Shown: positions 1 to 64,000 of the stretch, piece by piece
Position numbering within the stretch: the stretch's first letter is position 1
How the letters are laid out: each line of letters starts with the position of its first letter
DNA from: Treponema sp.
GTDB lineage: Bacteria > Spirochaetota > Spirochaetia > Treponematales > Breznakiellaceae
Assembly (NCBI GenBank): GCA_009784935.1
Contig: WQXI01000003.1
Location: 1 to 64,000 of the forward strand
Length of the DNA stretch: 64,000 nt
Direction: 5' to 3'
Translations under genes and position numbers: made by a program
The notes under the pieces: model-generated
Seen by the model: the letters and a program-made list of their open reading frames with translations, nothing else
Databases searched by the model: none
What the model was told of the DNA's origin: nothing

Positions 1-1
1 C

Positions 2-742
2 GAAATGCACTGCGAAGAAAGAATAGAAACAGGAGTATTAAGGGTTAATTTTATTAACAAATACACTTATTACCTTACTGACCTTCATTCTTCTCAAAAG
101 TCAAAAAGCGTAAAGTACAGAAATCTTGTAAGGACTTATCAAGTAACGTTTTCGTTACACACAGTGTTTCCTGATCATTCTGACTTTATACACAGGTTCT
201 CGTTACGCACAACAGACGGAGAGCAGCTTACAGACCAGATAAATATGGTCATTGTTGAGCTAAGTAAACTAAATGAGATTTTATCCAAGCCTGTGGAACA
301 ACTGACATCTTTTGAGAAGTGGTCATTATTCTTTAAATACGCCGATGACCCTGTGTACAGGAGCAACATTAATGCTATAATTAAGGAGAAGGGAGAAATA
401 GGTATGGCAGCAGAATTATTACAGACAATAAGCCAAGACGAGCACGAGAAAGCACGAATACGAAGCCGCAGAATGTACGAGATGGACAAATACTCTGACT
501 ATCATACCGCGATAGAGATAGGCGAAATACGTGAACGAGAAAAGTGGCAGGTAGTAGTAACTGAGAAAGATGCTTTACTTGCTGTCAAGGATGCAGAAAT
601 CGCAAACGGTAAGAATGCTGTATCTGACAATAAAAAGGCTATCGCTCGTAAAATGCTTGCCGAAGGTTCAACAGCTGATTTCATACACAAAACCACCGGG
701 CTTGATCTGGAAACTATAAAAGGACTTTCTTCTGCTTCCTAA
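2..742 (+). CDS. Rpn-family PD-(D/E)XK nuclease / putative transposase, 5'-truncated by window edge
   Basis: The frame is open to the left edge, so the N-terminus lies outside the window; the first ATG at base 5 is probably internal. The visible part has the usual layout of the 'PD-(D/E)XK nuclease family transposase' (Rpn) group: the end of the nuclease core (a patch with RVNFINKYTYYLTDL), a central helical region ending in SFEKWSLFFKYADD, and a charged coiled-coil tail (about residues 140-215). It closes with a short helix-turn-helix-like segment (MLAEGSTADFIHKTTGLD) typical of the family C-terminus. Such proteins act in DNA cleavage and recombination and are often multicopy in spirochaetes. 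The catalytic residues are not visible here. A terminator follows at once. Confidence 0.75.
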   Translation, partial: EMHCEERIETGVLRVNFINKYTYYLTDLHSSQKSKSVKYRNLVRTYQVTFSLHTVFPDHSDFIHRFSLRTTDGEQLTDQINMVIVELSKLNEILSKPVEQLTSFEKWSLFFKYADDPVYRSNINAIIKEKGEIGMAAELLQTISQDEHEKARIRSRRMYEMDKYSDYHTAIEIGEIREREKWQVVVTEKDALLAVKDAEIANGKNAVSDNKKAIARKMLAEGSTADFIHKTTGLDLETIKGLSSAS

Positions 743-766
743 CCATATGTAATTAATTGTAATTTT

Positions 767-795
767 AAGAGCCTGCGTTTGCAGGCTCTTTTTTT
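767..795 (+). terminator. Rho-independent terminator after the Rpn-family gene
   Basis: A 10-bp perfect stem (aagagcctgc / gcaggctctt) with a 4-base loop is followed by a run of T on the plus strand. It lies 25 bases after the nuclease gene and between convergent genes. The opposite strand has only a weak U-tract, so it mainly serves the plus-strand gene. Confidence 0.9.
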
Positions 796-818
796 GCGTT
801 TATTTTTTATTGTTTAGA

Positions 819-2180
819 TCAAAGCTGCGCTTTTAGCAAATCTAAAAAACCGGGGTATGTTACAGACGCGCTTTCTGCTGTTGTAATTTCGATTGGAATT
901 GAACTGCCAAGCGCGGCAGCGGCAAAAGCCATTACAATGCGATGGTCACCGCTGCCATCAATAACTGGGATATTATTGGTCGGCGGCGCTTCGCCGCCTG
1001 CAAACAACCCGCCTTTTCCATGCACAATAAGTCCATCAGGCAGCTCTGTGCAACTAACGCCCAGTTTTTTAAGTTCCTTTGCCATAACAGCGATTCTATC
1101 GGTCTCTTTAATACGGGCGTTTGCGACATTTACAAGCGCTGTGTCTCCATGAGCAAAAGCCGCTGTAACCGCCGCCGCAGGAAGCAGGTCAGGCGTCTCA
1201 TTAAGATCAAATGTTCCGCCGGTAAGACCGCCGTCTCGGCTGCGCGAGACTGTCACAGTGTATTCGCTGTCTTTGTTATTACCATTACTTTTAGATTTAA
1301 CATTACATCCCATTTTTTCTAATATCTCAAAAAAGTATTTATCGCCTTGAGTATCATTTGGGTCAAGACCGCAAATCTGCGCTTCTCCGCCTGAGATCAC
1401 TGCGGCGGCGGCAGGGAAAGCAGCTGACGAAAAGTCCGCAGGCACAGCGCGCGAAAACGCTTTGTAAGACGCGCCTCCGGGGATTTCAAAATAAGAAAAG
1501 TCTGGTTTTGAGCTGTATAAAATACCGTGCGCCTTTAAATAAGAAAGCGTCATTTCGATATACGGCTTTTCGTTTAACAGCGGAACTTCGATTTTTGTAA
1601 CAGTTCCGGCAGGAGCTAAAGGAGAGGCAATAAGCAGCGCCGAAAGATACTGCGATGTCGGGCACGGAAGAATTGCTTTTCCGCCTTTCCATGTTCCGCT
1701 TACAGTAATCGGAGCGCAGCCGTTATTACTTTCGCATTTGATTCCAAGAGATGTTAATGCGTCTAAGAGCGGCATTGCGCTGCGTTTTTTTATTTGTTCA
1801 TCACCTGTAAACCGCACAGGCTGCGATTGGAGAGCGGCAACAGCGAGCGCAAGATAGAGGGTTGTTCCTGAGTTGCCGACATCAATATCGGTAAGAAGCT
1901 GTTCGCCAAAAGGTTCACATAGGGACACAGATTTAAAGCCATTATTGCCGTGAACTGTCAAACCGACAAGTTCGCTGCCGTCAAAGTGTTCTGTGATTTG
2001 AGCGCCGAATACTTTGCACGCAGTAATGCAGGATTGTGTGTCCAAAGAATCAAGCGGATGTTTAATTTCTGATATACCGTCAGCAAGAGAGGCTGTCAAT
2101 AATTGCCTTATGGTATGTGATTTAGAAGCGGGTATTGTAACAGTACCGCAAAACTTGTGCGGAACAATGCGGACATTCAT
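819..2180 (-). CDS. aroA: 3-phosphoshikimate 1-carboxyvinyltransferase (EPSP synthase)
   Basis: This cytoplasmic enzyme transfers the enolpyruvyl group of PEP to shikimate-3-phosphate in chorismate synthesis. Family landmarks are present: IPASKSHTIRQLL near the N-terminus, the GNSGTT loop, DFSSAAFPAAAA, the KETDRI segment and the C-terminal GSGDHRIVMAF. The GNSGTT loop continues LY, where many homologues have an arginine two residues after the loop (NSGTTxR, a substrate-binding Arg). I prefer the ATG at 2180 because it overlaps the upstream stop as TGATG (translational coupling); an in-frame ATG at 2198 would add six residues. A short palindromic insert (982-998) codes for GGEAPP just before the DHR motif. 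Confidence 0.93.
   Translation of the reverse strand: MNVRIVPHKFCGTVTIPASKSHTIRQLLTASLADGISEIKHPLDSLDTQSCITACKVFGAQITEHFDGSELVGLTVHGNNGFKSVSLCEPFGEQLLTDIDVGNSGTTLYLALAVAALQSQPVRFTGDEQIKKRSAMPLLDALTSLGIKCESNNGCAPITVSGTWKGGKAILPCPTSQYLSALLIASPLAPAGTVTKIEVPLLNEKPYIEMTLSYLKAHGILYSSKPDFSYFEIPGGASYKAFSRAVPADFSSAAFPAAAAVISGGEAQICGLDPNDTQGDKYFFEILEKMGCNVKSKSNGNNKDSEYTVTVSRSRDGGLTGGTFDLNETPDLLPAAAVTAAFAHGDTALVNVANARIKETDRIAVMAKELKKLGVSCTELPDGLIVHGKGGLFAGGEAPPTNNIPVIDGSGDHRIVMAFAAAALGSSIPIEITTAESASVTYPGFLDLLKAQL
982..998. repeat. GC-rich palindrome inside aroA
   Basis: The sequence has 7-bp perfect arms (ggcggcg / cgccgcc) around a 3-base loop. It lies in frame in the C-terminal part of aroA, in a stretch (LFAGGEAPPTNN) that looks longer than the usual spacing before the GDHR motif, so it may be a small in-frame insertion. 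Confidence 0.5.
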
Positions 2181-3466
2181 CAGTCTATAGCATCCCATCT
2201 CTGCTGAATAGCAGTTACTGTCTGCTGAGGCGTACGGGCGCTTTCAAAAAAGACCAAAAGCTCTTCCATAAAAATATCTTCGTACCTTTGGGCGTTTGCT
2301 CTGCCGGAAAAACTTTCTGCAATTATTGCAGATTCAAATATATCCCACGCTTTAGAATAAAAAATATCATCCCTTACATAGTCGCCGGGAATTATATTGG
2401 ACACTACGCCGGGGACTGCGTTTAATTCTGCGCACAGAAAAGAACTCTTCTCTGCTAAAAACTCCATAAAGCGCCACGCTTCTTCGGTATTAGAGCTGTT
2501 GGCATTTATTCCTGCGTAAATTGCGGTAATGTTTATATTGTATCTTCCTCCCGCGCCGGAATCCGGAACAGTGGTTATGCCGAATCTTTCATCTCCCATT
2601 TTTGATCTTATAAACGGAATTGCCCGGGTAGACGCTATCATCAGCGCGATCTTTCCCTGCGCAAATTGTTCAATACGCAGATCACCTGTTGTCTCAAAGA
2701 CACCGGGTGTTATAATATTTTCACGAAAAAGCGTTCCAAGAAAAGTTAAATCTGCTGTTATAGCTCTGGCATTTAGAGAAGGTTTGCCTCCCCCCGGCCA
2801 AAAGCTTCCGCCGCTTGCCCAAATCCATGTAAAAATATCCCTTGATAAAGCTTGGCGGTCGGCGGAGTTTAAACTCATTGCGGCGCCTGACGGGTTTGGC
2901 TCTTTTAATCCGTCAAACTCTCCGCGCGTAACTGTCCTTGCATAATTTAAATACTCGTCTCTTGTTTTTGGCGGCGAACCAAAACCGGCGGCAGTTAATA
3001 TGTCTTTGTTATAAAAAGGCATGTCCATAAAGGAGACAAGGGGAACAGCCAATTGGCGGGTGCCGGAATCAAAATTAGTAAAGTCGTTTAATTCTAAAAG
3101 CATTTGCGCAGCGGCAAGCGGGCTAAAATCACCTTCTTCAAAAATTAAAATATCTATTTCTCCGGCTGCAGCCGCGGCGCTGTTTGCCGTGCGGACTCTT
3201 ATATCCGGATTTTTATCGATGAACTCCTGAAAAAGCGATTCTGTCATTTTTTTTCCAAACAGTTCTTCAAGCTTAGGCGAAACATAGATATTTACCTGAT
3301 TGGCTGCCGCTTCTATTCTATAACCTGCGTAAAAAATTAACGGGGTAATAATAAAAACAAGCAAAGCAATAACGAGAAACGCTTCGGTACGATACGACTG
3401 AAGTATCGACTTTTTTAGTTCTTTAAGGCTATTATAAATAATGCTGGCTTTCTCTAAAAGGCTCAT
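2180..3466 (-). CDS. Membrane-anchored extracellular solute-binding protein (ABC sugar type)
   Basis: This 428-residue protein has one N-terminal membrane segment (about residues 28-50, AFLVIALLVFIITPLIFYA) and then a family-1 type solute-binding fold. Typical landmarks are an early VNIYVSPKLEEL strand, a FYNKDILTAAGF segment with TRDEYLNYA, and a late AWRFMEFLAEKS helix. It has no lipobox, so it probably stays tethered by the uncleaved helix. The start ATG is well supported by GGAGA eight bases upstream. It leads a two-gene unit with aroA (TGATG overlap). No permease genes are adjacent, so its transporter partner is unknown. A sensory or scavenging role is possible. Confidence 0.8.
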   Translation of the reverse strand: MSLLEKASIIYNSLKELKKSILQSYRTEAFLVIALLVFIITPLIFYAGYRIEAAANQVNIYVSPKLEELFGKKMTESLFQEFIDKNPDIRVRTANSAAAAAGEIDILIFEEGDFSPLAAAQMLLELNDFTNFDSGTRQLAVPLVSFMDMPFYNKDILTAAGFGSPPKTRDEYLNYARTVTRGEFDGLKEPNPSGAAMSLNSADRQALSRDIFTWIWASGGSFWPGGGKPSLNARAITADLTFLGTLFRENIITPGVFETTGDLRIEQFAQGKIALMIASTRAIPFIRSKMGDERFGITTVPDSGAGGRYNINITAIYAGINANSSNTEEAWRFMEFLAEKSSFLCAELNAVPGVVSNIIPGDYVRDDIFYSKAWDIFESAIIAESFSGRANAQRYEDIFMEELLVFFESARTPQQTVTAIQQRWDAID

Positions 3467-5099
3467 TTATACAATCTCCAATAAAATCTTACAAAGAAGT
3501 GAGGACTCTGGCAAATGGGCTATAGACTTTGCTAAAATAAAAAACTCCCCTTTTGACATTAAACCAGAATCTTCGTATAATGCCTACCTCTCCAACGGCG
3601 CTCTTGAGATGGGGCTAAAAAGACAAAACTGTATCGCTTGGGTTGATATTACGGATCCCGCAAGACCGGAACAAGAATATCAAGACCATATTATAGAAGC
3701 AAGATTAAAGCTGGACAGTAAGGGAGGGTACGCCGCGACCGGAATTATTTTCCGTATCATGGACGAGGGTTCCTACTATATCGCTCTCATTTCCAGCAAG
3801 GGCTACTTTCGCTTGGATGTTGTTAAAGACAGCGCGCCCCGGACTTTGATCGCATGGACAGAGTTTTCGGGATTTGACGGCGAGAATATAAGTCTCAATA
3901 TAGTAACGCATGGTACTTCGCTTGTTTTCATTGTAAACGGTAAATGGCTTGGAGAAGTAAACGATAATACTGTCACAAGCGGCAGGCTGGGGTTTGCCCT
4001 TGCGTCATATACAGAAGGCAATGAGCCCATTAATAATGAAGAAGAAAGCAAGAACGAAATTGAAAGTGAGGGCGAAACCGAAAGCGGCGAGTATATCTGC
4101 AGGGCAATGCTTTGTTATTTTTCTGTAGATACAAGAATCAAACAAATAGAAGAGTTTTTTAATAAATGCACAAACGATTCCAACATAAACGCAGAAGGCC
4201 GCTTAAGGCTTGCAGAGACTTTTGCAGTTATGGGCGAATCCTTAAAAGCGCTCGAACAGATCAATAGAGCATGGAAACGCAGAGACGAAGTTATCCGGGA
4301 AGTTGCTTCGTCAGAAGTCAGAACAAAAAGGGAACTTTTATTGGCTGCGCGGATGTCCTTCAATCTTGGGCACTACGATGAAGCAAACGAATACATTAAT
4401 TCGATATTAGACCAGTGGCAGGATTCACAGGAAGGCAAGTTTGCATATACAGAAAAAATAAAAATATTAAACGAACTTAACAAGTTTGAAGAACTAAGAA
4501 CATTTATGAATAATAATCCTTTTAAAATTACAAAGGATATTGATTATTATACTATAGCCGCCCGATGTCACTGGGAACTAAAAAATTATCTGGATTCTGC
4601 AGAAGCGTGGAACATGGCTTTTGACTTAAACAAAAACGGAATATATGCAGTAAACGCCGCAAACGCGTACGAATACGCCGGAAAGAAAAAACAAGCGATA
4701 ACGCGTTATATCGAAGCCGGAAAAATTTTCCTTAACGAAGACAACATGCCCGAGCTCGCTGTTGTAATGCAAAAGCTCGCTGTCATCGGAACAAAAAACT
4801 GGGAAGCCCGTGCGCTTGCCGGAAAGTGGGCATTTAGTATAGAAGACTACAATAAATGCGCAATAGAGTTTGAAGCTTCGCATAAAATACGAAGCGCGCT
4901 TAAACCCCGGCCAAAGGCAGACCCTGCTGTTTATTATTTGTGGGGGCTCACATACTACATAAACGGAAAAAATAAAACCGCAATCAACATGTTAAAAAAA
5001 GCTGTAAAGCTTGCGCCGGACTATGAACTTTTCAGTACCAAGCTGGAAGAGCTCATGGCTGCTGTGGGTGATCAGGCAGCTGATTCGGCAGACGATTAG
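3441..5099 (+). CDS. Concanavalin-like (LamG/DUF1080-type) domain plus TPR repeat protein
   Basis: The first half (about residues 55-190) reads as a beta-sandwich of the laminin-G/3-keto-disaccharide-hydrolase type. It has strand patterns IEARLKLDS, GIIFRIMDEGSYYIALIS and LVFIVNGKWLGEV. An acidic linker (about 195-215) leads to a helical second half with TPR-like repeats up to residue 540. No signal peptide is visible, so it may be cytoplasmic or its true start may be misplaced. As drawn, the start overlaps the divergent solute-binding protein gene by 26 bases and has only a weak AAGG upstream. No better ATG/GTG/TTG occurs before residue 56. It is followed by ribF with 15 bases between. Confidence 0.7.
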   Translation: MLAFSKRLIYTISNKILQRSEDSGKWAIDFAKIKNSPFDIKPESSYNAYLSNGALEMGLKRQNCIAWVDITDPARPEQEYQDHIIEARLKLDSKGGYAATGIIFRIMDEGSYYIALISSKGYFRLDVVKDSAPRTLIAWTEFSGFDGENISLNIVTHGTSLVFIVNGKWLGEVNDNTVTSGRLGFALASYTEGNEPINNEEESKNEIESEGETESGEYICRAMLCYFSVDTRIKQIEEFFNKCTNDSNINAEGRLRLAETFAVMGESLKALEQINRAWKRRDEVIREVASSEVRTKRELLLAARMSFNLGHYDEANEYINSILDQWQDSQEGKFAYTEKIKILNELNKFEELRTFMNNNPFKITKDIDYYTIAARCHWELKNYLDSAEAWNMAFDLNKNGIYAVNAANAYEYAGKKKQAITRYIEAGKIFLNEDNMPELAVVMQKLAVIGTKNWEARALAGKWAFSIEDYNKCAIEFEASHKIRSALKPRPKADPAVYYLWGLTYYINGKNKTAINMLKKAVKLAPDYELFSTKLEELMAAVGDQAADSADD

Positions 5100-5114
5100 A
5101 AATACGGGGTCTCT

Positions 5115-5672
5115 ATGCAAATCATCGAATGGACACAGTTTTTAAAAGACGGACTGCCGTTACAAGGAAAGCTTTCTTCTATGACTGTCGGGGTATTTGA
5201 CGGCGTACATCTGGGACACAGGGCATTACTAAATAGAATAGTTTCCTATGACAGCCAATATATACCTGTGGTATTTACCTTTAGGCAAAACCATAAAACA
5301 GGTAATACAGATAGCGGGATTCAAAGTTTTGACATCAAACTATCAATGTTTAAAGAACTGGGAATTCAAATAACTGTCGCAATCGACTTTATAAATGAGT
5401 TTAAACTTCTGCCCGGGCTTGAGTTTTTAAACATTCTTTTAAAACATGGCGGTATTGGTTTTTTTGCTGTCGGCAGTGACTTTCGCTGCGGCTATCAATT
5501 GGACACAGACGCGGAAGCGATAAAAAAATTTTTTGCTTCCAACAGAATACCTGCCGAGATAGTCTCGGATATAATAGAAGGATCTTTGCCGATTAGCTCA
5601 AGCCGTATCCGAGCCGCAATTGCAAACGGGGATACTGCGCTGGCAGAAAAAATGCTGGGCTACCCAATTTAA
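5115..5672 (+). CDS. ribF: FAD synthetase (RibF N-terminal adenylyltransferase domain only)
   Basis: The 185-residue protein covers only the FMN adenylyltransferase domain of RibF. The nucleotidyl-transferase signature GVFDGVHLGH is at residues 26-35, followed by PVVFTF, GSDFRCGY and the C-terminal SSSRIRAAIANGD. The domain makes FAD from FMN and ATP. The usual C-terminal riboflavin kinase domain (about 120 residues in bifunctional RibF) is absent, so kinase activity must come from elsewhere or FMN must be supplied. The protein ends cleanly after the domain (MLGYPI), as in other monofunctional forms, so this looks like a natural short form rather than a frameshift. Confidence 0.8.
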   Translation: MQIIEWTQFLKDGLPLQGKLSSMTVGVFDGVHLGHRALLNRIVSYDSQYIPVVFTFRQNHKTGNTDSGIQSFDIKLSMFKELGIQITVAIDFINEFKLLPGLEFLNILLKHGGIGFFAVGSDFRCGYQLDTDAEAIKKFFASNRIPAEIVSDIIEGSLPISSSRIRAAIANGDTALAEKMLGYPI

Positions 5673-5698
5673 TAAAAGCAGGTTATAATAAAGCAAAC

Positions 5699-5789
5699 AA
5701 GGAGTTATCATGGAACTTTGTTCCATGTTCGATTATAATGTATCTGACCGCTTACAAGCGTTCAGATACTAAAAAGGAGTTATCATGGA
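5699..5789 (+). promoter_or_regulatory. Hairpin-rich leader with duplicated RBS/start before transketolase
   Basis: A 16-base sequence containing the ribosome site and start codon (aaggagttatcatgga) occurs twice, at 5699-5714 and at 5774-5789, where it starts the transketolase gene. Between the copies lie two hairpins. One has 6-bp arms (tggaac/gttcca) at 5711-5725. The stronger spans 5740-5769, with 8-bp outer arms (gtatctga/tcagatac) and 5-bp inner arms (cgctt/aagcg). The second hairpin ends four bases before the true Shine-Dalgarno. The layout fits either a small palindromic element inserted with target duplication, or a translated leader that gates access to the second ribosome site. Confidence 0.6.
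5710..5772 (+). CDS. Possible 20-residue leader peptide
   Basis: The first copy of the duplicated ribosome site opens a reading frame of 20 codons (starting MELCSMFDYN, ending QAFRY) that terminates 12 bases before the transketolase start. It runs through both hairpins of the leader. It has the same strong AAGGAG as the real gene, so ribosomes could start here. There is no run of one regulatory codon, so classic amino-acid attenuation is not indicated. It could equally be an accidental by-product of the duplication. Confidence 0.35.
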   Translation: MELCSMFDYNVSDRLQAFRY

Positions 5790-6603
5790 CAAAGATACCG
5801 AAAACAATCTAAAAGCCAAAGCAAAAGAAATCCGAATAATGACAATCGAAGAAATGGCGACTCTGGGAACAGGGCATATCGGCGGAGCCATGTCTATTGT
5901 AGATTTATTGGCGCTTTTATACTTTCACCGTATGAAAGTTGACCCAAAAAACCCGCGTTGGGAAGACAGGGATCAGCTTGTTGTGTCTAAGGGACACTCG
6001 GGTCCTGCAGTTTATGCGACACTGGCATTAAAGGGATTTTTCCCAAAAGACTGGCTTCTCACTCTTAACAAAGGCGGAACAAGTCTTCCTAGCCATTGCG
6101 ACCGCAATAAAACACCCGGTATCGACATGACCACAGGTTCTTTGGGGCAGGGTTTTTCTGCCGCTATCGGAATTGCGCTTGGTTTAAAAATGGATAAAAA
6201 ATCGTCAACAGTTTATACAATTATCGGAGACGGCGAATCCAACGAAGGACAGATTTGGGAAGGAGCGGCATTTGCAGCTTTTCAGAAGCTTCCTAATTTA
6301 ATCGCTTTTACCGATTACAACAAACAGCAGCTCGATGGCTTTACAAAAGATATTCTTGACATGGGCGACCTCAGAGCAAAGTGGGAACAGTTCGGCTGGT
6401 TTGCTCAGGAAGTTGACGGACACGACATTGCAGCTTTGGATGCGGCAATCGAAAAAGCTCTTGCAGAAAAAGAAAAGCCTTCGATGATAGTAATGAACAC
6501 AATCAAAGGTAAAGGCTGTAACTTTGCAGAAGGTGTCGAAAAAAATCACAGCATGGTCTTTGACATGGAAAAAGCCAAAGAAGCCATAGCGGCGATGAAT
6601 TAA
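5785..6603 (+). CDS. Transketolase, N-terminal (TPP-binding) subunit
   Basis: This is the first half of a split transketolase, which moves two-carbon ketol units between sugar phosphates in the cytoplasm (non-oxidative pentose phosphate pathway). The thiamine-diphosphate motif is complete: GDG at residues 148-150 and the Asn at 179 (FTDYNKQQLDG). SKGHSGPAVYATL at 68-80 and GSLGQGFSAAIG at 118-129 are characteristic. The length of 272 residues matches N-terminal subunits. The C-terminal partner follows after 10 bases. Translation starts at the second copy of a duplicated AAGGAG/ATG, downstream of a hairpin. Confidence 0.93.
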   Translation: MDKDTENNLKAKAKEIRIMTIEEMATLGTGHIGGAMSIVDLLALLYFHRMKVDPKNPRWEDRDQLVVSKGHSGPAVYATLALKGFFPKDWLLTLNKGGTSLPSHCDRNKTPGIDMTTGSLGQGFSAAIGIALGLKMDKKSSTVYTIIGDGESNEGQIWEGAAFAAFQKLPNLIAFTDYNKQQLDGFTKDILDMGDLRAKWEQFGWFAQEVDGHDIAALDAAIEKALAEKEKPSMIVMNTIKGKGCNFAEGVEKNHSMVFDMEKAKEAIAAMN

Positions 6604-6613
6604 GGAGATAACA

Positions 6614-7567
6614 ATGTCAGAACAACAAAAAGAAATGAGAATGGCTTACGTTGACACCATCATGGCGTTGGCTGAAAAAAATAAAAATATCGTAGTGCTC
6701 GAAGCTGACTTAATGAGCTGCACAAACACAGGCATTTTTAAAAAGGCATACCCTGACAGGTTTTTTAACTGCGGTATCGCAGAAGCAAATATGATCGGCG
6801 TAGCCGCCGGTCTTAGCACATTGGGAAAAATTCCTTTTGCGTCAGGCTTTGGCTGTTTTTCATCAAGGCGTGTATACGACCAGTTTTTTCTTTCTGCAAA
6901 TTATGCAAAGTTAAACGTTAAACTAATCGGCACAGACCCCGGCGTTACGGCTGCCTTTAACGGCGGCACTCACATGCCGTTTGAAGAACTTGCATTAATG
7001 CGCGTTATTCCAAAACTCACGATGATAGAACCTTCTGATCCGGTCTCATGCGCCGCCTTTGTGCGTTTAATGGCAGAAGAATACGGCTGCCACTATTTAC
7101 GCATACCTCGCAAACCTGTGCCAAACCTTTACCCGGAAAACGAAACATTTAAATTTGGGCAGGCAAAAGTTTTAAAAGAAGGTAAAGATGTTTGCTTTAT
7201 CGCGCTTGGCAGTCTTATGGTTAACCAGTCTTTAAAGGCAGCCGAAAAACTTGCCGAAGCGGGAATAAGTGCAGGCGTGCTTGATGTGCTCACTTTAAAA
7301 CCAATTGACCGTGACGCAATTTTAAATCAAGCCGGCAAAGTACGCGCGATAATCAGCGCAGAAAACGCACAAATGATGAGCGGACTTGGCAGCGCGGTAG
7401 CGGAAATTATTGCCGAAGAAGGCTGCAATGCCAAAAATGGCTGCAAGTTTGCGCGTATCGGCATCAATGACGAGTTCGGCGAAGTCGGCACACAGGATTA
7501 TCTTGTAGACCGCTTTGGACTCGACGTCGGCAGCTTGGTAAAAAAAGCGCAGGAATTGTTAAAGTAA
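6614..7567 (+). CDS. Transketolase, C-terminal (pyrimidine-binding) subunit
   Basis: This is the second half of the split transketolase, forming the active site with the preceding subunit. It shows the pyrimidine-domain hallmarks: EADLMSCTNT, FFNCGIAEANMIGVAAGL (with the Glu that activates thiamine diphosphate) and FASGFGCF. A C-terminal transketolase_C domain follows (ALGSLMVNQSLKAAEKLAEAG, IISAENAQMMSGLGSAVAE). Its 317-residue length is standard. It has a clear AAGGAG ribosome site. A similar fold occurs in 1-deoxyxylulose-5-phosphate synthase, but the split arrangement and spacing argue for transketolase. Confidence 0.93.
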   Translation: MSEQQKEMRMAYVDTIMALAEKNKNIVVLEADLMSCTNTGIFKKAYPDRFFNCGIAEANMIGVAAGLSTLGKIPFASGFGCFSSRRVYDQFFLSANYAKLNVKLIGTDPGVTAAFNGGTHMPFEELALMRVIPKLTMIEPSDPVSCAAFVRLMAEEYGCHYLRIPRKPVPNLYPENETFKFGQAKVLKEGKDVCFIALGSLMVNQSLKAAEKLAEAGISAGVLDVLTLKPIDRDAILNQAGKVRAIISAENAQMMSGLGSAVAEIIAEEGCNAKNGCKFARIGINDEFGEVGTQDYLVDRFGLDVGSLVKKAQELLK

Positions 7568-7592
7568 GTTTTAAGGTAAGCAAGAGGCTAAA

Positions 7593-8852
7593 ATGAAAAA
7601 ATTATTTTCCCTTACAGTAATATTAGTACTGGTTGCAGGCGTAGTGTCAGCGCAAACCGGAAGAATATCTGTTTGGTCTTTCACCGATGAATTAGATCAA
7701 ATGATTAAAGATTATTTTAGGTCTGCGCGGCCGAGAATACAAGTTAATTTTTCCATTGTTCCGTACGAACAATTTTCGTATAGATTAGATAGGGTTTTTA
7801 CATCAGGCAATGGAGTGCCGGATGTTTTTGCTCTAGAATCCGCATCTGTACGCAAGTATGTCGAATCAGGACAATTACTGGATCTTACCGATATTTATGA
7901 AACAAACAAAAACAGGCTTCTTAGATACCCTGTAGAAGTAGGTACCCACAACGGCAGGGTTTATGCATTATCGTGGCATGCAGCGCCGAGCGCAATGTTC
8001 TATCGCCGAAGCCTTGCAAGAATGTATCTTGGTACTGATGATCCTGCAATAGTACAGGAATATTTTTCCAGCATGCCAAAGTTTCTGGAAACAGCGCGTC
8101 TATTACGGGAAAGATCTAATGGGACATGCGCAGCGGTTACCGGTTTGGATGAACTGCGTAATGCATTCCTTAGCACAAGATCCAGATCTTGGGTAGATAA
8201 CGGGAGACTTGTGATCGATCCCGCTGTAGAACAATACATGGATATTGCAAAAGAACTGCGCGATAGCAATTTAACAGGCGATATTGGTCAATGGTCGGAA
8301 ACTTGGTTCGAAGGCATGAATAGAAGTGTTAGAGGCAGAAACGGACAGTGGATAGAAATATTTGCATATTTTCTTCCTACTTGGGGACTCGATTATGTTC
8401 TTAAACCAAACTCTTACGATACATCAGGCGATTGGGCTGTGATACAAGGTCCGTCGCCGTATTACTGGGGAGGTACATGGCTTGCGGCGTGGAGAAATAC
8501 CCCAAATGCAGAAGCGGCAAAAGAGTTTATTCGTTATTTTATTTCTGATGTCGATTTTTCGGCAGGATATGCAATGTCCTCAAGAGAGCTTGTCAGTAAT
8601 ACAGAAGCTATCGAACAGGTAAGCCATAATTTTAACGAGCCTTTCCTTGGCGGACAAAATCATTATACAGTGTTTGCAGATATTGCGCAAAGAGTAAACG
8701 GCAGATTAGGTCATGGAACCGGCGAAATAGACCTGATAATTAATGACATTTTCTTTACCTCTCTAGAAACCTACGTAACAGGGCAAAGAACAAAACAACA
8801 GGCTCTTTCTGATTTTAGAGCAGAGGTCACAAGAAGAACCGGAATCAGGTAA
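7593..8852 (+). CDS. Secreted extracellular solute-binding protein (ABC sugar type)
   Basis: A cleavable signal peptide (MKKLFSLTVILVLVAGVVSA, cut before QTG) precedes a family-1 sugar-type binding protein of about 400 residues. Landmarks include ISVWSFTDELDQMI, VPDVFALESASVRKYVESGQLLDL, SWHAAPSAMFYRRSLA and the late APNAEAAKEFIRYF-like helix. There is no lipobox, so the protein is periplasmic. No permease genes follow. The last nine codons (EVTRRTGIR) are repeated 1458 bases downstream beyond the hipBA cassette, which suggests that the cassette entered at the 3' end of this gene. It begins 25 bases after transketolase and may be co-transcribed with it. Confidence 0.85.
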   Translation: MKKLFSLTVILVLVAGVVSAQTGRISVWSFTDELDQMIKDYFRSARPRIQVNFSIVPYEQFSYRLDRVFTSGNGVPDVFALESASVRKYVESGQLLDLTDIYETNKNRLLRYPVEVGTHNGRVYALSWHAAPSAMFYRRSLARMYLGTDDPAIVQEYFSSMPKFLETARLLRERSNGTCAAVTGLDELRNAFLSTRSRSWVDNGRLVIDPAVEQYMDIAKELRDSNLTGDIGQWSETWFEGMNRSVRGRNGQWIEIFAYFLPTWGLDYVLKPNSYDTSGDWAVIQGPSPYYWGGTWLAAWRNTPNAEAAKEFIRYFISDVDFSAGYAMSSRELVSNTEAIEQVSHNFNEPFLGGQNHYTVFADIAQRVNGRLGHGTGEIDLIINDIFFTSLETYVTGQRTKQQALSDFRAEVTRRTGIR

Positions 8853-8858
8853 TGTAAG
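8823..8858. repeat. 36-bp direct repeat, left copy (3' end of solute-binding protein gene)
   Basis: This copy matches 10281-10316 at 34 of 36 bases. It covers the last nine codons and stop of the solute-binding protein gene and six bases beyond. It also holds the stop codon of hipA on the other strand. Flanking sequences outside the 36 bases are unrelated. Confidence 0.9.
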
Positions 8859-9951
8859 TATTAACAACGGCTTTGACTTCTTCCATAATGCCTTCTGCTT
8901 TACGGAGGTCAAGTCCGGCTTTTTTTGCAACTGACACTATGTGCTTTTCTGACGGATTACGCCCTTCGCCGTCAATTGCAGTTGCGTGCTCTCCGCTCAT
9001 TCCTTCCGAATAAACTAAATCATACACAGGCGAAACCTGCCATTTTTCTTCATCGTAAATAAAAGAAAAGTTTTTTGAATGGTCATCCCTATTATGAGAA
9101 AAAACATTAAAACACATAAGACGAAACATTTTTTCCAGTTCACGAAAATCGCGGGTTAATTCCAATGTTAAAGTCATAAGGCTATTATAATCCAGCGCCG
9201 GTAACCTATGGCTTGTATCAAGTAATCCGCTTGCAGAGATCATAAAAACTTTTTTGCCCCTTGATTTTCTGTCGAATCGTTTTATACCAAAATATTTATC
9301 TTCGAATAACTTTATTTCCGGTACAATAAGCCCTGCAGCTTTTGCGGCAGTCATATAATTAAATTCTATTTTTCCAATGTCTTTTGGATCCATGCTGGCG
9401 CGGAATTTTACAATCCAGTCTTCTTTACTCTTGCCGTTGTCAATCTTAATTAAAACTTTTGGGCGTGCGCCGCCGGAACTTCCGCCGAGTTTTACCAGTT
9501 CTTCGAGTTTACGTACAGTCTTTGCGTCGTTTAAAATCGCTTCGGCATCTTTTGCCAATGTATCCAAATCATGCTTTTTTACATCATTAATAACAAAATG
9601 TTCTTCGGGCTTATATTCCAGTGCGCCCATACCGCTTGATCCGACTATTGCAAGGCGATCTAGCGCAGAAACAGAAACGGGGTCAATGCGTCTCTTTATA
9701 AGCATTCGGTCTATTAATAAACGACCCCACCCGTCAGGAAGACTGTCATTAAATACGCCAAAGTTGCCGTCAAACGGATCACGCGGAGCGATAAATACAC
9801 GTTTTTCCAGCGGTAGTTTAAACGGAGAAATAGAAAAACCATCCCGCAGCCATTCGGAATCATACTCAAACGCCAAAAGCCTTTCTTGCGTTTCTGCAAT
9901 TCGCCCTACCCTGCGTTTATCACAAAAAACATTTAAAAAATTATTTTTCAT
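8845..9951 (-). CDS. hipA: HipA-type serine/threonine kinase toxin
   Basis: HipA kinases phosphorylate translation components (glutamyl-tRNA synthetase in E. coli) and induce dormancy. The N-terminal HipA_N subdomain occupies about residues 5-110. The kinase domain follows with the ATP loop GGSSGGARPK (156-165), Lys182 in WIVKF, the catalytic segment N287-R-D-D-H-S-K-N294 and the metal-binding Asp311 (SPVYDLV). All key residues are intact, so the toxin should be active. At 368 residues it is slightly shorter than E. coli HipA (440). The start overlaps the hipB stop by four bases (ATGA). Its stop lies inside the left copy of the 36-bp repeat. Confidence 0.93.
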   Translation of the reverse strand: MKNNFLNVFCDKRRVGRIAETQERLLAFEYDSEWLRDGFSISPFKLPLEKRVFIAPRDPFDGNFGVFNDSLPDGWGRLLIDRMLIKRRIDPVSVSALDRLAIVGSSGMGALEYKPEEHFVINDVKKHDLDTLAKDAEAILNDAKTVRKLEELVKLGGSSGGARPKVLIKIDNGKSKEDWIVKFRASMDPKDIGKIEFNYMTAAKAAGLIVPEIKLFEDKYFGIKRFDRKSRGKKVFMISASGLLDTSHRLPALDYNSLMTLTLELTRDFRELEKMFRLMCFNVFSHNRDDHSKNFSFIYDEEKWQVSPVYDLVYSEGMSGEHATAIDGEGRNPSEKHIVSVAKKAGLDLRKAEGIMEEVKAVVNTYIT

Positions 9952-10214
9952 TTATTTTTCATTCCTATAATCTCATCAATCGACTGATAATTTTTACGTT
10001 CAAAAAGCCTGTCAAAATCATTTTCATAACCCAGCACAACAGCGATACGAAGAAGACTTGTAAGTGAAATCTCGCCGGAGTTTTCAAAGCGTTTAATCGA
10101 ACCAAGCGAAACCCCAGAACGGCCAGCCAATTCAGCTTGAGAAATCTTGCCTTCACGCCTTCTGGAGCGGATTTTTTGCGATAAACCTTGTTTTATATCT
10201 AATATATTAGCCAT
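9948..10214 (-). CDS. hipB: HipB-type helix-turn-helix antitoxin
   Basis: The 88-residue protein has an XRE/Cro-type helix-turn-helix (about residues 12-65: GKISQAELAGRSGVSLGSIKRFENSGEISLTSLLRIAVVLG) followed by a short tail. HipB neutralises HipA and represses the operon. It is the first gene of the pair and overlaps hipA by ATGA. Codons 2-5 are part of an operator-like palindrome that also occurs in the promoter, so autoregulation is likely. Confidence 0.92.
   Translation of the reverse strand: MANILDIKQGLSQKIRSRRREGKISQAELAGRSGVSLGSIKRFENSGEISLTSLLRIAVVLGYENDFDRLFERKNYQSIDEIIGMKNK
10199..10210. promoter_or_regulatory. Second hipB operator-like palindrome inside the hipB start
   Basis: The 12-base palindrome ctaatatattag recurs here within hipB codons 2-5, identical to the core of the promoter palindrome. 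The centres of the two copies are 41 bases apart, about four helical turns, which would suit cooperative binding of two repressor dimers. Confidence 0.6.
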
Positions 10215-10238
10215 TTTCCCTCAATTATTCGTGTTATA

Positions 10239-10273
10239 GCTAATATATTAGCCTATATTTGAGTAAATGTCAA
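10239..10273 (-). promoter_or_regulatory. hipBA promoter with operator over the -10 element
   Basis: On the minus strand there is a near-perfect promoter: TTGACA (10268-10273), a 17-base spacer and TAATAT (10245-10250). A perfect 14-base palindrome (gctaatatattagc, 10239-10252) covers the -10 element. A repressor bound there would block RNA polymerase. The start codon lies about 30 bases downstream. Confidence 0.85.
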
Positions 10274-10280
10274 GTTATCT

Positions 10281-10316
10281 GAGGTCGCAAGAAGAACCGG
10301 AATTAGGTAATGTAAG
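10281..10316. repeat. 36-bp direct repeat, right copy
   Basis: This copy matches 8823-8858 with two mismatches. Read on the plus strand it still encodes EVARRTGIR and a stop, the C-terminus of the solute-binding protein. It therefore looks like the displaced original end of that gene, now separated from it by hipBA. It lies between the hipBA promoter and the LysM gene stop. Confidence 0.9.
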
Positions 10317-10317
10317 C

Positions 10318-10602
10318 TTAGTTTTTATTTTCCTTTGCACCCGGTATAAAAAGGACATCTCCAACATTTAATCTGCCTGTTAAGCCGTTGGCAGAAACAA
10401 TAACTTCCTGTGGTACATTAAATTTAGCAGAGAGCCCCGATATCGAATCACCGGCTAAAACGGTATAATAAAATCCGGCTTCTTTACTAACCTCTGAATT
10501 TGAAGCATTACCAGAAACACAGGCAGCCGCCAGAAAAGCAATTGTACATAAACAAACAATTAATATAATTTTCATTCTTGGATCGTCTTTTTTTGACATC
10601 AT
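10318..10602 (-). CDS. LysM-domain lipoprotein
   Basis: Starting at the ATG at 10602, which has AGGAG five bases upstream, the product is 94 residues. A lipoprotein signal peptide (MKIILIVCLCTIAFLAAAC, lipobox LAAAC) follows a short charged leader. One LysM domain comes next (YYTVLAGDSISGLSAKFNVPQEVIVSANGL...LNVGDVLFIP), a peptidoglycan-binding fold. The longer frame upstream to 10689 lacks a ribosome site. It is probably anchored to a membrane and touches the cell wall. The stop codon lies two bases from the right copy of the 36-bp repeat. Confidence 0.85.
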   Translation of the reverse strand: MMSKKDDPRMKIILIVCLCTIAFLAAACVSGNASNSEVSKEAGFYYTVLAGDSISGLSAKFNVPQEVIVSANGLTGRLNVGDVLFIPGAKENKN

Positions 10603-10644
10603 TTTGCTCCTATATTTAACGACTAGCCGTATATTACCTCTTTT

Positions 10645-10672
10645 TTGAGAAAAAGTCAATTTTATGTATAAA
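10645..10672 (+). promoter_or_regulatory. Candidate promoter for the TPR-transferase-ClpS gene
   Basis: TTGAGA (10645-10650) and TATAAA (10667-10672) are separated by 16 bases on the plus strand, about 65 bases before the start codon of the downstream gene, which has the ribosome site AAAAGGAG. Confidence 0.5.
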
Positions 10673-10736
10673 TTCACAAAAATTATCAAGAATAATTTGC
10701 ATATGTGTTATATCACACCGGTAAAAGGAGAAAGAT

Positions 10737-12167
10737 ATGGACTCAAATTTAAGTTTCTATAAAGAAAACAAAAGGTATAACGATGCTATCACGTATCTAA
10801 AAAAAGAGCAAGGAAAAAATCCGAATAATGCTCAAATTAAAGCAGATTTAGGCTATTTTTATGATATTAACGGCTGCAAAAAAGCAGCTATTAAAGTTTA
10901 TTCTGAAGCAATAAAATTAGATCCAAATTTACCCATAGTTCGCCATAATCGAGGATGGGTAAATTTAAGATTTGGACGTATGAATGATGCATTAGCAGAT
11001 TTTAATGCTGCAATTTCATTAGGTCTTAAAGATTACCGCACATTTGAGGGGCGAGGTCTCTGCCATAAGTCTTTGGGCTTATTGGATTTAGCAGTCAATG
11101 ATTTTGACAAAGCAATCGAGTTAAATAAAGCAAGTGTAGAATTAATTATAAACCGTGCCCACTTATATTTTAGGCTTAAAAAATATGAACAAGCCAAGGA
11201 AGATCTTTATATGAGCTTGGGATTAAAATATTCAAATTTCGATCCAACAGATTATGTTTCTATTTTTCATAGAAGTAACCTTGAAGAAGGAAAAGAGACA
11301 GGAAACATGATTATCAAAGCAGGATTTAATATAGAAATAGAAAAGAATGATGATATGTTTGTAATAATGCCTTGTACAAGTACAATCAACAGAACTATTT
11401 TGCCATTGATTAATTTTGATATCAAAAAAGATGTGCTTTTGCATTTACAAAAATATAAAGATTGTTATGCTTTTAAAGCAGAACCTGATATTGAAAATAC
11501 AATAAATAAAACCGATTCTCAGTATTTGGATAGTATTAATATAGATAAAGACAAACTTCGTTTCTATTTGTCTTTAGATAATGTAAAATGCTTTGCGTTA
11601 TATAAAGACAAAAAACTCGTCGCATGGGAAATTGGAATAATAAACGATGGAGGAAAAATATATTCTTCAATTATCAGGTTCTATGATCCTGCAGAACAGT
11701 TAACCGGAAAAATTCGTATTAATTTCCTAGTCGAGCATTTAAAAAGTATTGGGGTAACTTTAATTGACTTTGGATCAAGTAAAGATAAATGGAATAATCT
11801 CTTTAGTTTTGGAGCAGAAAATATTGATGCGCACACTTATTTACAATTGTTTAAAGAACTAAGTTCCTCCCCAAAACCTATTTTTTACATAGGGAGCGGA
11901 AAAATTAAAGAAAATATCACAGGGAGATATTTTATGGTTCTCTTAAATAATGATAATACAACACAAGATTTTGTTGTAGACCTTCTAATGGAATTATTTA
12001 ATTTTGATCTGCATAAGGCAACAATGCTTATGCTCGAAACGCATCGTAATGGTAAAGGTGTGATAGGAACAACTGATGCAAAAATGGCAGTTCCATTAGT
12101 TCAATATATTCAAAAAACAGCAAAAGATAATGGACATACATTAATTTGCTTATTAGAGGAGGTTTAA
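10737..12167 (+). CDS. Three-domain protein: TPR repeats, L/F-tRNA-protein-transferase-like domain, ClpS domain
   Basis: Residues about 8-165 are TPR repeats (AIKVYSEAIKLDPNLP, AVNDFDKAIELNKAS). Residues about 190-385 resemble leucyl/phenylalanyl-tRNA-protein transferase (Aat, a GNAT-like fold): an early AGF segment and VAWEIGIINDGGKIYSS, where Aat has LVGGLYGV..G..F.GESMFS. LIDFGS follows at 342-347, where Aat has LIDCQ (Asp344 kept, Gln replaced). Residues 398-476 are a ClpS domain: VLLNNDNTTQDFVVDLL, ETHRNGKGVIG and AKDNGHTLICLLEE. The ClpS histidine in the N-degron pocket is kept, but the gatekeeper Met is Gln. No signal peptide, so cytoplasmic. The fusion suggests target choice, N-terminal marking or recognition, and delivery to ClpA in one chain. 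Activity is unproven. Confidence 0.7.
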   Translation: MDSNLSFYKENKRYNDAITYLKKEQGKNPNNAQIKADLGYFYDINGCKKAAIKVYSEAIKLDPNLPIVRHNRGWVNLRFGRMNDALADFNAAISLGLKDYRTFEGRGLCHKSLGLLDLAVNDFDKAIELNKASVELIINRAHLYFRLKKYEQAKEDLYMSLGLKYSNFDPTDYVSIFHRSNLEEGKETGNMIIKAGFNIEIEKNDDMFVIMPCTSTINRTILPLINFDIKKDVLLHLQKYKDCYAFKAEPDIENTINKTDSQYLDSINIDKDKLRFYLSLDNVKCFALYKDKKLVAWEIGIINDGGKIYSSIIRFYDPAEQLTGKIRINFLVEHLKSIGVTLIDFGSSKDKWNNLFSFGAENIDAHTYLQLFKELSSSPKPIFYIGSGKIKENITGRYFMVLLNNDNTTQDFVVDLLMELFNFDLHKATMLMLETHRNGKGVIGTTDAKMAVPLVQYIQKTAKDNGHTLICLLEEV

Positions 12168-12168
12168 T

Positions 12169-12450
12169 ATGAAGTTTTTACAAAATGATGTTATCGAATA
12201 TTTAGAAGCAGACAAGAAGCGTAACAGTAAAAATGGCAAATGGACTGAATTTGAAGAAACTTTACTGCAAACTTTTAAGATGAACGCTCCCATTTCAAAA
12301 TATGCTCTTGAATGTGCTGTAAACAGATTAGAAAATGAGCCGTCAACTGATTCAGAAATATATACGTTAAAACTGATCAATTATTTAATTGATTATTTTA
12401 TTCAGTTTGAACAATTAGCGAATACATTGGATACTATTAAAACGGTGTAG
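12169..12450 (+). CDS. Small unrecognised protein coupled to the ClpS-fusion gene
   Basis: The 93-residue product is predicted mostly helical and acidic, with no signal peptide, membrane segment or motif I recognise. It starts one base after the stop of the ClpS-fusion gene and has a strong GAGGAGG just inside that gene's end, so the two are translated together. This suggests a partner or regulator of the fusion protein. No paralogue is seen beside the second clpS. Confidence 0.65.
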   Translation: MKFLQNDVIEYLEADKKRNSKNGKWTEFEETLLQTFKMNAPISKYALECAVNRLENEPSTDSEIYTLKLINYLIDYFIQFEQLANTLDTIKTV

Positions 12451-12548
12451 GAATATTCTCATTTTCTCTGGCAATATCGAATATAGTTTTCCCTTGCTAT
12501 TTTTTATCCAATACTTCTGGAATATATTTAAAGAGAAAATTAAGCGTT

Positions 12549-15500
12549 TCAGAGCAATCCATCAATCAACACAAAAGCAGCCCAGTTGTAAGGATCAGGG
12601 TAAAGTTTGCGTATTTTTTTTTGGGCTTCTCTAAAAGCATCTTGTTTGCTTTTTCCAGACAGCCAGTTACGGTAAAAATCGGTCATCATCATTTGAGAAG
12701 ACTTATCCTCAACCTGCCAAAGACTCATAATAATTGTTTGTGCTCCCGCAAGCTTAAACGCTCTTTGCAACCCAAATACCCCTTCGCTGTTGTCTACCTC
12801 ACCTAATCCGGTTTCGCAGGCTGACAATGCCACAAGTACCGCTCCTGTTAGGTTCATCTGTGCGACTTCGTTTGCAAGAAGAATACTGTCCACTTGCTCC
12901 CCTTTTTTGCAATTATTGCCTCCGGCAAACACAAGCCCGGATCTTAAAAGCGGATTTAAGTACACCCTTTTACCGCCTCCAAGACGTTCCAGCCATTCGT
13001 AATCTTTATTATTTCTTCTATCATCCTGTATGAAGAACCCATGCGTCGCAAGGTGTATCACATTGGTTTGTTTATCTGTACTCTTGAATGATTCTTTGTT
13101 ACCTTCAGCACGCATGTACAATTCTGACACTATATCTTTTTCTTTTAGCCTTTTGTGAATCTCTTCACTTTCTTTCGCCGAATAAGCCAAGTGCTCCCAT
13201 TCTCCGCTGCGTTTTTTAAGTTCATCATGCAGTTCAAGTTTTTCTAAATCATCTTGATTTTCCGGAACTTTATTCTTTATACTTTCGGAACTCAGATTAT
13301 AATAAATTCCGCCGTAAACGACAGCTGACTTCGGCTTGCATTCCCTCTTTGTGTTGCGGCGTACCACTTCACGTGTGCTGGAAACAAGATTTAAGTCGTA
13401 TATATCTGTAAGATGTTTTCCCTTTTCTACAGGAATTGCGCTAAAACTGATTTTGTGTAATAACCCCGATGGCGAATAGTAAATGGTTTTAACGCCTTCT
13501 AAAACTTCCTTTAAAGGTTTCCAAACTGTGTTATACAGGTCATAGTTATTTTCATTGTAGAGAATGTTAGTAATTCTTTGTGAATCTTTTTCGCCTTCTG
13601 ATTTTTTAAAGATTGAAGCAAGCTGACTTTCTTCACACAGGGGAACCCATTCGGGTGCATCCATGCCTGTTCGTAAAATTAGAGCCGCATACTGCGTAAC
13701 TGTTACTTGTTCATCATATTTGTCACAAAGTATAAAAGAGACAAACTCGATAGCGGCTTCATTTGCTTGTAAATGATCCCGAACATTCTGCCATCCAAGG
13801 TTAAAGTCCTCATAAAATTCTTTGAAAGCTCGAGAGGTTTGGGTGAGATATTCATCCAGCGTATTTGCCTTTAATTCCAGATCATGTATGTACGATTCAT
13901 TGCCATCGTTCCTCTGTAATAATACTTCGATCTTTTGTTTAAGGCGATCAAGCTCTTCAAATTGTGAGATAAGTTTCTTGTCATTTGTATTGTAGATAGA
14001 ATCCCGTACTGCATTAGCTGTTCGAAGCAGAAGACCTTTTATAAATAGAGTGTTGTCATAGCTGAGGGAATTACTTTCAGGAGTGGTGTAGAACCAAGAA
14101 AGAAAATAGCTTGCTTCAAGCGTATTTGTCATTTCATTCCCGTAATGATTCCGTTGACGTGTTGAGAGTAAAGAAAAATTTTTAATTACCAGAGTTTTAA
14201 TAAGAATATCCGCTTCTAGTTTATACTTGATGGCTTGTGCATAATTACCCATGTCACAATATAACAAATTTAGATTGTTTAATGATATGGCATAAACCTG
14301 ATTTTTCACCCCCAGTCTTATTTCTCTAATTTTTTTTGCTTCAAGGAAATATTCCTTTGCTTTCTCATAATCTACCATGTATCTATACAAGTGTCCCAAA
14401 TCATCTAATAATATAGCATAATTTGGGTGTTCTTTGCTCTGTATCATCTTCCCATTGTGCAGCAATTCCCAGTAATGTTTAGCTTCAAGAAGATGCTCTT
14501 CTGCTCTAAAATCGTCTTTCTTGGACAAATATAGCTTGCCCATTCTTTTTTCCATACCTGCATTAATTAAAAGATTTTTATTTGGTGTTTTTACGCAGAT
14601 ATGATACGCCTTAAGAAGATATATTTCCGCTAAGTCAAAGTCTCCTTTGGATAGATAAAGTTCACTTAGGTCGACTAATGAGTCCATATAATCCATAGGT
14701 TCTCTTTCCTGCGCACTTTTTATTATGTCATTCGCCTTAAGATAGTTTTCCTCTGCCAATTTAAAATTCCCCATGGATAGGTACTTTTCACCCAAATTTC
14801 TTAATGAGTCTGCATCATTCAAAACATCCTTTTCTTGTGTGTCATCTTTTATGTCTTTCGCTTCAAGAGAACATTCTTTCGCTGAGGAATAGTCTCCCAT
14901 GAATTGGTATAATTGACTCAGATCATTTAATAAATTCACATATATTAAACTTTTTTTGCTTGGCGTTTTTTTTAATATGTTTTTTGCCTCAAGATAATTC
15001 TTTATTGCTGAATTATAATCTCCCATACTACTATATAGGTGAGCTAAATAAATTAATGAATCAGAATAGCTCAGAGGATCCTTTCTCCATGTCCTTTTTT
15101 CTATGTTTTTAAATTTAAGCAAGTATTTTTTTGCAGAGAGAAAATTTCCAAAAATTATATATAGTTTACCCATGTTGCGTAACAGTTTAGTATAAAATGG
15201 ATGTTTCTTTACTTGTACATTTTTTGTGATTTTTTCTGCTTTACGATAGTAATCCCATGCTTTATTATTTTCTTTAAAATAATAGTACGCACTACCTAGT
15301 TTGAATAAGAACATAAAATATTCTAATGTGTCTTTTTTCCGAATGCTTTCTTCAATATTTTTTAGCTTAATTTCATATTTTATCCATGAAACATCGTCTT
15401 CAAGCAGGCGATATACTATGCCTAAAGCCATAATTGCATCATAATAATCCGGTTTCAGCTGTAATGCCCGCTCTAATTTCTCAATGGCTTTAGAATAATC

Positions 15501-15566
15501 ACCATTTTTAATAAATTTTTCGCTTTGTTCATAGAAAGACTCAGCGGTTTCATTATCACTTAACAT
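12549..15566 (-). CDS. TPR-CHAT caspase-like protease
   Basis: The 1005-residue protein starts with about ten TPR units of the kinesin-light-chain spacing (residues 5-480). A helical linker (about 480-640) and a C-terminal CHAT domain (about 680-1005) follow. The catalytic pair is intact: His842 in HLATHGFF and Cys917 in LSACETGLG. Other CHAT landmarks are LLLANEVAQM-like, GVFGLQRAFKLAGAQTIIMSLWQV and WAAFVLIDG at the end. CHAT proteases include Craspase (Csx29) and separase-like defence enzymes, where a sensor releases protease activity on a specific substrate. It is the last gene of a four-gene minus-strand operon. The likely substrates or sensors are the unknown proteins upstream. No signal peptide. 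Confidence 0.9.
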   Translation of the reverse strand: MLSDNETAESFYEQSEKFIKNGDYSKAIEKLERALQLKPDYYDAIMALGIVYRLLEDDVSWIKYEIKLKNIEESIRKKDTLEYFMFLFKLGSAYYYFKENNKAWDYYRKAEKITKNVQVKKHPFYTKLLRNMGKLYIIFGNFLSAKKYLLKFKNIEKRTWRKDPLSYSDSLIYLAHLYSSMGDYNSAIKNYLEAKNILKKTPSKKSLIYVNLLNDLSQLYQFMGDYSSAKECSLEAKDIKDDTQEKDVLNDADSLRNLGEKYLSMGNFKLAEENYLKANDIIKSAQEREPMDYMDSLVDLSELYLSKGDFDLAEIYLLKAYHICVKTPNKNLLINAGMEKRMGKLYLSKKDDFRAEEHLLEAKHYWELLHNGKMIQSKEHPNYAILLDDLGHLYRYMVDYEKAKEYFLEAKKIREIRLGVKNQVYAISLNNLNLLYCDMGNYAQAIKYKLEADILIKTLVIKNFSLLSTRQRNHYGNEMTNTLEASYFLSWFYTTPESNSLSYDNTLFIKGLLLRTANAVRDSIYNTNDKKLISQFEELDRLKQKIEVLLQRNDGNESYIHDLELKANTLDEYLTQTSRAFKEFYEDFNLGWQNVRDHLQANEAAIEFVSFILCDKYDEQVTVTQYAALILRTGMDAPEWVPLCEESQLASIFKKSEGEKDSQRITNILYNENNYDLYNTVWKPLKEVLEGVKTIYYSPSGLLHKISFSAIPVEKGKHLTDIYDLNLVSSTREVVRRNTKRECKPKSAVVYGGIYYNLSSESIKNKVPENQDDLEKLELHDELKKRSGEWEHLAYSAKESEEIHKRLKEKDIVSELYMRAEGNKESFKSTDKQTNVIHLATHGFFIQDDRRNNKDYEWLERLGGGKRVYLNPLLRSGLVFAGGNNCKKGEQVDSILLANEVAQMNLTGAVLVALSACETGLGEVDNSEGVFGLQRAFKLAGAQTIIMSLWQVEDKSSQMMMTDFYRNWLSGKSKQDAFREAQKKIRKLYPDPYNWAAFVLIDGLL

Positions 15567-15587
15567 TAGAATTTTTCCATATATTTT

Positions 15588-16505
15588 TTACTCTTCGTTA
15601 TCAAAAAAATCTCTTAATATTTGATCAACATCAGCAAAGTTAGGATCAATTGCTTTTACCTTATCAAAAGCATTTTTGGCTTCTTCTTTTCTGCCTTCTC
15701 TTAAATGAATTGAACCAATAAAATAATAGACTATGACTTCTAAATTATATTTATTAATATTAGTTATCTCTTCAAAATCTTTTAAAGCATTATAGTGGTC
15801 AAATATTTCATAATACGCAAGTCCTCTTACAAGTAGTGCAGGTAGAGAAGTTTCATTCTTTATTTCTAAAACTTTACTTGCAAATTTAATTGCATTATCA
15901 ATATCTTCACTTTTTAAATATAATACTGCAAGATTCATTAAAGCTTTGTAATCATCAGGGTTATTTTTAATTTTACTAATATTTTCATTTATCTGAATAT
16001 TTAGATTGGGCTTTTGTTTGTTAGAAACATTTCCTTTTCTTGTTCGACCTGTATAAAAAGGAAAATCAATTTTTATTTCACAAATAGTAATATAATAATA
16101 TCCCAAATTTTTTTTATTTTCTTTTATTTTTTCTTTTATTCTTTTACATAGATCAAGTGTATAATAATAAAACATTGGATTACACATGCATGCTGTAAGA
16201 AGTAACTTAATATTTTTATCTTTTTTTTGAATATTATATTTATTTTTAACATCATTTGATATATAATAATTTTTACAATAATAGTCAACAACCTCACTAA
16301 CATCATTTTGTGCAAGAAGACCCACTATTTCTAAAGATAACATTTCATCTTCCATATTATTCTTTTTAAAAATACTTAACATTTTCTTTATTTTTTCTTT
16401 GTTTTCCTCAGCACAATAATATATATCATCAAAAGTTACATGGTTTTCTAACATAAGAGTATTTAATAATCTGCTTGCTTTTTGTTTCATTAAAGTACTT
16501 GTCAT
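15588..16505 (-). CDS. TPR protein of the CHAT operon
   Basis: The 305-residue, lysine/asparagine-rich protein has an unrecognised helical N-terminal half and TPR repeats in the C-terminal half (about residues 165-300: ALMNLAVLYLKSEDIDNAIKFASKVLEIKN, FIGSIHLREGRKEEAKNAFDKVKAIDPNFADV). The start ATG overlaps the upstream stop as ATGA and has GAGGAAAG before it. The gene is markedly AT-rich compared with the flanking housekeeping genes. It sits between an unknown 613-residue protein and the TPR-CHAT protease, so it may be an adaptor bringing them together. Confidence 0.75.
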   Translation of the reverse strand: MTSTLMKQKASRLLNTLMLENHVTFDDIYYCAEENKEKIKKMLSIFKKNNMEDEMLSLEIVGLLAQNDVSEVVDYYCKNYYISNDVKNKYNIQKKDKNIKLLLTACMCNPMFYYYTLDLCKRIKEKIKENKKNLGYYYITICEIKIDFPFYTGRTRKGNVSNKQKPNLNIQINENISKIKNNPDDYKALMNLAVLYLKSEDIDNAIKFASKVLEIKNETSLPALLVRGLAYYEIFDHYNALKDFEEITNINKYNLEVIVYYFIGSIHLREGRKEEAKNAFDKVKAIDPNFADVDQILRDFFDNEE

Positions 16506-18343
16506 TTCTTTCCTCTTAAATTATTAATTTCTTCTATCTTTATTATTATAGTATGCAAAATATTTCTTATTTTTTTACGAAATTCAACTATTATTACTAT
16601 ACTTATTAGCTTTCCTTTTGAACCTTTAATATCTATATATAATTCAACCATTTTTTTAACAAAATGTGTAATATTATGTTTTTGAATACTCATTTTATAT
16701 AAGTATTTATTTCTTGAGAACATAACACTAATATTATATTTTAATTCATTAATAAATTGTACGTCTTCTTTAGTATTGTAATCATCACTTGGAAATTCTT
16801 TATCGACCACTAGATTAATAATATTATTTATTTTATTATGTTCAAATTCTCCAAAAAATATGTTTTCTGGAGAATGATTTACCTCGCTAATAAATAACCC
16901 CCTTTCAGTAGATATAATATCGCTAATTTTAATTTCTTTACCATCTTTACCATAAATAGGATTATCAATAGATACTATTTTGTTTTTTTCTATTTCATCC
17001 AATAATTTTAAAAATATTTTGGAAAATATAAATCTTATATATTTATTATTAATAAAATCTTTATTTTTAGGATCATTTTTTATCATATTTAATGTATCTA
17101 ATTTATTTTTATAATTATTTTTACATTTATGAATACTTCCACTTATAACATCTTTTATATTTTTTATATTTTCAATTAATAAATTATCAGATAAAACAAC
17201 ACCTAAAATATTAATTTTTTCTATTATCTTGTTTTTTTCTTTTTGTGTAAGTATTGATACATAAGACACTCCTTTAGAATAAAGTTCATAAATATATTTA
17301 CAATAATCATCCATTAATATTTTTGCAACATAAGTTTCCATTAAAAATTTGTTATTTTTTTTATTATTTATTATTTCATATAATGCTTTTATCATATTGA
17401 AAATATCATTATCATCAATTTTAACATATGCTTCCTTTAATATTTTCTCTGATTTTTCACTGATAAATTCAGAAGGTAATAATCGGATCACTTTGTTATA
17501 TCCCTTTTTTATATATTCGATATCTTCAGCATTCAATACTCTTTTATTTTCTATAAAATCATTTAATAATATTTTCATTCTTTTTGTAAATATTTTATTA
17601 TCAGGCTGAACTAAAAATGAATTGCTACTTTCGTCTTTTAATAAGAAATACATTGCCTTAATAATATCATAAACCTCATCTTCATTTTTTGCTATGAACG
17701 CATTTGCTAATATTTCTTTTGATTCTGGCATTAAATAATCAGATGATAATATTATAGCTATTTGATTAAACTTATTACGAATAGTTGTTTTGTTTCCGTC
17801 TGTTATATTAATATCAATGTTCTTATACTTTTTTAATACTTTTGACTTTTTATCATAGTATTGAATATTTCTAATTAATGTTTCTGGTTTAGTTGGAATA
17901 TGTATGTCGAAACCTTCTGCACATCCTTCTAAAATATAATTAATAATGTTATTATATATATCCATTAGTTTTTCATCTTTTCTAACTCTACTTAAAAATT
18001 TATTATCTATCTTTACATTTATTGGTGATTTAATATCTTCAAGATTATAAATTAACATATTTTTATGTCTTTCTTCTATATTTAATTTATTTATTAATAC
18101 TTTATTTAACGAGCTGATAGAATGATCATTATTTATTTTTTCCATAATTTCTTTTTTAATATGTTCTTTAACTATTTCATCATTCAATGTGCCTAGTAAT
18201 ATTTTCATAGTTGAATATATTGGATTTTCTAATTTATATAATATCTTATAATTTTCTTCGTATCTATTAAGAAGATCTCTATAAAAAGGTATCGTTTCTT
18301 TAAGATGAGAAAAAAATTGTTTTTTATAATGTTTATAAACCAT
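16502..18343 (-). CDS. Unrecognised 613-residue helical protein with internal repeats (CHAT operon)
   Basis: I recognise no family. The sequence is very AT-rich, lysine/isoleucine/asparagine-rich and almost entirely helical in pattern. Residues about 195-470 contain three related segments of about 92 residues beginning near 195, 286 and 377. Each has a (I/L)xSxxL(L/M)xExxK(E/N)I opening followed by a D(I/V)...IKALY-type helix in the first two. The solenoid-like repeats suggest a binding scaffold. The start follows the stop of the preceding gene as TAAATG and the end overlaps the next gene by ATGA, so it is firmly part of the CHAT operon. It could be a sensor or substrate of the protease. Confidence 0.65.
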   Translation of the reverse strand: MVYKHYKKQFFSHLKETIPFYRDLLNRYEENYKILYKLENPIYSTMKILLGTLNDEIVKEHIKKEIMEKINNDHSISSLNKVLINKLNIEERHKNMLIYNLEDIKSPINVKIDNKFLSRVRKDEKLMDIYNNIINYILEGCAEGFDIHIPTKPETLIRNIQYYDKKSKVLKKYKNIDINITDGNKTTIRNKFNQIAIILSSDYLMPESKEILANAFIAKNEDEVYDIIKAMYFLLKDESSNSFLVQPDNKIFTKRMKILLNDFIENKRVLNAEDIEYIKKGYNKVIRLLPSEFISEKSEKILKEAYVKIDDNDIFNMIKALYEIINNKKNNKFLMETYVAKILMDDYCKYIYELYSKGVSYVSILTQKEKNKIIEKINILGVVLSDNLLIENIKNIKDVISGSIHKCKNNYKNKLDTLNMIKNDPKNKDFINNKYIRFIFSKIFLKLLDEIEKNKIVSIDNPIYGKDGKEIKISDIISTERGLFISEVNHSPENIFFGEFEHNKINNIINLVVDKEFPSDDYNTKEDVQFINELKYNISVMFSRNKYLYKMSIQKHNITHFVKKMVELYIDIKGSKGKLISIVIIVEFRKKIRNILHTIIIKIEEINNLRGKK

Positions 18344-19114
18344 TTATTTCTCTCTATTTTGAAGATTATCTGCAGTAAAACCTAAAATTGTATACACACT
18401 ATGAGCAAAACGCCGATATCCTGCATAAATATTTTTTGGTTTATGAAAACTTATACTCGATAAATCCCATTCAAAACATTTTTCTTCTATATTATACTCT
18501 CCATATATTTTTTCACTATCTACAATATTAAAAAACAATTCTGGAACAGATTCATTAAAATTAAATCTTTGATATTTTTTTTCAAACTCATCAGAAAATA
18601 CTTCTTCATCAATATTAATTAAGTATTCTTGAATATTAAAACATTCTTTTTTTGCTTTTTCTATTAAATTTTCAAGTGTCTGCAATTTTGCCTGCTTTCT
18701 TAATTCTTTTTTTAAATTATCTTCTTGTATTTTATTTAAACTAATAAATTTATCTTTGTTTTGACCAAGCAATTTATTAAAATATAATTCTACCAAATAA
18801 TTACCCTTAATTAAACTAAGAAATAGATTGTCTCTAAGCATACTAAGAATATCAAACCCCATTATTGGTAAGGGGTTAGGTTTCAAAAAATATTGCATAT
18901 GTGAAGGTAGTTTATGAATTTCATCTTTATCAAATCGAAAATATTTTTTTAATATTTCAAATGGAGGGTAAAAAACATAAGGAAAATACTCTAAAAATAA
19001 CTGTATAGTCCAATCATTTTGAGCATCAGTTATATAATCATCTATCATTAAAAGCAATCTCTCCTTATATGTCAAAATATAATTATGCCTTATCTGAGGA
19101 AAATTGTCAATCAT
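18344..19114 (-). CDS. Unrecognised 256-residue protein (CHAT operon)
   Basis: The family is unknown to me. The protein is AT-rich in coding sequence, aromatic in the N-terminal part (FLEYFPYVFYPPFEILKKYF) and charged in the middle (coiled-coil-like, about residues 120-165). It ends with a YRRFAHSVYTILGFTADN segment. No signal peptide or clear membrane segment. I prefer the ATG at 19114 because it overlaps the stop of a 30-codon ORF as ATGA; an in-frame TTG at 19120 is the alternative. The stop is contiguous with the next start (TAAATG). Confidence 0.6.
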   Translation of the reverse strand: MIDNFPQIRHNYILTYKERLLLMIDDYITDAQNDWTIQLFLEYFPYVFYPPFEILKKYFRFDKDEIHKLPSHMQYFLKPNPLPIMGFDILSMLRDNLFLSLIKGNYLVELYFNKLLGQNKDKFISLNKIQEDNLKKELRKQAKLQTLENLIEKAKKECFNIQEYLINIDEEVFSDEFEKKYQRFNFNESVPELFFNIVDSEKIYGEYNIEEKCFEWDLSSISFHKPKNIYAGYRRFAHSVYTILGFTADNLQNREK

Positions 19115-19203
19115 ACGCAAAAAACCTGTGATTCAATACCTATTACCTCCATCTTATGCTTCTTGAACAAAAAATCTGGATAAAACAAAGGGATATTCAT
19201 CAT
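19111..19203 (-). CDS. 30-residue ORF at the head of the CHAT operon
   Basis: This short frame begins with two Met codons (MMNIPLFYPDFLFKKHK...) and has the strongest ribosome site of the operon, AAGGAG five bases upstream. It ends in an ATGA overlap with the 256-residue gene. The placement indicates that ribosomes enter here and couple into the next gene. It may be a true small protein or a leader peptide. It is too short for family assignment. Confidence 0.5.
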   Translation of the reverse strand: MMNIPLFYPDFLFKKHKMEVIGIESQVFCV

Positions 19204-19354
19204 TCAATCTCCTTATATTGTTTTATGAAAAAAACTAAGTAAAATTTATTATTTTTCTTCATTAATTTCAAAAAAATCTCTGTTTTTTTTACATAGTATT
19301 GCATGAAAGCCTTAGTTAAAGGCGGAAAAACCAAACCAATAGAAGGAGACCTGT

Positions 19355-19969
19355 ATGAAAAAGAAAGTAATTATCGCTATCCTGGTAGGCTTTACCTTAG
19401 CTGGTGCATTTGCACAGCAGGAGCCGCGTATTAGGCAGTTGGATGAGCTCATTAGATCGGGCGAGGTTTCGATAAGCGCAACAGGCAACGGAGCCAGCTC
19501 GGGTCTTGCGTTAACTGGTACCATCAAAAACAACACATCGGGAGCTGTATATATCAATTCTAACACTAACGGTTTGTTTATGCGCAATAATAACGGGCAG
19601 GCCCAAAATATGCTAGTCACGAGTGTATATTTTCGGAACACCGGGTACTATGCCGCATACAACAGTAGATTTATCTTAGTCAAACCGAATGAATTGATAG
19701 AGGTGATCTATCAGGCATATTGCCTCAATATGGATAGAGACTCACCGCAGGCAAATGAAACATTAACTTTCGAAAGTATGCCTAGAGAGTTGTCTGACAT
19801 AGCAGCCAAGATCACCCGGTTTATTGCTGCTTATCCAAATCAAGACAATAGAAAAGCAGTCCAGGTATTCTTGTGGTTACAGCAAGGCCACAATGACCAG
19901 GATATAGCTAGATATTTTGTCTTTAGCCCCATTGACCGGGAAAAAGCAGACTTAATCGCGATGTACTAG
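19355..19969 (+). CDS. Exported protein with single Cys and VQxxLW motif (thioester-domain-like?)
   Basis: A cleavable signal peptide (residues 1-20, ending AGAFA) precedes a 184-residue mature protein. It has exactly one cysteine, Cys123 in YQAYCLNMDRDSP, and a later KAVQVFLWLQQG (Gln170). The YC and VQxxLW patterns recall the Cys and Gln motifs of bacterial thioester domains, which bind host surfaces covalently. The spacing of 47 residues is short for that family, so this is only a suggestion. The front half (40-115) looks like beta strands. It has its own ribosome site (AAGGAG) and a strong terminator, so it is probably monocistronic. Confidence 0.75.
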   Translation: MKKKVIIAILVGFTLAGAFAQQEPRIRQLDELIRSGEVSISATGNGASSGLALTGTIKNNTSGAVYINSNTNGLFMRNNNGQAQNMLVTSVYFRNTGYYAAYNSRFILVKPNELIEVIYQAYCLNMDRDSPQANETLTFESMPRELSDIAAKITRFIAAYPNQDNRKAVQVFLWLQQGHNDQDIARYFVFSPIDREKADLIAMY

Positions 19970-19978
19970 TAACGGTTG

Positions 19979-20017
19979 CTTTAAGCGGAGGATTTACCTC
20001 CGCTTAAAGTTTTTTTT
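19979..20017 (+). terminator. Rho-independent terminator
   Basis: A perfect 13-bp stem (ctttaagcggagg / cctccgcttaaag) with a 5-base loop is followed by eight T. It ends the exported-protein unit and insulates the following operon. Confidence 0.95.
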
Positions 20018-20041
20018 AAATTACATGAATTTTATAGAAAA

Positions 20042-20070
20042 TTTCACTCTTTATTTCGCATATCTATAAT
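20042..20070 (+). promoter_or_regulatory. Candidate promoter of the LRR...ClpA operon
   Basis: A consensus -10 TATAAT (20065-20070) lies 44 bases before the LRR gene start. The -35 position 17 bases upstream (TTTCAC, 20042-20047) is poor, so an activator may be needed. It sits just after the strong terminator, as expected for the operon start. Confidence 0.45.
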
Positions 20071-20113
20071 GCGGGCAGGTTTAGTGTCTGTAAAAAATTT
20101 TAAGGAGACCTAT

Positions 20114-20656
20114 ATGAATAAGAACAAGAGACTGTTTTCTAAAGTTACAAAAGCTACAAAAAGTGAGCTTTTCCGTTTCACTCGCACCGAGGATAATACA
20201 ATTACAATTACCGGTTATACAGGAAAAAATCGACGGGTTGTAATCCCCTCCGAGATAGATGGCCTTCCAGTGACAGCGATAGACTCCTGGGCATTCAAGG
20301 ATATCCCAATAAAGCAACTTACGCTCCCAGAGACACTTTCTTGGATAGGCGGCGAGGCTTTCATAGGAAATCACATAAAGGCATTAATAATTCCTGATAG
20401 CGTAACAATCAAAAGCGATGCATTTACTTCAGATGTTCGGCCAAGAATTTATAGCTCATGGGACAATTTAGATTTCATTTCGTACAAATGCTTTGATTCC
20501 AGGCTGCTCAGTATCACTATCAGATCTGGGGTTACTTTTCATGAGGACGCATTTGGCCATGAAAATGGGTTTCCAGCAGCGTATGAATCCAATGGCCCAG
20601 GGACTTACACGCGCAAAAATTTTAACAGTGTTAGCTGGACAAAGGTAAAGGAGTAA
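20114..20656 (+). CDS. BspA-like leucine-rich-repeat (LRR_5) protein, first gene of the ClpS/ClpA operon
   Basis: The start at 20114 has AAGGAG seven bases upstream; the longer frame from 20069 has no ribosome site. The 180-residue product contains LRR_5 (treponemal/BspA-type) repeats: NRRVVIPSEIDGLPVTAIDSWAFKD, IKQLTLPETLSWIGGEAFIGNHIKALIIPDSV. There is no signal peptide, unlike surface BspA proteins, so it is likely cytoplasmic. It is separated by four bases from the glycosyltransferase gene and so is part of the long operon. LRR_5 proteins are widespread in spirochaetes as binding modules. Confidence 0.8.
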   Translation: MNKNKRLFSKVTKATKSELFRFTRTEDNTITITGYTGKNRRVVIPSEIDGLPVTAIDSWAFKDIPIKQLTLPETLSWIGGEAFIGNHIKALIIPDSVTIKSDAFTSDVRPRIYSSWDNLDFISYKCFDSRLLSITIRSGVTFHEDAFGHENGFPAAYESNGPGTYTRKNFNSVSWTKVKE

Positions 20657-20660
20657 AACT

Positions 20661-21410
20661 ATGAGAGTATGGGTTATTGCTTTTGCTAACGAAAAACCTG
20701 TTTTCTTAAAAGAATGTTTCCAAAAAAAATTGGAGTTCCTAAAGCAAAATGATGACATTGGCATTTTTGTGAATGACAAAGGTTATCTCGATAATACAAG
20801 GAATGAAATTTTTAAGGAAGTCTTTGAGGACTCTCCCAACGCAATTCTTTTACAGAACGAAAATAAAGAGTCCCTCAAAGGCGGGAGCATTTACTTAGGT
20901 CTGTCCTATGCTCTAACAAATTTTCCTGATGCAGAACTTATTTTGTACAGCGATATTGACGATTCTATGGACTTGCAAGATGGTATTTCTAAACTGAATG
21001 CGCTTGACTGCTCAAAAACAGATATTATCGATGTATTCGCAGGTATTCGATCCAAGCGAGCCTTACGTGATATGGTCTGCTCAAAAGCATATTCCCTGTT
21101 TGTAAAGCTTCTATATCCTAAACTATTTAAAATTTCTGACCTACATGCTTGTTTTAAGGCTTTCCGTCCTTATGTATTAAGGGATTTCTTTAATAGCTGC
21201 AAGATTACGGACATTGGCTTTTCGTTCGAATACGATATTTTACTCTTTTCTTTACAGAAATACACAATTAAGCAGTTTAAAGTCGGATGGGAGGAGAGCA
21301 AGTTTACATCAGGCAGAACTATAAAGAATATTTTTAAAACAATTTTAAGAGTTATAAAGAAACGATTCTTTATAAAAAACTCAACTGTTTATAAATTTTA
21401 TAGGGGGTAA
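20661..21410 (+). CDS. Family 2-like glycosyltransferase (DPM1-type)
   Basis: The 249-residue single-domain protein resembles family 2 glycosyltransferases of the polyprenyl-phosphate mannosyltransferase type. It has an acidic nucleotide-sugar/metal motif (LYSDIDDSMDLQDG, about 94-107), a DLHACFKAFRPYVL segment like the family's TCGFKAFR, and a GFSFEYDILLFSLQKYTIKQFKVGW acceptor-side pattern. The start has AGGAG. No membrane segment is evident. The opening strand (MRVWVIAFANEKP) departs from the usual VVIPAYNE, so the donor and acceptor cannot be inferred. The next gene follows after three bases. Confidence 0.65.
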   Translation: MRVWVIAFANEKPVFLKECFQKKLEFLKQNDDIGIFVNDKGYLDNTRNEIFKEVFEDSPNAILLQNENKESLKGGSIYLGLSYALTNFPDAELILYSDIDDSMDLQDGISKLNALDCSKTDIIDVFAGIRSKRALRDMVCSKAYSLFVKLLYPKLFKISDLHACFKAFRPYVLRDFFNSCKITDIGFSFEYDILLFSLQKYTIKQFKVGWEESKFTSGRTIKNIFKTILRVIKKRFFIKNSTVYKFYRG

Positions 21411-21413
21411 ATC

Positions 21414-24400
21414 ATGACTAAGAAAAACAAAATTAGCCGGTTAAAAAGAGCCGCAGAGATTAAATCCAAAAGGTTTTTAAACAAATGCGAAATCTGGAAG
21501 TACTTTAAGAGCGCAGATGAGTACAACAACTATGTAAAACATGGCTCCGCTATCTTAAATCAAATTGCAACAACAATAAAGCTTCCTCGATTCATGCTTT
21601 CTGCTGTATTCTTGTTTGCAAGTTTAACCAATAAAACGAGCGCTTTTCTGCGTGTAATATCAAGATTGATGGGATATGTTTTTTACTATCCCGCAAAAAT
21701 CGTATTCCCATTGGTTAAAATAACAGGAAAAATCATAAACTATTTGATCTATAACCAATTCACATGGTTGTTAAGCGATTTCCTAAAAAAATTTGCAGGT
21801 AAATCTTACCATATCACTTGTGAGATTATCTTTGCGATCATATCTAAGCTAATATCAATACCTTTTATAGTATGGTTTGCTTCACGGTTTTTAAATCTTG
21901 TAAAGAATATTTTTTTTAAGCCCATAAAATATTCTTTTGCTTTGATTGCTGCATGGGCTTCGCTATTTTTTGCAGGACAACCTTCTGTCTCTTCTTTATT
22001 TGCATTGTATATTAAAGCTTTAAACTTAAAAATTGATCAATCCGGTGACAGTACTTATTGTAATGTAGTTAAAGCTTTTTTGGGTGATTATCCAAATACA
22101 AACAAAGTAGAAAGCCAAGAGAGATTTATAAACGAGTACCCTCTTTTTAAAGAAGGATTTGAAAACAATGTTAGCAAATTCATTGAGAAGCTCCATGACT
22201 ATCAGGAGCTTTCTGAACAAGATTACAAAACCCTATTAGAACAGCCGTTTTCTAATAACGCAGTAATAGAGGTAATAGAGGCATATAAAAATTTTATTTC
22301 GTTTCCTAATCCTATTGCATTAACGGCAATAAAGTATTTACTCAATAATCTGCCAAAAAATGTAAAAATTCCAAAAAACAAATATTTTCCTGAGATTTCT
22401 GAGCTAAAAAAGGAAGCAAAATTCTTTACAGGAAAAAAATGCACACCATTAGCGGCAGATCATGTCTTAGCTATACCTGTCAGCTCCTCCTTTGATATGA
22501 AAAGAATTGAAGCAGGCAAATTAGCCGCACGGATTTTAGAGGCACACTTAGCATTAAAAGAGAATAAATTACACATTAAGATTGTCCTTCCATTAAAGCC
22601 GGACCACGATGTTGATTTAATCCATTCTATCTTAAATAGCCTTTCTAAATGTTACTTTCCAAAAACAGTAACATGGACCATTGAAGAAAATCATAGTGAC
22701 CTAAATGTTGCACCAGTTCGTGGCGCGATGATGGTGTGTGCAATTAATAATATCGTTAAGGATAAGAACATTGCAGATGATACTATCATAGTGCTCTCCG
22801 AAATAGGAGCCTTTGTTAGCTATAGCGTAATTCCATTTCTTTCAAATGCAATAAAAGAAAATAGCATTATTACGGGCAGTCGTCACATGCTCGGATCAAT
22901 AGTACTAAATAAGAGAATACCAGATAAACTTAGTTCTCTTATATATAACACCTACTCAAGGCTCTTGATTCCTTCTTCTTCGAATCTGAATGACAGCTCA
23001 GGTCCTATCAAACTTTTAAGGAAAAACACTTTAGAGAAATTGTTACCATATTTTAATCTAGTTTCTGCCGGAGCACTCGATTTTTCATTTGATGAAGCGC
23101 TTATAGCAGTTGCACATTGCCTGTCTATAAAGAACATACACAAACCTATTTTTTGGAATAATATCAAAGGCAACGCTAAACGTTCCAAAAAATCAATTAA
23201 AGCCCAATTATTTACAACACGTGTTGTTTTGAGAAAAAAGATTAGAATCCTTCACCGTTTGTTAAAGTTAAAAGACGGAGAAAAAATATTTTTAACCGCA
23301 GGGATGGATTATGAAGCATATATCGATAAGAACATGGTATTAACTAAAAAACCTGTAAAACCATTAAATTCTTTAGAGCTGCTGTTTGCCGTCTTATTAA
23401 GAAAAGATAAACAGGTTGTTGACCATACGAAATTCGGTTTGCTTGGCAGGCTGGCTATTAATATTCTCCCAAGTTCTATTGCTAAGAGGCTTGGTGTAAT
23501 CATCGAAGGCCGTTATAGGAGCCCTGCTTCACGTTTTGAAACATTACTCCCAACTATTAGTAAGTGCAGCTGCATAGAAGAAACAAAAATCTCTAATTCT
23601 AATGATGATTTTATTATAGAACAAAAAATGCTTCCTTTATTACTAAGGGATATTTTTTATTTGAATATTCGCTATGAAAATATCGAAGGTATAGAATCTG
23701 TTTTACAGGGAATCGTCAAGTTAAACGAAAAAATGCTCTCATCTGGCTTAATGGATGCATATCTTAGATCCCTTCATGATACAGGAATGTCTACAGTAAA
23801 TAACCGATGGCTCCTCAAGCTATTCGACTTCGCAGATCTTGTTACAACAGACAAAAACCAAGCCCTGAAAGCTTGTGAAGCTCTTCCCCATTCCTTGCAG
23901 TTCAGACGGGATTTTCTCGAAATAAAAAGTATTTGCTTATCTAGAAAAGATTTAGCACAGATTTTCTTTGATTTTTATAAAGATTTAGAGCGTCTGTATA
24001 GCAAAGAAACTATAAACAGACTCTGGAAAAAAAATGAAAATCAAATTTACGACTCCCCGATAGTCCGGTTACATCAAAAAAAAGACAAACGGTTTTTAAA
24101 TAATTTAACTCTGCTGCCGGAAGGTATCGGACATATGAACGATCCTGATGTCTTTAAAGCGCAAATAGCCTTAATTCCTTTAATAGACAGTGATTACAAT
24201 ATCCCTTCTATATCTTTGCTTCCTGAGCCAGGTGTTTTAAATAACTCAATAACTGAAAATTTAACAGTAGTTTTTCTGTGCTCCAATAAAGCGATTAGGT
24301 CTTCCACAGAATCACTCATGACACAAAATTTTCCTCAACTTCGTTACAAGTTTTTACCAGACACAGATTCTGATGTAAACAAAGATGATATAAGGGCCCT

Positions 24401-25370
24401 TAGGCTAAAAACCATTTGTTCGAATCTTGAAAATGTATCAGGGGATATTATCTTAGTTGCAATCGACGGAGAATCTTGCAGAATGCGCACGGTAATGAAA
24501 GATAATATGCCTCATAAGGCATTCCTCCTCATTGATAATTATCCAATCTTATATTGGGTACTTCAATCTGTAATTACTTTCCTTGCCAAGAAGACTGATC
24601 CTGATGAGTTAATTTTGTTTACTCACGGTGATACTCTTGTGTCTTGTAACGGTCTGCCTGGACCAGCTCTATACGCTCCCAAGCTGATCTGTGAGATAGC
24701 GCGCGCATTGCCGGATAAAACGAATAATGCAAATCAAAATAGGGGGCTAGGAAAACTGCTGCAAGCGCGAAAAGGCGGTACTGAGTTCCCGGGATTATTT
24801 ATCTTAAAAAGAAAGAGCATTCCATCTATCAGTAATATTTCTCTCGATCTGGAAAATTCCTTTTGGTTGAATGTATCAAAAATGACACGTAAAACCAAAG
24901 GATTAGTGTATAAAACCGCAGACTTCTTCTTTGATTTCGATTCCCCAGCTGTTCTTTGGAAATTTTATCTGCTTAATTTCCTAAAAAAAGCAAAAGAAAA
25001 AGTAAATAATAACGAATTTTTTTGCATATGTAATGCATGCAAGGTAGTTACTAATCGTGTATACATCAGCGCTGATTCCGGCTTGGAGATCATTAATGAA
25101 GGAGGAAAGCAAATAGAAGTGGAATTGAGTAATGTCGTTGTAACTGATGGAAGCCAAATTAAGATCATCGTTCCGGAAGGATTAAAAAGCGTTAGGATTG
25201 CAAACGCTGTTTTTTCTAATGCCTCTGGAGTCTTTAGTTTTGCATATCAATCGACAACAGGGATATTGGCTTGTAATTTAAACAGTAAAAAAAGAACTAT
25301 TTTGCAGCCATTATCTTGTTACGGAGTTAGCGGGAATAGAACCCCGCTTTTCCCGGAAATAACCGGTTAA
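21414..25370 (+). CDS. 1318-residue multidomain protein: membrane-like N-terminus, degenerate glycosyltransferase, nucleotidyltransferase-like C-terminus
   Basis: I know no protein with this full layout. Residues about 55-200 hold several hydrophobic helices (e.g. YSFALIAAWASLFFAG). Residues about 340-590 resemble a family 2 glycosyltransferase without an obvious DxD (IIVLSEIGAFVSYSVIPFL, IITGSRHML, SSGPIKLLRKNTLEKLL). After a helical middle, residues about 1010-1200 open with a sugar-nucleotidyltransferase-like pattern (AIDGESCRMRTVMKDNMPHKAFLLI, then YPILYWVLQSV). Residues about 1205-1300 look like parallel beta-helix turns (VSNVVVTDGSQIKIIVPEG-like). This suggests a fused sugar-activation/transfer enzyme at the membrane, but every part is divergent. 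It follows the glycosyltransferase by three bases. Confidence 0.5.
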   Translation: MTKKNKISRLKRAAEIKSKRFLNKCEIWKYFKSADEYNNYVKHGSAILNQIATTIKLPRFMLSAVFLFASLTNKTSAFLRVISRLMGYVFYYPAKIVFPLVKITGKIINYLIYNQFTWLLSDFLKKFAGKSYHITCEIIFAIISKLISIPFIVWFASRFLNLVKNIFFKPIKYSFALIAAWASLFFAGQPSVSSLFALYIKALNLKIDQSGDSTYCNVVKAFLGDYPNTNKVESQERFINEYPLFKEGFENNVSKFIEKLHDYQELSEQDYKTLLEQPFSNNAVIEVIEAYKNFISFPNPIALTAIKYLLNNLPKNVKIPKNKYFPEISELKKEAKFFTGKKCTPLAADHVLAIPVSSSFDMKRIEAGKLAARILEAHLALKENKLHIKIVLPLKPDHDVDLIHSILNSLSKCYFPKTVTWTIEENHSDLNVAPVRGAMMVCAINNIVKDKNIADDTIIVLSEIGAFVSYSVIPFLSNAIKENSIITGSRHMLGSIVLNKRIPDKLSSLIYNTYSRLLIPSSSNLNDSSGPIKLLRKNTLEKLLPYFNLVSAGALDFSFDEALIAVAHCLSIKNIHKPIFWNNIKGNAKRSKKSIKAQLFTTRVVLRKKIRILHRLLKLKDGEKIFLTAGMDYEAYIDKNMVLTKKPVKPLNSLELLFAVLLRKDKQVVDHTKFGLLGRLAINILPSSIAKRLGVIIEGRYRSPASRFETLLPTISKCSCIEETKISNSNDDFIIEQKMLPLLLRDIFYLNIRYENIEGIESVLQGIVKLNEKMLSSGLMDAYLRSLHDTGMSTVNNRWLLKLFDFADLVTTDKNQALKACEALPHSLQFRRDFLEIKSICLSRKDLAQIFFDFYKDLERLYSKETINRLWKKNENQIYDSPIVRLHQKKDKRFLNNLTLLPEGIGHMNDPDVFKAQIALIPLIDSDYNIPSISLLPEPGVLNNSITENLTVVFLCSNKAIRSSTESLMTQNFPQLRYKFLPDTDSDVNKDDIRALRLKTICSNLENVSGDIILVAIDGESCRMRTVMKDNMPHKAFLLIDNYPILYWVLQSVITFLAKKTDPDELILFTHGDTLVSCNGLPGPALYAPKLICEIARALPDKTNNANQNRGLGKLLQARKGGTEFPGLFILKRKSIPSISNISLDLENSFWLNVSKMTRKTKGLVYKTADFFFDFDSPAVLWKFYLLNFLKKAKEKVNNNEFFCICNACKVVTNRVYISADSGLEIINEGGKQIEVELSNVVVTDGSQIKIIVPEGLKSVRIANAVFSNASGVFSFAYQSTTGILACNLNSKKRTILQPLSCYGVSGNRTPLFPEITG

Positions 25371-25388
25371 TAACAAAGGAGAAATTAT

Positions 25389-27080
25389 ATGATCAACGAG
25401 AAAAATGAAAAGAATCAAAAGACATTCGCGATAGCGTTAGCCTCCTATGGCTCCCCAAACCATTCGGACGTTTGGCAAGACCTTACCCTCAATACATTGA
25501 AAGGTCATATTATGGGAGTTTTTGGTGATAAGGTTAGCGTTGATACATATCGTATTCACAGTAATAACGATATTGATAAGCTTATACAAAATTTTTCAGA
25601 AAAGAACTATGGTCTTATTGGATTTTCACTTGATAATGCTTCTAAAGAATTTTTCTTTAAAACTTTGTCATGTATAAATAAAAGTAATATTACTACTCCT
25701 CCAATTATTGTGGGCGGAGTTTTAGCTACTTCGGCTCATGATGTTTTAATTGAAAATAATGAAGATTTTATTAAATTAAAACCATTGATTGTAACCGGGA
25801 GGGGAGAAGTGGCTCTCCAAGAGTATGTTCATTCATTATTGAATGATATTCCATTAGATAAGCCTTTGGATAACACATATTTGTATAACCCAATTACTGG
25901 TAATTATGAAAAAGGAAAAACAAAAAGAGTCGATCTTAGCAAATTAAAATATCCTCCAGCTGCAAATTCGAATACTGATAATAAAAATCAAGTTCAAGCT
26001 GTTCAGAACTCATGTAGCTGCTATGGCAAATGCTCTTACTGCAGTCAGCATGGTACAGCAAATACATGGCAATCTTTTCCCATAGAAAGGATCAAGATGG
26101 ACCTCGAATCTGCTATTTTGCAAGAAAAGTATGAATTGGAATTTGTAGACGAGGACTACTTCGGATGGCCCACGACCAAGCATTTAGAGAGAGCATATAA
26201 GTTAGGTGACATTATAAACGAACTTAGACTTAAGTATCATGTCAATATCCAGTTTAGAATCTTCACTAATCCAGTCGTAATCGCAAATAAGAATGTAAGC
26301 TCGGATGGAAGAACTTTCCGTGATTTACTTAAGTATTATCAAAATTTGGGTCTTTCTCGTGTATACCTTGGCATAGAGAGTTTCTCTGCTGATCAACGCC
26401 TCCGCTACCATCGCCGAGATTCTCTGGATGATTGCTTTTCTGCAATTCAGCTTTTAGATGAACTCGGAATTGAGTGCGATGCCGGCTTTATAGCATTCGA
26501 CGCAGAATCTAGTTTGCAAGACTTGATCAACAATTGTGCGGGCATAAGAAAGTCCAATCTTCTAAAGTATAATACATGGCCTATGAGAGCAATGATTTTA
26601 ACATACGGGACCGCCATGTATCACCGTATAAAAAGTCTTGGATTGTTAGGTGTAAGATCAGAAGAAAATCCTGCCTCATTCACGTATAAGTTTTTAAACC
26701 CTGATGTTGAGCAAATATATAATGGAATAAAATTCATAGCAGACTTAAGTTCTTCGCTGTTTATAATATTAAAGTATTTCTTTAAGCAGTTCTGCATGAG
26801 CGAAAAACACAAAGATAAGGTACAAACAATTTTTTGTTTTATTAAAAAAAACGGAGAACTCAATCTTGAGTACATGGAAGACATGATAGCTGAATTAAAA
26901 AATCATAACAGTATTGCCAAAAGCACCGCTGTAATCCGGCAAAAGTTATTAAATTTAGTGAATGAAATTAATAACAATATCGGTATATTAGATGTTTTTG
27001 ATTATGATACTACTCATTTACAAAAAAGCATTAATAATACATTACAAGCTCTTGCATCAGGAGATAATAATGTTCAGTAA
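25389..27080 (+). CDS. B12-binding-like/radical SAM protein
   Basis: The N-terminal 165 residues follow the cobalamin-binding-like Rossmann pattern of class B radical SAM enzymes (FAIALASYGSP, GLIGFSLDN, PPIIVGGVLATSA, LIVTGRGEVALQEYV). The radical SAM motif C-Y-G-K-C-S-Y-C (CX3CX2C) lies near residue 213. A TIM-barrel with FVDEDYFGWP, IQFRIFTNP, RVYLGIESFSADQRLRYHRRDS and IECDAGFIAFD follows. The DxHxxG cobalamin motif is not evident, so the N-domain may not bind B12. The helical C-terminal 150 residues are unassigned. The reaction is unknown. The gene end overlaps the next TPR/Aat-like gene by 11 bases, tying it to the N-degron-like genes. Confidence 0.8.
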   Translation: MINEKNEKNQKTFAIALASYGSPNHSDVWQDLTLNTLKGHIMGVFGDKVSVDTYRIHSNNDIDKLIQNFSEKNYGLIGFSLDNASKEFFFKTLSCINKSNITTPPIIVGGVLATSAHDVLIENNEDFIKLKPLIVTGRGEVALQEYVHSLLNDIPLDKPLDNTYLYNPITGNYEKGKTKRVDLSKLKYPPAANSNTDNKNQVQAVQNSCSCYGKCSYCSQHGTANTWQSFPIERIKMDLESAILQEKYELEFVDEDYFGWPTTKHLERAYKLGDIINELRLKYHVNIQFRIFTNPVVIANKNVSSDGRTFRDLLKYYQNLGLSRVYLGIESFSADQRLRYHRRDSLDDCFSAIQLLDELGIECDAGFIAFDAESSLQDLINNCAGIRKSNLLKYNTWPMRAMILTYGTAMYHRIKSLGLLGVRSEENPASFTYKFLNPDVEQIYNGIKFIADLSSSLFIILKYFFKQFCMSEKHKDKVQTIFCFIKKNGELNLEYMEDMIAELKNHNSIAKSTAVIRQKLLNLVNEINNNIGILDVFDYDTTHLQKSINNTLQALASGDNNVQ

Positions 27081-28446
27081 AAATATTGAATATGAAAATG
27101 ATTGGGAAAAACTCTTTGATATTGGCAATGATTTTTATTTTAAAAAAGACTTTTTAAACGCTAAAAAGTTTTATTCTAAAGCAATAAATATTTTAGAATC
27201 TAAAGATCATTTATCACCTATGTTAAAACGCAATTTGACAAATATAAAGCATAATGCAATTTCTATTCTTGATGATTTAGGCGACAGAGCGCTTGCAATA
27301 AACGGCATGCTTGATCTAGTGGAGGAAAATCCTGATTATTACCTTGCGTATAACTCATTAGGATGGCTGTACAAGGAAGAAGCTAGAAAAATTGACAGGC
27401 AGATTAATAAGCTATCGCAAAAAGGATTTACTAACTTAAATACACAGCATGAGCAAAATAATATAAAATCCTTATATAAAAAAGCGATTCACTATTATGA
27501 CTTGTCAATATCTACAGAAAGACCCTATTGGTTACATACATCCTATGGATCAAAAGGGTATTGCCTTAGTGAAATAAAACAATACGAGAAAAGTCTAGAA
27601 TGCTATATTACAGCTGACAAGCTAAAAAGATTTAACCATGACTATGTATATTCCATCGGATTAATGTATTTTAAATTATTAAATTATAATTCTGCGCTGC
27701 ATTACATCCGTGAAGCAACCAAGATTAGATATAAAAAAATATACTCGGATAACATGGTTTCTTTTTTTTCTCCGCCTCAAGCAGATGATTTTTTTAATGC
27801 ATATAAAAATCTGTTTATTACAGGATACAATCCCAGTTACTTAGGAAATATCTTTAAAGAAGACTCTATAATTTTTCCTTCCAGAAATGACAGAGTCTGC
27901 TTATCACCGATTAGTAATATTTTTAAAGGAAAAACATATTTAAAAGAGTCAAAAAAACGCATCGAAAAAATCGGAGAGCGTTACAAATTAATATTTGAAT
28001 ATGACGATCATGCAGAAGTTCTAAAACGATTAAGCGAATGTTATAAAAATAATAATTTTTTTAAAATCGTAAAGAAGTTATCATTAATTAGTTCTGATGA
28101 CTTTAAAATAGTCACTGTTATATTATTGCTGGATGGAGATTTTGCATCTTGTGATTTGGCTGCCATTATTAAAAACAGAATATATATTAGTTTTTCCGGT
28201 ATCACTATTGTCAATAACTCCGGCAAAGATCTATTTATATTAATTGCTAAACACTTAATAAAAATGGGAATCCGGGTATGGGACGTTGGATCCACAAGTT
28301 TTGGCGATCCTTTTTTAAAATATAAACTAGATCATGGCTTTGAACAGGTTACAACAGAAAAATATCTGGAAATATTTAATTGTGCCGTTTCGTGCACAGA
28401 ATATAAAGGAGTAAGCGATGGACAGCGAAATGAAAGCTTTTTTTAA
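27070..28446 (+). CDS. TPR plus L/F-transferase-like protein (second copy)
   Basis: The start at ATG 27070 has AGGAGA six bases upstream inside the previous gene; the longer frame from 26992 has no ribosome site. Of 458 residues, about 10-225 are TPR-like (NDFYFKKDFLNAKKFYSKAINILES, KQYEKSLECYITADKLKR). About 245-440 resemble Aat: FITGYNPSYLG, IIFPSRNDRVCLSPI, LLDGDFASCDLAAIIKNRIYISFSG, LIAKHLIKMGIRVWDVGS and the ending EQVTTEKYLEIFN, where Aat has a DYLNYL-type end. Asp405 matches the Aat IDCQ aspartate; the Gln is replaced by Gly. The gene overlaps its neighbour by 29 bases. No ClpS domain is fused, unlike the 10737 gene. Confidence 0.68.
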   Translation: MFSKNIEYENDWEKLFDIGNDFYFKKDFLNAKKFYSKAINILESKDHLSPMLKRNLTNIKHNAISILDDLGDRALAINGMLDLVEENPDYYLAYNSLGWLYKEEARKIDRQINKLSQKGFTNLNTQHEQNNIKSLYKKAIHYYDLSISTERPYWLHTSYGSKGYCLSEIKQYEKSLECYITADKLKRFNHDYVYSIGLMYFKLLNYNSALHYIREATKIRYKKIYSDNMVSFFSPPQADDFFNAYKNLFITGYNPSYLGNIFKEDSIIFPSRNDRVCLSPISNIFKGKTYLKESKKRIEKIGERYKLIFEYDDHAEVLKRLSECYKNNNFFKIVKKLSLISSDDFKIVTVILLLDGDFASCDLAAIIKNRIYISFSGITIVNNSGKDLFILIAKHLIKMGIRVWDVGSTSFGDPFLKYKLDHGFEQVTTEKYLEIFNCAVSCTEYKGVSDGQRNESFF

Positions 28447-29671
28447 TGACTATATGATAGATGCAAATAAATATTATTTTCAAAGAGATTTTATAAAAGC
28501 GTCAGATTACTATAAAAAGGCATTAAAAATAAATCCAAATGATCCGGATGCTCAATTAAATGACGCATGCTGTGACGATGAAATAGGTCAAACTGACTTA
28601 GCAATCGAAAAATTAGAAAATATTGTTAAAAACCATGACTATTTTACATTAGGGTTTTATAATCTTGGCTTTCTTTATAAGAAAAAAAAGTTATATTCAA
28701 ATGCCATTAAAGTTTATACTAAAGCAATTAATCTAATACTGGATAAATATTTGTTTATAAATAAACCATCATCAAATAAACTCTTATTAGACAGCTATTG
28801 CGGAAGAGGATCGTGTTTCGAAGATCTTTTATTATATGATGAGGCAGAGAGAGATTACATTGAATCAATAGATATAAATCCAAAATGTTCATATATTTAT
28901 AAAAATCTCCTGCGTATCAATTTAAAAAGGAATGAAATTGAATTGGCGGAATATAATGCAAAAAAAGCATTTAAATTAATATACCCAGAATGCAGGGATC
29001 CTGGTAAATTTGTTACAGTTGTAACATTTGATTCGCTTCACGAAAAAGTAGAAACAGTAAGTAATACGATTAAAGCTGGATTTTATCCCGGATATATCGG
29101 AGAATTCGGAAAAACAATGGTTCTAATGCCGTTATTATGCGGTAGAATCATTTTACATCTTGATAAAATTAGAATAAACAAATTTATGACTAGGCATTTA
29201 AAAAATACAAAATATTATTTAGAAGAATCAAAAAATGTCACATTTATGGCTGATAAATTAATTGAGTATTATAATGCGTATAAAAAAACCGTGGTTGACC
29301 CTTCTTATTTATTATTTTTACGGTATTACCTTGAGGCTCTTAATCAAACAGATGATCATTTAATAGGAACCAGCGTCTCATTATTTGATGAAAACAATGA
29401 ATATTGTGCCGGAGATTTGGGCGTGCTAAATGGAAGAATATATACTTCTTTTTCTGGTCATAAATTAAAAAACAATGCAGGCACATCTCAATTAATTTTA
29501 TACGCAAAAGTTTTAGAAGAAGATAAAAAATGTCTTATCAAAGACTTTGGACCTGACAATTTCAATTTTAACCAATATAAGCTAAGACTTAAGGCTCAAT
29601 TATATACAGCAAACGATTATCTTAACCTGGCAAGAAAAATAAATCCTTATGCAAATAAATATTTTTATTAA
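28418..29671 (+). CDS. TPR plus L/F-transferase-like protein (third copy)
   Basis: The 417-residue protein has TPR repeats over about 12-190 (YYFQRDFIKASDYYKKALKINPNDPDAQLN is the clearest). An Aat-like domain spans about 205-410. This copy gives the clearest match: IKAGFYPGYIG, then VLMPLLCGRIILHLDKIRINKFMTRHLK for the Aat segment with the SPDPR and HISRSM motifs. YCAGDLGVLNGRIYTSFSG then stands for LVGGLYGVALGGVFFGESMFS. KDFGPD at 375-380 stands for IDCQ, and TANDYLNLARK for the C-terminal helix. GESMFS is not conserved, so substrate or chemistry probably differs. AAGGAG lies seven bases before the start. It precedes clpS by 27 bases. Confidence 0.72.
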   Translation: MDSEMKAFFNDYMIDANKYYFQRDFIKASDYYKKALKINPNDPDAQLNDACCDDEIGQTDLAIEKLENIVKNHDYFTLGFYNLGFLYKKKKLYSNAIKVYTKAINLILDKYLFINKPSSNKLLLDSYCGRGSCFEDLLLYDEAERDYIESIDINPKCSYIYKNLLRINLKRNEIELAEYNAKKAFKLIYPECRDPGKFVTVVTFDSLHEKVETVSNTIKAGFYPGYIGEFGKTMVLMPLLCGRIILHLDKIRINKFMTRHLKNTKYYLEESKNVTFMADKLIEYYNAYKKTVVDPSYLLFLRYYLEALNQTDDHLIGTSVSLFDENNEYCAGDLGVLNGRIYTSFSGHKLKNNAGTSQLILYAKVLEEDKKCLIKDFGPDNFNFNQYKLRLKAQLYTANDYLNLARKINPYANKYFY

Positions 29672-29698
29672 TTATAGCCAAATAACAGGAGTAAACTT

Positions 29699-30019
29699 AT
29701 GGTAAATTTATTAAAAGAAAAATTATCAAAAAAGACAAAAACTAAAAACAGTCAAAAACAAAAAAAGGAGAAGGACTGCAGTATTATTCTTTTAAATGAT
29801 CCGTATACAACCATGGATTTTGTGGAAAACGAAATACTGTCAGGTATTTTTAATTTAAGAAAAAAAGACGCAAAAAGAATAACTCTTGCTGTCCATAATA
29901 ATGGCAGCGGAATAATCGGTGTATTTCCCAGAGATACAGCAATAAGAAAAATAGAACAAGTACATTTAAAGGCTGCGGCGTATGAATTCCCGCTTAAATG
30001 TATATTACAAGAATGTTAA
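29699..30019 (+). CDS. clpS: ClpS adaptor protein (N-degron recognin)
   Basis: After a basic N-terminal tail of about 25 residues (lysine-rich) comes a complete ClpS fold: IILLNDPYTTMDFVENEIL, ITLAVHNNGSGIIGVF, HLKAAAYEFPLKCILQE. ClpS binds N-terminal Leu/Phe/Tyr/Trp and hands substrates to ClpA. Pocket residues are partly kept. Asn-Asp of NDD is present but the third residue is Pro, the Thr and gatekeeper Met are present (TTM), and the pocket His is present (AVH). The usual Met one turn before that His is Thr. The specificity may therefore be altered. clpA starts 13 bases later, the classical clpS-clpA order. Confidence 0.9.
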   Translation: MVNLLKEKLSKKTKTKNSQKQKKEKDCSIILLNDPYTTMDFVENEILSGIFNLRKKDAKRITLAVHNNGSGIIGVFPRDTAIRKIEQVHLKAAAYEFPLKCILQEC

Positions 30020-30031
30020 TAGGAGGTTTTT

Positions 30032-32317
30032 ATGAATTATTCAAACGAATTACAGAATATTATTGACGAGTCTTTTAAACTGACTCAAAAAGAGGGCTAT
30101 GAATTTATAACCGCAGAACACGTTCTATATTACGCTCTTTTAAATAAGACGTTTTTAGATATAATTCGCAAAATGAAAAACGTAGCTTTATATATTATCG
30201 GTAATCGGCTTCAGGAATATTTTAAAAAAGAAATACCTAAATCAAAGAATTACGCTCCGCCGCTAAAAACCCAGAGTTTCATTGAATTACAAGAAAAAAT
30301 GCAGGAAGAAAGCAAGATACGTCATACAGCTACAAACCCTCCGCCAAAAAATTGGCATGAAATGCTGGAAGCAGAAAAGCAAATCATTATTGATATTCCC
30401 GACCTTTTTATAGCTCTTATGGAAATAAAATCCGTTTGCAGCATTTTAAAAGAAGCTGGAGTAACTAAACTAAAATTAAGAAGTGTTCTCTCTCATACCG
30501 GTAATTTTTGCGAGCTAAGTAATATGAGTAGATTAAATGTTTCTAATAAAGATTGGGGAATACCTTTTACAACCGATCTAACCGCTCTCGCGCAAAATAA
30601 CCTATTAGAAGACTGTATCGGCAGAGACCAAGAGATTGCTTTAACTATCGAAATTCTTAACCGCCGAATTAAGAATAATCCCATACATGTAGGAGATGCA
30701 GGGGTAGGAAAAACAGCTATAACAGAAGGCCTTGCGATAAAAATTGCAGCTAACGATGTCCCAGAAAGATTCAAGGGCTCAAAAATTTTAGCGCTTGATT
30801 GCGGCGCTCTCGTTGGGGGGACAAAATACCGTGGTAGCTTAGAGAAAAGAATTAACCAAGTGCTTCATGAACTAAAGAGAAAAGATAAGGCGATCTTATA
30901 TATAGACGAGATGCAAACATTAATCAGTACTGCAAACACAAAAATGGACTTTATGAATTTACTAAAACCCGCCATTGCCCGCGGCAATCTATCCGTAATA
31001 GGCGCTATGACAACCGAAGACTATAATTTATTTGAAAAGGACCGTGGGCTTTCCCGCAGATTCCAGAAAATATTAATCGACCAGCCTAGTATAGAAGAAA
31101 CAATAGAAATTCTTACCAAAGTTAAAAACAAGTACGAGGAATTTCATGATGTAAATTTTGGTAATACGATCGAACATATTGTAAATCTTTCAGCGTATAT
31201 TCCGGGAAAGCGCCCTGATGTATCAATTAGCCTAATGGACACCATTGGCTCTCATGCCCGAATAAACGCAAAAGATAACAGCACAATAGATATCCAACTT
31301 TCTCATGTAGAAAAAATGGTTTCTAAACTAGGTCATATCCCGGTTAATACAATTTGCGATGATGAAAGGATCCAATTACAGGACTTGGAAACCAAGCTTA
31401 AGCAGCGTATATTCGGGCAGGATGACGCAATTGCGGCAGTTGTTAAAGCCGTAAAACGATCGAGAGCGGGATTTAGAGCCGAAAGTAAGCCGATTGCGAA
31501 TTTACTTTTTGTTGGCGCAACCGGCACGGGTAAAACAGAGCTTGCGCGTCAATTAAGTGAGCTTCTCGGAATAAAAATTATTCGCTTTGACATGAGCGAA
31601 TACGGAGAAAAACATTCTGTCAGCCGGTTGATTGGCGCGCCGCCAGGATATGTTGGTTATGAAGAAGGAGGACAGTTAATAAACGCAATTCGCAGCCACC
31701 CACACGCATTATTACTGCTTGACGAAATCGAGAAAGCACATAGCGATATCTTTAATATCCTGCTTCAGGTGATGGATTACGCAACGCTTGATAACCAAAA
31801 TAAACAAACTGATTTTCGTAATATCATATTGATCATGACTAGCAACGCAGGCGCAAGAGATATTGGTAATGGGCGGCTTATTGGTTTTGGCGACAGAGTC
31901 CAGGACGACAGCGCCATCAATGATGAAGTACGAAAAATATTTACACCCGAGTTCCGCAACAGACTGGACGCAGTTGTCAGCTTTGGACCTCTGTCGCGCA
32001 ATATTATGAAAAATATCGTACGTAAAGAATTGGATGCTTTTTCGTCACAGCTTGCAGAAAAAAATGTGACGCTGATTGTTACCGACTCTTGTATCAACAA
32101 ACTTGCCGAAGACGGTTATAGCAAAGAGTTCGGCGCGCGAAATGTGAGCCGACTTATCGATGAAAAAATTAAAGATAATTTTTTGGACGAAATTCTTTTT
32201 GGAGAATTACGCGAAGGCGGCAGCGCTGTTGTTGATTGGCGCGGTGAATACTGCATGGACATCCAAGAAAAACAACATGCAAAAAAGAACTTAAAAAAGT
32301 TAATATCTGCTGTTTAA
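30032..32317 (+). CDS. clpA: ClpA-type AAA+ unfoldase
   Basis: The 761-residue protein (E. coli ClpA is 758) has a Clp N-domain (1-150), AAA1 with Walker A GDAGVGKT (221-228), Walker B ILYIDE (288-293) and pore loop KYRG, and AAA2 with Walker A GATGTGKT (495-502), Walker B LLLLDE and pore loop GYVG (539-542). The ClpP-docking tripeptide is present as IGF at 617-619, so it should work with ClpP, which is not in this window. The Walker B extension reads DEMQTL where DEIHTL is usual. The N-domain is the ClpS docking site. It is the last gene of the operon and is followed by a strong terminator. Confidence 0.95.
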   Translation: MNYSNELQNIIDESFKLTQKEGYEFITAEHVLYYALLNKTFLDIIRKMKNVALYIIGNRLQEYFKKEIPKSKNYAPPLKTQSFIELQEKMQEESKIRHTATNPPPKNWHEMLEAEKQIIIDIPDLFIALMEIKSVCSILKEAGVTKLKLRSVLSHTGNFCELSNMSRLNVSNKDWGIPFTTDLTALAQNNLLEDCIGRDQEIALTIEILNRRIKNNPIHVGDAGVGKTAITEGLAIKIAANDVPERFKGSKILALDCGALVGGTKYRGSLEKRINQVLHELKRKDKAILYIDEMQTLISTANTKMDFMNLLKPAIARGNLSVIGAMTTEDYNLFEKDRGLSRRFQKILIDQPSIEETIEILTKVKNKYEEFHDVNFGNTIEHIVNLSAYIPGKRPDVSISLMDTIGSHARINAKDNSTIDIQLSHVEKMVSKLGHIPVNTICDDERIQLQDLETKLKQRIFGQDDAIAAVVKAVKRSRAGFRAESKPIANLLFVGATGTGKTELARQLSELLGIKIIRFDMSEYGEKHSVSRLIGAPPGYVGYEEGGQLINAIRSHPHALLLLDEIEKAHSDIFNILLQVMDYATLDNQNKQTDFRNIILIMTSNAGARDIGNGRLIGFGDRVQDDSAINDEVRKIFTPEFRNRLDAVVSFGPLSRNIMKNIVRKELDAFSSQLAEKNVTLIVTDSCINKLAEDGYSKEFGARNVSRLIDEKIKDNFLDEILFGELREGGSAVVDWRGEYCMDIQEKQHAKKNLKKLISAV

Positions 32318-32341
32318 CAGCGGACTTGACTTTATAATAAA

Positions 32342-32368
32342 AAAACCCCGGAAAGCCGGGGTTTTTTT
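32342..32368. terminator. Terminator after clpA
   Basis: A stem of ccccgg/ccgggg, extended by A/T pairs, with a four-base loop is followed by seven T. A-tracts on the 5' side also make it usable for the convergent P-type ATPase gene. Confidence 0.92.
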
Positions 32369-32382
32369 ATTTGCAGTTTAAC

Positions 32383-32409
32383 CTGTCTAATCTGTCTAAC
32401 CTGTCTAAT
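32383..32409. repeat. Three tandem copies of a 9-bp unit
   Basis: The unit ctgtctaa(t/c) occurs three times head to tail between the clpA terminator and the end of the P-type ATPase gene. No function is evident. Confidence 0.85.
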
Positions 32410-32425
32410 TTTAGCCTTTCTTATT

Positions 32426-35152
32426 TCAACCTATCTTCTGCTGTTTTACTCTTAGTCTTTCGGCTTCATGGTATTTGTAATTATCCCAGAACTTGCCGTA
32501 CTCTGCGACCATTAACGGCAGCAGCGAAATGCCGATACAAATCAGCCAATGAGTTATGTCCATTGCAACAAGTTTTAAAGCTGACGCTATAGGCGGTATT
32601 GCCGCCATACCTGCCAGCATAAGGAACATACAAATCGCGCTGACAACAAGCTGCGGATTATCTTTTAATGTTCGTTTAAAGATTGAAGCTCTGCTTCTTA
32701 CAACAAAGATATGAAGTACCGATGTCCAGCCTAGTACTAAGAATGCCATTGTTTGTCCAAGCAAGTGGTTTTCCTCATGCGCTCCCGTAATTATCCCAAA
32801 CTTTCCAATATAGAAAGCTGCAAGAACTACTATACTGCACATTACTGTCTGCTGAATAATAACTTCCATAAGCCCGCCTGCAAAGAAACTTTCTTCGCGG
32901 TCGATTGGCTTACGTGCCATAATTCGCGTATCGGACTGTTCTTTTGCAAGCGCCATTCCGGGAATACCGTCGGCGATTACGTTTACAATTAATAACATTA
33001 TGGGAGTTACAGGAACGCCCCAGCCGGAGACCTGCCCAAAGATCATAATTACAATCTCAGAAATATTACATACGATAAGGAAGTAAACAAGTTTTTTGAT
33101 ATTCGCAAAAACTTTGCGCCCTTCGCTGACAGCTTCTACAATCGTAGAAAAATTATCGTCTGTTAAGATCATATCAGAAGCGCTCTTTGCAACTTCTGTT
33201 CCGTTAATGCCCATCGCAACGCCGACATCCGCCGCCTTAAGAGCAGGCGCGTCGTTAACACCGTCTCCAGTCATTGAAACAACTGCGCCTTTCTGCTGCC
33301 ACGCCTGCACAATGCGGATTTTATCCGACGGCGAAACACGCGCATAAACAGAATAAAACTCTATGCTGTCGTTTAACTCATCGTCAGAAAGCTTACCCAG
33401 CTCTTCGCCTGTGATAATGCCTTCCTTTGCTGCGATAATGCCAAGCTCACGCGCAATGGCAGCAGCTGTAATTGCATGGTCGCCTGTTATCATGATCGTA
33501 CGCACGCCTGCTTTTTTGGCGCGGTTTATTGCGGCGGCAGCTTCGGGTCTCGGCGGATCGATAAGACCGATAAAACCTTCAAAGTTTAGATCCTTTTCCA
33601 GAGACTCAAGGTTGTCTTTTGCAGGCAGTGCGTCAATTTCTTTTGACGCAAGAGTTATAACACGAAGCGCGTCCTGCGCGAAAGAATCGTGAATATCGTT
33701 CAGCTCTTTTACAAAATGCAAATCATCTTTTTTGGCGTAGGGTATTTTATCAAAAGCGCCTTTTGTGAGCACCAAAAATTTGCCGTCAGCGGAACCTGTT
33801 CCGCATTTTTTATAAATAGATGTCATCATCTTTCGCGCTGACGAGAACGGAATCTCCGCTACCTTTTCGTATTCTGTGTTTAAGTCTTCCCTCTTTATCT
33901 TTTTGTCGATAGAAAGGCGCATAATGGCCGACTCTGTCGGGTCGCCGATAATTCTTTCTTCGCCCTTGTCAGTTTTTTCTATTGTTACATTACTTGCGAG
34001 CAGGAACCTTTTAATAAATTCGATATGTTCGCCGGAACTCGCGTCTGTATCGCTGATTGGCTTACCTTCGTTCAGAACGCTGCCATAAGTCCAGAGCCTT
34101 TTAATCGTCATCTTGTTTTGAGTCAGCGTTCCTGTTTTGTCAGAGCAAATAACCGAGGTGCTTCCCAATGTTTCGACAGCCTGCAGTTTTCTTATCAGCG
34201 CGTTTTTGCTGACCATCTTTTTGACGCCATGCGTCAACATCAGCGTTACGATAAGCGAAAGCGTCTCGGGGACTGCCGCAACCGAAAGCGTTACAGCCAG
34301 CATTATAAGATGCCATATTTCCTGCCCCTGAATCATTCCAATCATAAAAATTGTAAAGGCGGCAATAATAGCTATGGTACTTATTAATTTGCCAAGTTTA
34401 TCGAGCCGGAGCTGGAGAGGCGTTTTATTTTTCTTTGTATAGTTTAAGTAACCTGCGATTTTTCCAATCTGAGTATTCATTCCGGTTGCGATAACAACAG
34501 CGGTCGCATAGCCAGAAACAACAAGACAGCCGGAAAAAACCATGTTAAGGCGATCGCCAAGCGGAGCGTTTTCTTTGGTAAGAGTATCCGGTGATTTTTC
34601 TGACGGCTCGCTTTCGCCGGTAAGCGAAGCTTCGTCTACAGCAAAACTTTCGCATTCAAGAATACGCGCGTCGGCGGGAACTAAATCACCCGTCTTTAAA
34701 ACAATAATATCACCCGGGACCACAAGAGTTGTATCGATCTCCTGCTTGCTTCCGTCTCTCATTACAAAGCAGCTGGGACTGTTTAAGACCGCAAGAGCGT
34801 CAAGCGCTTTTTCGGCGCCGCGCTCCTGTGTTACAGCCAAAATCACATTCATTATAACGATCGATATAATTACAATCGGTTCGATAAAACTTACGCTATG
34901 ACCTTCGAAAAGTTCACGCAGTTCCAATACAAAGGAAAGAACCGCCGCAATAAGAAGAATGATAACAGCGACATCCTTTAGGTGGCGCATTATTTGAACA
35001 AAGAGACCTTCTTTCTTTTTTTCTGCGAATTTATTTAAACCAAACTTTGCTTGCCTAACCTGTATTTCACCTGCGGTCAAACCGTTACGAGCGTCAGATT
35101 TCTGCTCCTTTAGAACTATTTCTTTATCCAGATTATACCAATTGTCCGCCAT
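32426..35152 (-). CDS. Cation-transporting P-type ATPase (calcium/P2A-like)
   Basis: The 908-residue inner-membrane pump has an N-terminal cation-ATPase domain (1-70), TGES actuator motif (178-181), the phosphorylated Asp338 in SDKTGTLTQNKM, TGDH, the hinge MTGDGVNDAPALKAADVGVAMG and about ten membrane helices. Architecture and motif order match P2A (SERCA/PMR1-like) Ca2+ pumps. In helix M4, however, the usual PEGLP is PETLS (295-299), and helix M6 has NVIADGIPG. The ion specificity is therefore uncertain (Ca2+, Mn2+ or other). A clear AAAGGAG ribosome site precedes the start. It stands alone, 24 bases upstream of the GH5 gene on the same strand. Confidence 0.9.
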   Translation of the reverse strand: MADNWYNLDKEIVLKEQKSDARNGLTAGEIQVRQAKFGLNKFAEKKKEGLFVQIMRHLKDVAVIILLIAAVLSFVLELRELFEGHSVSFIEPIVIISIVIMNVILAVTQERGAEKALDALAVLNSPSCFVMRDGSKQEIDTTLVVPGDIIVLKTGDLVPADARILECESFAVDEASLTGESEPSEKSPDTLTKENAPLGDRLNMVFSGCLVVSGYATAVVIATGMNTQIGKIAGYLNYTKKNKTPLQLRLDKLGKLISTIAIIAAFTIFMIGMIQGQEIWHLIMLAVTLSVAAVPETLSLIVTLMLTHGVKKMVSKNALIRKLQAVETLGSTSVICSDKTGTLTQNKMTIKRLWTYGSVLNEGKPISDTDASSGEHIEFIKRFLLASNVTIEKTDKGEERIIGDPTESAIMRLSIDKKIKREDLNTEYEKVAEIPFSSARKMMTSIYKKCGTGSADGKFLVLTKGAFDKIPYAKKDDLHFVKELNDIHDSFAQDALRVITLASKEIDALPAKDNLESLEKDLNFEGFIGLIDPPRPEAAAAINRAKKAGVRTIMITGDHAITAAAIARELGIIAAKEGIITGEELGKLSDDELNDSIEFYSVYARVSPSDKIRIVQAWQQKGAVVSMTGDGVNDAPALKAADVGVAMGINGTEVAKSASDMILTDDNFSTIVEAVSEGRKVFANIKKLVYFLIVCNISEIVIMIFGQVSGWGVPVTPIMLLIVNVIADGIPGMALAKEQSDTRIMARKPIDREESFFAGGLMEVIIQQTVMCSIVVLAAFYIGKFGIITGAHEENHLLGQTMAFLVLGWTSVLHIFVVRSRASIFKRTLKDNPQLVVSAICMFLMLAGMAAIPPIASALKLVAMDITHWLICIGISLLPLMVAEYGKFWDNYKYHEAERLRVKQQKIG

Positions 35153-35176
35153 GATCTCTCCTTTAACTAATACATG

Positions 35177-36958
35177 CTATTGCTGTATTCTAATATCCCA
35201 TACCTTCAAATTAAAATTGCCCGCGCTTTCGGCCTGAAACTGTATTCCTCTAACTGTGCTTAAATCAAAAGGCCTTACAGCTCCCCAGCCGCCTTGAGTC
35301 AGCTCGCTGACATTTACAGTTATAACAGCGGTCTGCCCTCTTGTTGTGTAAAATGTATAACCGTAATGATCTTCAACATTAGGTATCGGCAGCGAGACTC
35401 TATAATTGTTTCCGTCACCTAAAATAGTAAACGAAAAAGATTTCATTGTTCTAAGTAATTGCAAGGTGTCATTATTTGGAACGCCAAAAGCTCCGGCATA
35501 ACCTCCGGCAGCAAGGTTTCCTGTCAGTGTGGACACAGAATATCTTATTCTATTAATTGTCTCATTTGCGATCCCTGCTCTTACGGTAGACGCATTGTTA
35601 TTAAAAGTCTGCCAGCTCGAAACTGTACCTTGAACACCAACAGGTTGAACGGCTGCGCCGGAAGCTCCTCCGGAAGAAACAGGGCGCGCGGTATTAACAG
35701 CGTTTACCATAGCGCGGATAACTTCTGCGTTTTCGGGAGAATTTGGCTGACCTGTACTACGATTAATAATTCCAAAGTCGGCAAAATCACCGCTGACAGT
35801 ATAAGTGCTGGGACCCATTTCCCAATAGAAAAGAACTATTTCGTTTTCTCTGGCTTTTGTATAAAGATAATCAACATAAGCGAGCCTGTTTGTATGCGCA
35901 ACGCGCGCGTTAGAAGCTCTGTACCCTCTGTTGTTTCTGTAATTTGAATACCGCGCAGGACCGTTTTCGCCGACAATTACAGGAATACCATTATCAATAA
36001 ACTTTGTTTTAAAACTTCTTAAAACATTATCGATTGCGGCTCTGCTTCCATGATGAGAGTTATTAGGCCAAACATGAGTTGTCGTATCATGTGCAAAGTC
36101 GAAAGGATCGTACCAGTGAAAACCAACAATTTGCCTGCCGGCAGCGGTATCATTCGGCAGCCTAAAAGGCGAAGCCGGCTGTGCAATCTGATAGCTTGTT
36201 AAATAGCCATAATATAGAAGATAACGCTGCGCGTTGTTTCCGCCGGATCTTCTAACTGCATTTGTAAATCGCTGATTCCAGTCATTAATAATAACGTATT
36301 CTGCGGGAGTGCCGCTTGCGTTCCATTTGCCGTCGTGTATCTCGTTAAAACCCTGAAACATAAGCCAGTCGCCGTAATTCCTAAAGTACGCGGCAATTTG
36401 TTCCCACAGTTTTTCAAACTTATTGCTAATTTCCCTATCGCCTGCAACGACAGAATTTATATTAAGCCAGCCGCCAAGACCGTGACCGCCGGCATCAATG
36501 TTTCCGTCATGGTGCACATTAATAAAAGCTTTTAATCCGGCATTGTTTGCCATATTAACTACTTCGGCTATACGTCTTAGCCATGCTTCCGAGACTGTAT
36601 AGTTAGGCGCAGGACCGATATGCCCTGTCCAAGTTACAGGAATACGGACAATCTTAATGCCATTTTGAGCTAACCCGTTAAAATAAGCCTGAGTAATAAC
36701 CGGGTTTCCCCATGCCGTTTCTACTGCTATGGGTCTGTTTGGGTTAGTAAAGTTATCAATAGCTTCGAGCGAATTACCCAAATTTATACCGAGCGTGAGT
36801 CCTTCGTCTCTAAAATACTGCATTGCTGTTTTATTGGACATTGGCTGAGGGCTCCTTGGACGTGGGTCAGTCTGCGCGCCCAGCATTACACCCTGCGTTA
36901 TGCCTTGCGTTACAAATAACACCAAGAAAAGTAAAAATATCCCTGATTTCTTATTCAT
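35177..36958 (-). CDS. Secreted GH5 endoglucanase with C-terminal carbohydrate-binding-like domain
   Basis: A signal peptide (about 1-28) is followed by a glycoside hydrolase family 5 barrel (about 45-410). The acid/base Glu206 is in FQGFNEIHDG and the nucleophile Glu331 in VIVGENGPA. KIVRIPVTW, INVHHDG, GFHWYDPF and FYWEMGP are the other GH5 landmarks. It cleaves beta-1,4-glucans outside the cytoplasm. Residues about 445-593 form a beta-sandwich of the CIA30/CBM11 type (VSSWQTFNNNAS, SFSFTILGDGNNYRVSLP, RGIQFQAES, FNLKVWDIRIQQ), probably substrate-binding. It fits a gut or plant-litter habitat. Confidence 0.93.
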   Translation of the reverse strand: MNKKSGIFLLFLVLFVTQGITQGVMLGAQTDPRPRSPQPMSNKTAMQYFRDEGLTLGINLGNSLEAIDNFTNPNRPIAVETAWGNPVITQAYFNGLAQNGIKIVRIPVTWTGHIGPAPNYTVSEAWLRRIAEVVNMANNAGLKAFINVHHDGNIDAGGHGLGGWLNINSVVAGDREISNKFEKLWEQIAAYFRNYGDWLMFQGFNEIHDGKWNASGTPAEYVIINDWNQRFTNAVRRSGGNNAQRYLLYYGYLTSYQIAQPASPFRLPNDTAAGRQIVGFHWYDPFDFAHDTTTHVWPNNSHHGSRAAIDNVLRSFKTKFIDNGIPVIVGENGPARYSNYRNNRGYRASNARVAHTNRLAYVDYLYTKARENEIVLFYWEMGPSTYTVSGDFADFGIINRSTGQPNSPENAEVIRAMVNAVNTARPVSSGGASGAAVQPVGVQGTVSSWQTFNNNASTVRAGIANETINRIRYSVSTLTGNLAAGGYAGAFGVPNNDTLQLLRTMKSFSFTILGDGNNYRVSLPIPNVEDHYGYTFYTTRGQTAVITVNVSELTQGGWGAVRPFDLSTVRGIQFQAESAGNFNLKVWDIRIQQ

Positions 36959-37044
36959 AATAAACCCCTTTAAATGGGATTATACATTATTATTTACTTT
37001 ATTTACATTAATTTGCAGAGTTTTATCGGAGGGGAACCTTCACC

Positions 37045-37059
37045 CTTCGACAAGCTCAG
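37045..37059. repeat. Dispersed 15-bp repeat, copy 1
   Basis: The 15-base sequence cttcgacaagctcag occurs here and in inverted orientation at 57154-57168, both in gene-free stretches. This suggests a small intergenic repeat family of the genome. Confidence 0.7.
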
Positions 37060-37070
37060 GGTTCGGTTAT

Positions 37071-37164
37071 GGAGTTTTCCGCAGGCTGCTTTCTGAAGTT
37101 TCGCGCAGACTATTCATGGAGTTTTGCCGCAAGCTACATCCTGAAGTTTCGCGCAGCGAAACTT
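37071..37164. repeat. Two imperfect 47-bp tandem repeats
   Basis: Units at 37071-37117 and 37118-37164 both begin ggagtttt and contain ctgaagtttcgcgcag. The second copy continues into a hairpin (gaagtttcg / cgaaacttc). The 36959-37386 stretch has no protein gene. It holds these repeats, a terminator, the tRNA and the promoter region of the LolA-like gene. Confidence 0.75.
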
Positions 37165-37169
37165 CAAGC

Positions 37170-37190
37170 AAAAAAGCCTTTGGCTTTTTT
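37170..37190 (-). terminator. Terminator of the tRNA-Arg gene
   Basis: Read on the minus strand, the stem aaaaaagcc/ggctttttt closes on a 3-base loop and ends in a U-tract, four bases after the tRNA 3' end. Confidence 0.8.
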
Positions 37191-37194
37191 GCAT

Positions 37195-37267
37195 TGATCC
37201 AGGGCTGACTCGAACAGCCGACCTGCCGCTTAGGAGGCGGCCGCTCTATCCCCTGAGCTACTGGACC
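37195..37267 (-). tRNA. tRNA-Arg (anticodon CCU)
   Basis: The minus strand folds into a full cloverleaf. The acceptor GGTCCAG pairs with CTGGATC (one G-U), followed by discriminator A. The D-arm is GCTC/GAGC. The anticodon stem GCCGC/GCGGC holds the loop CTCCTAA, with CCT at 34-36. The T-arm is GGCTG/CAGCC around TTCGAGT. CCA is not encoded. It reads AGG codons. Confidence 0.96.
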
Positions 37268-37386
37268 GGATTCAGCTACGCTCAGGGTACCACCCCGCTA
37301 ATTTCTTGTCAACGCACGGCATAGTACTTGCAATAAACCCAAAATTTAACTACTATTATAGAATATTAATGTATAGGGGTTTAGTT

Positions 37387-38052
37387 GTGACAAAACGAGG
37401 GTTTTCCCTGTTTTTATTATTAATAATTAGCTGTGCTTTTCTCCATGGTCAAGAAATAATAACTGCAGCAAGATATCTGGAAATGGTAGGAAACCATTAT
37501 GCTTCGCTCAGAGATTATGAAGCAAATATCGAAATTCGCACCGGTACTTCTACAATGACCGGAAACGTTAGTCATAGAGCGCCTAACCTTTTGCGTATAG
37601 ATTTTTCCCGACCTGCAGATCAGGTTATCGTTTTTAACGGCGAAGCGCTTACCGTTTATCTTCCGGAATTTCGGGCTGTTCTAAACCAGCCTCTCGCAAG
37701 AGCAGGAGGGGGAAGCACACTGGGGCTTTCTATGCTCAGACGCAATTATACAGCCGCTTACCTTACCGGTCCCAATCCGGAACCTCTAGATCCGGGCTCT
37801 TCGGTTAGAGTAATAAAACTGCGCCTTACAAGAAACACAACTGCAGAAGGCTTTAGAGAAATAATATTAAGCATCGATCCAAACACAAGATTAATCCGCC
37901 GTATGGAAGGACGAACTATCGCGGACAATGAAGTACGCTTTGACCTTACAAACATCAGAACAAACGTAGGTATTCCTGACGCCAGATTTGTCTATGATAC
38001 ACCGTCTTTAGCAACCATGTATAATAACTTTCTATTCAGGGATAATGATTAG
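37387..38052 (+). CDS. LolA-like outer-membrane lipoprotein carrier / sorting protein
   Basis: I choose the GTG at 37387 because AGGGG lies seven bases upstream and it directly precedes a signal peptide (TKRGFSLFLLLIISCAFLHG). The ATG at 37369 and the longer frame from 37306 would put extra residues before it. The mature part has the LolA-type half-barrel: YLEMVGNHYASLRDYEANIEI, LLRIDFSRPADQVIVFNGEALTVYLPEFRAVL, and the late LSIDPNTRLIRRMEG. LolA carries lipoproteins across the periplasm. Genes for RodZ-like and RimO proteins follow in the same direction with 12 bases and then a 4-base overlap. Confidence 0.8.
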   Translation: MTKRGFSLFLLLIISCAFLHGQEIITAARYLEMVGNHYASLRDYEANIEIRTGTSTMTGNVSHRAPNLLRIDFSRPADQVIVFNGEALTVYLPEFRAVLNQPLARAGGGSTLGLSMLRRNYTAAYLTGPNPEPLDPGSSVRVIKLRLTRNTTAEGFREIILSIDPNTRLIRRMEGRTIADNEVRFDLTNIRTNVGIPDARFVYDTPSLATMYNNFLFRDND

Positions 38053-38064
38053 GACGGGGGAAAA

Positions 38065-39174
38065 ATGGAATCTCTGGGAGAGAAATTAAAGGCTGCCCGT
38101 TTCGAAAAAGGGCTCAATTTTGATCAGATAAGCCGCGAAACAAATATATCTATTCGTTATCTGGAGGCCTTGGAAACAGAAAATTTCTCCGTCTTCCCCG
38201 GCGAGCCCTATGTAGTCGGCTTTCTCAGAAACTACGGCTCATATTTAGACCTTGATGTTCAAAAAGTAATTTCGTTATACAGGGCTCTTCGTATACAAGA
38301 ACAGCCAATCCCTGTCGAACAACTGTTAAAAAATCCGCCAAAGCTCCCCGGTTTTATTATTCCTGCCGCAGTAATAATTTTAGTGTTGGGTTTAGGAAGC
38401 TGGGGCGTGCTTTCTATAATAAGGAACAGCAGGAATAATTCTTCTCAGAATGCAACATCTGTCCGCTCTCCGATAGAATACATAATGGAAGGCAATTCGC
38501 TGGACAGGCGATTGTACCGCGGCGACTCAGTTTTAGTCACTGTAGATAACGAAACATACAAACTAGAACTTTATAACCTCGGCGAAGCTGTTTCGATTAG
38601 AACCCCCGGAGGAGTCCGCAATTTAGATCTAGGCCAGGAAATCACTGTCGATCTCAGCAGCAGCGGAGTTCCCGACTTACGAATAATTGTAGCGGACTTT
38701 GCAAAGAACAGAGCGGAGATGGGAGCTCAGCTTCATTTTATAGTAATTGATTCCGCCGTTTTTACGGGAGCAGACATAGAGCAAAATACAACTGTTGCAA
38801 TAAATACAGCGGTAAGCACAGCGAGCAGTACAACAATTATTCCGGGTACTGTAAGCGCTTATCCATTTACTCTGCAGGTTAGTTTCCAGGGGTACTGCAT
38901 GTTCCGCTGGGAGATTTTGAACGAACGCGATCGCAGAGGAACCAATCAACGGTATTTTCAGCGCGCAGAACAGCTTGATATTCCGGCACAGAACGGCATT
39001 CGCATTTGGGTGTCTAACGCTCAAGCCGCAAGGTTCCAGATTATTGGCGCAGGACGAACCTTCCCTGTAGATCTTGGATCTCCCGGCGAAGTTGTCGTAG
39101 CGGATTTCCGCTGGGTCAGAGATGACGAAAACCGATTCCGCCTTATTCTAATGCGTCTGGAAACAGGAAGTTGA
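38065..39174 (+). CDS. rodZ: RodZ-like cell-shape protein (HTH, membrane helix, DUF4115)
   Basis: The N-terminal HTH_25 domain (1-70: LGEKLKAARFEKGLNFDQISRETNISIRYLEALE...FPGEPYVVGFLRNYGSYL) is the cytoplasmic RodZ signature that meets MreB. One membrane helix (about 95-118) follows a proline-rich linker. The periplasmic part ends with a DUF4115-type domain (about 270-365: LQVSFQGYCMFRWEIL, GIRIWVSNAQAARFQIIG). At 369 residues it is about normal. The first part of the periplasmic region (130-250) is an additional beta-rich stretch. The stop overlaps the rimO TTG start. Confidence 0.85.
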   Translation: MESLGEKLKAARFEKGLNFDQISRETNISIRYLEALETENFSVFPGEPYVVGFLRNYGSYLDLDVQKVISLYRALRIQEQPIPVEQLLKNPPKLPGFIIPAAVIILVLGLGSWGVLSIIRNSRNNSSQNATSVRSPIEYIMEGNSLDRRLYRGDSVLVTVDNETYKLELYNLGEAVSIRTPGGVRNLDLGQEITVDLSSSGVPDLRIIVADFAKNRAEMGAQLHFIVIDSAVFTGADIEQNTTVAINTAVSTASSTTIIPGTVSAYPFTLQVSFQGYCMFRWEILNERDRRGTNQRYFQRAEQLDIPAQNGIRIWVSNAQAARFQIIGAGRTFPVDLGSPGEVVVADFRWVRDDENRFRLILMRLETGS

Positions 39175-40523
39175 CACGAAACAAGCGATACTTTATTGAT
39201 CCATTCGGCTGTGTAAAAAATCAGGTAGATGCCGAGAACATGATGTCCCGCCTAAATAATTCCGGCTGGGAACATACGGCAGATTCCGAACTAGCGGACA
39301 CAATTATCGTTAACTCATGCGGGTTTATAGAAAGCGCAAAACAGGAATCTATTAACGCTGTATTGGAATGGCGAAAACTCTATCCTAATAAAAAGATAAT
39401 TCTTGCAGGGTGTTTATCTCAGCGGTATGCAGAAGAGCTCCCAAAGATTTTACCGGAAGCCGATGAGTTTATCGGCGTTGGGAATATTCCGGAAAAGACA
39501 AATGGATTTGGAATTTTAACAGGTGAGAGACCATTGTTGTCTTTGCCCGGTTCGGCGTATGTAAAAATCAGCGAAGGCTGCAATAACAACTGTTCTTACT
39601 GCGCGATTCCGCTGATTCGAGGCAGTCTTGTTTGCCGGACAATACCGGACATTGTAGAAGAATGCCGTACTTTGTTAGCGCGGGGAATAAAGGAATTGTG
39701 CATTATCGGGCAGGACATCGGGGCGTATATTTCAGAAGAAGGCACAGAGGAGAAGAAAGAAAGCGGACTGCCGGAACTGCTAAATGCGCTCTCAAAACTA
39801 AAAGGTGATTTTTGGGTGCGGTTATTGTATATTCACCCGGATCACTTTCCTTTAGAGATTCTGGATTTAATGGAACGCGACTCCCGCTTCCTTCCTTACT
39901 TTGATATTCCGTTTCAGCAAGCATCGCAGAATATCCTAACTGCAATGAACCGTCATGACATGCGCCAAAATAGCGAGTGCCAAAATGACATGCGTCAAAA
40001 CACAGCGGCAGAAAAATACCTTAAACTATTGGATACAATCCGCGCGCGTCTTCCGAATGCGGTAATCCGTTCTACATTTTTACTCGGCTTCCCCGGCGAA
40101 ACAGACAAAGACTTTGAGGAGCTTTTGGGTTTTCAGCATGACGCAGGAATCGATTGGCTTGGTTGTTTTGCGTATTCGCGCGAAGAAGAAACCGCCGCTT
40201 ATGCAATGAAAAAACAAGTTAAGACTAAAATTGCAGAGGAACGAAAAAAAACTATAGAAGAAATGCAGGTTCCGATTATGGAACAAAACATGGAACGCTT
40301 TGTTGGTCAAACACTGGATGTTATAATAGAAGAATTAATCGAACCTGCCGCCGGTTCAAACGATAAACCAATCTGGCTGGGACGGCTCTACTGCCATGCC
40401 CCGGAAATTGACGGCTCTGCTGTAATTACCAGCTGCAGCAAAAACTTAGAACTGGGGACATTGGTTCCCTGCAAAGTTATAGCGCGCCGCGGGTTTGATC
40501 TGGAAGTACAAATAGCGCTCTAG
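39171..40523 (+). CDS. rimO: Ribosomal protein S12 (aspartate) methylthiotransferase
   Basis: RimO adds a methylthio group to an Asp of ribosomal protein S12. The N-terminal UPF0004 domain has its three cysteines (PFGCVKNQVDAENM, NSCGFIESAKQES, LAGCLSQRY). The radical SAM motif is CNNNCSYC in KISEGCNNNCSYCAIP, with the RimO-typical IRG after it. A TRAM domain closes the protein (about 375-448). The start is a TTG that overlaps the rodZ stop (TTGA). An in-frame insert after MNRH (residues about 262-278) contains a duplicated DMRQN unit not seen in usual RimO. Confidence 0.95.
   Translation: MTRNKRYFIDPFGCVKNQVDAENMMSRLNNSGWEHTADSELADTIIVNSCGFIESAKQESINAVLEWRKLYPNKKIILAGCLSQRYAEELPKILPEADEFIGVGNIPEKTNGFGILTGERPLLSLPGSAYVKISEGCNNNCSYCAIPLIRGSLVCRTIPDIVEECRTLLARGIKELCIIGQDIGAYISEEGTEEKKESGLPELLNALSKLKGDFWVRLLYIHPDHFPLEILDLMERDSRFLPYFDIPFQQASQNILTAMNRHDMRQNSECQNDMRQNTAAEKYLKLLDTIRARLPNAVIRSTFLLGFPGETDKDFEELLGFQHDAGIDWLGCFAYSREEETAAYAMKKQVKTKIAEERKKTIEEMQVPIMEQNMERFVGQTLDVIIEELIEPAAGSNDKPIWLGRLYCHAPEIDGSAVITSCSKNLELGTLVPCKVIARRGFDLEVQIAL
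39955..40000. repeat. 30-bp-period duplication inside rimO
   Basis: The 16-base sequence atgacatgcg(c/t)caaaa occurs at 39955-39970 and 39985-40000 (one mismatch), exactly ten codons apart. It keeps the reading frame and adds about 16 residues to a conserved loop of RimO. Confidence 0.85.
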
Positions 40524-40538
40524 TATAAAAGCCCTGGT

Positions 40539-41330
40539 TTAAAATCCCCGCTCAGATAATCCCTTAACAATATCAAGATAGAACTGAGGTATCTTAATTC
40601 CTTTGTAATTTATCCTATACAGATCAATTACGCCGCAGTGCGAAATACCAAATATACCCTTGGTCGTTATAACACCCTTAAAATCTCCCCATCTGGCGGA
40701 ATCTACAGGACACAAACCGTCATTGTCTCCGTCAGAAGCAGTAATAAACGGATGCAGTAAAATAAAAATCAAATCGCTAAAAAAATATTTCATCATAGAA
40801 GCATAACTCTGATAATAAACTTCATTATTGTCAGGGTTGCTTAAATTAAACCCGGTACAAAATTTTTCTGAGAGCTGCCTCGAGCTTGTAAAAAAGTCCG
40901 GGTTTTTATCGCCCAAAATCCTAAACCATAAATCTACAAAGAACGAACAAAACTTGTATAATCCATCAGGGACAAATACAGCCAAGTTCATCGCCTTAAC
41001 TCCAAAATGAGGCGTAGAGATTGTTGTAAGTGAAGCCACTGCGCTGCCCATGTTCATTGTGCTGATTAAGTACCGCGCTTCCAGCCCTCCTCTGGAATGA
41101 GCGATAATATTTACTTTTTGGGTTTTTTCTTTTTCTAGAATAAATTCGATTTTTTGCTTTGCTGTACTGGCGTTCTTTTCTATAGAACCCCAAGCGTCGG
41201 TTCCGGCGTAATATACAGCCGCTCCGTTTTTGGACAGCAGTTTTGGAATACGCCCCCAATAGTTTATGAACCCCAGAGTCTTATCCCTAAAGCCGGAACC
41301 GTGAATAAATAAAACAGGATACTTTAACAT
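40539..41330 (-). CDS. Alpha/beta-hydrolase, triacylglycerol-lipase-like
   Basis: The 263-residue protein opens with the lipase oxyanion strand YPVLFIHGSGF and has the nucleophile elbow AHSRGG (Ser about residue 80), where GHSMGG is commoner. Acid and base candidates are the Asp in DGDNDGLCPVDSARWG and the His in GISHCGVIDLY. This matches bacterial lipases of the LipA/LIP family (TISTPHFG is also typical). No signal peptide is visible, so it is cytoplasmic or exported by another route. It follows the 88-residue membrane protein gene with four bases between and is the last of a minus-strand gene run. Confidence 0.82.
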   Translation of the reverse strand: MLKYPVLFIHGSGFRDKTLGFINYWGRIPKLLSKNGAAVYYAGTDAWGSIEKNASTAKQKIEFILEKEKTQKVNIIAHSRGGLEARYLISTMNMGSAVASLTTISTPHFGVKAMNLAVFVPDGLYKFCSFFVDLWFRILGDKNPDFFTSSRQLSEKFCTGFNLSNPDNNEVYYQSYASMMKYFFSDLIFILLHPFITASDGDNDGLCPVDSARWGDFKGVITTKGIFGISHCGVIDLYRINYKGIKIPQFYLDIVKGLSERGF

Positions 41331-41334
41331 GCCT

Positions 41335-41601
41335 TTATAAAGAGCTAAGTATCTGGATAAAATTGTTTATGAGTTCCATTATATCGCTTCTGTGTTTAAC
41401 AAGGTAATTGATAATCAAAATAGTATTTGTTATAACAAGCACAAGCCAGATAATACCGGTAGGCGCTAAAATCTTAAAGCACTTCTTTTGCTGTTCACTG
41501 TTCTTTTTAATGCCGTTATAGATAACCCCGCCCAGCGAAATTGCCGCAGCCAGAAAAAAGATACCGATTAATAAAGCGATAATAATAATTAATACAAGCA
41601 T
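41335..41601 (-). CDS. Small two-helix membrane protein
   Basis: The 88-residue protein has two hydrophobic helices (about 2-27 and 47-67) separated by a basic loop (KKNSEQQKKCFK). No family is recognised. It has a clear AAGGAGAC ribosome site and lies between the TPR lipoprotein and the lipase genes on the same strand, so it is probably co-transcribed with them. Confidence 0.7.
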   Translation of the reverse strand: MLVLIIIIALLIGIFFLAAAISLGGVIYNGIKKNSEQQKKCFKILAPTGIIWLVLVITNTILIINYLVKHRSDIMELINNFIQILSSL

Positions 41602-41627
41602 ACATGTCTCCTTAAAAAATAAAAAAA

Positions 41628-42773
41628 TTAATTGTCAATTCTTCTCAAAACCGAAAGCAGTTCTGCGCCGCGCATTGGCAGAGCCGGGCGGAAGTTACGC
41701 CCGTCAGGAAGCGACATAAACTCTGTTTCTACACACCCCAGAATCGAATCAAAGAACGGCGATAAAGGCGGAACGTCAGCAATCGGACTCCTCGGGTTAG
41801 CGCCTGTCGCAAAACGCGCTGAATACCGCGAAAGCATGCCGTGATCTGCGCGGGCTTCGGCATAGAGGTGCCAGATAAACCACGCCGCGCCGGCACGGGT
41901 TACAACTTCGTCAGCTCTTGGCCTTGCGGCAGTCCACTGCAAAATTGTAATATCCTGAATATACGGAATAAACGAACGTTCTACAAGGCGGTTAAACAAT
42001 TCTGTATCAGAAATATTTCTGCCTGCCGTTAAAAAACGTAAAAGCTGCGTTTCGTTTTTTGTAAGGACAATACAGTCGTTCCAAGAAATTGTTTCACGTC
42101 CAAGCAAACCAATGCTCCCTGATGTTACCCCTGTTGTATTCCTAAGTTCCCACGCCCGGTTTCTGAATGTTAAATAACTGTCACGGTAAACAGGATTAAT
42201 CCCTGACGCAAAAGCAACATCAAAAGCTCCCGCGGATTCTGCAAAACGATTTGTTTCAAAAAGCGATCTGCCTCTTTCTATATTTAACTCGCCGATACCG
42301 GAAGATCTTGGACCAAGCAAAGCTAATTCTCTTTCTATTATTTCGAGTCTTTTTGCAGGATCACCTTCCAGACGAATAGATAAAATTACCGAAGGAATAT
42401 TAGCCGGCGAAACAGAAATTGACTGGCGATAAAGCCGCTGGGCTTCGCTGTATCTGCCTTCCATTATTGCGAGCCTTCCCGACCAAGCAATCAGCTTGCC
42501 GGAATAATCGGCGTCAGCAGATGATTCTCTTTCCAGCTGAGTAACCAATTGCCTTGCCGCTGTCAAATCATTTTGGCGGCTGCGCGCTTCGTTCGCGCCA
42601 AGAGCTTCCAAAGGGACTATAACTCTTTCCAGTTCTGCGATATTTCTGTCCGCTTGAGTTCTTTGGCCGCTGACAAATATATCTCCCGTCGAAGTACATG
42701 CGGATAATACAACCGCCGCCAAGAAAATAAAAACTAAACGGTTTTTCAAATGATTATTCATATACAACCTCAT
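41628..42773 (-). CDS. TPR-containing lipoprotein
   Basis: A lipoprotein signal (FIFLAAVVLSAC) leads a 381-residue protein. The front half has TPR-like helices (LIAWSGRLAIMEGRYSEAQRLYRQSISVSPAN). The C-terminal 140 residues look like an S-layer-homology-type helical domain (PYIQDITILQWTAARPRADEVVTRAGAAWFIWHL, ADVPPLSPFFDSILGCVE). The ATG at 42773 shares one base with the stop of the upstream gene (TAATG); a second Met lies four codons later. Probably an envelope assembly or anchoring component. Confidence 0.75.
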   Translation of the reverse strand: MRLYMNNHLKNRLVFIFLAAVVLSACTSTGDIFVSGQRTQADRNIAELERVIVPLEALGANEARSRQNDLTAARQLVTQLERESSADADYSGKLIAWSGRLAIMEGRYSEAQRLYRQSISVSPANIPSVILSIRLEGDPAKRLEIIERELALLGPRSSGIGELNIERGRSLFETNRFAESAGAFDVAFASGINPVYRDSYLTFRNRAWELRNTTGVTSGSIGLLGRETISWNDCIVLTKNETQLLRFLTAGRNISDTELFNRLVERSFIPYIQDITILQWTAARPRADEVVTRAGAAWFIWHLYAEARADHGMLSRYSARFATGANPRSPIADVPPLSPFFDSILGCVETEFMSLPDGRNFRPALPMRGAELLSVLRRIDN

Positions 42774-45478
42774 TATCTAAATTGCCAGCGGTAAAGCCGC
42801 GTGCTCATTCCGATGCCGAATACTTCTGCCTTCCTTCCGCTTTGCGCAGGAATAAAGTACGGTCTTCCCCATACTGGTAAGGGGAAACCTTCCAGCGAAC
42901 GGAAATTTCTTGTAAAGCCGTAAAGCGCGTTGCCTTCGCCTGTAATAAATATTTCGGGAACTTTATCTCCGTTACTGTCAAACAAAATTATATGCCCTTC
43001 TTCCATTACAGAAAAACCGGGGATTTGCTGATATAAAACTTCCCCTTCCATATCAACCTGAAAGAACTTTCCTTCTGCGGAAGCAAGCCATAAATATTCA
43101 CCGTCAAAAACCGGCTGAATATAAAATATTCCGTCTAAGTTTACAGGAAACGGAGGAACAAGCGCGGCGGTTTCGTCATAGACCAAAAGCTGCCCCGACT
43201 GATTAACAAAAGCTACACGAATACTATTGCCCTGTGTAAAAAGGAGCGGAGAGCCAAAACCTATACCGGGCGTATAACTGTATTCATCACTATCACCGCT
43301 GACTGCAATCGGCGCAGGCCAGTTTGGAAGCGCCTTTCCTTCGGAATCTAAAAGCCAGATTTCACCTAAAAAACTTTTTGGATACACAGCGGCATAAGTT
43401 ACAGAACTATTACGGGAAGAAATAGTTAAAAACGAAGGCGGAGAACGCAAAGCCGCGCTAAAAGAAGTTTCCCAAAGCTGTTGTCTGCCTTGAGCGTTAA
43501 CAACATGAACTTTTCCGTCTTCGTCACAGACATAAAGTCTGCCGTTAAACGCAACAGGAGGAGAAGATACCCTTAATCCCATCAACATCGGAAACCCGGA
43601 TTGAACTTCCATATTTCCGTCAACAAGAGATACGCGCCCTCGATCTGTAACAACCCAAGCGTTAACAGCGTCTCTCTCCCAAGTTCCAAAAGCGGGAATA
43701 ACCCAGTGATTACCTTGACCTGTAAGTTCGTCAAAACTGTTATCTGCAATTTTCAAGGACAATGATGTATTGCCCGAAGTAAAAAACACCCTTCCCTCTG
43801 CGCCGGATAAGCGGTTAGAAGGTCTTCCGCCGATTGCAAGCGGGTAACCGTGAACAGGTGTAACGCCTCTTCCGGAACCCGGAACCAGCGAAAGCGAAAC
43901 TTCTACAATGCCTTTGTTAATACTCATCCTCGCAAGCCCCTGACGGTAAAGCGACAGGAAGCCGCTCAAAGCTGTGTTCTTTCGCAGAAAGAACGGCACA
44001 GATAGATCAAGCGAATAATACAGACTGAACGAAGTCGCAGTTGATCTTCCGCCGGCGATGTTGCGCCAGTCGGCAGTCCGCGGGAGCACGTCATTTCTCT
44101 GCATAGCGCGTACTGCGGACAATAAAGCGTCAGCCGATTCACTGACAAAAAAGTAATCCCTGTAAACAATATAATAGGGAGAAGGTACAAAAATATTCCA
44201 TTTTCTAAGCAAAGCCTGAAGAAACTCAGGTATCTCTATCCGCGGAATACGCGTTCCGTCAAGATTCAATCTTATGTTTTCGTTAAGTACAATTGATCTA
44301 AAAGCTTTATCGAAAACTTCGCTTCGTTTGCGCTCATCAGCTATTTGAACAGCATAAACAGGGTGCGGTCTTCCTTCTAAGCCAAAAACAGCAAACTCAT
44401 CTCCGGACCACGAAAATAAAAGATCGTTCAATGTAAGACCCAAAAGAAAACGCGAAGATGTTTCTGCCACTCTTAATGTGTCATCAAGATCGGGTGTAAA
44501 AACTTTTGCTGTTTCATAAAGTTCTTCCAGCGTTGCTGCAGAAAGAATTGTCGCGTACTGAGCGTCGGCAGGGATTCGTTCCGCCATTCCCGGCACACGC
44601 GAACGCTGTCCGAGGATTCGGCTTAAACTCGGCTCGCGCGACGAAAGAGGAGCTGCAAGATGAAGTTCGATTTTTCTTGGATGTATCGAAAGACCTGCTT
44701 CTACCCTCGAATCGAATTCGATATTATTGATAATTGCGGCAATTGCCGGATCCTGATCCGCCAAAAGCGAAGCGATAAAATCATTAGAAAGCATAAGAGC
44801 AGCGTCATAAGACGACGGCTTAATTGTGCTAAAAGCCGCAGTATGTCCGGAATGCATTGCCGATCTAGATTCGAATATTTTTGAACTGTCTGTAATAAAA
44901 AGAAGGTTTCTGTACGGACCGATAAACAATACCATGTCGTCAGTGCGGAATTCAAAACGCGAATTGCTTCCTGCCTGCACATAATAAAGATTTGGAACAT
45001 TCACAAAACCTGCGATAGAAGGAAGAATACGAAGCAAGGGCGAAAAAAAGCCCATATCCCATGCGGCGATAAAATTACCGTCACCGTCTTCCTGCGGCAG
45101 TAAGGCAAGTTCCATGTTTCCGCCCGCAATAACGCGCAAAAATCCATGTTTTAAAATATCAATATCATATAACAGAGTTATAATCGAAGTTAAAGGAGAC
45201 AGCGCAGGGACTGTGTAAATTTCGTTCAATGTTTCGTGAGTTAGGATATTTTCTAAAAGCTCGATGGGATTAGAAATACTGATACGAAGCGATGATGAGT
45301 CGGGAATTACATAAGCGGTATTAACCCTTCCTATCATAGAAAAAGCTGTCCAAGCCAAAGCGAGCACAATTAAAATGATAAGGAATGCTTTGAGACCTTT
45401 GGGGAATTTTTTCTTTTTTTTGGGAGCAGGTTTTTTGTCCGCGCCGTTGTTTTCTATATTGTCGTTTTGATTTTCCAT
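42773..45478 (-). CDS. Large membrane-anchored protein with C-terminal PQQ/WD40-like beta-propeller
   Basis: A lysine-rich cytoplasmic head (PKKKKKFPKG) and one membrane helix (about 29-48) precede about 850 extracytoplasmic residues. The middle (about 60-560) is unrecognised. The last 320 residues repeat a PQQ-like propeller pattern (VVTDRGRVSLVDGNMEVQSGFPM, RLYVCDEDGKVHVVNAQGRQQLWETSF, SIRVAFVNQSGQLLVYDETA, YLWLASAEGKFFQVDMEGEVLYQ). The gene is coupled by TAATG to the TPR lipoprotein gene. Such proteins often scaffold envelope complexes (compare BamB), but no specific function can be assigned. Confidence 0.75.
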   Translation of the reverse strand: MENQNDNIENNGADKKPAPKKKKKFPKGLKAFLIILIVLALAWTAFSMIGRVNTAYVIPDSSSLRISISNPIELLENILTHETLNEIYTVPALSPLTSIITLLYDIDILKHGFLRVIAGGNMELALLPQEDGDGNFIAAWDMGFFSPLLRILPSIAGFVNVPNLYYVQAGSNSRFEFRTDDMVLFIGPYRNLLFITDSSKIFESRSAMHSGHTAAFSTIKPSSYDAALMLSNDFIASLLADQDPAIAAIINNIEFDSRVEAGLSIHPRKIELHLAAPLSSREPSLSRILGQRSRVPGMAERIPADAQYATILSAATLEELYETAKVFTPDLDDTLRVAETSSRFLLGLTLNDLLFSWSGDEFAVFGLEGRPHPVYAVQIADERKRSEVFDKAFRSIVLNENIRLNLDGTRIPRIEIPEFLQALLRKWNIFVPSPYYIVYRDYFFVSESADALLSAVRAMQRNDVLPRTADWRNIAGGRSTATSFSLYYSLDLSVPFFLRKNTALSGFLSLYRQGLARMSINKGIVEVSLSLVPGSGRGVTPVHGYPLAIGGRPSNRLSGAEGRVFFTSGNTSLSLKIADNSFDELTGQGNHWVIPAFGTWERDAVNAWVVTDRGRVSLVDGNMEVQSGFPMLMGLRVSSPPVAFNGRLYVCDEDGKVHVVNAQGRQQLWETSFSAALRSPPSFLTISSRNSSVTYAAVYPKSFLGEIWLLDSEGKALPNWPAPIAVSGDSDEYSYTPGIGFGSPLLFTQGNSIRVAFVNQSGQLLVYDETAALVPPFPVNLDGIFYIQPVFDGEYLWLASAEGKFFQVDMEGEVLYQQIPGFSVMEEGHIILFDSNGDKVPEIFITGEGNALYGFTRNFRSLEGFPLPVWGRPYFIPAQSGRKAEVFGIGMSTRLYRWQFR

Positions 45479-45537
45479 ATTGAATTGTAGAATATTACAG
45501 GAAAAAAATGAAGAACCTCTATATCAAAAACCGCCTG

Positions 45538-45699
45538 TTACTTACCGTCTTTAGGCTGGTTTTCTGAGTCATTCTGACTGCCGGAAGTTTTTGCAAAAAC
45601 AAGCGCCTGCATAATTCCAAGAACGTAATCCTGCTGTTCATCATTGAGTTTAGAGAAATCGTCGCATGCTTTTTTTAGCTTCTCTTCCTGAATCATCAT
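45538..45699 (-). CDS. 53-residue protein divergent from the XRE regulator
   Basis: The frame begins MMIQEEKLKKACDDFSKLND, continues EQQDYVLGIMQALVFAK and ends in a polar tail. The KLND-EQQDYVLGIMQAL segment resembles the C-terminal helix of the neighbouring regulator (FNELPPKFQDYVMLQIEQL), so it may be a dimerisation partner or an antagonist derived from it. A GGGGGT lies close before the start. It is divergently placed from the regulator across a shared region with repeated GTGAG sites. The 45479-45810 stretch holds nothing else. Confidence 0.55.
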   Translation of the reverse strand: MMIQEEKLKKACDDFSKLNDEQQDYVLGIMQALVFAKTSGSQNDSENQPKDGK

Positions 45700-45745
45700 T
45701 ACCCCCGAAAGAATACTCTATATGTGAGAATATTATACTATTTTG

Positions 45746-45764
45746 TGAGTGTTGTAAACACTCA
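45746..45764. promoter_or_regulatory. Operator-like inverted repeat between the divergent small genes
   Basis: Arms tgagtgtt/aacactca (8 bp, perfect) surround a 3-base centre. The core gtgag recurs at about 45724 and 45788 in the same intergenic region, giving three potential half-sites for the adjacent XRE-type regulator. Confidence 0.5.
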
Positions 45765-45810
45765 AATTGCGAATAATAACATTGCATAGTGAGTATTTTT
45801 GCTATATGAT

Positions 45811-46143
45811 ATGAATATGACCGTCAGCAAACGCATAAGGCATATAAGACAAACGCTCAATATGTCACAAGTGGAATTTGCAAAAGCAATATATATAAGC
45901 AACGGGTATATTGCCGAACTTGAATGCGAACATAGAAGGGTCAATGACCGTATAATTCACTTAATTTCGCTGACTTTCGGCGTAAACGAGAATTGGCTTA
46001 AAACTGGCGAAGGCGATATGTTCTATAAGACTCCAAGCGAAAAATTGCAAAGAATGATCAGCCTTTTTAACGAGCTGCCGCCTAAGTTTCAGGACTATGT
46101 TATGCTTCAGATTGAACAGCTAAAAAACGTAACCAATAATTAA
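45811..46143 (+). CDS. XRE-family transcriptional regulator
   Basis: Starting at ATG 45811 (a TTG at 45799 is possible, an ATG at 45817 also), the protein of about 110 residues has a Cro/CI helix-turn-helix (ISKRIRHIRQTLNMSQVEFAKAIYISNGYIAELECEHRRVNDRIIHLISLTFGVNENWLKTGEGDMF type pattern). A short dimerisation tail follows (LFNELPPKFQDYVMLQIEQL). This build is common in phage-type and plasmid-type repressors. No ribosome site is evident, so it may be leaderless or poorly expressed. The trmH-like gene follows after two bases. Confidence 0.85.
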   Translation: MNMTVSKRIRHIRQTLNMSQVEFAKAIYISNGYIAELECEHRRVNDRIIHLISLTFGVNENWLKTGEGDMFYKTPSEKLQRMISLFNELPPKFQDYVMLQIEQLKNVTNN

Positions 46144-46145
46144 TT

Positions 46146-47033
46146 ATGATCCCTTTATATAAACTGGAAAAACTTCCCCGCACACAAAAACTGCGAAAGA
46201 TTGCCAAGGTACTTACAATGGCAGAAAGGCGGCTTTCTTTGACTGCGCAAAAAGGTCTTGAGATTTTTACAAATGCCGAAATTTCATTTTTTACGGACGC
46301 CGCTAAACTACTCGCGGCAGACGGACTTTTTGAAAAAGACGCGCAAAAAGTTTTTTTAGAGGCGGCGGATATTTTTAAAAATGCGGATGATACAGCGCTT
46401 TTTAGGCGGGCTTTAAATAACTTTAGGCATATTCTTTTAAAAGAAACAGGCTGCGAGCAGGCGGATTGGGATTTTATCTGCGATGACGGAAAACTGGACT
46501 CGCAAAAACGTCATGTTTTTAAAGGTATGCATGTTTATATGGAAGATATACGCTCTCCGTTTAATGTCGGAGCGATGTTTAGAACTGCAGAAAGTTTTGG
46601 CGTAGAAAAGATAATACTGTCTCCATTTTGCGCTGACCCACGCCACAAGCGCGCGGAAAGAACAGCAATGGGTTGTATCGATATTGTTCCATGGGAACGG
46701 TGCGGCTTGTTCTCTGACGAGAACAAGCAACTCGAGTTTTCTTCTAACGAAAAAAACTCGTGCAAACCATTTGCAAGCGAGAATAAGTCACAGCCGCTGC
46801 CGGTTTTTGCGTTGGAAACGGGCGGGACTCCTTTATCAAAGTTTAAGTTTCCCCGTCATGGCATTTTAATCACAGGTTCAGAAGAGCTCGGAGTAAGTCC
46901 TGATGCGCTTGCAGCGGCAGACGCTTCTTTGGGAAGAGTTTCTATTTCATGCTATGGTACAAAAGCGTCGCTTAATGTATCTGTCGCGTTTGGAATTGCG
47001 ATTCAGGCGTGGTCAGAATCACTTTCTGTATAA
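46146..47033 (+). CDS. TrmH/SpoU-family RNA methyltransferase
   Basis: The C-terminal SPOUT domain carries the family motifs: motif 1 MEDIRSPFNVGAMFRTAESFGV, motif 2 ILITGSEELGVSPDAL and motif 3 VSISCYGTKASLNVSVAFGIAI. It 2'-O-methylates a ribose in rRNA or tRNA using SAM; the target is unknown. A helical N-terminal extension (1-125) is typical of a spirochaete subgroup. Between motifs 1 and 2 there is an unusual polar insert (SDENKQLEFSSNEKNS...ASENKS) whose DNA is made of three consecutive hairpins. It follows the regulator by two bases. Confidence 0.88.
   Translation: MIPLYKLEKLPRTQKLRKIAKVLTMAERRLSLTAQKGLEIFTNAEISFFTDAAKLLAADGLFEKDAQKVFLEAADIFKNADDTALFRRALNNFRHILLKETGCEQADWDFICDDGKLDSQKRHVFKGMHVYMEDIRSPFNVGAMFRTAESFGVEKIILSPFCADPRHKRAERTAMGCIDIVPWERCGLFSDENKQLEFSSNEKNSCKPFASENKSQPLPVFALETGGTPLSKFKFPRHGILITGSEELGVSPDALAAADASLGRVSISCYGTKASLNVSVAFGIAIQAWSESLSV
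46705..46775. repeat. Three consecutive hairpins inserted in frame in the TrmH-family gene
   Basis: There are perfect inverted repeats at 46705-46728 (10-bp arms, 4-base loop), 46733-46760 (8-bp arms) and 46761-46775 (6-bp arms, 3-base loop). They lie back to back within the coding sequence. They encode a low-complexity, Glu/Asn/Lys/Ser-rich stretch absent from typical family members. The frame stays open. Confidence 0.75.
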
Positions 47034-47070
47034 ATCGGTATAATCAACAATCTCGTAATGAATAAAAAAA

Positions 47071-48390
47071 TTATTTTTCCTGCCGCTTGTCTATCTCTGC
47101 AAGAACATCTTCCATTTTATATAGCCGTAAATATTCCGCTCTCTTATTGCTGAGTATATCAGCTCCTTTTTGCGCCAAACACCAGCCGTATATAGGATGG
47201 TTAACAAATGCGTTGTATAAAAAACCGTTATCATATTCTTCGTAATCATCGCCGTAGATCGCTTCGCTAATGCCGTTAGGGTATTTTTCGTCAATATGAA
47301 AAAACGCTCTTTTGTACATAGATTTGCCATTAATACGAAGAGATCCGTAAATTTGGGTTGTTGCCCAGGAACCGCAGGAAGAAAATATAAAACTACCTGC
47401 AAAACGTTGACCGGCTGGAATGAGATAAGAAAGATTGGTTATTTTAACATTAGAAAAGTTTTCGTCCCAGTCAATTTTAAAATGTTCCCGTTCTGCGCCG
47501 CCGATTGACCCGATTAAAATGCGTTTATTAGCATTAAAATTTATAAACGGATCGATAGATATAGAAACATCGCTTTTGTTAATTGCGTTTGTTAAATCGT
47601 TTCGTATTATCTCGCGTGTTCTCCAGTTATAAAGGAAATTGTCACGGCTTCTTCTATCGTCATAAAAAACTCTGTGATAAGCCAGTACAAGCTCATTATT
47701 AATTGCGGCATTTATACCTAAAGTAAAAGTTTTTTCATCTTTTTCATTGCGCGAATGCAATTCTGGAGATTCGAATATCATCGTATCATTTTTATAATCA
47801 TAAATATAAAGACTGGTAGCTGTTATACTTCTTTGGCTACGATCCCAACCATTATTGCCATGGTTATAAACATAGGCTATTATTCCTTGTTCTGCATCAA
47901 GCAGAACAGGATCTCCCTCCTTATTTGCCCAATAAAAAGAAAACATACCCATAGGACTTTGTGTCTTAGTTATATTATTATTGATATCCGCAAGAAAATG
48001 CGTACCAATGACTTTGCTTACCATTAGCCCGGCTTCCGGCCATGTCAAAAATCCCCAATTATCCTGCTGAGAACGGGGGTATTCCATAAGTGTCCTTAGC
48101 GTAACTCTTGTTTCGCTCTCAAATGATATTTCTGCAAAACGCCCCCAGCCGTCAACGGTAGCCAGTTTCCCGTCTTTCCATTGACGTATTACCCAAAAAA
48201 AGCCGTTTATTAATATGTCTGTAGTAGCGATAACCCCTTCTTCGCTCGGCTCATTAACAATCAGCGGACCTCTGCTTAGAACTCTCACTCCGCCAATCGA
48301 AATTGACGCACAATTAAAAATAAAAAGAAGCATAAAACCGCTTATTAAGGGGATAATAATATTTTTTACAGCCGCTGCCTTTTTTCTCAT
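47071..48390 (-). CDS. Lipoprotein of unknown function
   Basis: A signal with lipobox (IIPLISGFMLLFIFNCAS) starts a 439-residue protein. The rest is beta-rich and full of Trp/Tyr/Asp motifs (WVIRQWKDGKLATVDGWGRFAE, SLYIYDYKNDTMIFESPE, FLYNWRTREII, YPNGISEAIYGDDYEEYDN), in the manner of a propeller. No family is recognised. It stands alone on the minus strand at the edge of the variable island. Its upstream region carries the first copy of the 37-bp repeat. Confidence 0.7.
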   Translation of the reverse strand: MRKKAAAVKNIIIPLISGFMLLFIFNCASISIGGVRVLSRGPLIVNEPSEEGVIATTDILINGFFWVIRQWKDGKLATVDGWGRFAEISFESETRVTLRTLMEYPRSQQDNWGFLTWPEAGLMVSKVIGTHFLADINNNITKTQSPMGMFSFYWANKEGDPVLLDAEQGIIAYVYNHGNNGWDRSQRSITATSLYIYDYKNDTMIFESPELHSRNEKDEKTFTLGINAAINNELVLAYHRVFYDDRRSRDNFLYNWRTREIIRNDLTNAINKSDVSISIDPFINFNANKRILIGSIGGAEREHFKIDWDENFSNVKITNLSYLIPAGQRFAGSFIFSSCGSWATTQIYGSLRINGKSMYKRAFFHIDEKYPNGISEAIYGDDYEEYDNGFLYNAFVNHPIYGWCLAQKGADILSNKRAEYLRLYKMEDVLAEIDKRQEK

Positions 48391-48422
48391 ATTATTTTTT
48401 TATTTTAGTGCAGACGGTATGT

Positions 48423-48459
48423 ATTGTCAATATTTTTTATGCATTTGACTGCATTGTTT
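48423..48459. repeat. Island repeat, copy 1
   Basis: This 37-base sequence (attgtcaatattttttatg...) matches copies at 49182 and 50159, with one difference from copy 3. On the minus strand copies 2 and 3 encode a C-terminus like NNAVKYIKNIDN. Here a few inserted bases break that frame, so it is a remnant. Confidence 0.8.
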
Positions 48460-48529
48460 CTTTATTATAGCTATTAACTTCATTAATTTAAATTTAGTCA
48501 AGTTTATTTATGTATTTATAAAATTAAAA

Positions 48530-49144
48530 TTACCAATTATAACTAAAATAATCATTAATAAGTCTAACCATTCTGCCTTCTTCTTCATTTGTCGTAAAAT
48601 AATCTATATCTTGATCCGCAAAATAAAGATAGGCTATACTTTTTCTTTCATCAGATACTGCAATAATTCCCATATATTTAGGAAAATCAAAATAATTTTC
48701 TTTGCTTTTTGCTAATACCCTAAAATAAAAACTATTGATCCAAAATTCGTGCTCAGGTAAAAGAACCCACTTACTTCCATCTTGAAGCACAGCACCTTCT
48801 GCATATTCAAAATTATCAATTTTTTCTTTTTCTTCATTATATGTTTCTTCATTATACGTAACGACTAAAAGCATTGTTTCTGCCATAAAGAATAAATAAA
48901 TCTTTCTCCTGTATTGATAGTATTTTTCCTTATATTCGGGTAAATCTTCAAGCGCAGGCATAACTTGTCTCGCAATATACGAATGATACATAGAATCTAT
49001 TCTTCTTTTTGAATAATCATCAAAATTATCTGTTATTACTTTTGTACATCCGGTAATAAAAATACAGAAAATAAAAACTGCTAGATATTGACAGAATAAA
49101 GGCTTGGGGGAGGTTTTATATAAAATATTTTTTCCTGCAAACAC
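48530..49144 (-). CDS. Small lipoprotein of the variable island
   Basis: The 204-residue product has a lipoprotein signal (LAVFIFCIFITGC, cut before Cys33) and an acidic, Tyr/Phe-rich body (YEYAEGAVLQDGSKWVLLPEHEFWINSFYFRVLA type region, SIAYLYFADQDIDYF). No family is recognised. It is AT-rich compared with the core genes and lies between two copies of the island repeat. Confidence 0.7.
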   Translation of the reverse strand: MFAGKNILYKTSPKPLFCQYLAVFIFCIFITGCTKVITDNFDDYSKRRIDSMYHSYIARQVMPALEDLPEYKEKYYQYRRKIYLFFMAETMLLVVTYNEETYNEEKEKIDNFEYAEGAVLQDGSKWVLLPEHEFWINSFYFRVLAKSKENYFDFPKYMGIIAVSDERKSIAYLYFADQDIDYFTTNEEEGRMVRLINDYFSYNW

Positions 49145-49172
49145 AAACTACCTCTGTCTTATATTACATATA

Positions 49173-49556
49173 TTACAATATATTGTCAATATTTTTTATG
49201 TATTTAACTGCATTGTTTATTATTTCTAATTCTTTTTTACTTGGTTTTATTTTATTAATGTATTTTAAGTTTTCGTTAATAATTAGATCTTCCAATCGGC
49301 TGTCGTCTGATACTCCATTTAATCCAATAATAGGGTAGTTTCTGTTTAGATAAGAGCCGGTTTTTGCTTCATCTTCTGTTTCCCATTTATGCATTTCTTT
49401 TTTGCCGTTAACAATCTCAATAGTCCCGTATTCAGAATTATAAATATAAATTTTTATATATTCTTTATTTGATTCGTTATATTTAATCTCAAGATAATTT
49501 CTGGTATAATCCGGCGTTAATAGTTCTTTGTATTCTAAATGTAATATATTATTCAT
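49173..49556 (-). CDS. Small cytoplasmic protein of the variable island
   Basis: The 127-residue acidic protein has no signal peptide. It ends in a helix (KKELEIINNAVKYIKNIDNIL) whose coding DNA is the middle copy of the island repeat. Truncated copies of the same 3' end lie on either side, so the gene belongs to a family that has been copied and lost here. The size, charge and AT-richness would suit an immunity protein, but no toxin is visible in the window. It overlaps the next membrane-protein gene by eight bases. Confidence 0.65.
   Translation of the reverse strand: MNNILHLEYKELLTPDYTRNYLEIKYNESNKEYIKIYIYNSEYGTIEIVNGKKEMHKWETEDEAKTGSYLNRNYPIIGLNGVSDDSRLEDLIINENLKYINKIKPSKKELEIINNAVKYIKNIDNIL
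49182..49227. repeat. Island repeat, copy 2 (functional 3' end of the 127-residue gene)
   Basis: The 46 bases are identical to copy 3 except for one position. This copy forms the C-terminal codons of the 127-residue protein, so it is probably the parent form. Confidence 0.85.
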
Positions 49557-50118
49557 TGTTTTTATTTGTTATTTTTAATACTCCAATTAAATCAGTAATA
49601 AACAATAATTGAAGAATAATGTTTTTAATATATTTATCAAAACTGATTAAATCACCTTTTTTTAGGAGATTTAAGTATAATATACTATAACTTGATGTTG
49701 ACAATAAAATAATATAAGAAATTATTACAGGAAATGGTATATAAAATATTTCCGAGTTATAGTATTTATAAAATATGAAAAATAAACTAAAATGCAGAGC
49801 AGCACTAATAACCCAATACGGAATAGCTAAAATCTTTATTATTAAACAGTATTTTCTTATTTTTTTTATATCAATATCTTTAATCTTAATTTTTAAATAT
49901 ATTAAATTGCATATATTAAGAATAATAAATATTAATAACCACACACAAAATGAATAATAATAGCTAATTACTGTCCCGTCATATAAAATTTTAAAATCCC
50001 ATGATCCATCCGTCGGCATATTATTCGCAAGAAATGCTCCAATTACTGGTAATGATATAATAATTAATAAAAAATTATTAATGTATAAAAAAATAATTAT
50101 TAGAATAAGAAAAGCCAT
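49549..50118 (-). CDS. Integral membrane protein of the variable island
   Basis: The 189-residue protein has about five hydrophobic helices (2-30, 50-75, 88-110, 115-140 and 165-180). A basic cytoplasmic patch (LIYLKIKIKDIDIKKIRK) lies after helix two. No family is recognised. A frameshifted paralogue lies at 53505-53712 with almost the same LIYLKIKIKDIDI segment. It overlaps the 127-residue gene by eight bases, so the two are probably made together. Confidence 0.68.
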   Translation of the reverse strand: MAFLILIIIFLYINNFLLIIISLPVIGAFLANNMPTDGSWDFKILYDGTVISYYYSFCVWLLIFIILNICNLIYLKIKIKDIDIKKIRKYCLIIKILAIPYWVISAALHFSLFFIFYKYYNSEIFYIPFPVIISYIILLSTSSYSILYLNLLKKGDLISFDKYIKNIILQLLFITDLIGVLKITNKNNE

Positions 50119-50158
50119 GTCTTAATACCTCAATTGAATTTTAATATAGACACTAATA

Positions 50159-50204
50159 ATTGTCAATATTTTTTATGTATTTGACTGCATTGTTTATTAT
50201 TTCT
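50159..50204. repeat. Island repeat, copy 3 (orphan gene end after the methylase)
   Basis: On the minus strand this sequence, just after the methylase stop, would encode EIINNAVKYIKNIDN and a stop, the same C-terminus as the 127-residue protein, but no gene body precedes it. The methylase stop codon itself uses the first bases. It appears that the methylase replaced the body of a former copy. Confidence 0.8.
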
Positions 50205-51330
50205 CCAGTAGATATAAATATTCGGTAACGTGGATATCTCTTGAGCCTTTTTCGGCAAGACTGGATAAATTACGGCATCCGCGAAAAGTATTATATTTTG
50301 TTTCTAAAATTTCTAGTTTTCCAAATTTTTTTAACATTTTTTTCATTTCATTATTAGAAATAAATCCGTCAGAATTAAATGATATTAAAGCATATTTGGC
50401 TTTAATATTCATTACAAGTTCGGTCAACGACGAATATACAAGTTGCTTTTTATTATATGCGGAACGATTCCAATCTTCCGGAATACCGGATACTTTGCTG
50501 ATATTTTTGGGTAACTTATTCTCCAATATTAAATTCAACATAAAATAGTTTGAGCCGTACGGATGTTGATTATAAGGCGGATCTAAATACGCAAGATCTG
50601 CTTCGGGGGCTTCATTTATTATTAAATTTGAATCACCGTTATATACTTTATAATCACAGTTAAAATTACTAAATATAGGAAACGGTAAATTAATATCTCC
50701 AGTAATTCTAAATAATGCGTCTTGATTTTTTCCGCCAAATTGACCGATACCTGTCTCTTTGTTTTTATAAAAACCTTTAAATACACCTGATGTATTTGCA
50801 TGTATTGACGCTTCTGATAATAAAGGTGCCAAAAAATATTTTTGATATTTAAGGGGAACATCCTCAATAAGAGTGCGTACAGTGTCAATATACATCGCAT
50901 TCCTGCGTGTATAAAACACACGTTCATCTACATTAATATTATTATCATTTTTAGGAGAATAAAAATTAGAAATAATTCCTTCTTTTAATGGTTTGTTATT
51001 AATATTTTCCAGCAAACTATTGTATAATTCCTGCAAAGCAGGCATTTCAATTTCATTTTTATTTGATAAATAACAGTCTGCAGTAACAGCTGCGTATTTT
51101 TCTAAATCGTTAACAATTAGTAAATCAGAAAACTGCTTACAGTGACGTGCAACAATACCAGAACCGGTAAAGACATCAAAAATACTTAATTTCTTTTTAT
51201 TAAGACGTTTTTGGACAATTTGAATCCCTTTTGTTATAAAATCCAAAAGAGAACGTTTGTTACCGATATATGTAATAATTTGTTTAGTTAAATAATCAGT
51301 ATTTTCTGATATATCTTCTAATGTCTCCAT
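50197..51330 (-). CDS. Orphan N6-adenine DNA methyltransferase (D12 class)
   Basis: Motif I (FDVFTGSGIVARHCK, SAM binding) near residues 50-64 and the catalytic DPPY motif (LAYLDPPYNQHPYGSNY, about 240-256) are intact. KQIITYIGNKRSLLDFI at the start is typical of D12-class enzymes that methylate adenine. The target site is unknown. No restriction endonuclease lies beside it, so it may serve regulation or protection from another strain's system. It is 377 residues, the usual size. The stop is embedded in an orphan copy of the island repeat. Confidence 0.9.
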   Translation of the reverse strand: METLEDISENTDYLTKQIITYIGNKRSLLDFITKGIQIVQKRLNKKKLSIFDVFTGSGIVARHCKQFSDLLIVNDLEKYAAVTADCYLSNKNEIEMPALQELYNSLLENINNKPLKEGIISNFYSPKNDNNINVDERVFYTRRNAMYIDTVRTLIEDVPLKYQKYFLAPLLSEASIHANTSGVFKGFYKNKETGIGQFGGKNQDALFRITGDINLPFPIFSNFNCDYKVYNGDSNLIINEAPEADLAYLDPPYNQHPYGSNYFMLNLILENKLPKNISKVSGIPEDWNRSAYNKKQLVYSSLTELVMNIKAKYALISFNSDGFISNNEMKKMLKKFGKLEILETKYNTFRGCRNLSSLAEKGSRDIHVTEYLYLLEK

Positions 51331-51385
51331 GTCTTATTATACATAAGTTTTTAATTAATGCAAAGATTGAATCGTAATTTTATAT

Positions 51386-51775
51386 TCACTCCTCGGCAAC
51401 TTTTGTCCCTGCTATTTTTTCTCCTATTCTTTCTTTTGCTATAGAATAAAAAATTATGTCTATAATACCCAAGTACCAAGAAATGTTTCTTATAAATCTT
51501 TTAAGTGTGTTTGAATCTTTTCCGTCGCTTTTATTAACAATTTTTAATTTCATTATTATTTTCCCAATGCTTCTTTTACCGATTATGTCCCTTATAACCA
51601 AGAATGAGCAAGAACAGTATGTTAAAATTAATTGTCTCATAATTATATTAATCTCAGGCTCATCGAGCCCAGGAAATAATAACGGTCTAAATACAAATAT
51701 TATCATTAAAGTTAACTGAATAAAGCAGGTTATAGCAAGATCAATGCCAAATGCAATTATCCTTTTTAGTTCCAT
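51386..51775 (-). CDS. RDD-family membrane protein
   Basis: The 129-residue protein has the RDD pattern: KRIIAFGIDLAIT in helix one, RDIIGKRSIGKIIMKLKIV between helices, and RFIRN before the last helix. Two to three membrane helices are visible. RDD proteins are small transport-related or unknown membrane proteins. It stands between the methylase and a small exported protein, with no evident partner. Confidence 0.8.
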   Translation of the reverse strand: MELKRIIAFGIDLAITCFIQLTLMIIFVFRPLLFPGLDEPEINIIMRQLILTYCSCSFLVIRDIIGKRSIGKIIMKLKIVNKSDGKDSNTLKRFIRNISWYLGIIDIIFYSIAKERIGEKIAGTKVAEE

Positions 51776-51807
51776 GGTTTACTCCTAACCGGTAATATAT
51801 AAAGACC

Positions 51808-52170
51808 TTAATACTGCCACAATTTAGTTATTTCTCCGCGTACGAACAATACGAGACAGCTTTGACCAGAATTAGGTACTCTTGTAATCATTACACAAAA
51901 ATCAGAACCAAGTGTCACTATCATTGACATATTAGGAATTAAATTCTCCATCGCTGCTGCAAAAATACGGCGCTGTAAAGCTGGAGCTTCCCGTTGAGAC
52001 ATAAAATCATCCTGTGTTTCGATCCATAACATAGCGTTAGCCTCACTGTCAAAAAAGACAGTTGTAGATTCACTGTATGACACAATGCCTTGTATTTTTT
52101 CTAATGGATTTGCAAAAATTGACGCAAACCCAAACAACATTATAACAACAATAAAAAGATATTTTTTCAT
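51808..52170 (-). CDS. Small exported protein
   Basis: Starting at the ATG at 52170, which has AAGGAG seven bases upstream (the longer frame to 52197 runs through the ribosome site), the product is 120 residues. A signal peptide (MKKYLFIVVIMLFGFASIFA) is cut before NPLEK. The mature part has no recognised family (VSYSESTTVFFDSEANAMLW, MSMIVTLGSDFCVMITRVP). It is probably periplasmic. Confidence 0.75.
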   Translation of the reverse strand: MKKYLFIVVIMLFGFASIFANPLEKIQGIVSYSESTTVFFDSEANAMLWIETQDDFMSQREAPALQRRIFAAAMENLIPNMSMIVTLGSDFCVMITRVPNSGQSCLVLFVRGEITKLWQY

Positions 52171-52221
52171 TTTTTTCTCCTTAAGAAATACTAACATATT
52201 TATTACATTATTACAATCATT

Positions 52222-52626
52222 TTAAAAATATTCAATTATTTCAAAAACCATTAAAGGGGTATCGTAATACGGTAAATTCACCATATTAATATATTTTAAT
52301 TTGAATACTCTATTCCCTGTCGTAGAATAATTAAAGAATTTATTAATAAATTCTTTAGAAACACTGTTTTCTATTATACCTATTATTTTATTATTATCTG
52401 TTATCATTCTTATATTCGGCTCCCAGCCGTTAAATAATATTATCTGTCCTTCTAGTAATATTTCTTCATTGTAGTTTAAATCTATTAATAATGGAATTAA
52501 TTCAGTATTTTCATTGTCAATATTTCTATTATCCTCATTAATAATTTCATTATTTTTTTGACAGTTGATAAAATTAAAAAGTACAATTAAAAAAAATGCA
52601 AAAATAAGGCATTTATCGTTTTTCAT
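52222..52626 (-). CDS. Small lipoprotein
   Basis: The 134-residue product has a lipoprotein signal (LIFAFFLIVLFNFINC) followed by a polar Asn/Glu-rich linker and a beta-rich domain (IILFNGWEPNIRMIT, VFKLKYINMVNLPYYDTPLMVFEI). No family is recognised. It is AT-rich like its neighbours in the island. Confidence 0.7.
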   Translation of the reverse strand: MKNDKCLIFAFFLIVLFNFINCQKNNEIINEDNRNIDNENTELIPLLIDLNYNEEILLEGQIILFNGWEPNIRMITDNNKIIGIIENSVSKEFINKFFNYSTTGNRVFKLKYINMVNLPYYDTPLMVFEIIEYF

Positions 52627-52678
52627 ATCTCTCCATTGTTGTTATAGTAATTATTTTATTATATATTGTCAAGCAATA

Positions 52679-53434
52679 TCAATCCCTAATTACTCTCCAG
52701 TCGCTCAAGTTTTCCAGAGCTCTTAAGTGATTTTCACTTGGATTTAAGTGCCTTTCCAGCGAATTTCGAATTCTTGGCAGTTCAATATTAAGATATCGCT
52801 CTCTTAAGCGTTGAATACTTTCAGGATATTCCGGTAATTCAAAAATTAATTTTTCAAATATGCTAATATTTTCTTCTGTTAAGTAATTCCTATTATTGGC
52901 TAACAATAAACCATTAGCAAACTCAATTTGTAATTTATATTCAATTTCCAAAACCAATAATACAATCGGAGAAACATTATGTAAATCGCTTGAGCTGATA
53001 ACAGTTTGAAACGAATAAAACACTCCGTCAGGCAATCGCTCATATTCAATCTCAGAAAAAGGTCTTGCGGGCATAGGCAAAAAACCAAAAGTAATTCCTC
53101 TTGTTACCATGTGCAATACAGACAAAGTCTTTTCTGCTCCATCGGTTCTGCGGAATCTAGTATTTCCTAAAGGTCTAAATCCGGCATTTCCAAGTACGAC
53201 ATTTCTTATAAATTGAACCCTCTCAGATAACGAGCCGTTTAATATTGATAAAATACTTCCTTCGATTGATTCTGGCGCAAACTCTTGCAGACGTTCTCCG
53301 AACACTGTAATTCCTGTTGTTGTTTCAAACTCATAAAATTCATTATCCCAATCGTAATTTTCTATTACATCCTCAGAAAAAATAACAGAATTTAAAAATA
53401 TAATACATACGAACAGAAATATCTTTTTTAAAAT
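52679..53434 (-). CDS. Exported protein, probable AUU start
   Basis: The frame is usually started at a GTG at 53305, but it continues upstream without a stop to 53479 and encodes a convincing signal peptide (LKKIFLFVCIIFLNSVIFS, then EDVIENYDWDNEF). No ATG, GTG or TTG lies before that peptide. An ATT at 53434 has GAGGT seven bases upstream, so initiation at AUU is the simplest reading, giving 251 residues. The mature protein is helical in its second half (ISIFEKLIFELPEYPESIQRLRERYLN) and unrecognised. Alternatively a start codon was lost by mutation and the gene is decaying. Confidence 0.55.
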   Translation of the reverse strand: MLKKIFLFVCIIFLNSVIFSEDVIENYDWDNEFYEFETTTGITVFGERLQEFAPESIEGSILSILNGSLSERVQFIRNVVLGNAGFRPLGNTRFRRTDGAEKTLSVLHMVTRGITFGFLPMPARPFSEIEYERLPDGVFYSFQTVISSSDLHNVSPIVLLVLEIEYKLQIEFANGLLLANNRNYLTEENISIFEKLIFELPEYPESIQRLRERYLNIELPRIRNSLERHLNPSENHLRALENLSDWRVIRD

Positions 53435-53504
53435 GGTCTCTACCTCTAAAATATTTACATAGCCAAAAGCGTATATACATTATAAGGAAGATATTAATAA
53501 ATAG

Positions 53505-53712
53505 TTACGGTTTTTCTATATCAATATCTTTAATTTTTATTTTCAGATAAATTAAATCTACAATATCCCAGAAAAAACATAATTGCAGTAAGATATGAAT
53601 TATCATTTGAGTTTTTGTTAATTTTTTATTTTTAAATAAAATCCTGCAGAAAAAATAAAGAAAGACCTATTGCATTAAAGCAGTATAATAAAATTAACAA
53701 CACATTAGCCAT
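53505..53712 (-). pseudogene. Frameshifted, truncated paralogue of the island membrane protein
   Basis: From an ATG at 53712 the minus strand reads MANVLLILLYCFNAIGLSLFF and stops. One base shift restores a frame continuing FKNKKLTKTQMIIHILLQL and then LIYLKIKIKDIDIEKP before a stop. The last part matches LIYLKIKIKDIDIKK of the intact 189-residue membrane protein at 49549-50118. Homology over the second half is clear; the first part has only similar composition. It fills most of the gap between 53435 and 53726. Confidence 0.7.
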
Positions 53713-53726
53713 GTATTTTTAACACC

Positions 53727-54389
53727 TTAAAACAATTTAAACTTTCCAAACTTGTGCATTTTTCCGTTTGACTTTGCTGTTATTTCGTCGAGAGACTTAA
53801 ACAAAAACGATGCAAAGGCTGCTTCGTTTCCGGTGTCTGACGTAGAAAACCCTGCGGTAATGTACGGCTCATTGTGCGCTGCCGACAGTAACCCTTGGGT
53901 CATCGCGCGGAATGAAGCAAGCGCAGACGGTCCAAGAACATCCGCAGAATCGTCTTTTCCGGAACTTGGAATGTCAGGATAAACAAGCGCCAGCACTCCG
54001 CGTTTTCTCGCTGAAAAAATTGCCGCAAGTTCTTTAACAAGATAAAACCATCCTTTTACATGATCGTTTATCATAATATCAACATCAGAAATAGGAAGCT
54101 CTGCCGCACTGCTTCTGATCGAAGGCGGAGAACATAGCAAAATTGCTTCATCGATACGCTCAAGACGATTTTCTGCGGCAATCGCAAGGGTTCGGGCAGA
54201 TATCGGACTGGAAGGATTCCATTCCAGAGGAATGCGCTGGCTGATGTCCTGCGGAGAATTTTTAGGCGCGCCGGAGAGTCTGTTTGGTATTAATGCGGCG
54301 GCAAACTGTTCTACCTTGTTGACCGCTTCGGCTTCTATAGCGCGGCTAAGAGCAGATTCATTTCCAGCTAAAAAAATGCCTCTAGTCAT
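53727..54389 (-). CDS. Conserved-looking protein of unknown function (degenerate Rossmann/SDR-like)
   Basis: The 220-residue protein has alternating strand/helix patterns (RTLAIAAENRLERIDEAILLCSPP, VLALVYPDIPSSG, ASFRAMTQGLLSAAHNEPYITAGFSTSD). They recall a short-chain dehydrogenase fold without the glycine-rich cofactor loop or YxxxK. I do not recognise a family. It is divergent from the YmdB-like gene. Moderate GC marks a return to core DNA. Confidence 0.65.
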   Translation of the reverse strand: MTRGIFLAGNESALSRAIEAEAVNKVEQFAAALIPNRLSGAPKNSPQDISQRIPLEWNPSSPISARTLAIAAENRLERIDEAILLCSPPSIRSSAAELPISDVDIMINDHVKGWFYLVKELAAIFSARKRGVLALVYPDIPSSGKDDSADVLGPSALASFRAMTQGLLSAAHNEPYITAGFSTSDTGNEAAFASFLFKSLDEITAKSNGKMHKFGKFKLF

Positions 54390-54449
54390 TGATTATCCTA
54401 GTCATATATACAGTTTACAGATTGCGGGCAATTATGGCAATATCAAATA

Positions 54450-55301
54450 ATGAAAGTAGTTAAAGCTGCAATGATAGGAGATGTAGTAGGCGCCTTTGGA
54501 CTCGAAACGCTCGAAGCCCAGCTTCCCGCCCTAATCAAAGAACAGCAAATCGACTTTGTCACTGTTAACGGAGAAAACGCCGCAGAAGGTTTTGGCATAA
54601 CCGAAGCGGATTTTAGGCGGATAATAGCGGCAGGCGCAGACATAGTTACGTCAGGAAACCATGTATGGGAAAAGCGCGAATTCTGGCAAATTTTAGAAAC
54701 AGAAAGAAATATGCTTCGTCCTGCAAATTACCCGTCAGGCTCACAGATCATTCAAACTATTCCCGGCAATGGATTTACATGTATCGAAAAAAAAGGTATC
54801 AGCTGGATTGTAATTAACCTTCAGGGGCGTGAACTAATGACTCCAATCGACTGCCCTTTTCAGAGTTTAGATAAAATAATATACATGATAGAAGGCAAAG
54901 CGGCAGAAAACCATCCGCTCGTTTCGGCTGACGGCTCCTCTGTTCCATTTGCGTTTCCTATTATATTGATAGATTTTCATGCCGAATCCAGCCGTGAAAA
55001 AGAATCCCTTGGTTACTATGCCGACGGCCGTGTTTCATTAATTGCCGGAACTCATACGCATGTTCAAACAGCTGACGAAAAAATTCTTCCGCGCGGCAGC
55101 GCATATATAACAGACCTTGGCATGACCGGCAATACAGACAGCGTAATCGGAATGGATCCGCAAATCTGTTTGGAACGCGCTCACAAACAGGTTCTTTACC
55201 ATATGGAAACTGCCGCAGGAGAAAGCCCCGGAAAAATTCATGGAGTTATAGCCGAAATAGACGCAGAAACAGGAAAGGCTGTGTCGGTAAAGCGGATTTA
55301 A
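54450..55301 (+). CDS. YmdB-family metallophosphoesterase
   Basis: The 283-residue protein matches the TIGR00282/YmdB family, a binuclear-metal phosphodiesterase acting on 2',3'-cyclic nucleotides in Bacillus. Metal ligands are visible in order: IGDVVG (Asp9), VNGENAAEGFG, TSGNHVW, IDFHAES and GTHTHVQTAD. GSAYITDLGMTG is a further family signature. The length is normal. It is cytoplasmic. The upstream neighbour is divergent with about 60 bases between. Confidence 0.93.
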   Translation: MKVVKAAMIGDVVGAFGLETLEAQLPALIKEQQIDFVTVNGENAAEGFGITEADFRRIIAAGADIVTSGNHVWEKREFWQILETERNMLRPANYPSGSQIIQTIPGNGFTCIEKKGISWIVINLQGRELMTPIDCPFQSLDKIIYMIEGKAAENHPLVSADGSSVPFAFPIILIDFHAESSREKESLGYYADGRVSLIAGTHTHVQTADEKILPRGSAYITDLGMTGNTDSVIGMDPQICLERAHKQVLYHMETAAGESPGKIHGVIAEIDAETGKAVSVKRI

Positions 55302-55319
55302 TTTTAATTCAATATAAAA

Positions 55320-56135
55320 CTAAAATGACTGCCGGCTTATCGGGCTTCCGATCCAGATTCCTTCGCCGAGATAATCAAGCCTTCTTCCTTCTATTAAAAA
55401 CTGAACATCCCTGACATTCTGAAACTCAGTAACAGTCCAGACAATTTGACGCAGTTGTGCGACATATCCTTCTACCCCGAATGTATTGAATAAAAAATCT
55501 TCGCTAAAACTAAGATAGGCGGTGTTTCCGCGCACAGTCGCGGACAATAGGCGTGTATTCCGCGGAATCAGATTCAATATCCCGCGTCCGATCTCATCTG
55601 AAGAAGGACCTGCAAGCAGTGCATTTATCGAATCCTGCATAGGCGATTCCGAAACAGGTATTCTCCGCGTTACTCTTGAATGTAAAATCTGTCCGTCACT
55701 GCCGACTTGGGTAAAATAAACAGCTCTTTCTCTCATCTGCACAGGCTGAACGGCAGGCGGTTGTGACGGAGCCGGCGTAGTAACCGGCGGCGCTGACGGC
55801 GGAGGCGCTGGAGGCGTAGTTGTCTGCGTTGGCGCCGCAGGCTGTTCAGCAGGCTGCGTCGTTGTTTCGAGCGGAGGCGGTGTTGGCAGAGGGTCACGTG
55901 AAGGCGGCTGTTCAATATTAACTGTAAGAAGCGGATCTTCTTCGATATCGAGCGTGTCTCCTTCTGAGCCGGGACCGGCAATTAAACGGGTTTTAAAAAG
56001 ATCAAAGTTCTTTTGAATGACAGGCGCGTTAAGCATAAAGATAGCGATAATGACAATCACAAAAATAAGCCAAAAAATGACTACTGCCTGAGATCCTTTT
56101 GAATTAGCTCTTTTTGCTGTTCTTCGTCTTGCCAC
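55320..56135 (-). CDS. GerMN-domain membrane protein with Pro/Thr-rich linker
   Basis: A basic head and one membrane helix (about 17-38) are followed by a long Pro/Thr/Gln-rich linker (about 80-132, repeated TTPAPPP-like units). A C-terminal GerMN domain follows (about 137-265: RAVYFTQVGSDGQILHSRVTRRIP, LLAGPSSDEIGRGILNLIPRNTRLLSATVRGNTAYLSFSEDF). GerMN domains occur in spore-germination and envelope proteins. In this non-sporing type of organism it is probably a periplasmic binding module. The start diverges from the TrmH-family gene. Confidence 0.85.
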   Translation of the reverse strand: MARRRTAKRANSKGSQAVVIFWLIFVIVIIAIFMLNAPVIQKNFDLFKTRLIAGPGSEGDTLDIEEDPLLTVNIEQPPSRDPLPTPPPLETTTQPAEQPAAPTQTTTPPAPPPSAPPVTTPAPSQPPAVQPVQMRERAVYFTQVGSDGQILHSRVTRRIPVSESPMQDSINALLAGPSSDEIGRGILNLIPRNTRLLSATVRGNTAYLSFSEDFLFNTFGVEGYVAQLRQIVWTVTEFQNVRDVQFLIEGRRLDYLGEGIWIGSPISRQSF

Positions 56136-56182
56136 AAAAACATGATACCAAGTATTGTATTTATTGTATACTATTAACTACC

Positions 56183-57037
56183 ATGCGTAACAAACTAACT
56201 GACGAACTCGCCGTCTGCGGTATAAATGCAGTAATGGCAGTCGGAGAATATCATCCTCAGACAATAAACAGGCTCTTTCTGCGCGAAGACCGTTTTTATT
56301 CTTTTACAGCTGTCTGCAAGCAGCTCGCAGAACGCAAACGCCCATATAAAATCTGCGAAGACGAAGAGCTCGAACGAATCTGCAAAAGCGTACATCATCA
56401 GGGCGTAGTCGCAATGATCGAAGAGCCTGTAATCGAACCCCTTGGATTAGAAGACCTTGATACATGGGACAGCGAAGGAAAAACCGGCATACTTCTTTAT
56501 TCTGTAGGGAACGATCACAATCTTGGAGCTATCGCAAGAGCCGCCGCTTTTTTTGATGTGAGTTATATTATATTGAACGAAAAAGATACATCGATGAATA
56601 CACCGGTAATAAACACACCGAATAATAACGAGAATGCCGACACTGCCGAAAACGCCAAGACCGCCGAACAAACAATACGGCTTACAACCAGTGCGTACCG
56701 TGTAGCAGAAGGCGGTTTTGAACATCTAACAGTACGAAAAATTTCCAATACAGCCGCTTTTCTAAAAGACGCTTCTAAGCGGTTGATTACAATAGGCACT
56801 GACATAAGAGCAAGAATGCGAATCAGCGATCTCGGCAGTATTGTAAAAGACGCAAAAGGCAAAAATAAAAACCGCCCCGGAATCGTTCTTGTATTCGGCA
56901 ACGAAGAAACAGGACTGCCAAAAGAAATAAAAGAAAAGTGTACACATTTACTGCGTATCCCGGGAACAGGAAACATCGACAGCCTGAATGTATCTCAAGC
57001 CGCCGCGCTTTTCCTGCATGCAATTTACGAGTTGTAA
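56183..57037 (+). CDS. TrmH/SpoU-family 2'-O-ribose RNA methyltransferase
   Basis: I start at the ATG at 56183 because the longer frame begins inside the divergent gene. The 284-residue product has an N-terminal substrate-binding domain (RNKLTDELAVCGINAVMAVGEYHPQTINRLFLREDRF, HHQGVVAMIEEP). A SPOUT domain carries motif 1 YSVGNDHNLGAIARAAAFFDV, motif 2 VFGNEETGLPKEI and motif 3 RIPGTGNIDSLNVSQAAALFLH. The RNA target is not deducible. A low-complexity insert after motif 1 (NTPVINTPNNNENADTAENAK-like) is not typical of the family. Confidence 0.92.
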   Translation: MRNKLTDELAVCGINAVMAVGEYHPQTINRLFLREDRFYSFTAVCKQLAERKRPYKICEDEELERICKSVHHQGVVAMIEEPVIEPLGLEDLDTWDSEGKTGILLYSVGNDHNLGAIARAAAFFDVSYIILNEKDTSMNTPVINTPNNNENADTAENAKTAEQTIRLTTSAYRVAEGGFEHLTVRKISNTAAFLKDASKRLITIGTDIRARMRISDLGSIVKDAKGKNKNRPGIVLVFGNEETGLPKEIKEKCTHLLRIPGTGNIDSLNVSQAAALFLHAIYEL

Positions 57038-57255
57038 GTATTCCCGTAAGGTTCACACAGGTCTTGCAGCGAAGCTTCTAGCAGACACAGAGTAACACAG
57101 AGAATGTCCATGAGAGCGCTGAGCTGAACCCTGAGCACTGAGCTAGCTACGTGCTGAGCTTGTCGAAGCATCGAAGTGTCGAAGTGTCGAAGGGTGTCGA
57201 AGCGCCGAAGTATAAACAATTATTAAGTGCAGCACTATTTTTTATATCTAATATT
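57038..57255. other. Gene-free stretch with repeats
   Basis: No open frame of credible length is seen. The stretch contains the second, inverted copy of the dispersed 15-bp repeat (57154-57168) and then imperfect gtcgaag units (57161-57209). It looks like a repeat-rich spacer between the TrmH-family gene and the LRR remnant. Confidence 0.6.
57154..57209. repeat. Dispersed 15-bp repeat, copy 2, followed by tandem gtcgaag units
   Basis: ctgagcttgtcgaag is the reverse complement of the sequence at 37045-37059. It is followed by at least four tcgaag-containing units of 8-10 bases. Confidence 0.75.
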
Positions 57256-57464
57256 TTACTCTCTAATTATTTTAGCACCAGCAAATGGGTTTCTACCCAT
57301 ATTCATATATTTCACAGTATTAGGAACAACAACTTCAGTTAAACGATTATTTATAAACGCATTCCCTCCAATTTAAAACCATTTTCCTGAAAATCGTTTG
57401 TTTTTAGCCAACAAGTTGAAAATAAAAAACAAGAAATTAATAATAAAGTAATCCAAAATCTCAT
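57256..57464 (-). pseudogene. Decayed BspA-like LRR lipoprotein
   Basis: An ATG at 57464 with AAAGG upstream begins a lipoprotein-like signal (ITLLLISCFLFSTC) and runs 37 codons to a stop. In a shifted frame the DNA continues AFINNRLTEVVVPNTVKYMNMGRNPFAGA, an unmistakable LRR_5 repeat, then stops. It is therefore a frameshifted and heavily shortened BspA-type surface lipoprotein gene. Confidence 0.7.
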
Positions 57465-57581
57465 AATATTTACCTTTCCCTGTTCATAATATTTTATATG
57501 TATGCTTTTTTATACATTTATTCTCCATATTCTGATCTACTTAGCCTGTATTTCACATAACGTTATTTAGGCGCAGTATTT

Positions 57582-58286
57582 TCATCTTATTATTTCTGTT
57601 ATTTTAATATCATCTGACTCTGGAAATAATCTCCATTCTAATATTTCTATTGGAATTTCTCCTGTAATATTATTCGTAAAATATTTATAATCCCATTGAT
57701 TATTTCTTGTATCTCCTAATAAAATATAAATATATTCATTTTCTATTTTTATCTGTTCAAATATTTCAAGAAAATATCTTATATTAAGACCTAACATATT
57801 TTTTATAATTTTCATGTCATAATAATTAGAAAATATACTATTTAATTTTTCTTCTTCTTCAATATTTAATGGTTCATTTTTAATATAAAGCCCCTGATAA
57901 CTAAAGCCATTTGTATTTACATCATCACCAAAAACACTTACAAATATTTGATCATTTATTTCTGTGAAAATCATAATACTGTCTTCTTTTCTACTGTCAT
58001 ATATTCCTGAATGATCCTTAAAAATAATATAATAGTAATTGACACTGGGTTTTGATCTAGAATTAATTTTATTTAATTTTCCTTCAACTTTACCATATAT
58101 TCCGTCATAAACATGACTATATATTTCTATTGAGAATTGCAATTTTTCATCTATTATTAAAGTAAAAGTACCTTCCTCATATTCACTGTTTTGCTTTATC
58201 CATTCGGTACTTGAATAATTTGTTTTATAGCAGGAAAAAAGAGTAAAAATGAAAGAACAAGTAAATAAAAGAATAATTTTCTTCAT
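57582..58286 (-). CDS. Lipoprotein of unknown function
   Basis: From the ATG at 58286 (an in-frame ATG lies at 58307) the product is 234 residues, with a lipoprotein signal (MKKIILLFTCSFIFTLFSC). The body is acidic and Tyr/Ile-rich (FTLIIDEKLQFSIEIYSHVYDGIYG, VNYYYIIFKDHSG, EIPIEILEWRLFPESDD). No family is recognised. No clear ribosome site precedes either start. The AT-rich base use is like the 48-53 kb island. Confidence 0.7.
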   Translation of the reverse strand: MKKIILLFTCSFIFTLFSCYKTNYSSTEWIKQNSEYEEGTFTLIIDEKLQFSIEIYSHVYDGIYGKVEGKLNKINSRSKPSVNYYYIIFKDHSGIYDSRKEDSIMIFTEINDQIFVSVFGDDVNTNGFSYQGLYIKNEPLNIEEEEKLNSIFSNYYDMKIIKNMLGLNIRYFLEIFEQIKIENEYIYILLGDTRNNQWDYKYFTNNITGEIPIEILEWRLFPESDDIKITEIIR

Positions 58287-58320
58287 AATGTATATGTTAT
58301 AATTCATATTATTTTATTTG

Positions 58321-58431
58321 TCAATAATCTAAATTTAGAATGAGTACAGGATCCATAGTACCGCAAGAACCAATAAAAAACATACAAACAAATACAGACA
58401 GGGTGATAAAAACATTCTTCTTAATATTCAT
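58321..58431 (-). CDS. 36-residue lipoprotein-like ORF
   Basis: The frame starts at an ATG with GGGAG seven bases upstream and encodes a signal with lipobox (LSVFVCMFFIGSC) and only 16 residues after the Cys. It could be a true mini-lipoprotein or the leftover 5' end of a longer gene. The remaining stretch up to 58661 shows no gene, only the promoter region of the next lipoprotein gene. Confidence 0.45.
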   Translation of the reverse strand: MNIKKNVFITLSVFVCMFFIGSCGTMDPVLILNLDY

Positions 58432-58661
58432 AGAATACTCCCTTCAAAATGTTACAAAAAAACGACCGTTTAAATGTCGCATTTTGTACCCCCTCTCAGC
58501 GAGAATCCCAAGTGAATTCAATCCTCAAATCCTTTGTGCGAGCCTCTTTTTTGATGATGTTTGTAATGTTTTAAAAAATTTTAGCAAAAATTTCCTCTTT
58601 TTTTAATGCGCCGTGCAGGCTCGCGCCATGTATATGTATTACTTTTTTTAAGGAGTTGCTT

Positions 58662-59639
58662 ATGAAAACTTATTTTTATTTTTCAGTTTTTGCTTCTTTT
58701 GTGCTGGCTCTTTCTGCCTGCGCAGGAGAAAATGCTCTGTTTGGGGGAAAAGCCCCGGAAAGAACTGCAAGAACACTTCAAACTGCAGAAGCTGGTGAAT
58801 TGACTTCGCTTTTGCAGACATTAGACGAGCTCGCCGAGCTTGAAAGAGCGGGATCGTGGTTTAGAGGGATCGGGCTTACAGAATCCAGTCTCCGCGAAAG
58901 AACCGGCGATTATGCAGGCTCGGTGGCAGCAGCTTTTAAAGAGCTGTCATGGGCTTACGGCATGGGACTTCTCAATAGAGCTGATCTTGTGCAGGGTGTC
59001 GAAAACATCAAAACCATTCAGGGTGATGAATCGATCACAATCACAGTTGACGCGATCCTTGCGTTTCTAAAAAACCAATGGGAAGCTGCCGCCGCCGATC
59101 TTTCGCAGCAATTCTGCGAAGCGGATGAGCCGGATGGGTTCGGCAGATGGATGATTCTTGTTTGCGCAATCGAGTTATCTCCCGATGACAGACAGGCTGC
59201 CGCAGCTTACAGAGCAATGCGCGCGCGTTACTCGCAATTCCCTGAGTACTGGTACAGGGGAGCAAGGGCATTTTCGGGAATTATATCCGCAGAGTTTGCA
59301 GAAAATTGCATAAACTCTTCACCGCAGGGTCCATACGCGGAAGAATGCAGAAAAATTCTCGCGTTGTTTACAGGATTAAGATCCGATGACGGCTTATCGA
59401 TTAAAACTAAAAGAGAAATAGAAACAATTATTACTCTATCGGTAAACACAGGCAATCCGCAGATTTTGGAATCGCTTTTACCGTTAATAGGTCTTCCTGA
59501 CAATCCGTACACAATTTACGCAGTTAACGCAATGCGGACATTGTCAAACCTTCCCGGCTTTAACGATTACTTTTCAAGGCAAGCGGGCTTTTCAAGAGGA
59601 CGCCTTGCAGAACGGCTTTCTTACATTGCCCGCGGTTAA
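58662..59639 (+). CDS. Lipoprotein with TPR-like helical body
   Basis: The start at 58662 has AAGGAG seven bases before it; an in-frame ATG at 58656 lies inside the ribosome spacing. The signal with lipobox (FASFVLALSAC) leads a helical 306-residue body (YAGSVAAAFKELSWAYGMGLL, AILAFLKNQWEAAAADLSQQF). It resembles the TPR-family lipoproteins that attach to envelope complexes. It is the first gene of a plus-strand unit with a second TPR lipoprotein, TolC, the adaptor and an Ig-like lipoprotein. Confidence 0.78.
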   Translation: MKTYFYFSVFASFVLALSACAGENALFGGKAPERTARTLQTAEAGELTSLLQTLDELAELERAGSWFRGIGLTESSLRERTGDYAGSVAAAFKELSWAYGMGLLNRADLVQGVENIKTIQGDESITITVDAILAFLKNQWEAAAADLSQQFCEADEPDGFGRWMILVCAIELSPDDRQAAAAYRAMRARYSQFPEYWYRGARAFSGIISAEFAENCINSSPQGPYAEECRKILALFTGLRSDDGLSIKTKREIETIITLSVNTGNPQILESLLPLIGLPDNPYTIYAVNAMRTLSNLPGFNDYFSRQAGFSRGRLAERLSYIARG

Positions 59640-59651
59640 AGGCAGAACAAT

Positions 59652-60305
59652 ATGAAAGCACAGAATATTTATTCGGCAGCTGCGTTTTTTTGCGCAGTTG
59701 TATTAACTTCAATCTCAGGCGTTTCCTGCGCTAAATCAACAGACGCAGAGACTATGCGTCTCTATGTCCGCGCTTCTGACGCGTATTCGCAGGGAAACTT
59801 TTTAGAAGTAATCGAAATTCTAAAAAAACAAAATAATTTTCCTCCGGCATTAATTTTACGCGCAAAAGCCGAATATTTTTTCGGCGATCTGCAAAGCGCA
59901 AAAAAAACATGCCGCAGGGTATTAAAACTTAGGCCCTCGTCAATAGAAGCGCAGTTGTATCTTGCGCGTATCTTACGCGAAGAAAGAGATTTGGCAGGCG
60001 CGCAGGAAATTACAGAGTCAATGCTTGCAGATAGTCCTCAGGATATCCGTATACTGCGTTTTGCCGCAGAACTTGCAGCTGACTCCGGGAAATACGATGA
60101 AGCTTCTGCGCTGCTGGATAGAGCCTCAGAATATACCGCAGAAGGAGCCATGGTTTTACTGGACAGGGCAAGACTGCGCTGGGTATCAGGCAGAGCGGAA
60201 GAAGCGCTGGAAGACATAACCCGCGCCAAAGCCATGCTGCCTTGGGATACTCCGCTTATGCGTTCTATGACAAGTCTTGAAAAGCTCATAAGCGAGGCAA
60301 AGTAA
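59652..60305 (+). CDS. TPR lipoprotein
   Basis: The 217-residue protein has a signal with lipobox (VLTSISGVSC) and about five TPR units (residues 35-210: LILRAKAEYFFGDLQSAKKTCRRVLKLRPSSIEAQLYLARILREERDLAGAQEI...). It lies 12 bases after the first lipoprotein gene, and its stop shares a base with the tolC-like start (TAATG). It is probably an assembly or docking factor for the efflux machinery. Confidence 0.85.
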   Translation: MKAQNIYSAAAFFCAVVLTSISGVSCAKSTDAETMRLYVRASDAYSQGNFLEVIEILKKQNNFPPALILRAKAEYFFGDLQSAKKTCRRVLKLRPSSIEAQLYLARILREERDLAGAQEITESMLADSPQDIRILRFAAELAADSGKYDEASALLDRASEYTAEGAMVLLDRARLRWVSGRAEEALEDITRAKAMLPWDTPLMRSMTSLEKLISEAK

Positions 60306-61684
60306 TGCAAAAGCTGTTTTTTACATTAATTATATTCTGCGTTTTTTTATTTTCGTTATATTCAAACGAAAGAGAGACGCTGACATTTTCTGACGCGGCA
60401 GAACTTGCTGTTTCGGCTTCTGCACAGCTTAGATACATGCATGCCTCTCAGATCTTATACGAAGGAGCATGGAAATGGGGGCTGCGGGCGTACTTCCCAA
60501 GGATAAATATAAATGCTTCTGAGAACGACAGGCTTCAGCAGATTGGCGCTGATTCATTTGCAAAGAATTATAGTATCGGCGTTGACCAGTTATTATGGGA
60601 CGGCGGCAGAACATCAACAATGAGAAGGCTAGAACGTTTGGAGCTTGATATTTCTTCCGCTAGGTTAATACGGTCTGCTTCTGACATTGCAGAATCTGCG
60701 ATAGCCGCCTACCGCAATTTGCTTTCTTCCAGAACTATTTATGAAATAAGAAACACTGCTATTACTGTTTTGGAAGAACAGCGGAGAATCTTAAACGAAG
60801 AAGTACTGCTCGGCCTTGCGCTTCCTGTAGATCTTGCAAGCGCGGACATAAGCCTTGCCAATGCAAAGCTCGAAATCTTTTCTCTCAAATTAGATTTGGA
60901 AGAAATGGAAAAACAGTTTTTAGAACTTCTTGGGCTGGAAACAATGCCTGTTTTAACAGAAAGAGTAGACGTTAACCGTTCGGTTTCTCTTCCTTCTGCG
61001 GCAATGGCGGCGGCTCTTGCGAGAGAACAGAATCCTGATCTTACAGAGGCGCGTTTTTCCATAACAAAAAAACAAGCGGAACTAAAATACATAACAAATT
61101 CATGGATACCTACTCTGCGGCTTAACTGTAACTTTGGGCTTAACGGACCACGTTATCCGCTGACAAGGTACAACTGGTCTGTCGGAATTACTTTGGACTT
61201 TTCGAGCCCTTGGTTTCAGAACCGAATCGGCGCAAGCACTGGATGGGAACCTGTCTCTTTTGGAAGGTACGACAGAACAGCGATGCTTCAAAACAGTTTT
61301 ACTCCCCTGCCCGATCCTGCCGCGTCTTACGGAGCAAGACATGCAAGGCTTGCGCTAGAACTGGAACAGGAAAATTACAACATCATTCTCGAAAGGATCG
61401 GGCGGCTGGCGGCAAGCGCTGTAGAAAAATGCGCATTTATCGAACAAAGGCGGGTGCTTGCGCTGGAAGCCGCGGCTCTCGGAAACGAACGCTGCCGCAT
61501 AGAAGAAATAAGGCTTGGGCTCGGACATATAACAAGATTGAGATTAATGGAGTCTCTAATCGAACAAACACAAAGAGAAGTAAACGCAATAGAAGCGGCT
61601 ACCGCTCTCTTGGAAGCAGAACATCAGCTGGAAAAGCTATTGGATCTGCCGCCGGGCGGACTCGCCGAACTATTCGGTTTATAG
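60305..61684 (+). CDS. TolC-family outer-membrane efflux protein
   Basis: After a signal peptide (about 1-20) come two outer-membrane-efflux repeats (residues about 25-205 and 225-450) with long amphipathic helices (ETLTFSDAAELAVSASAQLRYMHASQIL, ILNEEVLLGLALPVDLASADISLANAKLEI, EEIRLGLGHITRLRLMESLIEQT). TolC proteins form the outer-membrane channel of tripartite pumps. The position before the adaptor gene supports this. The length is normal. Confidence 0.9.
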   Translation: MQKLFFTLIIFCVFLFSLYSNERETLTFSDAAELAVSASAQLRYMHASQILYEGAWKWGLRAYFPRININASENDRLQQIGADSFAKNYSIGVDQLLWDGGRTSTMRRLERLELDISSARLIRSASDIAESAIAAYRNLLSSRTIYEIRNTAITVLEEQRRILNEEVLLGLALPVDLASADISLANAKLEIFSLKLDLEEMEKQFLELLGLETMPVLTERVDVNRSVSLPSAAMAAALAREQNPDLTEARFSITKKQAELKYITNSWIPTLRLNCNFGLNGPRYPLTRYNWSVGITLDFSSPWFQNRIGASTGWEPVSFGRYDRTAMLQNSFTPLPDPAASYGARHARLALELEQENYNIILERIGRLAASAVEKCAFIEQRRVLALEAAALGNERCRIEEIRLGLGHITRLRLMESLIEQTQREVNAIEAATALLEAEHQLEKLLDLPPGGLAELFGL

Positions 61685-61693
61685 GAGGAATAT

Positions 61694-63046
61694 ATGAAAG
61701 TTATAAAAATAATAATACCTGTGCTCATAACGGGTTTATTAATTTTTTCCTGCGCTAATAACACAGCGTTAATTAACAGCGAAACAAGAAGGGTAAGAGC
61801 AGCGGCAGTCACTGCGCGCGAAATACCGGATGAGGCTTCGGGTTTTGGAAGCCTATCGTTTTTAAGCAAAGTTGATGTTACAGCTCCGCAGGAAGCAGTA
61901 ATAAAAAGACTTTATTACCGTGAGGGTGATTTTGTAAACAGCGGAGCGCTGATTATCCAGCTGGAAAACCCTCAGATAAATCTTGCGGTTGAGCGCGCGG
62001 AAAATAATTATTCGCAGGCTCTTGCCGCCCGCAATTTAGCAGACTCAAGATTGCTGGAGGGTATTTTTCAGGCAGAAGCCCAATTGAGAGCGCTGGAAAA
62101 AGCTGACGCAGAGCTTGCTCTTGCAAAACGCAGATGGGAAGAAAACAACCGCAAACATTTAAATCAGGAGACTCTTTACAGCGCGGGCGGCATTCATACA
62201 GAGGCAATTCTCGTAAGCCGCTTTGGTCTTGATACCGAATGGGAACAGATACTATTGATGGAAAGAGAACTCGAAATAAGAAAAATCGGCAGCCGTGATC
62301 AGGATCTTATCAGAGCGGGGATAGCTGTTCCCGTAAATGAAACAGAACGGCAAAACGCTCTTATACATTTGATGACGTCAAGTTTAAGAGCGGAACTCGA
62401 AGCGGCGCACGCAAGACTGGAAGCGGCGGAAAAGGAACTGACATCTGCAAGAATTGCTCTTGCGGAACTTACAATGCGAAGCCCTTCTTCCGGGATTGTT
62501 GGAGCGCGCTATCTGGAAGAAGGAGAACGTGTACGTCCTCAGGATAAAATTTTAAGTTTAATCGACATTGCCTCGTTGTATGCAATTTTTCCTGTGCGCG
62601 AAAAAGACGCGCTGCGGATAGAAAAGGGAATGACTGCTTCTGTTCTGATAGACGGAACAGGCGAAACAAGAGACGGTATTGTCGACCTTGTTTATCCGCA
62701 GGCTGACAGCCAGAGCTTGAGTTTTCTTGTTAGGGTGCTGCTTCTAAATGTAAATGTTTCTGACGCGAACAAGTTAAAACCCGGGATGTTTGCCCGCGTA
62801 ACTGTAAATCTTGGACAGCCGGAAACAGCCTTGTTTATTCCAGAATCTTCTATATATAACCAAAAAAATAACGAAGGCAGCGTTTTTGTAATTAACGGCA
62901 GGGTCCTTGCAGAAAGAAAAGTAACTCTCGGATCTTCTTACGGCGATGAGCGGGAAATAATTTCCGGTTTAAACGCCGGAGAGGTTGTTGTACTAAGGCC
63001 GAATATGGACTTAAGGGAGGGAACCAGTGTTACGGTTACTGAGTAA
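61694..63046 (+). CDS. RND/HlyD-type periplasmic adaptor lipoprotein
   Basis: A lipobox signal (IIPVLITGLLIFSC) anchors a membrane-fusion protein. A lipoyl half (VTAPQEAVIKRLYYREGDFVNSGALIIQLEN) leads into a long coiled-coil hairpin (about 95-265) and the second lipoyl half (LAELTMRSPSSGIVGARYLEEGERVRPQDKIL). A beta-barrel and a membrane-proximal domain follow (PGMFARVTVNLGQPETALFIPESSI, ISGLNAGEVVVLRPNMDLREGTSV). It joins the inner-membrane pump to TolC. The pump gene is presumably beyond the window. Confidence 0.92.
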   Translation: MKVIKIIIPVLITGLLIFSCANNTALINSETRRVRAAAVTAREIPDEASGFGSLSFLSKVDVTAPQEAVIKRLYYREGDFVNSGALIIQLENPQINLAVERAENNYSQALAARNLADSRLLEGIFQAEAQLRALEKADAELALAKRRWEENNRKHLNQETLYSAGGIHTEAILVSRFGLDTEWEQILLMERELEIRKIGSRDQDLIRAGIAVPVNETERQNALIHLMTSSLRAELEAAHARLEAAEKELTSARIALAELTMRSPSSGIVGARYLEEGERVRPQDKILSLIDIASLYAIFPVREKDALRIEKGMTASVLIDGTGETRDGIVDLVYPQADSQSLSFLVRVLLLNVNVSDANKLKPGMFARVTVNLGQPETALFIPESSIYNQKNNEGSVFVINGRVLAERKVTLGSSYGDEREIISGLNAGEVVVLRPNMDLREGTSVTVTE

Positions 63047-64000
63047 AAAATCTTTTTGGCTTGGTATTCTGCCGGGAGTTTTACTAAATATTTTTATATA
63101 CACCTCGTGCGATTTTATTGATCTGCGTCAAATTGGTTTAACAATTGAGCCGAACACCGCAAATTCAATCTTGCCGGAACCGGACAGTCCTGTAGTTATA
63201 AGGTTTGACACAGAAGTTATAAAGAACGAAGCCGAAGGTGTTTTTCAAATTAATTCTGATTATGGTTCTGTAAAGGGGGACAAGATATGGCATGGGAACG
63301 ATTTATATTTTATACCGGTCCAAGGATGGACAGCAGGGATTCGGTATACATTAAATTTAACTGGCACAATAAGGTCAACAGACGGAAGGGAACTTCGCAT
63401 AGAACACTATGTTCCTTTTTATGCAATAAACAGAGAAAGTCCGCCGATTCTCCGATGGCATTCACCTACGGACGGCGAATCTGTCGGAACAAATAATATT
63501 GTTTATGAATTTCATTTTTCTGCGGCAATGGACAGGCTTTCTGTAGAATCTGCATTAACAACAGAAGGTATCGGCAGCAAAACATTTGAATGGTCAGATG
63601 ACAATCTGGTTTTAAGAATAATTCCGCAAAACGCTCTTTCTCCCTGGGTTTCTTACCGCTGGAATATAAAAGATTCCGCTAAGAGCGCTGGTGGGATTCC
63701 TTTGCCCAAAACGTATTCCGGTTATTTTTTAACTGACCTTGATCAAACGCTTCCCGCTGTTGCAAATGTTTACCCTGTCCTGTTTGCTGACGGCAGTTGG
63801 TTTCCGACAGCAGTAAATATGGAAAACGGTTTGAACCAAAGCTTTGGTCATCCTCAGGGAATCGCAGTTTCTTTTAATAAACCGGTTAGCGATAATGCGC
63901 TGCGCTCTCTTCGCTTTGAGCCCTATCTTACAGGAAGAACAGAGTTTTTATCTAATGACTGCGTCATTTTTATTTTAACGAGAGATCCGGAGCCGGAAAC
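63027..64000 (+). CDS. Ig-like (Big_5 type) lipoprotein, partial at right edge
   Basis: A GTG at 63027 with AGGGAGGG five bases upstream overlaps the adaptor gene by 20 bases and opens a frame that stays open to the window end (over 320 codons). An N-terminal signal with lipobox-like IFIYTSC precedes repeated Big_5 Ig-like units (PNTANSILPEPDSPVVIRFDTEV, IVYEFHFSAAMDRLSVESALTTEG, GIAVSFNKPVSDNALRSLRFEP). Such proteins are surface or periplasmic. Overlap with the adaptor indicates co-expression with the efflux genes. Confidence 0.82.
   Translation, partial: MLRLLSKKSFWLGILPGVLLNIFIYTSCDFIDLRQIGLTIEPNTANSILPEPDSPVVIRFDTEVIKNEAEGVFQINSDYGSVKGDKIWHGNDLYFIPVQGWTAGIRYTLNLTGTIRSTDGRELRIEHYVPFYAINRESPPILRWHSPTDGESVGTNNIVYEFHFSAAMDRLSVESALTTEGIGSKTFEWSDDNLVLRIIPQNALSPWVSYRWNIKDSAKSAGGIPLPKTYSGYFLTDLDQTLPAVANVYPVLFADGSWFPTAVNMENGLNQSFGHPQGIAVSFNKPVSDNALRSLRFEPYLTGRTEFLSNDCVIFILTRDPEPE

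Follow-up and report, generated by a model that had tools for sequence, protein, structure and literature searches.

Bacterial N-degron pathways are usually taken to comprise free Aat, free ClpS, and ClpA. The locus described here, which lies in a Treponema sp. window of 64,000 nucleotides (the whole stretch of DNA that was analyzed), raises the question of what a single chain carrying a TPR region, an Aat-fold domain, and a ClpS domain would do. The gene at positions 10737-12167 (forward strand) was a single uninterrupted ORF of 476 codons, complete at 476 aa in the ORF list and translation, and a Shine-Dalgarno sequence, AGGAG (10726-10730, +), was located 6 nt upstream of its ATG. The TPR region (residues 1-165; 10737-11231, +) comprised approximately five helical hairpins and was assigned by Pfam TPR_1 (E 6e-19), with repeats across about 160 N-terminal residues, by Foldseek, and by an AF2 model, in which ten helices spanned residues 2-164. 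It was followed by an Aat-like (L/F-transferase-fold) domain (residues 175-378; 11259-11870, +), assigned from family matches to PF03588, the AF2 model, and Foldseek. An 18-residue linker (residues 379-396; 11871-11924, +) separated the last helix of the Aat-like domain, which ended at residue 377, from a ClpS domain beginning at residue 397 (residues 397-475; 11925-12161, +) and identified by PF02617, matches to ClpS chains in the PDB, and a residue table.

The single-chain TPR, transferase-like, and ClpS arrangement proposed in a first-pass annotation was confirmed by the open frame, its start signals, the Pfam TPR and ClpS matches, and the predicted Aat fold. Because the frame is intact and a Shine-Dalgarno sequence is present, an assembly artefact is an unlikely source of the fusion; we also do not consider chance a serious explanation for its domain matches, and we are nearly certain of the fusion as a fact of the sequence. 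Downstream, a 93-aa orphan protein is encoded at 12169-12450 (+). Its AGGAGG (12157-12162) falls inside the final codons of the fusion, which makes joint translation of the two genes probable; a search of 200 family genomes gave no homolog of the orphan with an E-value under 0.02.

First, we compared the C-terminal domain with ClpS, relying on profiles and alignment, as the modeled part of the protein was residues 1-389. PF02617 matched residues 397-471 with an E-value of 3.2e-17 and a score of 62.5 bits, where the cut-off is 23, the match spanning positions 5-79 of an 80-position profile, and phmmer against solved structures retrieved ClpS chains (e.g., 3o2o, E 3e-15). Alignment to E. coli ClpS, the N-degron adaptor of ClpAP, was gap-free from residue 397 to the end, so that both the HMM search and the alignment bore out the annotated full-length ClpS core. 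With 45 canonical ClpS proteins from the genus and order as reference, the fusion retained Leu32, Asn34, Thr38, Val43, Ala58, Met62, His66, Gly69, Gly74, and Leu99, of which Asn34, Thr38, Met62, His66, and Leu99 are common to E. coli ClpS; residues listed for the N-terminus-binding pocket include Leu32, Asn34, Thr38, Val43, Met62, His66, and Leu99 (PMC12493166). Among the contacts to the α-amino group, Asn34, Thr38, and His66, the last as annotated, were retained, and Asp35, present in all 45 relatives, was replaced by Asn; the loop therefore reads N-N-D and not N-D-D, the form under which it had been described. Judged from the sequence, D35N could weaken N-terminus binding. The gatekeeper Met40 was indeed Gln and Val65 was Thr, at positions where Met and Val occurred in every relative, and Y37N was a further change within the pocket or next to it. 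The gatekeeper Met was present in the free ClpS at 29699.

Next, we focused on the docking face. In E. coli, the ClpA contacts on ClpS are Glu79, Glu82, and Lys84 (PMC12493166). Position 79 was Lys in the fusion and Asp in 45 of 45 relatives, and position 84 was Leu in the fusion and Lys (44/45) or Arg (1/45) in the relatives; Lys79 and Leu84, together with D35N, M40Q, and V65T, set the domain apart from canonical ClpS. Glu82 was set aside as a docking marker, as it is missing from the canonical ClpS of the same genome. The N-terminal extension of E. coli ClpS enters the ClpA channel, and delivery is inhibited when the extension is blocked (PMC9663308). Unlike E. coli ClpS, the fused domain forms the C-terminus of a TPR/Aat-fold chain, and the 396 residues preceding it leave no free flexible extension. 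With both docking charges and the free extension gone, ordinary delivery to ClpA is doubtful. Loss of Lys84 is nevertheless no proof of lost docking, because Leptospira ClpS1 has Val at this position and still inhibits the ClpA ATPase in vitro (PMC12493166), and because a second ClpS (ClpS2) in another genome of the genus, G020, has Met84 and adjoins its own ClpA2. Docking of the fusion on ClpA is accordingly uncertain from these residues.

Our preferred reading, to which we assign a probability of roughly 0.4, is that the fusion is a cis-linked N-terminus reader with an altered preference and at best a weak ClpA-ClpP delivery adaptor. One chain would tether the TPR scaffold and the Aat-fold domain to the ClpS domain, which would mainly read protein N-termini with a changed preference. 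Through its pocket, the ClpS domain would recruit proteins bearing certain ends to the TPR/Aat-fold part, and the latter would act on the bound protein by a different transfer, from another donor, or would only bind it. We infer N-terminus binding, changed specificity, and lost or weakened ClpA docking from the retention of the pocket core while D35N, M40Q, and V65T depart from all 45 relatives, and from the replacement of the extension by the 18-residue linker alongside the loss of the charges at 79 and 84. As key residues for tagging and for protease delivery are changed, the fusion probably represents a new type of reader of protein ends and not an ordinary tag-and-degrade machine. The recurring association of Aat-type, ClpS, and ClpA genes, on C33 of the same genome, in operons of the window and of G020, and in the fusion itself, also speaks for this reading.

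To place the fusion among the Clp genes of its genome, we compared these sets. C33 carries a canonical clpS-clpA-aat set, and two ClpP genes are present in the genome. The operon in the window is arranged as TPR-Aat, TPR-Aat, ClpS2, ClpA2, all on the forward strand. The first TPR-Aat paralog (27070-28446) begins at an ATG with AGGAG; its mechanical ORF start at 26992 overlaps a radical-SAM gene, and 27070 is the likelier start owing to the better Shine-Dalgarno sequence. The second paralog (28418-29671; PF03588 E 4e-4) has an Aat region 76% identical to its G020 counterpart and is followed by the free ClpS2 (29699-30019; PF02617 E 2e-22) and by ClpA2 (30032-32317; TIGR02639 E 1e-238, below the cut-off of that model). 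The same four genes, ClpS being separate, occur in G020; there they lie in reverse orientation within the same chromosomal slot, between transketolase and P-type ATPase genes. The first-pass annotation had named separate genes in other strains as a refuting result; none was obtained, since the TPR-Aat and ClpS genes of G020 are counterparts of those at 28418 and 29699, not of the fusion. The free ClpS at 29699 named by the annotation exists, although not as the sole free ClpS, the second of the two being on C33. From the C33 set, the window operon, and the fusion, Aat-type and ClpS-type linkage occurs three times in this genome, once as a fusion.

The second ClpS/ClpA set, preceded by two TPR-Aat genes (25389-32317 of the window and L040 6270-11207), was found in two genus genomes only, and a B12/radical-SAM-like gene lies upstream of it in the window. 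The set has the appearance of a parallel system dedicated to reading N-termini. The ClpS2 of G020 (L040 8533-8847) has Phe as gatekeeper, Ala62, and Met84, all non-canonical.

Some of the data would also suit a dedicated delivery adaptor, with target choice by the TPR and Aat-fold parts and docking of the ClpS end on ClpA1 or ClpA2 for handover to ClpP: the genome has a ClpA2, a canonical ClpA, and two ClpP genes, TPR-Aat genes share an operon with ClpS2-ClpA2 in two genomes, and Leptospira ClpS1 tolerates loss of Lys84 (PMC12493166). This possibility is weakened by the loss of the conserved charges at 79 and 84 and by the missing free extension, given that a blocked extension inhibits E. coli delivery (PMC9663308), and we regard it as doubtful.

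To characterize the middle domain, we combined profile searches with structural prediction. In the Pfam scan, PF03588 did not appear among the matches of the fused protein up to E 1. Relatives with TPR and Aat-like parts in six other genomes matched PF03588 with E-values of 3e-12 to 6e-20, as did a free single-domain Aat-like relative in the same genome (E 3e-23). Because an alignment mixed with free ClpS rows put the Aat C-termini in the wrong place, the TPR-Aat part was modeled without ClpS; the AF2 model of residues 1-389 from 38 sequences had a mean pLDDT of 92.6 and a pTM of 0.88, and a single-sequence model (mean pLDDT 37) was useless. Foldseek with the model of residues 1-389 returned TPR structures first and the L/F-transferase 2z3k at rank 35 (E 3.4e-7; TM 0.61 by target). 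A profile of the TPR-Aat set ranked L/F-transferase chains at the top of the PDB, but with an E-value of only 0.24. The model, the Foldseek match, and the weak PDB profile match together indicate an Aat fold with distant sequence kinship.

The active site was compared at Glu156, Asp186, and Gln188, which, by E. coli Aat numbering and roles, we take to be the catalytic residues; the Glu156 and Gln188 positions were read in canonical Aat from the CGESMF and DCQ motifs. In the alignment, the fusion had Ile312, Asp344, and Gly346 against Glu, Asp, and Gln in the canonical Aat of the same genome. In the relatives, both TPR-Aat and single-domain, Tyr or Phe stood in the place of Glu156, and Gly in that of Gln188 as in the fusion; the Asp186 equivalent was retained. 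A YTSYSG motif, its core conserved in 25 of 25 single-domain rows and the motif closely kept in the TPR-Aat rows, was replaced by YSSIIR at fusion residues 309-314, the DxG at 344-346 was retained as DFG, and Trp took the place of Gly297. Since the whole TPR-Aat family has no equivalent of Glu156 or Gln188 and YTSYSG is gone from the fusion, leucine/phenylalanine labeling by the fusion is unlikely; such transfer is not supported for the TPR-Aat family, and even less for the fusion. On the model and alignment, the term transferase-like is valid for family and fold and not for active-site residues. The idea, raised in the first-pass annotation, of L/F-type labeling coupled to recognition finds no support in these residues or in the lost docking charges and extension.

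A free Aat-like protein of approximately 240 aa (L042 5890-6618) has counterparts in most family genomes and carries YTSYSG and DxG motifs where Aat has catalytic residues. This protein exceeds the Pfam L/F-transferase cut-off, and its annotation as Aat may be wrong.

A writer and reader in one chain, in which the Aat-fold domain adds an acyl or aminoacyl group to N-termini and the ClpS domain reads the product, would accord with the Aat family and fold, the retained Asp186 equivalent, the operons shared by Aat and ClpS genes, and the pocket altered by D35N and V65T. Given that the Glu156 and Gln188 equivalents are missing across the TPR-Aat family and that YSSIIR has displaced the family motif, we consider it unlikely. 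A more specific version, in which an Aat-fold domain using a non-canonical donor modifies N-termini chosen by the TPR part and the altered ClpS domain reads them and holds them or passes them to ClpA2, appears less likely still.

The slot containing the fusion is a variable island, whose flanks have a GC of approximately 0.44, as opposed to 0.30 for the fusion and 0.20 close to it. TPR-CHAT proteins are a caspase-like peptidase type found in conflict systems. One such gene (12549-15566; PF12770 E 2e-58) immediately follows the fusion and runs in the opposite direction. Three ORFs with a GC of 0.20-0.24 occupy 15588-19120, one encoding a TPR protein and two having no match in the defence library; this low-GC block is probably foreign. 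The whole fused protein, used as query against the contigs of the genome, gave TPR matches only, the query being poorly suited. The fusion might be an anti-adaptor or decoy that binds N-degrons or ClpA without delivery and damps the ordinary ClpS pathway, perhaps as part of a conflict on the island. The blocked extension combined with a retained pocket fits a non-delivering binder, and the low-GC variable island with its TPR-CHAT gene next door would suit such a role; the defence library, however, gave only a trivial TPR match for the fusion and nothing specific, and we hold this explanation to be improbable.

We further surveyed the distribution of the fusion. Of 42 ClpS places in 40 genus genomes, only the fusion gene had a long fused frame. 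We found no second TPR/Aat/ClpS fusion in these genomes or among the TPR-Aat genes from 200 genomes of the family, and neither set yielded an ortholog of the fused gene. The long TPR-Aat matches in the family genomes all ended past the Aat-like domain, except in G008, where the contig ends inside the gene, and no ClpS was present in the long Aat-like frames examined across the family and phylum. The family and phylum ClpS tables list the better-scoring matches, and on these the rarity of the fusion is supported but not proven. Plasmid and phage records gave only matches of the free-ClpS type, covering approximately 25% of the query. Other long frames resembling fusions with ClpS (at window 29783 and in G020, both having a closely spaced next gene, and in G051, G040, G502, and G125) were separate genes or spurious upstream frames; that of G502 crosses an antisense flagellar-type gene.

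In the tree, the fusion was nested in a six-row group of TPR-Aat proteins (support 98/92), with that of G008 as the nearest relative (87/64), and sat on a very long branch. The TPR-Aat profile, itself built with the fusion sequence, matched the fusion with E 1.5e-78. The lack of an ortholog that would show selection on the fused form speaks against the reader, as does a GGGAG located 7 nt ahead of an in-frame ATG at codon 400 (11922-11936, +); this potential internal start could release a free 77-aa ClpS core and may have a chance origin. The occurrence in a single genome, the long branch of the Aat-like part, and this internal start would fit a gene formed recently when a stray clpS was joined in frame to a TPR-Aat gene in decay, either functionless or producing ClpS from codon 400, but such an accident is very improbable in view of the 476-codon open frame, the strong Shine-Dalgarno sequence, the confident fold, the gap-free intact ClpS core, and the coupled downstream gene.

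The reader interpretation can be set beside known systems. Leptospira interrogans, like the fusion host, is a spirochaete with more than one ClpS, having two, and its ClpS1 resembles the fusion in having a non-canonical gatekeeper (Tyr; Gln in the fusion) and no Lys84 (Leu in the fusion); unlike the fusion, it is a free protein of approximately 106 residues with an extension and inhibits its ClpA in vitro (PMC12493166). Compared with Aat (PF03588; 2z3k), the fusion shares the fold and the Asp186 equivalent, and differs in the missing Glu156 and Gln188 equivalents, the absence of its own PF03588 match, and the TPR region in front. The TPR-Aat-like proteins (window 28418, G020, G440, G547, G562, G536, G442, and G492) have the same order of TPR and Aat-like parts, but none of those listed has ClpS in-chain or shares the fusion's loss of YTSYSG. 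Ubr1-type N-recognins likewise contain a ClpS-like domain inside a large single chain and use it to read N-termini; these are eukaryotic ubiquitin ligases with no TPR-Aat part, and the likeness is an analogy only (PMC4447728). The Pfam scan detected no UBR box or RING ligase domain in the fusion. Conflict-system proteins with inserted L12/ClpS domains are bacterial, multi-domain, and of ClpS fold, as is the fusion, but their described partners are vWA, HTH, or membrane proteins, with no Aat-fold domain (PMC7159879, PMC12419801).

Inserts of the L12/ClpS type in bacterial proteins (PMC7159879, PMC12419801) and ClpS-like domains in eukaryotic N-recognins (PMC4447728) are already known; a fusion of ClpS with an Aat-fold domain was not encountered in the open-access papers searched. 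An Aat fold and a ClpS fold in one chain, in the vicinity of a TPR-Aat/ClpS2/ClpA2 operon, suggest that parallel N-terminus-reading systems have been built, and the fusion provides a natural case in which to ask if ClpS, employed purely for reading, can do without its free extension and its docking face.

Follow-up and report, generated by a model that had tools for sequence, protein, structure and literature searches.

What does a CHAT protease do when it is encoded last in a tightly packed operon alongside two AT-rich proteins of no known family? The question is raised by a Treponema genome of the family Breznakiellaceae, in the first 64,000 nucleotides of contig WQXI01000003.1 (hereafter the window), where a sequence-only reading had proposed a candidate defence or cell-suicide system. 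Caspases have bacterial relatives in the CHAT proteases, for which, to our knowledge, dedicated partners are known in few systems only.

The operon and its protease

The genes lie on the minus strand in the order leader ORF, D, C, B and A, with the following coordinates and junctions read from the sequence:

19111..19203, minus strand: leader ORF of 30 codons, read directly, with no relative seen
18344..19114, minus strand: D, 256 aa, N-terminal half of the putative DC protein (sequence; matches to proteins of genomes G565 and G393)
16502..18343, minus strand: C, 613 aa, probably the C-terminal half of DC (sequence; internal duplication)
17486..17755, minus strand: repeat 1 of C, residues ~197-286 (local self-alignment score)
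17222..17485, minus strand: repeat 2 of C, residues ~287-374 (local self-alignment score)
15588..16505, minus strand: B, 305 aa, novel N-terminal domain (~1-130) and C-terminal TPRs (family search; relative in G393)
12549..15566, minus strand: A, 1005 aa, TPR array and CHAT domain (~677-1001) (family search; alignment)
13041..13043, minus strand: codon of the catalytic His842 of A (invariant alignment column)
12816..12818, minus strand: codon of the catalytic Cys917 of A (invariant alignment column)

The leader ORF is preceded by AAGGAG (19214-19209), and its TGA stop shares bases with the start codon of D (ATGA). The D/C junction is TAAATG and C again overlaps B by ATGA. The three coupled junctions named in the sequence-only reading are thus present, the third being that between C and B, while A follows B after a gap of 21 nucleotides without overlap. 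The leader and D are offset by one base in frame, with six consecutive T where they join; this was rejected as a proven frameshift link, as it consists of the T run only and no relative carries the leader. Likewise, a scan for sigma-70 promoters, which found 41 against 48 expected, was discarded as evidence. Family searches found no transcription regulator in the operon.

The GC content is indeed low in D (0.24), C (0.20) and B (0.23), and reaches 0.36 in A, within which it climbs from values of 0.27-0.30 up to 0.44; the corresponding values are 0.40 for the gene at 8845 and 0.43 for that at 19355. However, genes at 49549, 52222 and 57582 are equally AT-rich (~0.20-0.22), and with such genes scattered across the window we rejected low GC as proof of a single insertion event.

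Protein A carries the CHAT domain (PF12770) with an E-value of 2.3e-58 and 198.3 bits against a curated cut-off of 24, in addition to its TPRs. His842 and Cys917, correctly placed by the sequence-only reading, are invariant across 8 aligned CHATs together with His838; accordingly A is a predicted caspase-like cysteine protease of the CHAT type with an intact catalytic pair, for which proteolytic activity is predicted. It is the sole CHAT gene detected in its own genome at E <= 0.001. In phylogenetic terms A groups with both CHATs of G393 (support 89/89), and an enclosing clade (96/99) adds three CHATs of G565, of which two carry signal peptides and the third is truncated at the N-terminus. The nearest named relatives come from a spirochaete (L048) and a member of the Marinilabiliaceae (L049), with supports of 97 and 100. 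A thus falls inside a mostly exported TPR-CHAT clade, with a hydrophobic N-terminus in 79 of 104 related CHAT ORFs, yet has neither signal peptide nor lipobox: its N-terminal hydropathy is -0.32 versus 2.95-3.27 in L048, L049 and two G565 CHATs. No part encoded by the operon shows a hydrophobic N-terminus or TM segment, and neither A nor B has a signal peptide. Since export predominates among the closest CHAT relatives, a role in defence is not deducible from the CHAT domain alone.

Partner proteins and their recurrence

D and C share a reading frame of 871 codons, interrupted only by a TAA that is immediately followed by an ATG, and relatives of D elsewhere are parts of single larger proteins of 623 aa (G393) and 460 aa (G565). 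The alignment of D with the G565 protein scores 87, reached by none of 500 shuffles, and that with the G393 protein 76, reached by three of 500. For C, the comparison with the G393 protein is borderline (7/500 shuffles); a segment picked post hoc, C118-240, aligns with residues 350-480 of the G393 protein at a score of 69 (1/1000), and the 460-aa G565 protein contains no match to C (342/1000 shuffles reach the score). The D/C boundary falls past the alignable D domain and not within it. In all likelihood D and C represent the halves of a single protein, DC.

C is certainly a genuine coding sequence, because it stays open for 613 codons where 0.06-0.11 stops per codon are expected, and the two alternative frames on that strand contain 74 and 113 stops. 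It also contains a tandem duplication with a local score of 114, against a shuffle mean of 34.8 (sd 6.7) and a maximum of 60 in 500 shuffles.

That the 613- and 256-residue proteins belong to no known family stands in so far as neither has a match above the cut-off in Pfam or NCBIfam. PADLOC and PHROGs returned nothing notable for either, C, D and the DC profiles had no notable match to any PDB chain, and single-sequence structure prediction gave no usable fold (mean pLDDT 34 for C and 35 for D). Direct searches with C (392 genomes of the phylum, 39 of the genus, genome contigs, viral contigs, phages and plasmids) recovered only itself or weak chance matches, and missed even G393 in the 39-genome search. 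Those with D (296 phylum genomes, viral contigs and plasmids) gave no convincing relative: at E <= 0.1 matches occur in 18 of the 296 genomes, its own included, and of the eight loci realigned, those given a detailed reading resemble chance matches, for instance to an antisense frame or to ATP synthase gamma, and were rejected. Profiles of D and B found nothing in viral contigs; against plasmids the G393 DC found nothing and the G565 DC one weak match (E 0.2).

The G393 relative of B matches over residues 5-302 with an E-value of 4e-31, and a profile built from its G393 and G565 counterparts recovers the N-terminal domain of B (domain E 3e-9), which corresponds to no known family. As a query B has no relative in viral contigs, and its plasmid matches are confined to the TPR part.

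A CHAT-domain search across 195 family genomes at E <= 1e-15 found such a CHAT in three (that of the window, G393 and G565), all with DC and B relatives nearby; the association was found by inspecting the surroundings of CHAT genes and covers these three genomes. It bears out the expectation that the partners would recur beside CHAT genes elsewhere, as B and D relatives lie next to or near them in G393 and G565. G393 has, on one strand, the 623-aa DC, B, CHAT and a second CHAT, about 15 kb from nusG/rplK/rpoB-type genes and hence at a different chromosomal place. In G565 a CHAT is preceded on the same strand by the 460-aa DC and a B-like protein with a TM anchor, a WD40 gene and a short ORF intervening; the other three of its four CHAT places have no DC or B within the contig part examined. 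Among 1651 ORFs searched, neither the DC profile nor that for the N-terminal domain of B uncovered a further locus. The G565 parts are lipoprotein-like, TM-anchored or signal-peptide-bearing, and all parts look cytosolic in the window and G393. Between these last two, identity is 55.5% in the CHAT core, 39.6% in the TPR part, 31% in B and 31% across 128 alignable residues of D; the partners diverge faster than the CHAT core. Taken together, the sequences identify DC, B and CHAT as one predicted module in three species.

A variable chromosomal site

Comparison with sister genomes places the operon in a variable region:

6614-7567: transketolase-subunit gene, left border (identity read from the sequence)
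7568..37305: variable chromosomal region holding the operon
37306-38052: LolA-like gene, right border

In six sister genomes the corresponding region spans 0.4-10.4 kb; the genes found there in one sister or another include those for Abi_C, SIR2-AAA, an integrase, a type III methyltransferase and kinase-WD40 proteins; ordinary genes also fill the site (sisters G406, G409 and G392), and some sisters have almost nothing there. C, D and B showed no similarity in single-sequence hhalign comparisons to seven uncharacterized sister-genome proteins, six in or beside the site and one Abi_C.

Beside the operon lies an N-degron set of three transferase-like TPR proteins, two ClpS domains and ClpA. Neither the neighboring TPR-ClpS gene (E <= 1e-20) nor a detectable C occurs in any of the 38 other genomes of the genus. 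In sister G397 this region contains HipA, ClpA and ClpS but no CHAT operon. Along with the different location in G393, these observations support the earlier suggestion of later insertion. A general link between CHAT and N-degron genes was rejected, as 78 CHAT loci contain no ClpS or ClpA relative and G397 has the set without CHAT.

Function of the module

The reading we favor, to which we give about an even chance, is that of a three-component DC-B-CHAT protease module acting as a regulated cytosolic protease whose most likely purpose is a response in biological conflict. Its two elements differ in strength: a regulated cytosolic protease with DC or B as sensor or substrate is the most likely interpretation, and a conflict or defence system a plausible one. 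All parts would act in the cytosol, where the TPR array of A may bind B and/or DC and keep A inactive until DC or B senses a trigger that frees it to cut a dedicated protein. The simplest substrate would be DC or B itself, with a cleaved product then acting, and the response might be directed against phage or another invader, possibly through growth arrest or cell death. We invoke conflict because the module is patchy, its partners diverge fast, and its variable site carries Abi, SIR2 and kinase-WD40 genes in sisters.

Several known systems resemble it in part. The Craspase of Type III-E CRISPR systems likewise has a TPR array followed by CHAT and several co-encoded partners (Csx30, Csx31 and CASP-sigma), one of which is the substrate: the TPR-CHAT Csx29 cuts Csx30, encoded next to it (PMC10028731). 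Unlike it, the window has no CRISPR array or CRISPR-like repeat, and Cas7-11 is absent from the operon parts. The PDB holds chains of Csx29, Csx30 and Csx31, and a search against it showed no sequence similarity of the operon proteins to any of them; A has no match to the Csx29 chain at E <= 0.01, nor its CHAT part at E <= 10. The anti-phage system Borvo is a single gene. CHAT is listed as its domain (PMC10952713) and is shared with A, whereas the window system is a multi-gene operon with a TPR array and partners. A has no CHAT-system match in PADLOC-DB 2.0.0, a release that may not include a Borvo model, and no PADLOC model was useful for A-D or for the G393 and G565 partners. The exported TPR-CHATs of Bacteroidota and spirochaetes (L048, L049) share the CHAT clade and TPR type of A but have a signal peptide or lipobox and no adjoining relatives of B, C or D. 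Conflict systems of multicellular bacteria use CHAT, caspase or trypsin effectors, with the CHAT effector similarly clustered with variable sensor proteins (PMC10907252); unlike their ternary (MoxR/vWA) or STAND-type forms, A-D include no MoxR, vWA or STAND NTPase. Among the papers listed by literature searches, none dealt with CHAT domains in the termite gut, Treponema or spirochaetes, and the one listed for substrates and operons of bacterial CHAT proteases was a review.

A doubtful but possible alternative is a non-defence protease of signaling or regulation, namely a former envelope system that moved to the cytosol and controls a host pathway in the manner of an anti-sigma-factor protease. 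The predominance of export among CHAT relatives, the G565 set of exported CHAT, lipoprotein TPR and membrane-anchored B, and the Type III-E precedent, where the CHAT cut acts on sigma-factor control with no direct killing (PMC10028731), all agree with it; yet occurrence in three of 195 genomes and fast-diverging partners are unlike a core regulator, and the operon has no transcription regulator. The TAA between D and C and the leader-D frame offset could instead be damage to one gene, leaving a protease without a working partner, or the stop could be a sequence error. The shared frame, the single-protein relatives and the six-T run would fit such a decaying copy, which we nonetheless regard as unlikely: the 613 codons beyond the stop remain open, an AGAGAG stretch and the directly adjoining ATG are well suited to re-initiation, neither B nor A is damaged, and the boundary spares the alignable D domain. 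Finally, A might act on its own, with B, C and D as AT-rich genes that merely share its transcript; this is very improbable, and for B and D largely excluded by their relatives near CHAT in two other genomes (elsewhere on the chromosome in G393), even though 64 of 104 related CHAT ORFs (contig ends included) have no same-strand upstream neighbor within 60 nt and L048 and L049 have other neighbors (FRG-domain and HipA-like, respectively).

We also consider a long shot: an envelope caspase-like surveillance set might have moved to the cytosol with a private DC and B, its DC split into re-initiating halves at TAAATG and enlarged by duplication, and its cleavage products may feed the neighboring N-degron set. 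If true, caspase cleavage that generates N-degrons would have a counterpart in bacteria. The module adds two partner families new to the libraries searched, its exported (G565) and cytosolic (window and G393) versions offer a natural comparison, and the compact operon is clonable for a direct test of the CHAT substrate.

Operon architecture and the CHAT protease

The operon at 12549-19203 forms a compact set on the minus strand, with its genes in the following order:

leader ORF, minus strand: 30 codons, with a good ribosome-binding site (AAGGAG)
D, minus strand: 256 residues, protein without a known family
C, minus strand: 613 residues, protein without a known family
B, minus strand: 305 residues, TPR protein with its own N-terminal domain
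A, minus strand: 1005 residues, TPR-CHAT protein

The junctions are ATGA (leader/D), TAAATG (D/C), ATGA (C/B) and a 21-nt gap (B/A). A terminator scan recovered no intergenic terminator-like sites in the operon, all four sites detected lying within A.

Family searches located the CHAT domain of A in residues 677-1001 (198 bits), along with seven TPR_12 stretches. The sequence-only reading had described an intact His842/Cys917 pair; these positions are correct, and both residues are invariant across eight CHAT domains, as is His838. A is the sole CHAT gene found in the 2.37-Mb genome. Its N-terminus is formed by the first TPR and an export-type signal is absent. A simple hydropathy test, biased towards detection because it took the best of several starts, assigned 79 of 104 related CHAT ORFs an N-terminus of the export type and 11 none; the other 14 begin close to a contig end.

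Recurrence of the operon and its partner families

Searching 195 genomes of the family for CHAT domains (E up to 1e-15) recovered matches in three: the window genome, its congener G393, and G565 from a different genus of the family. The related operons read as follows:

L192 (G393), minus strand: 623-residue protein, B relative, CHAT proteins of 1071 and 1276 residues
L190 (G565), plus strand: 232-residue lipoprotein, 460-residue protein, 382-residue protein, WD40 protein, short ORF, CHAT protein (incomplete, cut off by the contig end)

C is coding, because it has 613 stop-free codons where 0.06-0.11 stops per codon are expected, and its same-strand alternative frames contain 74 and 113 stops. 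A segment of roughly 90 residues occurs in it as two divergent tandem copies (score 114, against a maximum of 60 in 500 shuffles). Neither C nor D matched a family over the cut-off in Pfam or NCBIfam, and PADLOC and PHROGs gave nothing noteworthy for either; searches with their own sequences found no relatives of C (phylum, genus, genome contigs, viral contigs, phages, plasmids) or of D (phylum, viral contigs, plasmids).

D and C share one reading frame and are separated by a single TAA, directly followed by ATG. The 623- and 460-residue proteins are related to each other (score 147, against at most 74 in 500 shuffles), and D aligns with both (460-residue protein: score 87, reached by 0/500 shuffles; 623-residue protein: score 76, reached by 3/500), with a profile E of 1.2e-5 when four sequences were searched. 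C aligns behind D on the 623-residue protein in the correct order, from about residue 124 of C and 355 of the latter; as a whole this match is at the border of significance (7/500 shuffles), and a segment picked after seeing the alignment gave 1/1000. C did not match the 460-residue protein. These alignments make a good case that D belongs to a new family, which we name DC, and suggest that C is likely its second half.

The B relative in G393 is 28% identical over B residues 5-302 (E 4e-31). The N-terminal domain of B is, as judged from profile comparisons (domain E 3e-9), a second new family; in G565 the 382-residue protein combines a B-like N-terminal domain with a TM segment and TPRs, and the TPRs of the lipoprotein resemble those of B. 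The association of DC and B with CHAT is based on three genomes and was found starting from the CHAT side; profiles of DC and of the B N-terminal domain matched no further locus among 1651 ORFs.

A and both G393 CHATs form one group (support 89/89), joined by three G565 CHATs in a clade (96/99). Two of the latter have a signal peptide and the third is without its N-terminus; the simplest reading is a single signal loss in the window-G393 line. Since the G565 partners, apart from the DC protein, are also membrane-bound or lipoprotein-like, most of the module seems to have switched compartment. The closest named relatives, within a tree rich in Bacteroidota, are L048, from a spirochaete, and L049, from a Marinilabiliaceae genome; in these the CHAT gene is preceded respectively by genes for an FRG-domain protein (6782-7720, 12 nt upstream) and a HipA-like protein (571-1425, 54 nt upstream).

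Several further genes were observed at these loci. In L192, 2 nt separate the end of an FtsZ/tubulin-like GTPase gene (3141-4064; PF00091, 3.9e-33) from that of the second CHAT gene, and L190 353-10600 clusters a Peptidase_C14 caspase gene with the WD40, lipoprotein TPR, DC and CHAT genes. A Pfam-unmatched family (L192 17671-19998; L129 1650-3425 and 3-1631; mutual identity 31-35%) with HExxH-like motifs (HELGH, HERGH, HETGH), possibly an undescribed metallopeptidase, has members close to the G393 CHAT operon and to the kinase-WD40 gene of G417 (locus L129).

Chromosomal setting

In the window, 29.7 kb separate the transketolase-subunit gene from the LolA-like gene at 37306. Nineteen other full-length copies of the former are listed in the genus at identities of at least 81%, three partial copies being excluded. 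We compared the stretches downstream of 16 copies, plus G417, leaving out G421 and G405 at contig ends; the LolA-like gene is visible in 6 of the 16, at 0.4, 0.7, 0.9, 1.0, 8.4 and 10.4 kb behind. The fillings comprise an Abi_C protein, a 1394-residue SIR2-AAA protein, an integrase and a YhcG nuclease (G401). G415 carries a type III methyltransferase and G397 HipA with ClpA and ClpS; G406, G409 and G392 have ordinary genes, and G417 (L129 7563-13647) encodes a 1616-residue protein kinase-WD40 protein adjoining a relative of the 19355 gene. These fillings are context and not proof of a defence island. The G417 kinase part resembles PADLOC PD-T4-6 models (5.5e-17), and a 444-residue protein of unknown type precedes it. 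Some 15 kb separate the G393 operon from genes that, from their sequence, we take to be nusG, rplK and rpoB; its chromosomal place therefore differs from that in the window.

Around the operon, the window encodes a separate N-degron-type gene set:

10737-12167, 26992-28446, 28418-29671, 29699-30019, 30032-32317: transferase-like TPR proteins, ClpS and a ClpA-like ATPase

Three related proteins of this set combine TPRs with a region resembling leucyl/phenylalanyl-transferase, which PF03588 matches weakly in one case, and one of the three is fused to a ClpS domain; a search of 39 genomes of the genus (E up to 1e-20) recovered this fusion in no other genome. A HipA-type kinase gene accompanies an HTH gene at 8845-10214, and the HipA in the same region of G397 is 80% identical. 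A tRNA-Arg (CCT) gene (37195-37267), a possible integration point, stands beside the LolA-like gene at the variable region's far end. Single genes at 49549-50118, 52222-52626 and 57582-58307 have a GC of about 0.20-0.22, most genes there having 0.40-0.47; such scattered cases indicate that very AT-rich genes are common in the region.

Proposed working of the module

In type III-E systems, as described in PMC10028731, Csx29 (H615/C658) cleaves Csx30, encoded beside it, and this cleavage controls a sigma factor. By our proposal, the TPR array of A would receive B and/or DC, either of which might sense the trigger, and either of which might be, or present, the substrate; the cut by A would then set an active product free. 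Between the window and G393 the partners are about 31% identical and the CHAT core 55.5%, such that the partners diverge faster, which fits shifting selection on a sensor or target. That the same protease-partner module has a regulatory role instead we consider less likely. With moderate confidence, we propose that the operon is a dedicated protease-partner module that may function in biological conflict.
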